NCBI GenBank assembly: GCA_021808405.1
Contig: JAKBBQ010000009.1
Location: 1-33,174 of the forward strand
Source of the DNA: Pseudomonadota bacterium
GTDB lineage: Bacteria > Pseudomonadota > Gammaproteobacteria > Burkholderiales > Burkholderiaceae_C
Direction of reading: 5' to 3'
DNA length: 33,174 bases
Shown: positions 1 to 33,174 of the stretch, piece after piece
Layout of the letters: the number at the start of each line of letters is the position of its first letter
Position numbering within the stretch: position 1 is the stretch's first letter
Translations under genes and position numbers: made by a program
The notes under the pieces: model-generated
What the model was told of the DNA's origin: nothing
What the model saw: the letters and a program-made list of their open reading frames with translations, nothing else
Database searches by the model: none

Positions 1-130
1 CGCGCCCCCCGGGGGGGCTGGCCGGGCCGCTTCGGAGCGGCCGTGCGCGGCCCGGCGGGGTGGTTGAGCCCCCCGGCGCTGCGCGCCGCGCCCCCCGGGG
101 GGCTGGCCGGGCCGCTTCGGAGCGGCCGTG
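1..130. repeat. GC-rich tandem repeat at window edge, two copies
   Basis: Two near-identical copies of a roughly 44-base unit lie at 1-45 and 87-130, a period of about 85 bases. They differ in one run (seven G at 11-17 against six G at 97-102). Each copy carries a perfect 7-bp hairpin with a TCGG loop: GGCCGCT at 25-31 pairing with 36-42, and at 110-116 pairing with 121-127. The array sits directly behind the stop codon of the helicase gene and is cut by the window start, so the copy number is unknown. It could act as a transcription terminator for the minus-strand helicase or be a dispersed intergenic repeat. I see no further copy in the window. Confidence 0.75.
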
Positions 131-133
131 GCT

Positions 134-2263
134 TCAGTCCCAGCGCGCTGCGACGCGCGCGGCGACATCGACGGTTCGGGTCTGAACAGGCGGGCAGGGC
201 GCGGCGGGTTCGGGTTGCGCAGGGGCCGTCAGCTGCTGCATGTGCGCGCGCACCGCCGGGTCGAGGAAGCGGCTGGGCAGCGCATGCACGTGGGCCTCGC
301 CGCGGGCCGCCTGCTGGGTCAGGTAGAAGCGCTGCGGAACGATGAGTTGCAGGTGGTCGCGGGCACGGGTCATCGCCACGTACAGCAGGCGTCTTTCCTC
401 CTCCACCTGCGCGGTGTCGTCGCAGGCGAGGTCGGAGGGGATGCAGCCGTCGACCACGCTGAGCAGGTACACCGCCTTCCATTCCTGGCCCTTGGCCGAG
501 TGCATGGTCGACAGGATGAGGTAGTCCTCGTCGCGATGCGCTGCGTCGGCCTGCGCGCCGCCGAGTTCGGGGGGGTCGAGGGTGAGTTCGCCGAGGAAGC
601 GTTCGGCGCTGCCGTAGCCGGCGGCGATGCGCCCGAGTTGCCGCAGGTCGGCGGCGCGCGCTGCCGGCTGCTCGTGCAGCCGCTCGAGCTGGGTCTCGTA
701 CCAGGCGCAGGCGAGTTCCATCGGCCGCGGCCAGCGCGGCTGGGCATGCAGCACAAGCCACAGCTCGAGCAGCTCGCGCCAGGCCTCGCGCGCCGCCGGG
801 GCCACGCGGAAGTCGCGCAGCGCCTGCAGCGGGTCGCTTGCCGCCTGCATGGCCAGGCACAGCCGGCGCGCCTGCGTCGGCCCGATCCCCGCGACCAGCT
901 GGGCGACGCGGAAGGCCGCCAGGCGATGCCGCGGATTGGCGGTCCAGCGCAACAGGCTGAGCACATCCTTCACGTGGGCGGTGTCGGTGAAGCGCAGCCC
1001 GCCGAACTTGATGAAAGGGATGCCGCGGCGCGTCAACTCGATTTCCAGCATCGCGCTGTGCTGCGCGGCGCGGAACAACACGGCCTGCTGGCGCAGCCGC
1101 AGCCCCCGTTCGCGCTGCTCCAGCACCTGCTGGGCGACCCAGGCCGCCTGCGCGGCCTCGTCGACCACGTCGACCAGGCAGGGCGGCGCGCCGGCGCGCC
1201 GGCTCCACAGGGTCTTGGCGTGGCGCCGCGCCGATTGGGCGATCAGCGCATTGGCGGCGTCGAGGATCGGCTGGGTGCTGCGGTAGTTGCGGGTCAGCGC
1301 CAGCACGGTGGCCGGCACAGGGTATTGGCGCGGGAAGTCGAGGATGTTGCCGACCTCGGCTGCGCGAAACGAATAGATCGCCTGGGCATCGTCGCCCACC
1401 GCGGTCACGCTGCAGCCGCCGGGGTCGAGTGCCCGCACGATCGCCGCCTGCAGCTTGTTGGTGTCCTGGTATTCGTCGATCAGCAGGTGGTCGAAGCGCG
1501 ATGCGACGTGCTGCGCCAGAGCGGGATGCTCGAGCATCTGCGACCACCACAGCAGCAGGTCGTCGAGGTCGAGCAGGTGCTGGCGCAGCTTTTCCGCGGT
1601 GTAGGACTGGAACAGCAGGCGCAATTCGGCCTCGTGCAGCGAGCACCAGGGGAAATGCGTGTGTAGCACCTCGGCCAGCGCCTGCCCGCTGTTGACACAG
1701 CGCGAATGGATGGCCAGGCAGGTGGCCTTGAGGGGAAAGCGCTGGCTGCGGTCGCCCAGCCCCAGCGCCTGGCGCTGCAACCCGAGCAGGTCCTCGGAGT
1801 CGCCGCGGTCGAGCACGCTGAAGTCGGCGGCCAGCCCGATCTGCGCGGCGTGCTCGCGCAGCAGCCGCGCTCCCACCGAGTGGAAGGTGCCGGCCCACGG
1901 CAGCGCCGGCGGCTTGTGCGCTGCCGGCAGGCGCAGCGCCTGGTGCAGCGCGGCGCCGACGCGGCGCTGCAGGTCCTGCGCGGCGCGCCGGGAAAAGCTC
2001 AGCAGCAGGATGCGCTGCGGATCGGCACCGTCGAGCACCAGGCGCGCCACCCGCGCCGCCAGTGTGGTGGTCTTGCCCGAGCCGGCGCCGGCCAGCAGCA
2101 GCAACGCGCCGGCGGGCCGGCCGGCGCAGCCGTGCGCCACCGCGGCGCGCTGTTCCTCGTTGAGTTCGAAGAGTTCGGCGCAACACGCCACCGAGTCGAT
2201 CGCCACGGCCATGCCGGTCAGGAGTGATGGGAAGGAGAGTGGCCCGAAGGGCTGTGCAAGCAT
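134..2263 (-). CDS. UvrD/Rep-family ATP-dependent DNA helicase
   Basis: Superfamily 1A 3'-5' DNA helicase, 709 residues, about the usual size of UvrD/PcrA. An N-terminal Q-motif region (LNEEQRAAV) is followed by Walker A AGAGSGKT (about 58-65), the Walker B/DEAD-like LLIDEYQDTN, motif III with GDDAQAIYSFR, motif IV with LTRNYRST, motif V STMHSAKGQEWKAVYL, and motif VI EERRLLYVAMTRARDHL. All helicase motifs are intact, so it should unwind DNA in repair or replication-fork rescue. Start: ATG at 2263 has AGAAGG about ten bases upstream; an alternative ATG at 2212 has no good ribosome site. The C-terminus is short after motif VI. It is transcribed divergently from the RIC gene. Whether it is the housekeeping UvrD, Rep or a paralogue cannot be settled here. 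Confidence 0.93.
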   Translation of the reverse strand: MLAQPFGPLSFPSLLTGMAVAIDSVACCAELFELNEEQRAAVAHGCAGRPAGALLLLAGAGSGKTTTLAARVARLVLDGADPQRILLLSFSRRAAQDLQRRVGAALHQALRLPAAHKPPALPWAGTFHSVGARLLREHAAQIGLAADFSVLDRGDSEDLLGLQRQALGLGDRSQRFPLKATCLAIHSRCVNSGQALAEVLHTHFPWCSLHEAELRLLFQSYTAEKLRQHLLDLDDLLLWWSQMLEHPALAQHVASRFDHLLIDEYQDTNKLQAAIVRALDPGGCSVTAVGDDAQAIYSFRAAEVGNILDFPRQYPVPATVLALTRNYRSTQPILDAANALIAQSARRHAKTLWSRRAGAPPCLVDVVDEAAQAAWVAQQVLEQRERGLRLRQQAVLFRAAQHSAMLEIELTRRGIPFIKFGGLRFTDTAHVKDVLSLLRWTANPRHRLAAFRVAQLVAGIGPTQARRLCLAMQAASDPLQALRDFRVAPAAREAWRELLELWLVLHAQPRWPRPMELACAWYETQLERLHEQPAARAADLRQLGRIAAGYGSAERFLGELTLDPPELGGAQADAAHRDEDYLILSTMHSAKGQEWKAVYLLSVVDGCIPSDLACDDTAQVEEERRLLYVAMTRARDHLQLIVPQRFYLTQQAARGEAHVHALPSRFLDPAVRAHMQQLTAPAQPEPAAPCPPVQTRTVDVAARVAARWD

Positions 2264-2285
2264 ACAGCAATGACCTTCTGGGGTA

Positions 2286-2321
2286 TTGGGTTTCGGAATT
2301 TAATGTGGTATCGTAAATACC
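2286..2321 (+). promoter_or_regulatory. Probable promoter of the RIC gene with NsrR-like operator
   Basis: TTGGGT (2286-2291), a 17-base spacer and TATCGT (2309-2314) form a plausible sigma-70 promoter. The -10 box lies inside an inverted repeat, GGTAT-N5-ATACC (2307-2321). The right half with its flank, AAATACCTGTT, matches 8 of 11 positions of the known NsrR half-site AAATGCATCTT; the left half is poorer (5 of 11). Since an NsrR gene lies just downstream and RIC genes are classic NsrR targets, repression relieved by nitric oxide is likely. Confidence 0.55.
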
Positions 2322-2349
2322 TGTTAAAGCCTTTGCGAGCCATCCCATC

Positions 2350-3075
2350 ATGAGCCACGTCGTCGATACCCCCGAGTGCAGCTGTGCGGCCCTGCCCGAC
2401 CTGGGCGAAATGCCCCTGGGCGAACTGGCGCGAAGCCATCCGCAGGCCCTGGGACTGCTGCGCAGCCTGCAGCTGGACTATTGCTGCGGCGGTGCGCGCA
2501 GCCTGCGCGAGGCGACCGCCGAGCGCGGGCTGGACCTGCAGCAGGTGCAGCGCGACATCGCCGCCCTGCAGCCGCAGGCCAGCGAGCTGCCGCAGCAGCC
2601 GGCGCAGCTGGTCGCCCATATCCTGCAGCGCTTCCACGCCACCCACCGCGCCGAACTGCCGGAGCTGGTGCGGCTGGCGCACAAGGTCGAGAGGGTGCAT
2701 GCCGGGCACGCGCAAGTACCCAGGGGCCTGGAAGAGCTGCTGCAGCGCTGCCTGGAGGAACTGTCCGAGCACATGGACAAGGAAGAACAGATCCTGTTCC
2801 CGATGATGCAGCGTGTCGCGCCGGGCACGAACCTGCAGCCGCCCGTGGCTCGCATGCGCGCCGAGCACAACGACCACGCGCAACTGCTGGTCGCGCTGCG
2901 CCGTGCCACCGACGATTTCCAGCCGCCCGCCGAAGCCTGCAATTCGTGGCGCGCGCTGTACGCCGGGGTGGCCAAGTTCTGCGACGACCTGGTGCAGCAC
3001 ATCCACCTGGAGAACAACCTGCTGTTCCCCGCGTTCGAGCCGGCGCGCGGCGCCTCCGGTACTTCAACAGCCTGA
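2350..3075 (+). CDS. Iron-sulfur cluster repair di-iron protein (RIC/YtfE/ScdA)
   Basis: RIC family protein, 241 residues. These cytoplasmic di-iron hemerythrin-like proteins restore iron-sulfur clusters damaged by nitric oxide or oxidants. The N-terminal DUF542/ScdA domain carries the diagnostic DYCCGG motif (residues 43-48). The hemerythrin domain supplies ligands in the expected pattern: HATH near 96-99, HMDKE (His141, Glu145), AEH (His173) and HIHLE (His217, Glu221). Length and domain order are normal. It ends tail to tail with nsrR, with which it overlaps by 12 bases. The ATG at 2350 has no clear Shine-Dalgarno sequence, but no better start exists. The NsrR-like site upstream suggests induction by NO. 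Confidence 0.95.
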   Translation: MSHVVDTPECSCAALPDLGEMPLGELARSHPQALGLLRSLQLDYCCGGARSLREATAERGLDLQQVQRDIAALQPQASELPQQPAQLVAHILQRFHATHRAELPELVRLAHKVERVHAGHAQVPRGLEELLQRCLEELSEHMDKEEQILFPMMQRVAPGTNLQPPVARMRAEHNDHAQLLVALRRATDDFQPPAEACNSWRALYAGVAKFCDDLVQHIHLENNLLFPAFEPARGASGTSTA

Positions 3076-3522
3076 CTGGGCCGGGGCCGCCTGGTCGTCG
3101 GCGCGGGCGTAGGCGCGCAGTCCCGGGTGCATGCATTCGGCCAGGGTGCTGCGGTCGAGCTCGGCGTAGAAGGCCCGCTCGGCCGCCGCCAGGCGTCCGC
3201 GCAGCCGGCATACCGGATTCAGATTGCAATGACCGCCGTCGTCCCGGAAGCACTCGACCAGCGCCTGCGGCTGTTCCATCCAGGCCATGACCTGGCCCAG
3301 CCGCACCGAGCCCGGATCCACGGCCAGCGACACGCCGCCGCCGGCCCCGCGGGCGGTGCGCACATAGCCGCCGGCCGCCAGGCGCTGGATGACCTTGATC
3401 AGATGGTCTCGCGACACCTGCAGGTGCTGCGCCAGTTCGGCGCTCGACCACGCGCGCTCGCCGCTGGCCGCCAGCAGCAGCAGGGTGCGCAATCCGAAAT
3501 CGGCGAAGGCAGTGAGTTTCAT
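3064..3522 (-). CDS. NsrR, Rrf2-family NO-sensing repressor
   Basis: Rrf2-family transcription regulator, 152 residues, normal for NsrR. The N-terminal winged helix begins MKLTAFADFGLRTLLLLA, followed by a recognition helix around VSRDHLIKVIQRLAAGGYV and the wing TARGAGGGVSL. Three conserved cysteines that ligate an iron-sulfur cluster in NsrR are at 91, 99 and 105, within ECFRDDGGHCNLNPVC. The spacing is C-x7-C-x5-C; the first gap is a little longer than in E. coli NsrR but the CxLxPxC part is typical. NsrR senses nitric oxide through its cluster and represses NO-defence genes. I chose the ATG at 3522 because the family start MKLTxFxDF begins there; the frame stays open further upstream without family similarity. 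It lies convergent with its likely target. Confidence 0.92.
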   Translation of the reverse strand: MKLTAFADFGLRTLLLLAASGERAWSSAELAQHLQVSRDHLIKVIQRLAAGGYVRTARGAGGGVSLAVDPGSVRLGQVMAWMEQPQALVECFRDDGGHCNLNPVCRLRGRLAAAERAFYAELDRSTLAECMHPGLRAYARADDQAAPAQSGC

Positions 3523-3694
3523 CGGGTGGGGCGTCCGCCGCGCGGGCCGGTGCCGCGCGTCCCGGGACTGCCGCCGATTGTAGGGGCTGCGGTATCGCGC
3601 CCCCGCCTGCCTGCGCGCCTGCGTGCCCGCCGGCGGCGGGCTATGCTCGATCCGTCGCCTGCCGCGCTGCGGCGGGCCTGAACATCGCTCGACC

Positions 3695-4294
3695 ATGGAC
3701 TTCGACTCTCCCGACGCGCTGCTGGGTGGCATGCGCCGGCGCAGCCAGACCGGCCCGCGCCACCTGCTGGAGCCCGGCCCCGATGCGCGGCAGCAGCAAC
3801 AGTTGTTCGAGGCCGCCGCGACCGCCCCCGACCATGGGCAGATCCTGCCCTGGCGATGGGTGGTCGTTCCGGCGTCGGCGCGGCGACGCCTGGCCGATGC
3901 CTTCGAGGCGGCGCTGCTCGAGCGCGATCCGGCCGCCGGCCAGGCCGAGCGCGAGCGCGCTCGCGAAAAGGCCTCGCGCGCACCGTTCCTGGCGCTGGCG
4001 ATCGTGCGCGAAGGCGGTGACGGCCAGCAGCACATCACCTCGCACGAACGCCTGGCCAGCCTCGGTTGCGCCTTGCAGAACCTGCTGTTGATGGCGACTT
4101 CCCAGGGCTTCGCCGTCGGGCTGGCCAGCGGCCTGGCGCTGCGCAGCCGCGCGCTGGCCGACTGCTTCGCGCTGGCTCCCGGCGAGCGCGCGGTGTGCTT
4201 CGTCGCGGTCGGCAGCGCCGCGCGTCGGCGCGCGCCGCGCGAGCGCCCGCATCCTTCGCGCTTTGTCAGCGAATTGCAGCCGACCGCCGATTGA
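3695..4294 (+). CDS. YdjA-like FMN nitroreductase family protein
   Basis: Nitroreductase-superfamily flavoprotein, 199 residues, close to the YdjA subgroup (about 180 residues). The N-terminal RRRSQTGPRHL region matches the FMN-phosphate-binding RRS segment, followed by the subgroup signature TAPDHGQILPWRW (about 46-58). A later GCALQNLLLMATSQGFAVGLASG segment corresponds to the helix packing against the flavin. Such enzymes reduce nitro compounds or quinones with NAD(P)H; the physiological substrate of YdjA is not known. Start: ATG at 3695; the in-frame ATG at 3623 adds an unrelated basic stretch. It is divergent from nsrR (172 bases between starts), so a nitrosative-stress link is possible but not shown. 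Confidence 0.9.
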   Translation: MDFDSPDALLGGMRRRSQTGPRHLLEPGPDARQQQQLFEAAATAPDHGQILPWRWVVVPASARRRLADAFEAALLERDPAAGQAERERAREKASRAPFLALAIVREGGDGQQHITSHERLASLGCALQNLLLMATSQGFAVGLASGLALRSRALADCFALAPGERAVCFVAVGSAARRRAPRERPHPSRFVSELQPTAD

Positions 4295-4306
4295 GATCTG
4301 CCCGGC

Positions 4307-4322
4307 CCGGCGCAAGCGCCGG
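4307..4322. terminator. GC hairpin between convergent genes
   Basis: CCGGCG-CAAG-CGCCGG is a perfect 6-bp stem between the nitroreductase stop and the stop of the diguanylate cyclase gene on the other strand. There is no T tract, so it is only a possible bidirectional terminator. Confidence 0.35.
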
Positions 4323-4338
4323 CCGGCCCGCCCGCCGG

Positions 4339-5874
4339 TCAGGCCGCATCGGCGGCGGGCTGCCAGCGCACGCGGTTGCGGCCTTCCTGCTTGGCGCGGT
4401 ACATCGCCGCGTCGGCGCGCGCCAGCGCGGCGTCGATGTCCTCCGACAGCGCATCGACCCGCGTGACGCCGACGCTCACGCTGGTGCGCAGCCGCAGCCC
4501 GTGGCAGCGCAGCGAATGGTCGCACACCGAGCGGCGCACCCGCTCGGCGACTTCCAGCGCCTGCTCGGTGTCGGTCGCGGGGAGCAGCGCGGCGAACTCC
4601 TCGCCGCCGATTCGCGCCAGCACGTCGCCGTCGCGCAGCATCGCCGCGATGCGTCCCGCCAGTTGCTGCAGCACCAGGTCGCCGGTGGCGTGCCCGTGGT
4701 TGTCGTTGATGGCCTTGAAATGGTCGACGTCCAGCACCAGCAGAGCCAGCGGGGTGCTGGCCGCGTCGCGTCGCAAGCGTTCGGCGCGGGCGAAAAAACC
4801 CCTGCGGTTGTACAGGGCGGTCAGCGAGTCGGTGTGCGCCAGCCGGCGCAGTTCGTGTTCGTGGCGCTTGCGATGGGTGATTTCCACCAGGCTGGCCAGG
4901 ACCGCGCGCCGGCCGTTGTAGCGCAGCCTGCGCGCCGACAGCATGACATCGAGCAACTGGCCGCTGCTGTCCTTGAGCCGCAGGTCCAGCGGGCCGACCG
5001 CGCCGGCCTGCGCCAGGGCCTGCGCCAGCCTGGGCCCGGTCTGGGCGTCGGCGTAGAAGTCTCCCGCCATCGCCAGCGCGGGGTCGGGCAGCAGCCGCAG
5101 CGGGTCGAGCAGGTCGCGCGCCGCCGGATTGACCTGCAGCAGCTGTCCATGCGGCTGCCCGACGAGCACCAGCGGCAGCGGGCTGACTTCGAACAGATGG
5201 CGCAGGTTCTGTTCGGCGGTGACGCGTTCGGCGATTTCGCGCTGCAGCCGCCGGTGGCTCAGCCAGGCGTCGCGCTGCGAACGGTTGGTATGCGCAGCCA
5301 GCTGCCAGCCGATGACATTCACGAAGCCCAGCAGCAGCGCGAACAGCAGCACCTGGCCCCATGAAGCCCCGAGTCCCAGGCGCATCTGCAACGCAGCCAG
5401 CAGCAGCCACACGGGCATGCACCAGAACTGCAGCGCCCGCAGCAGCGGAGCGAAGGCATACAGGACCACGCAGGCGAACACCGCGGCGATGGCCTGGTAG
5501 GGCGAGAGCTGGCCGTGCAGTTGCGCCACCACTCGCAGGCCGACCAGCGCCAGCGCCTGGAAGCCCAGCAGCCACGACGCCAGCCTGGCCGGAGCCGGGT
5601 GCGCGCGCGGGCGGCTGACCCAGGCCAGGCGCAGGCCGGCGGCCAGCACCAGCGAGCGCACCAGCAGCAGCGCCAGCCAGGGGGTCGAGCCGGCGCTGGC
5701 GACGTAGTCGGCGGCGCTGCCGGCGACAAAGCACAGCCCGCCCCAGAGCCCGACCGCGCGCGCGCGCGGGGCCAGCTCGGCCCATTGCGCGGCGACGAAG
5801 GTCGACTCGAGCTGGCGCGAGCGGAACAGGCCGTAGCGACCGATCGCGTCCGGGGCGGCTTCGGCGGGGTTCAT
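4339..5874 (-). CDS. Membrane-bound PAS-GGDEF diguanylate cyclase
   Basis: Makes cyclic di-GMP from two GTP. The 511-residue protein has about six N-terminal hydrophobic segments (roughly 42-60, 65-85, 98-118, 126-147, 150-166, 172-193), a PAS-like sensory domain (about 220-335), and a C-terminal GGDEF domain (about 345-505). The active site is GGEEF at 423-427, a functional variant. An RDGD sequence (414-417) five residues before it fits the RxxD inhibitory site, so product inhibition is expected. No EAL domain is present. The membrane part could sense an unknown signal; I do not recognise it as a named MASE domain. Its start at 5874 is 34 bases after the thioesterase stop, so the two may be cotranscribed. 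Confidence 0.93.
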   Translation of the reverse strand: MNPAEAAPDAIGRYGLFRSRQLESTFVAAQWAELAPRARAVGLWGGLCFVAGSAADYVASAGSTPWLALLLVRSLVLAAGLRLAWVSRPRAHPAPARLASWLLGFQALALVGLRVVAQLHGQLSPYQAIAAVFACVVLYAFAPLLRALQFWCMPVWLLLAALQMRLGLGASWGQVLLFALLLGFVNVIGWQLAAHTNRSQRDAWLSHRRLQREIAERVTAEQNLRHLFEVSPLPLVLVGQPHGQLLQVNPAARDLLDPLRLLPDPALAMAGDFYADAQTGPRLAQALAQAGAVGPLDLRLKDSSGQLLDVMLSARRLRYNGRRAVLASLVEITHRKRHEHELRRLAHTDSLTALYNRRGFFARAERLRRDAASTPLALLVLDVDHFKAINDNHGHATGDLVLQQLAGRIAAMLRDGDVLARIGGEEFAALLPATDTEQALEVAERVRRSVCDHSLRCHGLRLRTSVSVGVTRVDALSEDIDAALARADAAMYRAKQEGRNRVRWQPAADAA

Positions 5875-5908
5875 CGGGGGGGGCCGCCGACGGGCCTGGG
5901 CGAGCGCA

Positions 5909-6403
5909 TCAAGCCTGGCCGAAGGCCTCGGGCATCATCACCGCGACGACTTCGCCGCGCGCCGTCGCGACGCCGCCGGCGTATACCGTCGACTCGACGA
6001 GCACCTTGCGGCCCTTGATTTCACGCGCGCTGCCCCGCACGACCAGCGCGGCGCCCAGCGGCGTCGGCCGCAGGTAGTCGACATGCAGCGAGGCCGTGAC
6101 AAAGCGCGGCGGCGGCCTGCCCGGCGACGCGTGCGGGGCTGCCGCCCCCGCGGCGGCCATCGCGGCCGCCGCAGTCGCGGTGGAGTGACAGTCGATCAAC
6201 GAGGCGATCACCCCGCCGTAGACAAAGCCCGGCACCGCGATGTGGGACGCATCGGGGGTGAATTCCGAAACCGACCCACCCGCCTCGTCGACGAAGGTGC
6301 GGATGTGGTGCCCCTGCGCGTTCAGCCGTCCGCAGCCGTAGCAGTGGGCCAGGTTCTCGGGATACAGGTCCTGGATCGCAGGGGGGGCGGTGGAGTCGGG
6401 CAT
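5909..6403 (-). CDS. PaaI-type hotdog-fold acyl-CoA thioesterase
   Basis: Hotdog-fold protein of 164 residues of the PaaI/THEM4-like group, which hydrolyses acyl-CoA thioesters. An N-terminal CYGCG motif (21-25) is typical of one subgroup. The helix segment VYGGVIASLIDCHSTA (about 61-76) carries the conserved GG and catalytic-type Asp71; the His that often precedes the GG is Tyr62, a common variant. The strand region RFVTASLHVDYLRPTPLG follows, also typical. It lies between a 2-hydroxy-acid dehydrogenase and a diguanylate cyclase on the same strand, 99 bases after the former. The acyl group hydrolysed cannot be predicted. No clear Shine-Dalgarno precedes the ATG at 6403. Confidence 0.9.
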   Translation of the reverse strand: MPDSTAPPAIQDLYPENLAHCYGCGRLNAQGHHIRTFVDEAGGSVSEFTPDASHIAVPGFVYGGVIASLIDCHSTATAAAAMAAAGAAAPHASPGRPPPRFVTASLHVDYLRPTPLGAALVVRGSAREIKGRKVLVESTVYAGGVATARGEVVAVMMPEAFGQA

Positions 6404-6502
6404 GGTGGCGCGGGATCGGCTGGCAGCCTCCAGTGTATGCAGCCTGGCGCCCCGCCGACAATGTCGCGCTCGCGCGGTCGATCCGACAGGCCGCCGGCCC
6501 GA

Positions 6503-7636
6503 TCAGAGCAGCACCCGGCGGTCGACCTGGGTGACATCCCTCAGGCCGCAAAAAGCCATGGTCAGATCGAGTTCGTTGCGCAGGATCTGCAGGCAGCGCG
6601 CGACCCCGGCCTCCCCCAGCGCACCCAGGCCGTAGAGGAAGGCGCGACCGATCAGGGTGCCGCGCGCGCCCAGCGCCAGCGCCTTGAACACATCCTGGCC
6701 GCTGCGCACCCCGCCGTCCATCCACACCTCCATGCGCGAGCCGACGGCATCGACGATCGGCGGCAGCGCCGCGATCGAGCTCGGCGCGCCGTCGAGCTGG
6801 CGGCCGCCGTGGTTGGACACCACCAGCGCGTCGGCGCCGCAGTCCGCGGCCAGGCGCGCATCCTCGGCGTCCATCACCCCCTTGACGATGAGCTTGCCGT
6901 CCCAGCGGCGCTTGATCCACTCCACGTCCTTCCAGTTCAGCGTCGGGTCGAACTGCTGGCTGGTCCAGGCCGACAGCGAGCTCAGGTCGTCGACCCCGCT
7001 GGCGTGGCCGACGATGTTGCCGAAGCTGCGTCGCCGCGTCCCCGCCATGCCGAGCACCCAGCGCGGCTTGGTCGCCAGGTTCAACAGGTTGCCCAGCGTC
7101 GGCTTGGGCGGCGCCGACAGGCCGTTCTTCAGGTCCTTGTGGCGCTGGCCGAGGATCTGCAGGTCCAGTGTCAGCATCAGCGCCGAGCAGTTGGCGGCGC
7201 GCGCGCGCTCGATCAGGCGCTCGATGAACCCGCGATCGCGCATCACGTACAGCTGGAACCAGAACGGCGCGCGGGTGTGGGCGGCGATGTCCTCGATCGA
7301 GCAGATGCTCATGGTCGACAGGGTGAAGGGCACGCCGAAGGCCTCGGCGGCCCGTGCCGCCAGGATTTCGCCGTCGGCATGCTGCATTCCGGTCAACCCG
7401 GTGGGCGCCAGCGCCACCGGCATCGCCACGTCCGCCCCCAGCATCGTCGAACGCACGCTGCGCTGCTCGACGTTGACCGCCACGCGCTGGCGCAGGCGTA
7501 TGGAGCGGAAATCCTCCTCGTTGGCACGATAGGTGGTTTCGGTCCACGAGCCGGAATCCGCATAGTCGTAGAACATGCGGGGTACACGCTTGCGCGCCAG
7601 CAGGCGCAGGTCTTCGACACAGGTGATCACGCTCAT
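6503..7636 (-). CDS. FMN-dependent 2-hydroxy-acid dehydrogenase (lactate-type)
   Basis: TIM-barrel flavoprotein of the FMN-dependent alpha-hydroxy-acid dehydrogenase family (LldD, glycolate oxidase, mandelate dehydrogenase), 377 residues. The N-terminus has the typical FYDYADSG (22-29). ALAPTG (76-81) and FQLY (127-130) line the flavin site. LGQRHKDLKNG (162-172) is the usual loop, Lys252 lies in VKG, the catalytic His276 and substrate Arg279 are in SNHGGRQLDG, and DGGVRSGQDV binds the FMN phosphate. It oxidises a 2-hydroxy acid such as L-lactate, passing electrons to the quinone pool or oxygen. Start: ATG at 7636 with GGGAGG nine bases upstream; the upstream in-frame extension is arginine-rich and not family-like. 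Without a nearby lldP or lldR I leave the symbol blank. Confidence 0.93.
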   Translation of the reverse strand: MSVITCVEDLRLLARKRVPRMFYDYADSGSWTETTYRANEEDFRSIRLRQRVAVNVEQRSVRSTMLGADVAMPVALAPTGLTGMQHADGEILAARAAEAFGVPFTLSTMSICSIEDIAAHTRAPFWFQLYVMRDRGFIERLIERARAANCSALMLTLDLQILGQRHKDLKNGLSAPPKPTLGNLLNLATKPRWVLGMAGTRRRSFGNIVGHASGVDDLSSLSAWTSQQFDPTLNWKDVEWIKRRWDGKLIVKGVMDAEDARLAADCGADALVVSNHGGRQLDGAPSSIAALPPIVDAVGSRMEVWMDGGVRSGQDVFKALALGARGTLIGRAFLYGLGALGEAGVARCLQILRNELDLTMAFCGLRDVTQVDRRVLL

Positions 7637-7689
7637 CGCCGCCTCCCCATGGCGGGCGCGCCCGCCGCGATGCTTGTCCCGGAAAACAA

Positions 7690-7813
7690 CCGCAATGTAG
7701 CAAAGCGCATCCGCGCGACCGGCGCGTCGGCCGCGCCTCGTGGCGCACGCGGGGCGCCTGGACATTCAACGCGCGACTGACAGGGCCTTGCCGCTTGGCG
7801 GCCTACATTGCGG
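7690..7813. repeat. Eleven-base inverted repeat in divergent intergenic region
   Basis: CCGCAATGTAG at 7690-7700 and its exact reverse complement CTACATTGCGG at 7803-7813 face each other 102 bases apart between the dehydrogenase start and the small membrane-protein gene. Each arm contains TACATT in the outward direction of the nearer gene, so they might be mirrored -10 elements or a paired regulator site. No good -35 boxes are visible. Confidence 0.4.
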
Positions 7814-7852
7814 GCGTAACCGCAAACCCGCGTCTTCGCGCCGACCGACAGC

Positions 7853-8131
7853 ATGCCTAGGCGACACCCACGCGATTCACGCCGGCAGTCCGGCCAGGGC
7901 AGGGCCGAAGCCCTTCTCCTCGTCGTGTCGATCGCCCTCGCCGCGCTGCTGGTGCTCGAGTTCTTCGGACAGGCGATCCGGGATCGAGCGGCCGGCATCG
8001 CGCGCGAAATCCCCCGGCGGTCGCCGGGCAGCGGAGTCGACGCCTCGAGGCAGGCCGCGGGCAGTGCCCCGGCCGGCGCCGCCGGTGCCGAAGGGCCGCC
8101 GAGCGGCGCAGGCTCCCGGCCTGCCCGCTGA
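7853..8131 (+). CDS. Small membrane protein, Flp/TadE-prepilin-like N-terminus
   Basis: Hypothetical protein of 92 residues. A basic N-terminus (RRHPRDSRRQSG) is followed by one hydrophobic segment, ALLLVVSIALAALLVLEFF (about 20-38), then an Arg- and Ala/Gly-rich tail. The junction SG/QGRAEA resembles the class III prepilin site of Flp and TadE-like proteins: cleavage after Gly, then Glu at +5, though +6 is Ala rather than Tyr. This suggests processing by a TadV-type prepilin peptidase, but no Tad genes are nearby. The GC-rich tail and lack of a clear ribosome site lower confidence. Overlapping antisense frames here show no recognisable features. Confidence 0.5.
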   Translation: MPRRHPRDSRRQSGQGRAEALLLVVSIALAALLVLEFFGQAIRDRAAGIAREIPRRSPGSGVDASRQAAGSAPAGAAGAEGPPSGAGSRPAR

Positions 8132-8283
8132 CGCGCCGCGGCGCCACCGGCCTGCCGGGCCCGCGCGCCGGCAACACGGCTTCGCCATTCTTGGATTGTG
8201 GTTACAACCGGATGCGGTGGCCGCCCTTACAGTCTGCAGCGATGGCCTTCGCGCCCGCGCAACCGACTTGATGGAGTATCGAT

Positions 8284-8874
8284 GTGAGCAATCCCTTTCG
8301 CGCCCTCGACTTGAAGCTGCTGCCCGCCGGAGCGCGGGTGGGTGAACCCGAAGGCCGCCCCCAGGGGCCGCTGCAGATGAACCAGCCGGCTGCGCTGGCG
8401 ATGACCGACCTGCGGCGGGTGGCCGCGGTGGCCATCCACCCCGATGCCTCGCTGGAGGCCGCGCAGCAGCGCATGGTGCATGCGCGGGTGCGCCTGCTGC
8501 TGGTCACCGACGCCGCCGGGGAATTGCTGGGGCTGATCACCTCGCGCGACCTGCTGGGCGAAGCTCCGATCCGCGTGGCCGTCGAGGACGGCGTGGCGCG
8601 CGACCAGCTGGCGGTGAGCCGGGTGATGGTGCCCAGGGAGCGCATCCAGGTGCTCGACTGGGGCGACGTGCAGCACGCCAGCATCGGCGACGTGGTGTGC
8701 ACGCTGCGCGACAGCGGCCGCCAGCACGCGCTGGTCGTGCAGCAGGGGCGTTCGCCGCAGGTCTGCGGAATCTTCTCGGCTACCCAGATCGGGCGCCTGC
8801 TCGGGGTGCCGGTCGAGGCCAGCGACAAGCCGCAGAGCTTCGCCGAGGTCGAGCACCTGCTGGCGCCGACCTGA
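8284..8874 (+). CDS. CBS-domain-pair protein
   Basis: Stand-alone tandem CBS domain protein, 196 residues. CBS 1 spans about 40-92 (ending LLVTDAAGELLGLITSRDLLG) and CBS 2 about 112-175 (HALVVQQGRSPQVCGIFSATQIGRLLG). Such pairs bind adenosyl nucleotides and regulate partner proteins; the partner is unknown. No enzyme or channel domain is attached. The start is GTG at 8284: GGAG at 8273-8276 is spaced seven bases from it, while the ATG at 8271 is out of frame and the ATG at 8282 runs straight into TGA. The neighbours do not suggest a specific role. Confidence 0.9.
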   Translation: MSNPFRALDLKLLPAGARVGEPEGRPQGPLQMNQPAALAMTDLRRVAAVAIHPDASLEAAQQRMVHARVRLLLVTDAAGELLGLITSRDLLGEAPIRVAVEDGVARDQLAVSRVMVPRERIQVLDWGDVQHASIGDVVCTLRDSGRQHALVVQQGRSPQVCGIFSATQIGRLLGVPVEASDKPQSFAEVEHLLAPT

Positions 8875-8881
8875 GGCGACG

Positions 8882-8932
8882 CGCGGGATGCGCATCCTGC
8901 GCATCCCGCGGCGCCCGCTACGCCGCGGGCGC
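8882..8932. terminator. Double hairpin between convergent genes
   Basis: A perfect 11-bp stem (CGCGGGATGCG, 8882-8892, with 8900-8910; 7-base loop) is followed directly by a perfect 8-bp stem (GCGCCCGC, 8911-8918, with 8925-8932). The second stem covers the stop codon of the minus-strand reductase. Neither has a T tract, but the position between two converging genes suggests a bidirectional transcription block. Confidence 0.6.
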
Positions 8933-9910
8933 CCAGGGGTACAGGCCGCGCACCCGCGCCATCAGCCGCGTGAGCCCGAGCAGGGTGTCGATGCACGGCG
9001 TGGGCACGGCCAGGCGGTGTCCGAGTTCGTGCACCGCGCCGACGATGGCGTCGAGTTCGATCGCGCGCGACGCCTCGACGTCCTGCAGCATCGATGTCTT
9101 GAAGGCGCCCAGGCGCGAGGTGATCTGGTTGCGCTGCTCGGGAGTCTGCTCGATCGGGCAACCCAGGCGCTCGCCCAGGCCGCGCGCCTCGGCCATCGCG
9201 GCATTGCACAAGCCGCGCACCAGCGGGTCGGCAAGCACCTGCTCGATGGTCGCTCCGGTCAGCGCCGACACCGGATTCATCGTCAGATTGCCCCACAGCT
9301 TGTACCAGATGTCGGTGCGCACGTCGGCCGACGCATGGACTTCGAATCCCGCCCGGCGCATCAGCGCGCACACCGCGTCGACCCGCTCGCTGGGGCCGCC
9401 GGCGGGTTCGCCGATGAACAGGCGCGCCGGGCCGCGGTGGCGCGCCAACCCCGGCTCGGGCACCGAGGTGGTGGCATGCACCACGCAACCCAGCACATGG
9501 CGCAGCGGGATCGCCGAGGCGATGCGGCCGTCGGGGTCGATGCTGCGCAAGGGCTGCGGGTCGCGCAGCGGCGGCACCGCGCAGAACCACCACGGCACGC
9601 CGTTCATCGCCGGCAGCACCACGGTGCGCGGGCCCAGCACGCCGGCCACCAGCGGCGCCACCTCGCGCAGCGCCGGGCCCTTGACCGCGACGATGACCAG
9701 GTCCTGCTCGGCGAGTCCGTCGAGGTCCTCGACGGCGCGCGCCGGGGCCCGCAGCAGGCCGTCGGCCGTATCGGCGCGCCAGCCCTGCGCGCGCAAGGTC
9801 TGCAGGGTCGCTCCTCGCGCGAGCACGACGGGTTCGGCGCCCGCGCAGGCAGCCAGCCGGGTGCCGATCAGGCCGCCGATCGCGCCGGCCCCGATGATGC
9901 AGATGTTCAT
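8918..9910 (-). CDS. Ketopantoate reductase (PanE/ApbA) family protein 1
   Basis: NADPH-dependent 2-dehydropantoate-2-reductase-family enzyme, 330 residues. An N-terminal Rossmann fold starts MNICIIGAGAIGGLIG (GxGxxG at 7-12). AMNG (Asn103) matches the conserved Asn of the family, and WYKLWGNLTMNPVSALTG contains the catalytic Lys204. The C-terminal helical domain is complete. The family reduces 2-oxo acids such as ketopantoate to 2-hydroxy acids. AGGAG upstream supports the ATG at 9910. A second PanE-like gene lies 1 kb away, so at most one is likely to serve pantothenate synthesis; this copy, with the unusual PWWF stretch after AMNG, may act on another 2-oxo acid. Confidence 0.88.
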   Translation of the reverse strand: MNICIIGAGAIGGLIGTRLAACAGAEPVVLARGATLQTLRAQGWRADTADGLLRAPARAVEDLDGLAEQDLVIVAVKGPALREVAPLVAGVLGPRTVVLPAMNGVPWWFCAVPPLRDPQPLRSIDPDGRIASAIPLRHVLGCVVHATTSVPEPGLARHRGPARLFIGEPAGGPSERVDAVCALMRRAGFEVHASADVRTDIWYKLWGNLTMNPVSALTGATIEQVLADPLVRGLCNAAMAEARGLGERLGCPIEQTPEQRNQITSRLGAFKTSMLQDVEASRAIELDAIVGAVHELGHRLAVPTPCIDTLLGLTRLMARVRGLYPWAPAA

Positions 9911-10041
9911 TCGCCGCTCCTGGTCGCCCGTGACGTGCCACGACGGCCGGGCCCAGGCATGGTAGCGGCGCGTCGCGGCCCGACGTGCCGGGGTTCAACA
10001 GCCTGCTAGGCTGGCAGCTTCGCGCCTCCGCCCCGCCGCCG

Positions 10042-10938
10042 ATGCTGCACGACGCCCTGCTGCTGTTTCCCGACTTCGCGCTGATCGCGCTCGGCTATGC
10101 CTTGATGCACCTGAGCTCGCTGCGACGCGAGGTCTGGAGCGGGGTGGAGAGCCTGGTCTACCTGGTGCTGTTCCCGGCGCTGCTGTTTTCCACCAGCATC
10201 GAGGCCACCTACACGCTGGCGTCCGCCTCGGCGCTGATGCTCGCCGGCCTGGGTGCGCTGCTGGGGGGCATCGCGCTGGCGCTGGCTTCGCGCTGGCTGC
10301 GTGCCGACGCCCGGCGCACCGCCAGCGCGGTGCAGTGCGCGTTCCGCTTCAACTCCTACATCATCCTGGCGGTCGCCTCGAGCCTCGGCGGCAGCCAGCT
10401 GGTGTCGATGGTCGGGGTGCTGATCGCCATCGGCGTGCCGCTTTGCAATGGCGTCGCGGTGTGGGCGCTGGCGCGCCACGGCGGGCGCGGCCTGCTGGGC
10501 GAGTTGCTGCGCAACCCGCTGGTGATGGCCACCGTGGCCGGTCTGGGCGCGCATGCGCTGGGCTTGCACCTGCCGCAACTGGTGGTGCCGGTGCTGCACC
10601 GCCTGGGCAGTTCATCGATCGCGCTCGGGCTGCTGACGGTGGGCGCGGGGCTGCGGCTGCAGGGCCTGCACCAGGACCGCGGGCTGTCGGTGTGGCTGCT
10701 GAGCATCCGCCACCTGCTGCTGCCGCTGCTGGCCTGGGCGCTGGCGCGCGCGCTGCACCTGGACCATGCGCAGACCCTGGCGCTGCTGATCTTCACCGCG
10801 GCGCCGACGGCTTCCAGCGCCTACGTGCTGGCGGTGCGCATGAACGGCGACGGACCCTACGTGGCCGCGCTGGTGTCCATATCGACCCTGCTGGGGGCGG
10901 TGTCGCTGCCGGCGTTCCTGTTGCTCGCCGCCCGCTGA
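10042..10938 (+). CDS. AEC-family transporter (auxin efflux carrier type)
   Basis: Integral membrane carrier, 298 residues, with about ten hydrophobic segments along its length and no soluble domain. The opening FPDFALIALGYAL, the RFNSYIILAVASSLGG segment and the C-terminal LLIFTAAPTASSAYVLAVRM segment are typical of the AEC family (bacterial malonate and malate carriers). Substrates are usually small organic acids; the one here is unknown. Start: ATG at 10042; a GTG at 9985 would add 19 non-hydrophobic residues. It lies between two PanE-like reductases, divergent from the first and convergent with the second, so a link to hydroxy or oxo acids is possible but weak. Confidence 0.9.
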   Translation: MLHDALLLFPDFALIALGYALMHLSSLRREVWSGVESLVYLVLFPALLFSTSIEATYTLASASALMLAGLGALLGGIALALASRWLRADARRTASAVQCAFRFNSYIILAVASSLGGSQLVSMVGVLIAIGVPLCNGVAVWALARHGGRGLLGELLRNPLVMATVAGLGAHALGLHLPQLVVPVLHRLGSSSIALGLLTVGAGLRLQGLHQDRGLSVWLLSIRHLLLPLLAWALARALHLDHAQTLALLIFTAAPTASSAYVLAVRMNGDGPYVAALVSISTLLGAVSLPAFLLLAAR

Positions 10939-10960
10939 AGCCGAGCGCTGCCGGCTTCAG
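10935..10960. terminator. Bidirectional hairpin built on two stop codons
   Basis: CTGAAGCCG (10935-10943) and CGGCTTCAG (10952-10960) form a perfect 9-bp stem with an 8-base loop. The left arm contains the stop codon of the AEC gene and the right arm contains the stop codon of the minus-strand PanE-like gene, so it is symmetrical for both converging transcripts. No long T tract follows. Confidence 0.65.
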
Positions 10961-11910
10961 GCAGGCGCGGCGGCCGCCTGCGCGAGCCGGACCAGCGCGT
11001 ACAGGCTCTGGTTGGCGGGCGTGGCGATTCCCAGCTCGGCGCCGCGGCGCACGATCACCCCGTTGAGGTCGTCGATCTCGGTGGGCTTGCCCCGCATCAG
11101 GTCGTAGGCGGTGGACGACAACTGGCCCGCCATGCTGCGGCCGATTTCCCGCACCGACTCGCGCGCCTGCTGCTCATCGAGCGCATGGCCGCTGGCCCGC
11201 GCGACTTCGAGCACCTCGCGCACCAGCGCTTCCTGCAGATCGCGGATGGCCGGCTGCTCGACCATGCGACCGTAGGGTTGCCGGGTCAGCGCCGAAATGG
11301 CGTTGAAGGCGCAATTGACCAGAAGCTTGGCCCACAGGTCGTCCATCACCGTGGCCGAGATCCGGACCGGCACCTGCGCGTCGGCGAACACCGCGGCCAG
11401 AGCCTGCAGACGCCGCTGCAGCGAGTCGTCGCGCGCCGCCCGCGCGTCGGCCGGCCCGAGCACCAGCTCGCCGCGCCCGAAGTGCCGCACCAGGCCCGGC
11501 TCGGCCAGCGCGGCGGCCACGTAGACCGCCACCGGGATCACCGGCTGCCGGATGTGCGCGGCCAGCGTGGCCGGGTTGTCGACCCCGTTCTGCAGGCTCA
11601 GCACCAGGGCGTCGGACGCCAGCAGCGGGGCGAGCTGGCGCGCCAGCGCGTCGGTGTCGCGCGACTTGACGCACACCAGCACCACGTCGGCGTCGCGCAC
11701 GGCGTCGATGTCGGTGGTGGCGTGCAGCGCCACCCGGATCTCCTGCCCCTGCATCTGCACTCGCAGGCCGTCGCGGGCGATCGCCTCGACATGCGCCGGG
11801 CGGGCGACCAGGGTGACGCGGTGTCCGGCGCGCGCCAGCAGGGCGCCGAAGAAACTGCCGACCGCGCCGGCACCGACGACGACCATGCGGGGGAGGGGGG
11901 TAGAGGTCAT
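10957..11910 (-). CDS. Ketopantoate reductase (PanE/ApbA) family protein 2
   Basis: Second PanE-family reductase, 317 residues, clearly different in sequence from the copy at 8918-9910. The Rossmann motif GAGAVGSFFG sits at about 13-22, SLQNGVDN (Asn108) is the canonical family motif, and LWAKLLVNCAFNAISALT carries the catalytic Lys195. Near the C-terminus, RGKPTEIDDLNGVIVRRG matches the usual substrate-side segment. It resembles authentic PanE more than copy 1, so it is the better candidate for pantothenate synthesis (ketopantoate to pantoate with NADPH). The ATG at 11910 is used; an internal ATG at 11886 would remove eight residues. Neither start has a strong ribosome site. Confidence 0.9.
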   Translation of the reverse strand: MTSTPLPRMVVVGAGAVGSFFGALLARAGHRVTLVARPAHVEAIARDGLRVQMQGQEIRVALHATTDIDAVRDADVVLVCVKSRDTDALARQLAPLLASDALVLSLQNGVDNPATLAAHIRQPVIPVAVYVAAALAEPGLVRHFGRGELVLGPADARAARDDSLQRRLQALAAVFADAQVPVRISATVMDDLWAKLLVNCAFNAISALTRQPYGRMVEQPAIRDLQEALVREVLEVARASGHALDEQQARESVREIGRSMAGQLSSTAYDLMRGKPTEIDDLNGVIVRRGAELGIATPANQSLYALVRLAQAAAAPA

Positions 11911-12153
11911 GGCGGATCGCGACGGGCAATGCAGGCCAGCACTCTAGCCAGGATGCCCGCCAACAGGCAAGTCGGACGGCCTCGGCCGCGGCAGGTGTCG
12001 AGATGAAACCAAGGTCAGTAAACGAAACGCGCCCCGCGGTGTCACACGCCTGCCGAAGCCAAGTCGAACAATCGCCTGCAGGTCCGAAGGCCTGCCCGCT
12101 TGGGGCGGGTCCCGGCGGCTGCGTATGCTGTGCTGTCCCTGGAGATTGACCGG

Positions 12154-13890
12154 ATGTCCACCTTGAAGACCCGTCCCTGCGCATGGGCGCTCGCCGTCGC
12201 GATCGCGCTCGGCGTTTCCGCCTGTTCCACGACCGGCCCGCTGCGCCCGGCCGCGGCCACCCGCTCCGGGCTGCGCGCCGGCGCGCCGGCGCCGGCGACG
12301 CCGATCCGGCACCTGGTCGTGCTGTTCGACGAAAACGTGTCGTTCGACCATTACTTCGCGACCTACCCGTCGGCCACGAACCCGCCCGGCGAGCCGGCGT
12401 TCCACGCCGCGCCCGACACGCCGCGGGTCAACGGCTTGCGCGGCCTGTTGCTGGACCACAACCCCAATCTGAATCCCGCCAACGGGGCAGGGGCCAGCAA
12501 CCCGTTCCGGCTCGACCGCACCCAGGCCGCCACCGCCGACCAGAACCACGGCTACACCGCCGAACAGCAGGCCTACGACGGGGGCAGGGCCGATCTGTTT
12601 CCCCTGCACACCGGTACCGCCACCCGTGGCGGCGTGGGCGCCTTCGGCACCAAGGGCCAGGTGATGGGGTATTTCGACGGCAACACCGTGACCGCGCTGT
12701 GGAACTACGCCCAGCACTTCGCACTGAGCGACAACGCCTACACCGACACCTACGGCCCCTCGACCCCGGGCGCGCTGGAAGTCGTGTCGGGGCAGACCAA
12801 CGGTGTGCGACTCGTGCACTCGACCCACCAGCCCTTCACCCTGCAGGCCAACTCGTACTACCTCGACAACTCCGATGGCAGCAAGACGCTGATCAGCGAC
12901 GTCGATCCGGCGTACGACCTGTGCTCCAACCCGAAGGACCAGGTGATGATGGAAGGGCGCAACATCGGCGACCTGCTCGATGCGCAGCGCATTTCCTGGG
13001 GCGGCTTCATGGGCGGCTTCGATCTCCAGCGCCGCAACGCCAACGGCACGACCGGCTGCGCGCGCAGCACGCCATCCGCGGTGGTGGGCGCGACCATCCT
13101 CGACTACATCCCCCACCACAACTGGTTCCAGTACTTCGCCTCCACCGCCAACCCGACCCATGCGCGACCGGCGTCGGTGGCGGCCATCGGCCACAGCTAC
13201 GTTCCGGGCACCACGACGCGCGACCCGGCGAACCACGAATACGGGCTGAACGACTTTTTTGCCGCGGTCGAGCAGGGCAACTTCCCGGCGGTGAGTTTCC
13301 TCAAGGCCCCGGCTTACCAGGATGCCCATGCCGGCTACTCCGACCCGCTGGACGAGCAGGCCTTTGTCACCAAGGTGGTGAACTTCCTCGAGCAGCAGCC
13401 GCAGTGGAAGGACACCGCGGTGATCGTCACCTACGACGACTCGGATGGCTGGTACGACCACGCCTTCGCGACGCCGACCAACCCGTCCTACGACCCCCAG
13501 GCCGACCAGCTCGACGGCGGCGGGGTCTGCGGCAACGGCACGCCGCGCCCGGGCTTGAGCGGCCATCCGGTCAACGGGCGCTGCGGACCCGGGACGCGAA
13601 TCCCGCTGCTGGTGATCTCGCCGTGGGCCAGGCCCGACCATGTCGGCCACACCCGGGTGTCGCTGGCCTCGGTGGTGCGTTTCATCGAGGACAACTGGCT
13701 GCACGGGCAGAGGCTGGGCGCAGGCTCCTTCGACGCCAGCGCGGGCAGCCTGATGGACCTGTTTCGATTCCCCGCGCGAGAAGCCCGGGCTTCGTCGGCG
13801 ACCCCGGATAGCCGGCTGTTCCTCGATCCGCGTACCGGCACGGTGCTGCGCCGGGCGCCCGCGGGCAGCCGGTCTCCGACCTCGAGCTGA
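12154..13890 (+). CDS. Lipoprotein phosphoesterase (phospholipase C / AcpA family)
   Basis: Phosphoesterase-family enzyme (phospholipase C, acid phosphatase AcpA), 578 residues. The N-terminal signal ends in the lipobox VSAC (21-24), so it is probably an exported lipoprotein. ENVSFDHYFATYP matches the family signature ENRSFDHYFGTYP. The central GPSTPGALEVVSGQTNG, VIVTYDDSDGWYDH (metal-binding Asp and His), and GPGTRIPLLVISPWA complete the catalytic core. It hydrolyses phosphomonoesters or phospholipid head groups, perhaps for phosphate gain. Start: ATG at 12154 with GGAG nine bases upstream; the in-frame ATG at 12100 is less likely. Its stop overlaps the next start (TGATG), so the two genes are translationally coupled. 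Confidence 0.92.
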   Translation: MSTLKTRPCAWALAVAIALGVSACSTTGPLRPAAATRSGLRAGAPAPATPIRHLVVLFDENVSFDHYFATYPSATNPPGEPAFHAAPDTPRVNGLRGLLLDHNPNLNPANGAGASNPFRLDRTQAATADQNHGYTAEQQAYDGGRADLFPLHTGTATRGGVGAFGTKGQVMGYFDGNTVTALWNYAQHFALSDNAYTDTYGPSTPGALEVVSGQTNGVRLVHSTHQPFTLQANSYYLDNSDGSKTLISDVDPAYDLCSNPKDQVMMEGRNIGDLLDAQRISWGGFMGGFDLQRRNANGTTGCARSTPSAVVGATILDYIPHHNWFQYFASTANPTHARPASVAAIGHSYVPGTTTRDPANHEYGLNDFFAAVEQGNFPAVSFLKAPAYQDAHAGYSDPLDEQAFVTKVVNFLEQQPQWKDTAVIVTYDDSDGWYDHAFATPTNPSYDPQADQLDGGGVCGNGTPRPGLSGHPVNGRCGPGTRIPLLVISPWARPDHVGHTRVSLASVVRFIEDNWLHGQRLGAGSFDASAGSLMDLFRFPAREARASSATPDSRLFLDPRTGTVLRRAPAGSRSPTSS

Positions 13891-15263
13891 TGCGGCGGTC
13901 GCTCGCGGTCGCCGCCGCGCTGCTGACGACGGCCGCGCTGGCGGCGGCTCACGCGCCGCGGGCCGCGCCGGCGACCACGCTGCTGGTGCTGCCCGACGGC
14001 GCCAACCCGCACCCGGTGCAGCTGCTGCTGCCGCCTCGCAAGCCTTTGAGCGCGGTCGCCCGGCTCGGGCGCAAGTTGTTCTTCTACACCGGGCTTTCGG
14101 GCTCGGGGCGCATGTCCTGCGCGTCGTGCCACGATCCGGCGCATGCCTACGCGCCCGCCAACTCGCTGTCCGTGCAGTTCGGCGGCGGCCACCTGAGCCG
14201 CCCGGGGGTGCGCGCGGTGCCGTCGCTGGAGTACCTGTACCGGCAGCAGAACTTCAGCATCGGCCCCGACAACGAGGAAAATGAAACGGTCACGCTGCGC
14301 CAGCTGGTGGCGCGCGGGCAGCGCGCTCCCAGGTTGCGCAAGACCGCCAGCGATGCCCGGGCCAGCGCGGCCAACCTGGTTCCGCAAGGCGGCCTGTTCT
14401 GGGATGGTCGGGTCGACACCCTGCAGCAGCAGGCCGACGGGCCACTGTTCAACCCGCTGGAAATGGACGCCGGCAGCACCGAGCGGGTCGCGCGCAAGCT
14501 GCGCGGGTCGCGCTACGCAAAGCGCTTGGTCGCGCTGTTCGGCAGCGCGGTGCTGCACCAGCCGAGGCTGCTGGTCAGCGAGGCGCTGTTCGCCCTGGCC
14601 CGCTACCAGGTCGAGGACCCCAGCTTCCATCCCTTCACCAGCAAGTACGACGCCTGGCTGCAGGGCCGGGCGCGCTTCACGCCGGCGCAGGCGCGCGGCT
14701 ACCGGGTGTTCAACGACCCACGCGAGGGCGACTGCGCGGCCTGCCATCTCGACCGGCCCGGGCCGGACGGCTCGCCGCCGCTGTTCACCGACACCCAGTA
14801 CGAGGCGCTGGGGGTGCCGCGCAACCCCGCGATCCCGGCCAATCGAAATCCGCGCTATTTCGACCTCGGGCTGTGCGGGCCGTACCGCAAGGACCTGGCG
14901 GCGCAGACCCGCTACTGCGGCATGTTCCTCACGCCCACGCTGCGCAACGCGGCGACCCGCCATGCGTTCTTCCACAACGGCATCTACCACACCCTCGAGC
15001 AGGTCCTGGAGTTCTACGACGACCGCGACACCAGGCCGTGGAGGATCTACCCGACGCTCGACGGGCGGGTCGACAAGTTCGACGACCTGCCGCGCCGCTT
15101 GCGGGGCAACGTCGACCGGGTCGATCCGCCGCTGGACCGCCGGCCCGGCCAGCCCGAGGCGATGAGCCGGCGCGACATGCGCGACCTCGTCGCCTTCCTG
15201 CGCACCCTGGACGACGGCTGGCGGCGGCACCGCGGCGCGCGGCGCCGGCATGCGCTCCGGTAA
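13890..15263 (+). CDS. Di-heme cytochrome c peroxidase / MauG-family protein
   Basis: Periplasmic di-heme c protein of 457 residues. A signal peptide (MRRSLAVAAALLTTAALAAAH) precedes two heme-binding motifs, CASCH (77-81) and CAACH (282-286), as in bacterial cytochrome c peroxidases and MauG. Family features include GGLFWDGR (about 167-174), PLFNPLEM, and a late FFHNGIYHTLEQVLEFY. It would reduce hydrogen peroxide or oxidise another substrate with electrons from a c-type donor. It is longer than typical CcpA (about 340), with an insertion before the first heme and a basic Arg-rich C-terminus. It starts within the stop codon of the phosphoesterase gene, and a strong terminator follows at 15354-15380. 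Confidence 0.93.
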   Translation: MRRSLAVAAALLTTAALAAAHAPRAAPATTLLVLPDGANPHPVQLLLPPRKPLSAVARLGRKLFFYTGLSGSGRMSCASCHDPAHAYAPANSLSVQFGGGHLSRPGVRAVPSLEYLYRQQNFSIGPDNEENETVTLRQLVARGQRAPRLRKTASDARASAANLVPQGGLFWDGRVDTLQQQADGPLFNPLEMDAGSTERVARKLRGSRYAKRLVALFGSAVLHQPRLLVSEALFALARYQVEDPSFHPFTSKYDAWLQGRARFTPAQARGYRVFNDPREGDCAACHLDRPGPDGSPPLFTDTQYEALGVPRNPAIPANRNPRYFDLGLCGPYRKDLAAQTRYCGMFLTPTLRNAATRHAFFHNGIYHTLEQVLEFYDDRDTRPWRIYPTLDGRVDKFDDLPRRLRGNVDRVDPPLDRRPGQPEAMSRRDMRDLVAFLRTLDDGWRRHRGARRRHALR

Positions 15264-15353
15264 CAGCTGGTCTACGCCGGTCACCGTCGGGCAATTCGCC
15301 AGCAACAATCGCTGCCTACATTGGTCGATGTTTCATGGCTCCCCGCTGATTGC

Positions 15354-15380
15354 ACCCGGCCTCCCGGCCGGGTTTCTTTT
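15354..15380 (+). terminator. Rho-independent terminator
   Basis: ACCCGGC (15354-15360), a 6-base loop and GCCGGGT (15367-15373) form a perfect 7-bp stem followed by TTCTTTT. This is the best intrinsic terminator in the window and closes the phosphoesterase-peroxidase transcript. Confidence 0.88.
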
Positions 15381-15512
15381 GGCCGGCGGCATCGGCTGGC
15401 GCGCTAGACTGAGGTCGCCGGTCGGCCCCCGATCCAGCCACCGCGGGCGCAGCGAGGCCGCGGCGGAACCAGGGCGAAGCCCGACGAGGGCGGAGCCAAA
15501 CGAGGGGCCACG

Positions 15513-16088
15513 ATGAAACGCCTGGGCTGTGCGCTGCTGCTGGCCGGCTGCTCGCTGGGCATGCCGCCGTCGGCGCTTGCGCAGCGCACCCACGCCTACG
15601 GCGACTGGATCTCCGGCCGCGCCGACGACTCCTCGTATTTCTACGCCGCCACCGAGAGCGCGTCCGACGACGTGCTGGGCAAGTTCTGCTACCCCGGCGA
15701 AAACGTCTGCCGCTGGATCCTGGCGATGAAACTGCGGTGCCGCACGGGTTCGACCGAGGTCGCGCTGTTCAACAGCCGCCAGGGCGCGGTCAGCCACGAG
15801 CTGACCTGCGGCGGTCCCTACCGCGGCGACGGCGCCATGCTGTACCGCTACATCATCCACGATCCCGAAGACATCGACAATCGCGTCGCCGCCAACCACG
15901 GCATGCTGGGGATCGCCTATCCGCTGCAAGACGGCGGCTTCCAGGCCGACCATTTCTCCATGCGCGGCGCATTGCCGGCACTCAGCGCCTCGCTGGCCGC
16001 GGCGGCCGCCGCGCAGCGGCGCGCGCAGCCGTTGCCCCCTGCGCAGTCGTCGCAGCACCGGCAGCGAAGCGCCCCGGGCACTTTCTGA
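15513..16088 (+). CDS. Secreted protein of unknown function
   Basis: Protein of 191 residues that I do not recognise. A Sec signal peptide ends at about SALA/QR (residue 24). The mature part has AYGDWISGRADDSSYFYAAT, then four cysteines (about 49, 57, 66 and 89), an even number suited to two disulfides in the periplasm. The YGDW start and CR spacing faintly recall small invasion-associated locus B-type proteins, but I would not name it so. The C-terminal 40 residues are Ala/Gln/Pro-rich and probably disordered. GAGGGG precedes the ATG at 15513. It follows a terminator and appears to be a single-gene unit. Confidence 0.8.
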   Translation: MKRLGCALLLAGCSLGMPPSALAQRTHAYGDWISGRADDSSYFYAATESASDDVLGKFCYPGENVCRWILAMKLRCRTGSTEVALFNSRQGAVSHELTCGGPYRGDGAMLYRYIIHDPEDIDNRVAANHGMLGIAYPLQDGGFQADHFSMRGALPALSASLAAAAAAQRRAQPLPPAQSSQHRQRSAPGTF

Positions 16089-16175
16089 GCGCCCCGCGCG
16101 TCGCTGCGCGACGTCGAATCGCAATCTGAATCAAGGACTTGGCGAGCGGCCGGCAGGCTGCCCGCGGGCTGCGCT

Positions 16176-16187
16176 TTCTTGCAAGAA
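16176..16187. promoter_or_regulatory. Perfect palindrome upstream of GntR promoter
   Basis: TTCTTGCAAGAA is a perfect 12-base palindrome about 53 bases before the -35 box of the GntR-led operon. It may be a regulator-binding site, but it does not match the usual FadR-type consensus and I have no second copy to compare. Confidence 0.3.
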
Positions 16188-16239
16188 GTTTTGTCCACAG
16201 AACTGCGGATTCTTGTTATCGAAATTGTTGGCGAATCTG

Positions 16240-16268
16240 TTGACAAAAAAATGGCGAGGTCCTAGTCT
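16240..16268 (+). promoter_or_regulatory. Sigma-70 promoter of the carboxylase operon
   Basis: TTGACA (16240-16245), a 17-base spacer and TAGTCT (16263-16268) form a near-consensus promoter in an AT-rich patch. Transcription would start near 16275, giving a short leader of about 22 bases before the GntR ATG at 16297. This also argues against the in-frame ATG at 16213. Confidence 0.8.
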
Positions 16269-16296
16269 GCTGCCAACGATCAGCATCCAGCGACCG

Positions 16297-17028
16297 ATGG
16301 CCAGGAACCAGCAGGCGGCCGTGCCCGCCTCCGATGACAAGCAGCCGGCGCCGGGCAAGGCGCCCAAGGCGCCCAAGGGGCCCAAGGGGCCCAAGGCGCC
16401 CGACGTGCTGGCGCTGCTGCGCGACCGCATCGTCAGCCACGACCTGCCTCCGGGCAGCAGGCTGCGCGAGCAGGTGCTGGCCGACGAGTTCGGCGCGCCG
16501 CGCGCCAAGGTGCGCGAAGCGCTGATGGCCTTGCAGGAGCGCGGCCTGGTCGAGCGCATCCCGAACCGGGGCGCGATCGTGGTCAAGCTCGAGGTCGACC
16601 AGGTCATCGAGCTCTACCAGGTGCGCGAGGTGCTCGAGGGCCTGACGGTGCGCCTGGCGACCGAGAACACCGCGGCCGAGAGCTGGCAGGACCTGCTCGA
16701 CCTGTTCGATGGAGCGATGCACGACTACGTGGCTCGCGGCGATTACGAGGCCTTCCTCGACGGCTATGCCCGCTTCCGCCGGCGGGTCATCGAGGCCGCG
16801 GCCAACCCGATCCTCACCGCGATGATCGACAGCATCTATGAAAAGACCCAGTCGGTCATCCGGCGGGTGATCATCCTCCCGGGGCGAGCCGACCAAGGCC
16901 TGAAGGAGCACCGCGCGGTGCTGGCGGCGATGCGCCGCGGCGACCCCGAGGAGGCCGAACGCTGCCGGCGGGAAAACATGCGCAGCGCGCGCGAATTCAT
17001 CCTGCGCTATCGCAAGTTCATCCTGTGA
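16297..17028 (+). CDS. GntR/FCD-family transcription regulator
   Basis: FadR-type GntR regulator, 243 residues. A Lys-Pro-rich tail (about 20-35, five repeats of Lys-(Ala/Gly)-Pro encoded by a 9-base repeat at 16357-16401) precedes the winged helix (about 36-98: LRDRIVSHDLPPGSRLREQV, then the recognition helix APRAKVREALMALQERGLV). The FCD ligand domain follows (about 102-240). The first metal-binding His of FCD (usually in a DxxFHxxI-type motif) appears replaced, with YARFRRRVIEAAANP, while His205 in EHRAVLAAM remains, so metal use is uncertain. It heads the CoA transferase-carboxylase operon, 29 bases before the next gene, and probably controls it in response to an acid or acyl-CoA. Confidence 0.93.
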   Translation: MARNQQAAVPASDDKQPAPGKAPKAPKGPKGPKAPDVLALLRDRIVSHDLPPGSRLREQVLADEFGAPRAKVREALMALQERGLVERIPNRGAIVVKLEVDQVIELYQVREVLEGLTVRLATENTAAESWQDLLDLFDGAMHDYVARGDYEAFLDGYARFRRRVIEAAANPILTAMIDSIYEKTQSVIRRVIILPGRADQGLKEHRAVLAAMRRGDPEEAERCRRENMRSAREFILRYRKFIL

Positions 17029-17057
17029 GGGCGCGGCGCGGTTCAGGAGCGAGGACG

Positions 17058-18323
17058 ATGCACGAGCAAGAGGTCAAGACGGGGCGCAACGGGCCGCTGA
17101 GCGGTTTTCGGGTGCTGGAGATGGGTTCGACGGTGGCAGGCCCGTTCTGCGGCAGGCTGCTCGCCGACTTCGGCGCCGAAGTCATCAAGATCGAGCCGCC
17201 CGAGGGCGACCCGGTGCGAACCATGGGCAAGCGCCACCGCGGCAAGTCGCTGTACGCGGCCAGCATCCTGCGCAACAAGTCGCTGATTTCGGTCAACCTG
17301 CGCGTGCCCGAGGGGCAGGCGCTGGTGCGCCGGCTGGTGCAGCGCTGCGATGTGGTGGTCGAGAATTTCCGCCCCGGCGGCCTCGAGAAGTGGGGTCTGG
17401 GCTACGAAGACCTGGCGAAGATCCATCCCGGGCTCGTGATGGTCCGCATCAGCGGCTTCGGCCAGACCGGCCCCTACAAGGGCCGCCCGGGCTATGGGGT
17501 GATCGGCGAGGCCGTCAGCGGCCTGCGCCACCTCACCGGCGACCCCGACCGCCCTCCGACCCGCACCGCGGTGTCGCTGACCGATTACTGCACCGGGCTG
17601 TACGGGGCCTTCGGCGCGACCATGGCGCTGCTGTCGCGCCAGGTCACCGGCAGGGGCCAGTGCGTCGACGCAGCGCTGTACGAGTCGGCCTTCAGTTTCA
17701 TGGAGCCCCATATCTCGGCCTTCCAGAAGCTGGGCCATGTGGCCAACCGCTCGGGCTCGCGGCTGCCCGACAGCACGCCCAACAACCTGTACCCGACGCG
17801 AGACCAAAACTTCATCCACATCACCGCGATGGGCGACGCGGTGTTCAAGCGCCTGGCCGCGGCGATGCAGCGTCCCGAGCTCGTCGAGGACAGCCGCTTC
17901 GCCTCGGCGCTCGCGCGTTCCAACCACGACGACGCGCTGGACGCGGAAGTCGCGCAGTGGACCTCGCAGCACGACCTGGGCGAGCTCGAGCGCATGCTGG
18001 CGCAGGCCGAGGTGCCGGCCACCCGCATCTACACCATGCAGGACATCTTCGCCGACCCGCATTTCCGCGCGCGGGACATGCTGGTCGACGTGCGCGACGA
18101 AACCGGCGAGGCCTTCACGATGGCCAGTCCGGTGCCGCGGCTGTCGTCCACCCCGGGTGCGCTGCGCGTGGCCGGCGGCGCGGTCGGACGCGATACCGAG
18201 CGGGTGCTCGGCAGCCTGGCCGACCTGTCCCCCGGCGAATTGCTGCGCTTGCGCGAGGCCGGGGTGATCTACCAGGCCTCGAGCGTCGGCGGCGAACACC
18301 CCGCGCTGGCCGCGCAGGCCTGA
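17058..18323 (+). CDS. Class III CoA transferase (CaiB/BaiF family) 1
   Basis: Moves CoA from an acyl-CoA donor to a carboxylic acid, activating it without ATP. The protein is 421 residues. The N-terminal GFRVLEMGSTVAGPFCGRLLADFGAEVIKIEPP is the family signature. NFRPGGLEKWGLGYEDL and ISGFGQTGPYKGRPGYG follow, and the catalytic-type Asp176 lies in LTDYCTGLYGA. The large C-terminal domain is complete. GAGGAC-type sequence and AGGAG (17045-17049) support the ATG at 17058 rather than an upstream GTG at 17025. It sits between the regulator and carboxyltransferase 1, so it probably activates the acid that the carboxylase then uses, or an acid imported by the MFS carrier downstream. Its substrate cannot be read from sequence. 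Confidence 0.94.
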   Translation: MHEQEVKTGRNGPLSGFRVLEMGSTVAGPFCGRLLADFGAEVIKIEPPEGDPVRTMGKRHRGKSLYAASILRNKSLISVNLRVPEGQALVRRLVQRCDVVVENFRPGGLEKWGLGYEDLAKIHPGLVMVRISGFGQTGPYKGRPGYGVIGEAVSGLRHLTGDPDRPPTRTAVSLTDYCTGLYGAFGATMALLSRQVTGRGQCVDAALYESAFSFMEPHISAFQKLGHVANRSGSRLPDSTPNNLYPTRDQNFIHITAMGDAVFKRLAAAMQRPELVEDSRFASALARSNHDDALDAEVAQWTSQHDLGELERMLAQAEVPATRIYTMQDIFADPHFRARDMLVDVRDETGEAFTMASPVPRLSSTPGALRVAGGAVGRDTERVLGSLADLSPGELLRLREAGVIYQASSVGGEHPALAAQA

Positions 18324-18373
18324 GCGTCAGGCCAGCGGCAGCGTCACCCCTCATCGGCCAAGGAGCGAAGCAA

Positions 18374-19945
18374 GTGGGAAGCGGATCCGACCACAAGAGC
18401 ATGGAGAGCGCCGACGCCTATGCGCGTCTGCACGAGGAGTACCGCGCCAGGCGCGAGCAGGCGCTGGCGATGGGCGGCGAGGCCAAGCTGCAGGCGCGCC
18501 GCGAGCGCGGCCTGCTCAACGCCCGCGAGCGCATCGAGCGGCTGGTCGACGCCGGCAGTTTCATCGAATCCGGGCTGTTCGCCACCTCGGTGGTCGCGCG
18601 GGACCGGCAGCGCACCCCGGGCGACGGCAAGGTCGTCGGCTATGCGCGGCTGGACGGTCGCGAGATCGCCGTGGTGTCCAACGACTTCACGGTCATGGGG
18701 GCCTCGAGCAGCGCGACCAACGGCAGGAAGATCGCGCAGATGAAGCGGGTGGCCACGCAACGCGGGCTGCCGATGGTGTTCCTGGGCGAATCCTCGGGGG
18801 CGCGCATGCCCGACACCATGGGCTCGCGGGGCATGGGCAGCCTGCTGGGCAACGATCCGACGCAGTACCAGCGCATGCGCGAGACGCCGTGGGCAGCGGC
18901 CGTGCTGGGCTACTGCTACGGCTCGTCGAGCTGGTACAGCGTACTGGCCGACTTCATGGTCATGCGCAAGGGCGCGATCATGGCCGTTTCGAGCCCGCGG
19001 CTGGTGTCGCTGGCAGTCAAGGAGCAGATCGATCCCGAGGAACTCGGTGGCTGGCGCCTGCACGCCGAGGTCACGGGTTTCGCCGATGCCGTCGTGGACA
19101 CCGACGACGAGGCGCTGCAGGCGGTCCGGCGCTTCCTGAGCTACCTGCCCAGCCACCACAACGAGGCGCCGCCGGTGCATCCGGTGCCGGCCGGCTCCGG
19201 CGAGGGCATGGACGACATCGTCCATCTGCTGCCTGCCAACCGCACCCAGGTCTACGACGTGCGCAAGGTGGTGCGAACCATCTTCGACCGCGACAGCGTG
19301 CTCGAGCTCAAGCCGCGCTTCGGCAAGGTCGCGATGACCGCGCTCGCCCGGCTCGACGGGCGCACGGTGGGGGTGATCGCCAACAACCCGCTGTACAAGG
19401 GAGGCGCGCTGGACACCGAGGCCTGCGAGAAGATCACCGGCTTCATCGTGATGTGCGATTCCTTCAACATCCCGCTGGTGATGTTCGTCGATACCCCGGG
19501 CTTTGTCATCGGGCTGGACGCCGAGCGCAAGCGTGCGCCGGGTCGCATCATGAACTTCATGAACGCGCTGGCGCTGGTGACCGTGCCCAAGCTGTCGGTC
19601 ATCCTGCGCAAGAGCTACGGCCAGGCCTACCTGAACATGGGCGGCGGGCGCAATACCGACGAGGTCGCGGCCTGGCCGACGGCCGAGGTCAGCTTCATGA
19701 CTCCGCAGTACGCGGTGGAGATCGTGCACGGCCTGACCCCGGGGGATCCTGGCTTCGACGCGGCGCTGCAGCAGATGGAACTGGACAACAGCGTCTACGA
19801 CATCGCCTCGCTGTACGCGGTGCAGAGCGTGATCCTGCCGCAGCACACCCGCAGCTACCTGATCCGTATGCTCGAGGTGCATCGGCTGCGGCTGAACAAC
19901 GGGGTCGGCCAGCACCTGATGCGTACCTGGCCTGCCACCTATTGA
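18374..19945 (+). CDS. Acyl-CoA carboxylase carboxyltransferase subunit 1 (divergent)
   Basis: Carboxyltransferase of the PccB/AccD5 type, 523 residues: transfers CO2 from carboxybiotin to an acyl-CoA. Both crotonase-like halves are present. The N-terminal half is unusual: the oxyanion-hole segment normally DSGGAR is ESSGAR (139-144), and the normally GPCAGGA stretch reads GYCYGSSSW (179-187). The C-terminal half is more typical ([51 protein letters not shown]). Start: GTG at 18374, with AGGAG at 18361-18365; an ATG at 18401 is the alternative. The biotin carboxylase starts 12 bases downstream. It could be a carboxylase for an unusual acyl-CoA, or a partly catalytic partner of the second carboxyltransferase at 23041-24621. 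Confidence 0.9.
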   Translation: MGSGSDHKSMESADAYARLHEEYRARREQALAMGGEAKLQARRERGLLNARERIERLVDAGSFIESGLFATSVVARDRQRTPGDGKVVGYARLDGREIAVVSNDFTVMGASSSATNGRKIAQMKRVATQRGLPMVFLGESSGARMPDTMGSRGMGSLLGNDPTQYQRMRETPWAAAVLGYCYGSSSWYSVLADFMVMRKGAIMAVSSPRLVSLAVKEQIDPEELGGWRLHAEVTGFADAVVDTDDEALQAVRRFLSYLPSHHNEAPPVHPVPAGSGEGMDDIVHLLPANRTQVYDVRKVVRTIFDRDSVLELKPRFGKVAMTALARLDGRTVGVIANNPLYKGGALDTEACEKITGFIVMCDSFNIPLVMFVDTPGFVIGLDAERKRAPGRIMNFMNALALVTVPKLSVILRKSYGQAYLNMGGGRNTDEVAAWPTAEVSFMTPQYAVEIVHGLTPGDPGFDAALQQMELDNSVYDIASLYAVQSVILPQHTRSYLIRMLEVHRLRLNNGVGQHLMRTWPATY

Positions 19946-19957
19946 AGCGATCGATCC

Positions 19958-21298
19958 ATGTTCCACAAAGTCCTGGTGGCCAATCGCGGCGCGGTCGCGG
20001 CCCGGGTGCTGCGCACCCTGGCGCGCATGGGAATCGAGTCGGTGGCCGTCTATTCGGAGGCCGACGCCGGCGCGCCCTACCTCGCCGACGCCGGCCAGAC
20101 CTACTGCATCGGCGCTGCGCCGGCGCGCGAGAGCTACCTCAACCAGCAGGCGCTGCTCGATGTCGTGCGCCGCTCGGGCGCCGACGGCGTGCATCCGGGC
20201 TACGGCTTCCTTTCCGAGAATCCCGAATTCGCGAGTCGGGTGGAGCAGGCCGGGGCGCGCTTCATCGGCCCTTCGGCCCGGTGGCTGGAGGCGATGGGCC
20301 ACAAGACTCGCGCGCGCGAACTCGCCGCCCGCTACGGCCTGCCGGTCGGGCAGGGCTCGCCGGTGCTCGGCGACGACCCGCGGCAGATGCAGGAGTACGC
20401 CCGCAGCATCGGCTTTCCGCTGCTGGTCAAGCCGGCCGGAGGCGGCGGCGGCATCGGCATGCTGGTCGCGCGCGACGAGGGGCAGCTGCAGGCCAGCGTC
20501 GAGCGCGCCCGCTCGATGGCGCTGCGCGGCTTCGCCAACGGCGACGTCTACCTCGAGAAGTACCTGGAGCGGCCGCGCCACGTGGAGTTCCAGCTGCTGG
20601 GCGACCGCCACGGCCAGGTGCGCCACCTGTTCGACCGCGATTGCTCGGTGCAGCGCAGGCACCAGAAGGTGCTCGAGGAGGCCTGCGCGCCGCGCGTCGA
20701 CCGCGAGCGGGTGCACGCGCTGGCCGAGCAGATCGCCGCGACCTTCGCCAGCATGGGCTACGACAACATCGGCACCGTCGAAATGCTCATGGGCGCCGAC
20801 GGCAGCTTCAGCTTCCTGGAAACGAATACCCGGCTGCAGGTGGAACACGGCGTGACCGAGGAGGTCACCGGCCTCGACCTGGTGGCCGCGCAGATCCGCT
20901 CGGCCGCCGGGCAGGCGCTGGGCGACATCCTGCCGCCCGAGCTGCGGGTCGACGGCCACGCGATCGAGGCCAGGGTGTATGCCGAGGACTCGCGCCGCTT
21001 CCTGCCTTCGCCCGGCACGCTGAGCGCCTTCAGGCCGCCGCGGCAGCCGGGAATCCGCATCGAGACCGGCTATGCGCAAGGGCGCGAAGTGACCACGCAT
21101 TACGACCCGATGCTGGCCAAGGTGATCGCCCATGCGCCGACGCGCGAGGCGGCGATCGACCTGCTGCGCGACGCGTTGCGCGAGTTCGACATCGCGGGCG
21201 TGAAGACCAACCTGGCCGCCCTGGACCAGGTGCTGTCGTCGAGCGCGTTCCGCGAAGGCGACGTGCACACGGGACTGTTGTCCGAATTGATTCGATGA
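19958..21298 (+). CDS. Biotin carboxylase subunit of acyl-CoA carboxylase
   Basis: ATP-grasp enzyme that carboxylates biotin with bicarbonate and ATP, 446 residues, the size of a stand-alone AccC rather than a fused alpha subunit. N-terminal KVLVANRGAVAARVLRT, HPGYGFLSENPEFA, the ATP-binding glycine loop KPAGGGGGIGM, RDCSVQRRHQKVLEE and EARVYAED are all in order. Small departures from the consensus: GHKTRAR instead of GDKxxAR, and ETNTRLQVEHGVTE where EMNTR and EHPVTE are usual. No biotinyl domain is attached; the separate carrier gene follows after 24 bases. One carboxylase would have to serve both carboxyltransferases in the operon. Confidence 0.95.
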   Translation: MFHKVLVANRGAVAARVLRTLARMGIESVAVYSEADAGAPYLADAGQTYCIGAAPARESYLNQQALLDVVRRSGADGVHPGYGFLSENPEFASRVEQAGARFIGPSARWLEAMGHKTRARELAARYGLPVGQGSPVLGDDPRQMQEYARSIGFPLLVKPAGGGGGIGMLVARDEGQLQASVERARSMALRGFANGDVYLEKYLERPRHVEFQLLGDRHGQVRHLFDRDCSVQRRHQKVLEEACAPRVDRERVHALAEQIAATFASMGYDNIGTVEMLMGADGSFSFLETNTRLQVEHGVTEEVTGLDLVAAQIRSAAGQALGDILPPELRVDGHAIEARVYAEDSRRFLPSPGTLSAFRPPRQPGIRIETGYAQGREVTTHYDPMLAKVIAHAPTREAAIDLLRDALREFDIAGVKTNLAALDQVLSSSAFREGDVHTGLLSELIR

Positions 21299-21322
21299 AC
21301 CGCTTGGGAGGAAGGCAATCCA

Positions 21323-21544
21323 ATGGCACGCTATGAACTGAAGTCCGAGGTCACCGGCTCGGTGTGGAAGATCCTCAAGGCCGTCGGGGACGCGGCGGAA
21401 GAGGGGGAGACGCTGATGATCCTCGAGTCGATGAAGATGGAAATCCCGGTGATCTCCGAGGACGGCGGCAGCATCGTCGAGGTGCGCGTCGCCGAGGGGG
21501 CGGCCGTGAAGGAAGGCGACGTCCTGCTGGTCATCGAGGACTAG
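21323..21544 (+). CDS. Minimal biotin carboxyl carrier protein
   Basis: Biotinyl/lipoyl-type carrier domain of only 73 residues, without the Pro/Ala-rich N-terminal linker of AccB. The biotinylation motif ESMKME places biotin on Lys38, flanked by Met on both sides as the biotin ligase requires. GDAAEEGETLMI and GGSIVEVRVAEGAAVKEGDVLLVIE are the two mirrored half-barrels. It carries carboxybiotin between the biotin carboxylase encoded just upstream and the carboxyltransferases. GGGAGGAAGG precedes the ATG at 21323. Its small size and free-standing state resemble the carrier subunits of some actinobacterial and clostridial carboxylase/decarboxylase complexes. Confidence 0.95.
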   Translation: MARYELKSEVTGSVWKILKAVGDAAEEGETLMILESMKMEIPVISEDGGSIVEVRVAEGAAVKEGDVLLVIED

Positions 21545-21641
21545 CCGAAGGGAGGGTCGGCAAGGCGCGGCAGCCTGGCAGCAGTCTGTTCGTGGATGAA
21601 CACCAACCAAAGGCACATACAAAAGCTTCGGGAGACAAACC

Positions 21642-22886
21642 ATGGCAGTAACCCCCAACACCGACTACGCGGCGCAGCCGGCCCAGCGCAATCGCTGGAC
21701 CGTGGCATGGCTGTTGTTCGTGATCACCATCATCAACTACGCGGACCGCGGCGTGCTGGGTGTCGTCGCGCCGGTCCTGATCAAGACCTTCCACCTGAGC
21801 ATCAAGGAGTTCGGCATCATCGCCTCGGGCTTCGGCTGGGGCTACGTGCTGCTGGTGTTCCTCGGCGGCGGCATCGTGTCGCTGCTCGGCCCCAAGCGGA
21901 CCTTCATCGCTTCGTCGGTGCTGTGGTCGATCACCGTGATGCTGATGGCGGCGGCCAACGGCTTCTCCAGCCTGCTCGGGCTGCGCATCCTGTTCGGAGC
22001 CAGCGAGGGGGTGGCCTTCCCCAGCGGCTCGCAGCTCATCGGCAACTGGTTTCCCGCCAAGGAGCACGGCCGGGCCGCCACGCTGATGGGCGCGGGCATT
22101 CCGCTGGGCTCGCTGCTCATCATCCCGGTCGCGGTCTGGCTGACCTCGGCGTACGGCTGGCAGGCGCCGTTCATCCTGCTGGGTGTCGTCGGCATCGTGT
22201 GGGCGGTCCTGTGCAAGATCTACATCACCGACAAGCCGGAGCAGGGCGCGCCGGCGGCCGGGCGCGCGCAGGCGGGCGAGGCGGTGCACTGGAGCCGCAT
22301 CGTCGGCAGCCGCACGCTGTGGCTGACCGGGCTGGCGTTCTTCTCGTCGGCCTACGTGCTGTACTTCCTGCTGGCCTTCCTCCCGACCTACCTGGTGAAG
22401 GAACGGCACATGGAGTTCTCCCACATCGCCTACTTCGGCTCGCTGCCGTGGATCTTCATGACCATCGGCGCGCTGGCCTCGGGGCCGATTTCCGACTGGG
22501 TCTACAGGAAGACCGACAACCTGCGCTGGGGGCGTACCTACCTGGCGGGTGGCTGCCTGCTGGTGACCGGGCTGATCATCGGCATGACCCTGGTGGCCAC
22601 GACCACCCTGGAGATCGTCCTGTTGATCAGCGTGGCCAGCCTGATCAACTTCACGGCCAACCCGATCTTCTTCGCCATTCCGGTCGATGCCTGCCCGAGC
22701 AATGGCGGAGCCGCGTCGAGCCTGGTGACCGGGATCGGCTCGCTGGCCGGAATCGTCGCGCCGCTGTTCACCGGCTTCATCGTCAGCGCCACCGGATCGT
22801 TCTACTACGCCTTCGCGCTGGTATCGATCCTGCCGATCGTGTTCGGCGCGCTGCTGATCGTCGCCTGCGATCCGCGCAAGCTGTGA
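21642..22886 (+). CDS. MFS transporter, anion:cation symporter (ACS) type
   Basis: Major facilitator of 414 residues with about twelve membrane segments and a central loop near 200-220. The opening FVITIINYADRGVLGVVAP matches the ACS-family motif INYxDRxxLsxAAP of hexuronate, galactonate, tartrate and phthalate carriers. GASEGVAFPSGSQLIGNWFPAKEHGRA is the family's second signature. It should import an organic anion with protons. GGAG (21631-21634) precedes the ATG at 21642, 97 bases after the carrier-protein gene. Being inside the carboxylase operon, it probably takes up the acid that CoA transferase 1 activates. The substrate is not predictable beyond an organic acid. Confidence 0.93.
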   Translation: MAVTPNTDYAAQPAQRNRWTVAWLLFVITIINYADRGVLGVVAPVLIKTFHLSIKEFGIIASGFGWGYVLLVFLGGGIVSLLGPKRTFIASSVLWSITVMLMAAANGFSSLLGLRILFGASEGVAFPSGSQLIGNWFPAKEHGRAATLMGAGIPLGSLLIIPVAVWLTSAYGWQAPFILLGVVGIVWAVLCKIYITDKPEQGAPAAGRAQAGEAVHWSRIVGSRTLWLTGLAFFSSAYVLYFLLAFLPTYLVKERHMEFSHIAYFGSLPWIFMTIGALASGPISDWVYRKTDNLRWGRTYLAGGCLLVTGLIIGMTLVATTTLEIVLLISVASLINFTANPIFFAIPVDACPSNGGAASSLVTGIGSLAGIVAPLFTGFIVSATGSFYYAFALVSILPIVFGALLIVACDPRKL

Positions 22887-22926
22887 GTCGGCTCGACGGC
22901 GCGGCGCAAGCGGCTTGAAGCCCCGC

Positions 22927-22994
22927 GGGTCGCGCGTTCTCGCGCGGCCCGGGAGGCGGCCCGGCGCGACGGTCCGGCCCGCGAGGCGGCCCGG
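22927..22994. repeat. Hairpin and 12-base direct repeat inside operon
   Basis: The 154-base gap between the MFS gene and carboxyltransferase 2 holds a 10-bp hairpin with one G-T pair (22927-22936 with 22941-22950, loop TTCT) and a direct repeat GAGGCGGCCCGG at 22953-22964 and 22983-22994. It may attenuate transcription or stabilise the upstream message. Confidence 0.5.
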
Positions 22995-23040
22995 GGCGCG
23001 GGGAGTCATCGAAGCAACCGATTGGAGAGGACAGCACAGC

Positions 23041-24621
23041 ATGAGTGGCACGAGCGGCGAGAACTGGCAGGCCGAGGTCGACGAGATCGAGCAACGGCGA
23101 CGTTGGGCAGCGGAGCTGGGCGGCGCGGCGGCGGTGGACAAGCACCACGCCCAGGGGCGCCTGAGCGTCCGCGAGCGGGTCGATCGCCTGCTCGACGCGG
23201 GTTCCTTCCGCGAGGTCGGGTCGCTGGCCGGCCACGGCAGCTATGTCGACGGGCGCCTGCAGGGGGTGACCCCGGCGCCTTATGTCTGCGGCCTGGGGCA
23301 GATCGACGGGCGGCCGGTGGCGGTCGGCGGCGAGGACTTCACCGTGCGGGGCGGCACCAGCTGGGGCGGCGACCGCCGCAAGGGCGGCCAGGGCGGCTTT
23401 GTCGAGGACCTGGCCTACGAATACCGCATCCCGCTGGTCAACCTGATCGATGGCGCCGGCGGCACCGTGACCTCGGCCAGGCGGCGCGGCCACACGGTCT
23501 TTCCCGGAGTCGACGGCTTCGAGCGCTCGGTCGAACTGCTGGGGGTCGTTCCGGTGGTCAGCGCCGTCATGGGCACGGCGGCCGGTGGGCCGGCGGGCCG
23601 CGCGATCCTCTCCCACTGGTCGGTGATGGTCAAGGACTCGAGCCAGATCTTCGCCGCCGGCCCGCCGGTGGTCGAGCGCTCGCTGGGCCAGGTGGTGACC
23701 AAGGAGCAGCTGGGCGGGGCGCACATGGCGGTCGACGTCGCGGGCACGGTGGACAATGTCGCGCCCAGCGAGGACAAGTGCTTCGAGTCGATCCGCCGCT
23801 TCCTCGGCTACCTGCCGCAGAACGTCTACGAACTGCCGCCCAGCGTGCGTTGCGAGGACCCGCTGGACCGGCGCGAGGACGAGCTGTTGCGCATCGTTCC
23901 GCGCAACCGCCGCCAGCCCTACAACATGCGCAGGCTGATCGAGCTGGTCGTCGACCGCGGCTCGGTATTCGAGCTGCAGCCGAGCTTCGGCAAGGCGCTG
24001 ATCACCGCGTTCGCGCGCCTGAACGGCAGGACCGTCGGGGTGATCGCCAACAATCCCATGATCGCCGGCGGGGCGATGGACGTGAAGGCGGCGCGCAAGC
24101 AAAGCCACTTCATCGAACTATGCGACACTTTCCACGTGCCGCTGGTGTTCCTGGTCGACGTGCCGGGGTTCATGGTCGGCATGGACGCCGAGGCCGCCGC
24201 CACGCTGCGCGAGGGCATGCGAACCGTGTACGTGGGCGCGCAGGCCACGGTGCCGATGCTCACCGTGGTGATCCGCAAGTGCTATGGGATGGCTGGAATG
24301 GGAACCACCAGCAAGAACGGATTGAACCTGAAGATCGCATGGCCGTCGGCCGAATGGGGCTCGCTGCCGGTCGAGGGCGGCGTGGCCGCGGCGTTCAAGC
24401 GCGAGATCCAGAGCGCGGCCGACCCCGCCGCGCGCCAGCGCGAGCTCGAAGCCGAACTGCGCGCTCTGGCCTCTCCGCTGCGCACGGCCGAGGCCTTCGG
24501 CGTGGAGGACGTCATCGATCCGCGGGAGACCCGCGCCTACCTGTGCCGTTTCCTCGAGGCGATGCAAGGCCGGCTGAGGAGCGATGTCGGACCGAAATAC
24601 AAGACCGGCGTGAGGCCGTGA
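23041..24621 (+). CDS. Acyl-CoA carboxylase carboxyltransferase subunit 2
   Basis: Second carboxyltransferase of the PccB type, 526 residues, only distantly like the one at 18374-19945. It keeps a more normal N-terminal half: LIDGAGGTV (135-143) at the first oxyanion loop, GTAAGGPAG (178-186) where GPCAGGA is usual, then [18 protein letters not shown] and KEQLGGAHM. The C-terminal half has [44 protein letters not shown] and [27 protein letters not shown] at 23024-23030 supports the ATG at 23041. No second biotin carboxylase or carrier is present, so it must share those encoded upstream or form a mixed complex with carboxyltransferase 1. A role as a decarboxylase subunit is less likely without a sodium-pump partner. 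Confidence 0.9.
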
Positions 24622-24637
24622 ACCCGAGGAGCCGCCG

Positions 24638-25645
24638 ATGACCACCGTTTCCGTGATTCCCGTCGCCGCCGTGCGGCCGCGCAACGCAGGCACCGAGGCC
24701 GCGCAAGCCGCGACCCGCTGGCCGCTCGAGCGCGTCGAGGCGCTGTACGAACTGCCCTTCCTCGACCTGCTGTACCAGGCGCAGCAGGTGCATCGCGCCC
24801 ATTTCGATGCCAACCAGGTGCAGCTGTCGACCCTGCTGTCGATCAAGACCGGCGGCTGCGCCGAGGATTGCGGCTACTGCTCGCAATCGGCGCACCACGA
24901 CACCGGCCTGGCCGCCGGCAAGCTGATGGCGCTGGGCGAGGTGGTGGAGGCGGCGCGCGCGGCCCGCGAGCAGGGCGCGAGCCGCTTTTGCATGGGGGCG
25001 GCGTGGCGCGGCCTGAAGGACCGCGACCTCGACCGCGTGGCGGAGATGATCCGCGCGGTCAAGGACCTGGGGATGGAGAGCTGCGTGACCCTGGGCATGC
25101 TCAGCGCCGAGCAGGCGCAGGCGCTGAAGGGTGCCGGGCTGGACTACTACAACCACAACCTCGACACCTCCCCGGAGTACTACGGCTCGATCGTCAGCAC
25201 GCGCACCTACCAGGACCGCCTGGACACCCTGGCGCATGTTCGCGACGCCGGGATCCACGTCTGCTGCGGAGGCATCGTCGGCATGGGCGAGTCGCGGCGC
25301 CAGCGCGCCGACCTGGTCGCGCAACTGGCCAACCTCGACCCCTACCCCGAGTCGGTCCCGATCAACAACCTGGTCGCGGTCGAGGGGACTCCGCTGGAGC
25401 ACGCGAAGCCCATCGATCCCTTCGAGTTCGTGCGCACCGTCGCGGTGGCGCGCATCACCATGCCCAAGGCGATGGTCAGGCTGTCGGCGGGGCGCCAGCA
25501 GATGGACGATGCGCTGCAGGCGCTGTGCTTCGCAGCCGGGGCGAATTCGATCTTCTACGGCGACACCCTGCTGACCACCGGGAACCCCCAGGTGCAGCGC
25601 GATCGCGAACTGTTCGACCGCCTGGGCCTGCGCGCCTGCGGCTGA
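24638..25645 (+). CDS. Biotin synthase
   Basis: Radical SAM enzyme that inserts sulfur into dethiobiotin to make biotin, 335 residues, normal length. The [4Fe-4S]-binding CAEDCGYC (CxxxCxxC) is at about 74-81, followed by [38 protein letters not shown] and RLSAGR, all canonical BioB motifs including the residues around the auxiliary cluster. GAGGAG sits six bases before the ATG at 24638, and the gene starts 16 bases after carboxyltransferase 2, so it is surely cotranscribed with it. The usual partners bioF, bioA and bioD are absent. Its presence suggests the operon boosts biotin supply when the biotin enzyme is made. Confidence 0.97.
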
Positions 25646-25705
25646 GCGCGCGGCGGCGCCGCCGCGGCGCTCGCGAGCTCGCCGCCCGAGCGGCACCGAC
25701 GCCTT

Positions 25706-25728
25706 GCCGCGCGCGCGCCGCGCGCGGC
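25706..25728 (+). terminator. Strong GC hairpin after bioB
   Basis: GCCGCGCGCG (25706-25715) and CGCGCGCGGC (25719-25728) form a perfect 10-bp stem with a 3-base loop; another GC palindrome lies at 25650-25665. There is no T tract. This is the likely end of the carboxylase operon. The rest of the 25646-25849 gap is GC-rich without a visible gene. Confidence 0.55.
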
Positions 25729-25849
25729 TCTCCCATCCCCGCACAGCCCGCGCCTGCCGCCTCCCGGTGACGCGGGGCGGCGGAGCGCGCCCGCGCGCCG
25801 CGGGCCCGGTTCGCCAGCCACCCCCGGGTTTGTACTGATCCCCGATTTC

Positions 25850-25878
25850 TTGCCTCGGGCCAGGCGGCGAGCTATAAC
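25850..25878 (+). promoter_or_regulatory. Sigma-70 promoter of the IclR-led mutase operon
   Basis: TTGCCT (25850-25855), a 17-base spacer and TATAAC (25873-25878) give a good promoter; transcription should start near 25885, about 30 bases before the IclR start. Confidence 0.78.
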
Positions 25879-25890
25879 TCGTCTTAAATC

Positions 25891-25920
25891 ATGAAAAATT
25901 TTTCGAGATTTCGAAAATGA
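25891..25920 (+). other. Nine-codon leader frame overlapping the IclR start
   Basis: An ATG at 25891 opens MKNFSRFRK and stops at a TGA (25918-25920) that overlaps the IclR ATG in the ATGA arrangement used throughout this operon. No ribosome site is visible, but it lies only about six bases from the predicted transcript start, so near-leaderless translation is conceivable. It may be fortuitous. Confidence 0.25.
25893..25917. promoter_or_regulatory. Probable IclR autoregulatory operator
   Basis: A perfect inverted repeat TTTTCGA-GATT-TCGAAAA spans 25900-25917, and overlaps a second perfect palindrome GAAAAATTTTTC at 25893-25904. Together they sit just downstream of the predicted transcription start and touch the IclR start codon. 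IclR-family regulators commonly bind such short AT-rich palindromes near their own promoter. In this GC-rich region the patch stands out. Confidence 0.65.
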
Positions 25921-26648
25921 CAGCTCCCGACCGAACCTTGCGTGTGTTCGAGACCTTCGAGTCCGCGGTGCGTCCGCTGACCCTGAGCGAATTCGCCGAG
26001 GCCTCGGGAATGCCCATCAGCACCAGCCATGGCATCTTGCAGGCGCTGGTGCGCCGGGGCTACCTGTACCTGACGAGTTCGCGCAAGGACTTCTTCCCCA
26101 CGCGCCGGCTGTACGACATGGCGGCGAAGATCAACGCCCATGATCCTTTCCTGGAGCTGCTGACCCCGCGCCTGCGCGCGCTGCGGGACGCCACCCAGGA
26201 AACGGTCATCGTCGGCAAGCGCCAGGGCGAGACCATCGTGTACCTGGCGGTCCTCGAGGGCCCGCAACTGATCCGCTACAGCGCCAAGGCCGGGGACATC
26301 AAGCCGCTGTACTCGACATCCATCGGCAAGGCGCTGCTCAGCACCCTGTCCGCGTCCGCGCTGCGAGCCTGGGTCGCGCGCACCCAGTTGGCCGCCATCA
26401 CCGAGCACACCCTGACGTCGCGCGAAGGCCTGCAGCACGACATCGAGGAGGCCCGGCGCAAGGGCTACGCGGTCACGCGCGGCGAAAGCGTCGGCGACGT
26501 CTACGCGGTGGCGACTCCGGTGAGCGTCAACCACGATCTCCTGGGAATCGCCGTCGCAGGGCCCAAGCACAGGCTCGAGGGGGCGATCGAGCGCGCCGCG
26601 CAGCAACTGCTGGCGGTACGCGCCGACATCGAGGGAGGCCCTGCATGA
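25917..26648 (+). CDS. IclR-family transcription regulator
   Basis: Protein of 243 residues with an N-terminal winged helix (about 1-65; LTLSEFAEASGMPISTSHGILQALVRRGYL) and a C-terminal IclR effector domain (about 75-240; ETVIVGKRQGETIVYLAVLEG, YSTSIGKALLST, REGLQHDIEEARRKGYAVTRGE, AVATPV). These regulators bind small acids or aromatic compounds and control adjacent catabolic genes. It is first in the mutase operon, overlaps the crotonase gene by ATGA at 26645-26648, and so would be autoregulated along with it. No Shine-Dalgarno is clear before the ATG at 25917, which overlaps the operator palindrome. The effector is probably the imported acid or its CoA ester. Confidence 0.93.
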   Translation: MTAPDRTLRVFETFESAVRPLTLSEFAEASGMPISTSHGILQALVRRGYLYLTSSRKDFFPTRRLYDMAAKINAHDPFLELLTPRLRALRDATQETVIVGKRQGETIVYLAVLEGPQLIRYSAKAGDIKPLYSTSIGKALLSTLSASALRAWVARTQLAAITEHTLTSREGLQHDIEEARRKGYAVTRGESVGDVYAVATPVSVNHDLLGIAVAGPKHRLEGAIERAAQQLLAVRADIEGGPA

Positions 26649-27466
26649 GCGCGGGCCCCGACACCACTGCGCGGCGCGCGCCCGGGCAGGCGCCGGCGCC
26701 GATCGAGTCCGCGTGGCTCGACGGCGTACTGTGGCTGAGCATCCATCGACCCGAGCGGCGCAACGCCCTCAGCCTGGACTGCCTGGATGCGCTGCGCGAT
26801 GCGCTGCTGGCCTGCGATGCCCACGCCGAGCTCAAGCTGGTGGTGCTGCGCGGAAGCGGCGACAAGGCCTTCGCCGCAGGCGGCGACCTGCAGGAGTTCG
26901 ACGCGCTGCGCTCGGCGCGCGACGCCGAGGCGATTTTCGACCGCGCCGCGGCCGCGCTGGACGCGGTGCGCGCCTGTCCGGTCCCGGTGGTGGCCGCGCT
27001 CAATGGCGTGGCCCTGGGAGGCGGCGCGGAACTGGCGATGAGCTGCGATTACCGCATCGCCGCGCAGCATGCCCGCATCGGCTTCGTGCAGGCGAGCCTG
27101 GGCATCACCACCGGTTTCGGCGGCGGCGCCGCGGTGCTCCGGCGCCTGGGTCGCGCCGGCGCGATGCGCCTGCTGGCCCAGGCCAGGCTGTACTCGGCGG
27201 ACGAGGCGCTGCAACAAGGCCTGGTGGATCGCGTATGCGCGCCAGGCCAGAGCCTGGAGGACTGCGTGACCGAGTTCGCCGCCCCCTTCCTCGAACGCGC
27301 GCCGCACCTGGTGCGGGCGATCAAGCAACTGCTCGGCAGCGCGGCACCCGATGCCGGGCAGCGCGCGCAGGAGCGCGCGGCGTTCGCCGCGACCTGGGAA
27401 CACCCACTTCACTGGCAACTCCTGGCGGGAATGCAGCAGGCCAGGATGTCCAAGGAGAAACCATGA
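26645..27466 (+). CDS. Crotonase-family protein, possible acyl-malonyl-CoA decarboxylase
   Basis: Enoyl-CoA hydratase/isomerase-superfamily protein, 273 residues. The fold signatures are clear: HRPERRNALSL, oxyanion loop AFAAGGDLQEF, and GVALGGGAELAMSCDYRIA with Glu129 at the place of hydratase Glu144. At the place of the second catalytic Glu (Glu164 of rat hydratase, exactly 20 residues on) it has Gln149, in RIGFVQASLGITTGFGG. A true hydratase needs both glutamates. The FVxxxxGI pattern recalls ethylmalonyl-CoA decarboxylase (ECHDC1), as I remember that sequence. Together with the mutase, MeaB and CoA transferase genes, decarboxylation of a substituted malonyl-CoA (as by E. coli ScpB) is the best guess; an isomerase is possible. 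Confidence 0.88.
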   Translation: MSAGPDTTARRAPGQAPAPIESAWLDGVLWLSIHRPERRNALSLDCLDALRDALLACDAHAELKLVVLRGSGDKAFAAGGDLQEFDALRSARDAEAIFDRAAAALDAVRACPVPVVAALNGVALGGGAELAMSCDYRIAAQHARIGFVQASLGITTGFGGGAAVLRRLGRAGAMRLLAQARLYSADEALQQGLVDRVCAPGQSLEDCVTEFAAPFLERAPHLVRAIKQLLGSAAPDAGQRAQERAAFAATWEHPLHWQLLAGMQQARMSKEKP

Positions 27467-29076
27467 GTCTGGATCCACAAGCGGCGTGGACCCGATCCGG
27501 AGGCAGCACGCCGTCCGGGCTGGAGGTCCCGCTGGTGGCCACCCCGGCCGACGCGCACAACCCGCCGCAGCTGGGCGAGCCCGGACATTTCCCCTTCACC
27601 CGGGGCATCTTCCCCGACGGCTACCGCGGCCGTCTGTGGACCATGCGGCAGTACTCGGGATTCGGCACCGCCGAGGAGTCGAACCAGCGCTACCGCTTCC
27701 TGCTCGAGCAGGGCCAGACCGGGTTGTCGGTGGCGCTGGACCTGCCGACGCAGTGCGGGCTGGACCCTACCGATCCGATGGCGCGGCCGGAGATCGGCAA
27801 GGTCGGGGTATCGCTGTCCAACCTCGCCGAAATGGAGCTGCTGTTCGACGGCATCGACCTGGGTCGCATCTCGACCTCGTTCACCATCAACGGCACCGCG
27901 GCGATGATCTACGCGATGTACCTGGCCTGCGCCGACAAGCAGGGGGTGCCGCGCGACAAGCTGACCGGGACGATCCAGAACGACATCCTGAAGGAATACG
28001 TCGCGCGCGGTACCTGGATCTTCCCGGTACGGCCGTCGATGAGGCTGATCGCCGACAGCATCCTCTATTCGAACGACGTCTCCCCGCGTTTCAACCCGAT
28101 TTCCATCGCCGGCGCCCATATGCGCGACGCCGGTTGCACGGCTGTCGAGGAAATGGCCTACACCCTGGCCAACGGGCTGGCCTACGTCGATGCCGTGATG
28201 CAGCGCGGTGGCGATGTCGCCAGGTTCGCCAGGCGGCTGAGCTTCTTCTTCTACGTCCACATGGACCTGTTCGAGGAGGTCGCGAAATTCCGCGCCGGGC
28301 GCAGGCTGTGGGCGCAGCTGATCCGCGAGCGCTACCAGGTGGCCGACGAGCGGGCGCAGATGATGCGCTTCGGCGTGGTCTGCGGCGGCTCGTCGCTGAC
28401 CGCCGCCCAGCCCTACAACAACGTGGTGCGGGTGGCCATCGAGACCTGCGCGGCCGTTCTGGGCGGCGCGCAGTCGATCTTCACCTGCGCGTACGACGAG
28501 GCGTTCCAGATCCCCACCGAATTTTCCGCCGAACTGGCGTTGCGCACCCAGCAGGTCATCGCGTACGAGGCGGGGCTGGCGCGCAGCGTGGATCCGCTGG
28601 GCGGCTCGTACTACCTGGAGACACTGACCGATCGCAGCGAGGCAGCGATGCGCGAACTGATCGGCGAGATCGAGGCGTACGGCGGGGCGGTCAAGGCCAT
28701 CGAGGATGGCTGGCTGCAACTGCGCATCGCCCAGCGCGCGCTGCAGCGCAAGCGGCTCACCGATTCCGGCGAGCGCACCGTGGTCGGCCAGAACGCGTTT
28801 CGCCGCGAAGACCAGCAGGAGCAGCCCGGCGAGATCTTCCACCTCGACCCGACCGCCAGCTCGAAGGTGCTCGAGCGCCTGCAAAGGGTTCGCGACACGC
28901 GCGACCAGGCGGCGGTCGACAAGGCGCTGGCCGCGCTGGGCCGCGCGGCGGCCGACGAGCGCGACAACCTGATGCCCTGGCTGGTCGACTGCTGCCATGC
29001 CTACGCGACGGTCGGCGAAATGGTGGCCTGCCTGAAGCAGCCATGGGGCGAATTCGTGGAGCCGGTCAAGCTATGA
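27463..29076 (+). CDS. Adenosylcobalamin-dependent acyl-CoA mutase, large subunit
   Basis: Catalytic subunit (537 residues) of a split methylmalonyl-CoA-mutase-family enzyme, which moves the thioester group between neighbouring carbons by radical chemistry. Family motifs are intact: [39 protein letters not shown]. Against Propionibacterium methylmalonyl-CoA mutase, a constant offset of 25 gives Tyr64 (Tyr89), Gln172 (Gln197), Arg182 (Arg207) and His219 (His244), so the residues gripping the substrate carboxylate are kept. Isobutyryl-CoA mutase has Phe and Gln instead of Tyr and Arg. Ala218 replaces the usual Tyr243, and the later [16 protein letters not shown] differs from the typical TSGWSLTAQ. 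The B12 domain is in the next gene, overlapping by ATGA. AAGGAG precedes the ATG. Confidence 0.93.
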
Positions 29077-29495
29077 ACACCGAGGCGCAACCTTCCAGCC
29101 CGCCGCTGCGCGGCAAGCGCATCCTGATCGCCAAGCCCGGACTCGACGGACACGACATCGGCGCCAAGGTGATCGCGCTGGCGCTGCGCGACGCAGGAGC
29201 CAGCGTGATCTACACCGGGCTGCGCAAGAGCCCGGAACTCATCGCCCGCGTCGCGGTCGACGAGGACGTCGATGCCGTCGGCCTGTCGATCCTGTCGGGC
29301 AGCCACAACGACCTGGTCGCGGCCACGGTGGCCGAGCTGCGCGCGCGCGGCGCGGACGATATCGCGCTGTTCGTCGGCGGCACGATTCCGGCCGACGACC
29401 GCGCCAGCCTGCTGGCCGCCGGCGTGAAGGGCGTCTACACCAGCGAAATGCACCTCGACGAGGTCATCGGCCATATCGCCGAGGTCCTGCGATGA
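29073..29495 (+). CDS. Acyl-CoA mutase small subunit, B12-binding
   Basis: Cobalamin-binding subunit, 140 residues, equivalent to the C-terminal domain of methylmalonyl-CoA mutase. The DxHxxG motif is in AKPGLDGHDIGAK (Asp25, His27, Gly30); His27 ligates cobalt from below with the base-off cofactor. Downstream VDAVGLSILSGSHND and ALFVGGTIPADD complete the family's SxL and GG segments, which hold the cofactor's nucleotide tail. It starts in the stop codon of the large subunit gene, consistent with a fixed stoichiometry. The split layout occurs in isobutyryl- and 2-hydroxyisobutyryl-CoA mutases and in some archaeal and bacterial methylmalonyl-CoA mutases, so it does not by itself fix the substrate. 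Confidence 0.96.
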   Translation: MNTEAQPSSPPLRGKRILIAKPGLDGHDIGAKVIALALRDAGASVIYTGLRKSPELIARVAVDEDVDAVGLSILSGSHNDLVAATVAELRARGADDIALFVGGTIPADDRASLLAAGVKGVYTSEMHLDEVIGHIAEVLR

Positions 29496-29520
29496 GCGCG
29501 CGGTGTCCGGGGGATCCGGC

Positions 29521-30648
29521 ATGAGCGGACCGCTGCACGGAATCCGCGTGATCGAGGTCGGCCACATGCTGATGGGGCCGTATTGCGGAATGCTGCTGGC
29601 CGACCTCGGCGCCGAAGTGATCAAGATCGAGCCGGCGGCAGGCGATATCGCGCGTTCGATCGGCGGACTGCAGGTCGACGGCCACAACTGCTACTTCGCC
29701 AGCCTCAACCGCAACAAGCGCAGCGTGGTGCTCGACCTGGCCAGCGCCGACGGCCAGCAGGCGCTGGGGCGGCTGGCCGCGCAGGCGCACGCGCTGGTCA
29801 CCAACCTGCGCCCGTCGGCGATCCGCAAGCTCGGGCTGACCCACGACGCGCTGCGCCGGCACAACGAGCGCATCGTCTGCGTCGCGCTCACCGGATTCGG
29901 GCTCGACAGCCCGTATGCCGACCAGCCGGCCTACGACTATGTCGTGCAGGCGCTCACCGGGATCATGCACCTGACCGGCGAGCCCGGCGGCCCGCCGGTG
30001 AAGACCGGGTATTCGGCGGTGGACAACTCGGCCGGGATCATGGGCGCGCTGGGACTGCTGGCGAAAATCGTCGAGGGCCGCGGCGGGCAGGTCGACATCG
30101 CGATGTACGACGTCATGCTGTCGCAGATGAACTACCTGGCCAGCGCGACCCTCAACGGCGGCGAGGCGAGCCGGCGCTGCGCGATGTCCGCGCATCCGTA
30201 TATCGTTCCGGCCCAGTTGTTTCGCACCGCCGACGACTGGCTGGTGCTGTTCATCACCCACGACGACTTCTGGAAGATCTTCTGCGAGCGAGTAGGCCGG
30301 CCGCAGTGGCTCGGCGACGAGCGCTTCGCGACCATGCACGCGCGCAGCCGCAACCGCGAGACCGTGATCGGCGAACTCGCCGAGCTGTTCGCCCTGGGCA
30401 CGACCGCGCACTGGCTGGATCGGCTGGGCGGCAGCGGCATCGTCGTGTCGGGGCTGCAGACGCTCGAGCAGGCGCTGCACGGCGAGCAGGCGAAGGCCCG
30501 CGACATGGTCGTGGACATCGAACTGGCGCAGCACCGCCTGTCGCTGGTGGGCAATCCGATCAAGGTCGCCGGCACCACGACCGGCTACGCCGCGCCGCCG
30601 CGCCTGGGCGAGCACACGGCGCTGTACACAGGGCCGCACGAGACATGA
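29521..30648 (+). CDS. Class III CoA transferase (CaiB/BaiF family) 2
   Basis: Second CoA transferase of this fold in the window, 375 residues and clearly a different subgroup from the first. The opening GIRVIEVGHMLMGPYCGMLLADLGAEVIKIEP is diagnostic, NLRPSAIRKLGL and LTGFGLDSPYADQPAYDYVVQALTG follow, and the catalytic-type Asp168 is in YSAVDNSAG. Relatives move CoA among dicarboxylic acids such as succinate, itaconate, mesaconate and citramalate. GGGGG at 29509-29513 supports the ATG at 29521 over a GTG at 29503. Placed between the mutase and MeaB, it is the functional counterpart of E. coli ScpC, though that is a class I enzyme. It probably activates the acid imported by the TRAP system with CoA recovered from the product. 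Confidence 0.93.
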   Translation: MSGPLHGIRVIEVGHMLMGPYCGMLLADLGAEVIKIEPAAGDIARSIGGLQVDGHNCYFASLNRNKRSVVLDLASADGQQALGRLAAQAHALVTNLRPSAIRKLGLTHDALRRHNERIVCVALTGFGLDSPYADQPAYDYVVQALTGIMHLTGEPGGPPVKTGYSAVDNSAGIMGALGLLAKIVEGRGGQVDIAMYDVMLSQMNYLASATLNGGEASRRCAMSAHPYIVPAQLFRTADDWLVLFITHDDFWKIFCERVGRPQWLGDERFATMHARSRNRETVIGELAELFALGTTAHWLDRLGGSGIVVSGLQTLEQALHGEQAKARDMVVDIELAQHRLSLVGNPIKVAGTTTGYAAPPRLGEHTALYTGPHET

Positions 30649-31541
30649 CCACCAGCGCGCTCGCGCGCCGGGAGCTGGCGCGCCGTCTCACGCGCATCGG
30701 CCGCGCCAGCGTGGCGCAGTGCCTGCGCAGCGGGCTGGACGCGCGCCAGCTGCAGGCGGCGGCGTGCATCGGATTCACCGGCGCGCCGGGGGTCGGCAAG
30801 AGCACGCTGATCGCCCGCGTGGCGGCGCAGCGAGCGGGCAGCGGGCGCCGCCTCGCGGTGATCGCGATCGATCCATCCAGCCCGCGTACCGAGGGCGCGC
30901 TGCTGGGGGACCGCATCCGCATGGACGCGCTGCTGCAGTCGCAGGATGTGTTCATCCGTTCGCTGGCCAGCGGGCAGGCCACCGACGGCATGGCCGACAA
31001 CCTGGCCGAGGTGCTGGCCGCGGTCGGCGCCAGCGGCTTCGACGAGATGCTGCTCGAGACCGTCGGCGTCGGGCAGGTGGAATACGGCGCGCGGGCCCTG
31101 ATGGACACCGCGGTGCTGGTGCTCGCGCCGGGCAGCGGCGACCAGATCCAGGCGATGAAGGCGGGAACGCTGGAGACCGCCGACCTGCTGGTGGTCAACA
31201 AGGCCGACCAGCCGGGGGCCGCGCGCATGGCGCAGGACCTGCGCGGCGTCGTCGAGCTGCGGCGCCGCGCCGCGCACGACTGGCTGCCGCCGGTGCTGCA
31301 GCTGGCGGCCAGCGATGCGGCGTCGGTGCACGCGCTGTGCGAGGCCATCGACGCCCACGCCGCGTGGCGTGCCGGGCACGTCGACATGGAAAAGCTATCG
31401 CAGCAGCGCCTGCTGCTGCACGCCAAGGCATTGCTGCATCGCCGACTGGCCGAGGTCTCGGCCGAGCTCGACGCGCAGCAGCGCGCGCTGCCGCTTGCGG
31501 CGCTGGTCGAACTGCTGGCCCGGAGGCTGCAGGCTCCCTGA
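30645..31541 (+). CDS. MeaB/ArgK-family mutase chaperone GTPase
   Basis: G3E-family P-loop GTPase of 298 residues that protects B12 mutases and gates loading of adenosylcobalamin. Walker A GAPGVGKST (46-54), the IDPSSPRTEGALLGDRIRM segment, ETVGVGQVEYGA, LAPGSGDQIQAMKAG, and the guanine-specificity motif VNKAD are all typical of MeaB/ArgK (MMAA in humans). The C-terminal helical part is a bit short compared with about 330 residues. It overlaps CoA transferase 2 by ATGA (30645-30648). Its presence confirms that the adjacent mutase uses adenosylcobalamin and is the main reason for comparing this operon with E. coli sbm-argK. Confidence 0.95.
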   Translation: MTTSALARRELARRLTRIGRASVAQCLRSGLDARQLQAAACIGFTGAPGVGKSTLIARVAAQRAGSGRRLAVIAIDPSSPRTEGALLGDRIRMDALLQSQDVFIRSLASGQATDGMADNLAEVLAAVGASGFDEMLLETVGVGQVEYGARALMDTAVLVLAPGSGDQIQAMKAGTLETADLLVVNKADQPGAARMAQDLRGVVELRRRAAHDWLPPVLQLAASDAASVHALCEAIDAHAAWRAGHVDMEKLSQQRLLLHAKALLHRRLAEVSAELDAQQRALPLAALVELLARRLQAP

Positions 31542-31591
31542 GCCCAAGGCCGGCAAGTGCATCACGACAACACGACAACGAGGTGACGAAC

Positions 31592-32611
31592 ATGAAACGC
31601 AGAACCTATGCCCTGGGCCTGGCCGCCGCGACGCTGACGCTTGCCGGCATGACCGCAAGCGCCCAGGCGACGACGCTGAACCTGAAGATGGCGCATCAGT
31701 GGCCCGACGATTCATCGGACTACGTGGTGCAGACCGGCAAGCTGTTCGCCAAGGAAGTCGAGCAGAAGTCGCACGGCAGCATCCAGATCCACATCTTCCC
31801 TGCCGAGTCGCTGGTGAAGGCGCTGAACACCGGAGAAGCCTTGCGCACCGGAGCGGTCGACCTGGCGATCTACCCCTACATCTATTCGGGCGGCGCGATC
31901 CCGCAGATGAACCTGATCCTGCTGCCCGGCCTGTGGAAGACGGCCGCCGACGTCTACCGCTTCCGTCATTCGAAGCCCTGGCAGACGCTGGAGAAGGACG
32001 CCGAGAACTACGGCTTCAAGACGCTGTGCTGGATCCAGATATCGGGTGGGGTGGCCTCCAAGCCGCGGCCGATCAACCTGCCGTCGGATCTGAAGGGCCT
32101 GAAGGTCCGGGGCGCCGGCCGGATGATGGAAGCCGCCTTGCAGGCGGCCGGAGCGAGCACCGTGTCGATGGCCTCGTCGGAGACCTACAGCGCGATGCAG
32201 CTCGGCCTGCTCGACGGCCTGTGGACCTCGTCGGGAACCTTCGGCTCCTATCGCATCTACGAAGTCTCCAAGTACTACAACTCGCCGCAGAACTACAGCA
32301 TCTTCTACACCATCGAGCCGATCGCGATCAGCATGAAGACCTGGCGCAAGCTGACTCCGGCGCAGCAGAAGATCATGCTCGAAGTCGGCAAGAGCCTGGA
32401 GCACCAGGCCTATGTCGGCGCGAAGGCGGCCGACGCCCAGGTCGCCGACATGTTCGCCAAGCATGGGGCCAAGGTGCACGACATGACCCTCGGCGAATGG
32501 AAACAGTGGCAGGCACTGTTCCGCAAGGTCAGCTTCCCGATGTTCCGCAAGAGCGTGCCCGACGGCAAGCAGTTGCTGGACGAAAGCCTGGCGTTCTACG
32601 GCGACAAGTGA
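31592..32611 (+). CDS. TRAP transporter substrate-binding protein DctP
   Basis: Periplasmic solute receptor of a tripartite ATP-independent transporter, 339 residues. A Sec signal peptide (KRRTYALGLAAATLTLAGMTASAQA) is followed by LKMAHQWPDDSSDYV, the DctP N-terminal pattern. The conserved Arg that usually binds a substrate carboxylate lies in DLKGLKVRGAGRMMEAALQAAGAS, and SSETYSAMQLGLLDGLW is the typical hinge. TRAP systems import organic acids with a sodium gradient. GAGGTGA precedes the ATG at 31592, 50 bases after meaB, so it is probably cotranscribed. It most likely delivers the acid metabolised by the mutase operon. Confidence 0.93.
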   Translation: MKRRTYALGLAAATLTLAGMTASAQATTLNLKMAHQWPDDSSDYVVQTGKLFAKEVEQKSHGSIQIHIFPAESLVKALNTGEALRTGAVDLAIYPYIYSGGAIPQMNLILLPGLWKTAADVYRFRHSKPWQTLEKDAENYGFKTLCWIQISGGVASKPRPINLPSDLKGLKVRGAGRMMEAALQAAGASTVSMASSETYSAMQLGLLDGLWTSSGTFGSYRIYEVSKYYNSPQNYSIFYTIEPIAISMKTWRKLTPAQQKIMLEVGKSLEHQAYVGAKAADAQVADMFAKHGAKVHDMTLGEWKQWQALFRKVSFPMFRKSVPDGKQLLDESLAFYGDK

Positions 32612-32647
32612 ACCAGGCGCAGGTTGCGCTGGGCGCGGAGGCGTGCG

Positions 32648-33174
32648 ATGCGTAGATGCATGGATTGGCTGGTTCGCGGCGTCGATGGCCTGACGCAAGC
32701 GGTGGCGATCTCGGTCGGGCTCGCCGTGTTGTCGATGGTCGCGATCATCGTCTACGGGGTCGTCGCGCGGGAGGTGTTCCACCGCTCCGACATCTGGGTC
32801 ACCGCGACCACGACCTACATCATGGCCTACATCACCTTCGTCGGAAGCTGCACGCTGGCCTGGCGCAACCGGCATCTGCGGGTCGACGTGCTCAGCCATT
32901 TCGCAGGTGCCCGGCTGGGCAGGCCGCTGGACGCGGCCACCACGGCGATCGCCACGGTGGCCGCGCTCGTCATGGCCTGGCTGAGCGCGTCGTTCTGGCA
33001 CGACGCCTGGGCGACCGGCGAACAGGACTGGGGCATGTTTTCCATCCACCTGTGGATTCCCTACCTCAGCCTGCTGGTCGGCAGCATGCTGCTGGCTCTC
33101 ATCCTGGTGCTGCGCACCGTGCTGACCCTGCTGCCGCCGGCATGGGGAGGGCTGCCCGGCAGCGCGGACGCGCC
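32648..33174 (+). CDS. TRAP transporter small membrane subunit DctQ (partial)
   Basis: First 175 codons of the small four-helix membrane subunit; the frame is open to the window end. Hydrophobic stretches are near 17-38, 54-72, 96-112 and 133-160. The LxWRNRHLRVDVL segment (about 74-86) after the second helix and the WIPYLSLLVGSMLLAL segment match the DctQ family. GGAGG at 32636-32640 lies seven bases before the ATG at 32648. The large subunit DctM should follow outside the window. Confidence 0.9.
   Translation, partial: MRRCMDWLVRGVDGLTQAVAISVGLAVLSMVAIIVYGVVAREVFHRSDIWVTATTTYIMAYITFVGSCTLAWRNRHLRVDVLSHFAGARLGRPLDAATTAIATVAALVMAWLSASFWHDAWATGEQDWGMFSIHLWIPYLSLLVGSMLLALILVLRTVLTLLPPAWGGLPGSADA

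Follow-up and report, generated by a model that had tools for sequence, protein, structure and literature searches.

A conserved proteobacterial gene cassette around a probably undescribed subfamily of split adenosylcobalamin-dependent acyl-CoA mutases

Results

A B12-dependent mutase locus at the end of a contig

The window analysed here is the entire 33,174-base contig JAKBBQ010000009.1, which stops within a dctQ gene. Its end carries genes for an IclR regulator, a crotonase, a split AdoCbl-dependent mutase, a class III CoA-transferase, a MeaB protein and the TRAP components DctP and DctQ (Table 1). Each gene from IclR to DctQ was assigned by Pfam above cut-off, confirming the presence, order and + strand orientation of the genes named in the initial annotation. 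Its further statement that nearly every junction is an ATGA overlap holds for the core from IclR to MeaB (4 of 5 junctions) but not for the whole unit (4 of 7): the small mutase subunit (MutB) and the transferase (CaiB) are separated by 25 bp, MeaB and DctP by 50 bp, and DctP and DctQ by 36 bp.

Table 1. Genes of the mutase locus in contig JAKBBQ010000009.1.
Feature	Coordinates	Strand	Assignment
Regulator of the IclR family, heading the unit in the contig	25917..26648	+	Pfam IclR_C and HTH_IclR, above cut-off
Crotonase-fold protein, probable substituted-malonyl-CoA decarboxylase	26645..27466	+	Pfam ECH_1
AdoCbl-dependent acyl-CoA mutase, large (substrate-binding) subunit	27463..29076	+	Pfam MM_CoA_mutase PF01642, 645.7 bits
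Mutase small subunit, B12-binding	29073..29495	+	Pfam B12-binding PF02310, 74.6 bits
Class III (CaiB/BaiF) CoA-transferase	29521..30648	+	Pfam CoA_transf_3, 371.9 bits
MeaB-type GTPase, probably chaperoning B12 for the mutase	30645..31541	+	Pfam MeaB, 219.4 bits
TRAP receptor DctP	31592..32611	+	Pfam DctP
TRAP small permease DctQ, truncated at the contig end	32648..33174	+	Pfam DctQ

The core gene order is conserved

Relatives of the mutase were retrieved with the patterns FFFYVHM or [FY]PFTRGIF, and the best 80 of 199, from named genomes, were analysed as loci. Gene calling in these loci used a custom script, which makes start codons and the number of overlaps approximate in them, and neighbouring genes were grouped by single-linkage BLAST, each cluster being typed from one or few members. 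The core order was found in 80 distinct loci, which argues that the grouping is more than chance. The small subunit lies at +1 of the mutase in all 80 loci, the crotonase at -1 in 75, CaiB at +2 in 72 and MeaB in 70 (at +3 in 65, at +2 in 5); some of the 8 loci without CaiB at +2 and the 10 without MeaB at +2 or +3 are on short contigs. The five-gene set is thus real and conserved across many bacteria. Its hosts include alpha-, beta- and gammaproteobacteria, and copies are also carried by large plasmids; when 368 further genomes of the class were searched for the crotonase, 4 had a match at E <= 1e-40. Existing annotation calls members of the subfamily no more than 'methylmalonyl-CoA mutase family protein', and searches of a literature library gave no description of the cassette.

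The cofactor-related features are invariant, with the DxHxxG motif in the small subunit of 81/81 sequences (80 loci and the window) and the P-loop Lys52 in 72/72 MeaB sequences. In one Marinobacter copy, a cobalamin adenosyltransferase gene adjoins the unit. The regulator is placed more variably: IclR relatives lie upstream in the same orientation in 27 loci, upstream and divergent in 25 and elsewhere in 8, and none was found within the examined stretch of the remaining 20 of 80.

The mutase forms a separate clade with an altered active site

In a phylogenetic tree the window mutase and its orthologs form their own clade (support 100/100, stem 1.45), separate from MCM/Sbm and HCM; Sbm and 23 MCM-like rows make up a different clade, also supported at 100/100. 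The window mutase also stands apart from Ecm, a single long branch (4.42) whose place is unsure; Ecm and IcmF are both poorly placed in the tree.

Residue numbering was checked against 1req. What we take to be the MCM active-site set consists of Y89, Q197, R207, Y243 and H244, and PDB titles name the Y89F and H244A mutants. Four of these five residues are present in the new clade: Y89, Q197, R207 and H244 are kept in 85/85 orthologs (84 aligned plus G045), as is N198 (84/84 aligned, plus G045). The fifth, Y243, is Ala in 85/85. By comparison, Tyr243 occurs in 31/31 rows of other mutases with the carboxylate-binding Tyr89/Arg207 pair (22 of these rows are MCM-like proteins of relatives, and two are identical). 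HCM and IcmF, enzymes of branched substrates, both keep Tyr243. The two retrieval patterns will in part have imposed the conservation of the residues inside them, such as Y264 among the diagnostic positions; neither pattern covers position 243. In the model, the 40 clade-diagnostic positions did not fall significantly more often than expected in barrel strands (9/40, P = 0.14).

The earlier view that the enzyme is unlike a plain MCM is borne out in that the carboxylate residues are kept while position 243 is Ala. An ordinary MCM is therefore disfavoured by that residue, the tree being a weaker argument. Indeed, a split mutase of Ilyobacter, probably an MCM, is encoded beside an annotated methylmalonyl-CoA epimerase gene and retains Tyr243, and it too falls outside the MCM/Sbm clade; clade membership alone thus does not exclude methylmalonyl-CoA. 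Judged from its sequence, the cassette mutase probably represents an undescribed subfamily of AdoCbl-dependent acyl-CoA mutases.

Crotonase and CoA-transferase

The crotonase was expected to be atypical as a hydratase, and so it appears: among 80 crotonases (75 loci, the window and 4 plasmid copies) the first hydratase Glu (Glu144 column) is kept in 80/80, and the second (Glu164 column) is always replaced, mostly by Q (73 sequences) and otherwise by H (7). Nine other crotonases of the same loci have E in this column in 4 cases and Q or H in none, but they are a small, divergent control in which just 2/9 retain even the first Glu. The family thus lacks the hydratase Glu pair, the feature used here to define YgfG/ECHDC1-like crotonase-fold decarboxylases. 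In NCBIfam and the PDB, the window crotonase is matched best by enoyl-CoA hydratases; among the 60 entries listed in a PDB search for ECHDC1 there were other crotonases but none annotated as ECHDC1. Loss of the second Glu fits a decarboxylase without proving decarboxylation.

Asp168, presumably the catalytic Asp of the CaiB/BaiF family, is present in 74/74 CaiB sequences. The best PDB match is annotated as formyl-CoA transferase, and the best NCBIfam models, both far below cut-off, are succinate-glutarate and succinyl-CoA:mesaconate transferases, whose substrates are succinate, glutarate and mesaconate. Just 3 of the 8 loci without CaiB at +2 (L064, L070 and L081) have a recognisable class I transferase gene, about 6 kb upstream on the opposite strand; the one scanned, that of L064, scored below cut-off against the butyryl-CoA:acetate and YgfH/ScpC models. 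Since class I genes lie near these three cassettes, CoA transfer is probably integral to the cassette.

Uptake systems and neighbouring genes vary

Coupling to TRAP uptake had been proposed, but it did not hold up as a general feature: the gene at +4, after MeaB, encodes DctP in 9/80 loci and a Bug receptor in 19/80, and other cassettes have Bug, TAXI or ABC receptors. As the receptors vary by lineage, we discarded the idea that TRAP uptake is integral to the cassette. In the contig, DctP and DctQ are seen and the position of DctM would fall beyond the end; in Paraburkholderia DctM follows DctQ. DctP carries Arg173 in 10/10 sequences. Its nearest structure, 4mco, whose bound ligand we take to be malonate, is only 34% identical (TM-score 0.86 by query), and the receptor gave no substrate assignment.

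The neighbouring genes of the 80 loci singled out no substrate either. In the examined stretches, 2OG/Fe oxygenase clusters occur in 15/80 loci, ALDH in 14, SDR in 21, luciferase-like monooxygenases in 6 and, with scores below cut-off, a sulfopyruvate-decarboxylase-like beta subunit in 10. P450 and FMO-like enzymes also lie near some copies, and Pfam on four members of one cluster (cluster 26) indicated FMO-like/pyridine-nucleotide flavoproteins. The flanking genes differ between lineages, and therefore no single upstream pathway indicates one substrate.

Discussion

Proposed pathway

We favour, at slightly better than even confidence, a catabolic cassette that would convert a free substituted succinate to a shorter acyl-CoA and CO2; we infer the substrate, the direction and the CoA donor. 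The acid would be taken up by whichever receptor adjoins the cassette in its host, TRAP in this contig. As its family suggests, the class III transferase would load CoA onto the dicarboxylate with an acyl-CoA as donor, perhaps the one that the cassette itself produces. The MeaB-loaded split mutase would then shift the thioester to the neighbouring carbon, giving a substituted malonyl-CoA; the Tyr89/Arg207 pair would grip the free carboxylate, and Ala for Tyr243 may leave space for a substituent bigger than that in methylmalonyl-CoA. Finally, the crotonase would decarboxylate this product to an acyl-CoA, as its lost hydratase Glu and its linkage suggest, and IclR may sense a pathway acid. The leading substrate class would be a C5-C6 alkyl-substituted succinate.

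Comparison with known systems

The initial annotation had seen the functions of the E. coli sbm operon (scpABC-argK) rebuilt from different parts, and the comparison agrees: both units encode a B12 mutase, a MeaB-type GTPase, a crotonase-fold protein (here a putative decarboxylase) and a CoA-transferase. The cassette mutase, however, is split, belongs to another clade and has Ala at 243; the transferase is class III, whereas ScpC is class I (no BLASTP match between them at E<=1); the crotonase has Q or H in the Glu164 column where ScpB has P; and IclR and receptor genes are added. Ecm/MeaA shares Y89/R207, the PTQ motif and the logic of substituted succinyl- and malonyl-CoA, but Paracoccus Ecm is a single 652-residue polypeptide that keeps Tyr243, and the ethylmalonyl-CoA pathway builds carbon chains and is not known to decarboxylate. 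HCM shares the split architecture, and 4r3u is the closest solved structure to the cassette mutase; the Methylibium enzyme, in contrast, has Ile89, Asp in the 116 column and Gln207, where the cassette mutase has Tyr, Ala and Arg in 84/84, and its gene adjoins an AMP-binding (ligase-type) gene rather than a CoA-transferase.

ECHDC1, an animal enzyme of the crotonase fold, can be likened by description to the cassette crotonases, 7/80 of which share its His in the Glu164 column. It is described as decarboxylating ethyl- or methylmalonyl-CoA (PMC8473548). The ActD/MatB mutases of actinonin and matlystatin, whose proposed reactants are a hexylmalonyl-/pentylsuccinyl-CoA pair, are by description biosynthetic and accompanied by a carboxylase-reductase and an epimerase (PMC5719088). 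The methylsuccinate branch of the itaconate cluster (Cupriavidus, Pseudomonas), described mainly from Betaproteobacteria, uses a CoA-transferase on a methyl-branched succinate, but with an isomerase and an acyl-CoA dehydrogenase, in a scheme drawn without a B12 mutase (PMC12290011).

Alternative readings

A plain Sbm-type cycle, in which a class III transferase has replaced class I and succinate passes via succinyl-CoA and methylmalonyl-CoA to propionyl-CoA, would account for the four shared activities, the identities to ScpA (44%, mutase) and ScpB (27%, crotonase), the conserved carboxylate residues and the similar tree position of the Ilyobacter enzyme. We consider it unlikely, because all 85 cassette mutases carry Ala at position 243, which is Tyr in MCM, Sbm and the Ilyobacter enzyme, and because no clear epimerase lies near the cassettes: a search of the 1233 predicted proteins of the 80 loci with Ilyobacter Mce gave one weak match (L124, 22% identity, E 2e-4), and no epimerase scored above the curated cut-off in the cassette's own genome. 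For E. coli sbm, making propionate from glucose is described as requiring an added epimerase (PMC5512728).

The enzymes would also fit entry of an imported substituted malonate, loaded by the transferase to R-malonyl-CoA and in part decarboxylated by the crotonase, in part sent through the mutase to a succinyl-CoA for the TCA cycle, in keeping with the presumed malonate ligand of 4mco. That mutase and decarboxylase would compete for one intermediate is odd within one operon, and the distance to 4mco and the variety of receptors elsewhere add to making this scheme rather improbable. We are similarly doubtful that the crotonase, as its top matches and its first Glu might suggest, is a hydratase, hydrolase or isomerase of an unsaturated or thioester intermediate and leaves the mutase product undecarboxylated; the second Glu is missing in 80/80, and no obvious substrate for a hydratase arises between the mutase and a CoA-transferase on saturated diacids. 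A hydroxy-, aryl-, sulfo- or carboxy-functionalised succinate in place of an alkylsuccinate, as the oxygenase, SDR, ALDH, luciferase-like and sulfopyruvate-decarboxylase-like neighbours could indicate, seems very improbable: these neighbours are lineage-specific and absent from most examined stretches, the SDR and ALDH clusters are broad, and none adjoins the cassette in the window, so they may belong to adjacent pathways.

Implications

Few carbon-skeleton acyl-CoA mutases are known, and the discovery of further ones has opened up routes in catabolism or biosynthesis. Within the favoured catabolic reading of the cassette, the partner genes suggest the chemistry: CoA transfer, rearrangement and decarboxylation. 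Ala for Tyr243 is the diagnostic residue of the subfamily, so that both the subfamily and the question of its substrate are open to direct test. As a long shot, the mutase could have a new activity on a succinyl-CoA whose carbon beside the thioester is fully substituted, for example turning 2,2-dimethylsuccinyl-CoA into isopropylmalonyl-CoA, from which the crotonase would yield isovaleryl-CoA; the idea fits the larger site that Y243A presumably creates, and also the presence, close to some copies, of P450, FMO-like and luciferase-like monooxygenases. If true, 2,2-dimethylsuccinyl-CoA would enter ordinary leucine breakdown as isovaleryl-CoA, and the cassette would offer a general aerobic bypass of the gem-dimethyl or branched carbons that block beta-oxidation, carbons that would derive from terpenoid, isoprenoid or pantoate-like compounds.

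Gene content and conservation of the cassette

All the genes proposed in the initial annotation were found, on the + strand and in the stated order: IclR, crotonase, MutA (mutase large subunit), MutB (B12-binding subunit), class III CoA-transferase (CaiB), MeaB, DctP and DctQ. The window is the complete contig C57 of a 396-contig genome, and its 3' end falls inside DctQ. ATGA overlaps, thought to occupy nearly every junction, were counted at four of the seven junctions in the window.

Starting from two mutases, that of the window and that of a relative's genome, G045, a search through 84,980 species genomes gave 199 relatives. The best 80 loci (best segments 71-84% identical to the query) were analysed; their genes were predicted with our own gene caller and then clustered. 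The expected co-occurrence held for the core genes: MutB lay directly 3' of MutA in 80/80 loci, the crotonase at position -1 relative to MutA in 75/80 and CaiB at +2 in 72/80. MeaB was at +3 in 65 and at +2 in 5 of these best 80 of the 199 relatives. Loci missing a cassette gene are in part short contigs and in part genuine variants. With start codons approximate, four-base overlaps were read at MutA/MutB in 58/80, MutB/CaiB in 59/72, CaiB/MeaB in 45/65 and crotonase/MutA in 26/75 cases. IclR relatives were 5' on the same strand (27 loci), 5' and divergent (25), elsewhere (8) or not found within the examined stretch (20). The genes form a genuine cassette, conserved and with a patchy distribution, centred on mutases of an undescribed clade. 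A literature search, with subscription papers mostly outside its scope, found no paper describing it, which is weak evidence of absence. One contig of Bradyrhizobium manausense carries two cassettes ~30 kb apart (L081 and L089), one ABC-linked and without CaiB, the other TRAP-linked and with CaiB.

Coordinates of features in the window and in related loci
Locus	Positions	Feature	Remarks
Window	16297-25645	GntR-like gene, second CaiB-type transferase, biotin-dependent carboxylase set, BioB-like gene	5' of the IclR unit; named by sequence look; transferase 33% identical to CaiB at 29521
Window	within 16297-25645	MFS carrier, second MmdA-like carboxyltransferase	Pfam
L005 (own genome)	1495-5992	HCM-type mutase	HCM residues Ile89/Asp/Gln207
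L006	9926-12994	Second unusual mutase type, with MutB and MeaB	Leu89/Asn207/Gln243
L038	3522-6815	Second unusual mutase type, with MutB and MeaB	Leu89/Asn207/Gln243
L045	5173-13145	Mutase with MutB, MeaB, CaiB (40% identical), distant DctP-like protein, IclR (52% identical)	Asn89/Cys243

Residues and phylogeny of the mutase

Along with the window mutase, the alignment comprised 80 orthologs and three plasmid copies; as references it included E. coli Sbm, Azospirillum and Ilyobacter MCM-like enzymes, Paracoccus MeaA/Ecm, Methylibium HCM and the paralogs of the window's own genome. Residues were numbered by alignment to 1req, the chain index being taken as residue number minus 1. MCM positions 89, 197, 198, 207 and 244 are Tyr, Gln, Asn, Arg and His in 84/84 orthologs, and also in G045; PDB titles name the MCM mutants Y89F and H244A. 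In contrast to the cassette mutases, with Tyr89 and Arg207, HCM has Ile at 89 and Gln at 207. Position 243 is Ala in 85/85 orthologs (G045 included), whereas it is Tyr in 31/31 other rows with the Tyr89/Arg207 pair, rows that are not all independent: 22 are MCM-like proteins of relatives, and two are identical. Over all 40 non-orthologous rows, this position holds Tyr in 36, Gln in 2 and Cys in 2, both Cys rows being one protein.

In the phylogenetic tree, a 17-ortholog sample formed one clade (support 100/100, stem 1.45), separate from the Sbm/MCM clade (100/100) and from HCM (100/100), with no firm order among the clades; Ecm and IcmF were long branches. The Ilyobacter split mutase, adjoining an annotated epimerase gene, also fell outside the MCM/Sbm clade, yet it keeps Tyr243; clade alone thus does not settle the substrate. 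The best structural matches of the large-subunit model (pTM 0.85) were 4r3u (HCM) and human MCM. Nine of the 40 clade-diagnostic positions lay in barrel strands, no excess over invariant positions (P = 0.14).

The window's own genome encodes further mutases: an HCM-type on contig C42, one of a second unusual type on C16, and IcmF. None of them falls in the MCM/Sbm clade. Among the genomes compared, two of the same genus (G014 and G023) have similar HCM-type mutases. In Diaphorobacter, ~10 kb from the cassette, the Leu89/Asn207/Gln243 mutase has as further neighbours an AMP-binding protein and an ABC transporter of the branched-chain type. The mutases of L041 and L042 have Tyr89/Arg207/Tyr243, but IAGGGGG replaces the HCQTSGW of MCM. 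At L045, the window crotonase matched nothing in the 15 kb examined; judged by sequence, this locus is a cousin arrangement with a different predicted active site.

Crotonase, CoA transfer and uptake

The first Glu of the hydratase pair (Glu144 column) was present in 80/80 crotonases (75 loci, the window and four plasmid copies), and the second (Glu164 column) was replaced by Gln in 73/80 and His in 7/80. Nine other crotonases of the same loci, a divergent control with the first Glu in only 2/9, have Glu at the second column in 4/9 and Gln or His in 0/9. E. coli YgfG differs from the cassette crotonases in having Pro at this column; human ECHDC1 presumably has His. These residues speak against a normal hydratase and would fit a decarboxylase, short of proof.

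The top models for the class III transferase were succinate-glutarate and succinyl-CoA:mesaconate transferases, both far under cut-off, and its best PDB match is annotated as formyl-CoA transferase. CaiB was absent at +2 in 8/80 loci, and in one of these (L056) it had moved to +4. At L064, L070 and L081, likewise without CaiB at +2, a class I transferase gene lies ~6 kb 5' of the crotonase on the opposite strand and adjoins an AMP-ligase-like gene (by look); the L064 protein, the only one scanned, matches butyryl-CoA:acetate and YgfH/ScpC models, under their cut-offs. That a transferase of a different fold stands in for the class III gene suggests CoA transfer to be part of the cassette function, an argument qualified by the AMP-ligase-like neighbour and by the number of such replacements, three among the 8 loci.

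Coupling to TRAP uptake did not prove general: the +4 gene encodes a Bug-type receptor in 19/80 loci and DctP in 9/80. The Sulfitobacter cassette has a TAXI-type TRAP receptor, and in the Diaphorobacter cassette an ABC receptor comes after a Bug receptor; relatives of the window DctP (62-74% identical) occupy the corresponding position in L048-L051, L097 and L123. Since receptor type differs between loci, TRAP is one uptake solution among several.

Substrate of the predicted cycle

In the examined stretches of the 80 loci, a 2OG/Fe oxygenase was found near 15, ALDH near 14, SDR near 21, a luciferase-like monooxygenase near 6, FMO-like flavoproteins near 5 and a P450 in L075. Such neighbours could convert alkyl groups or ketones into carboxylic acids. 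They occur in some lineages only, no single pathway accounts for all of them, and none adjoins the cassette in the window (scanned mostly from 21.6 kb on); we therefore name only a predicted substrate class, branched succinates, the first candidates being methylsuccinate and 2,2-dimethylsuccinate. Methylsuccinate is an environmental substrate with a different known route (PMC12290011), and mutases are proposed to yield pentylsuccinyl-CoA in actinonin/matlystatin synthesis (PMC5719088). A 2OG/Fe oxygenase flanks the cassette in five alphaproteobacterial loci (L077, L088, L096, L104 and L115), together with a hydroxyisobutyrate-dehydrogenase-like protein and with sulfopyruvate-decarboxylase-like alpha/beta proteins, whose type was read from below-cut-off matches in L096. 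A luciferase-like monooxygenase is additionally present in L077 and L096, and L096 also has a citryl-CoA-lyase-like protein.

We infer both the specific cycle and its substrate. Conversion of a substituted succinate to a shorter acyl-CoA and CO2 seems to us the best explanation, at barely better than an even chance. A plain Sbm cycle through succinyl-CoA and methylmalonyl-CoA is improbable. The proposal of an Sbm-like cycle survives in its logic, which is the same, but the cassette is not a member of that system: residue 243, clade and transferase class all differ. Moreover, no methylmalonyl-CoA epimerase was found over cut-off in the window's own genome (two weak matches, 34.6 and 23.3 bits against 114.95), and the Ilyobacter epimerase had a single weak match (L124, 22% identity, E 2e-4) among the 1233 predicted proteins of the 80 loci. 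Propionate production from glucose via the E. coli sbm route required an added epimerase (PMC5512728). These observations hint at a cassette not acting on methylmalonyl-CoA, or at cassette enzymes matched in stereochemistry. In favour of the plain cycle, the Ilyobacter split mutase likewise lies outside the MCM/Sbm clade, which slightly lowered our confidence in a substituted succinate and slightly raised that in plain Sbm chemistry.

Distribution of the cassette

A threshold of E <= 1e-200 sets the mutase clade apart from the nearest other mutases, of which the best reached 6.8e-159. At this threshold a clade mutase was found in 3/397 other genomes sampled from the phylum and 1/398 others of the order, counts that may be low with at most 3 candidates scored per genome, and in none of 27 other genomes of the genus. 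Judged by record titles, hosts are chiefly Burkholderiales and alphaproteobacteria, besides some gammaproteobacteria and a small number of bins with other labels, and copies occur on plasmid records of Paraburkholderia, Diaphorobacter, Sulfitobacter and Marinobacter. With this patchy distribution and these plasmid copies, the cassette looks like an exchangeable module.
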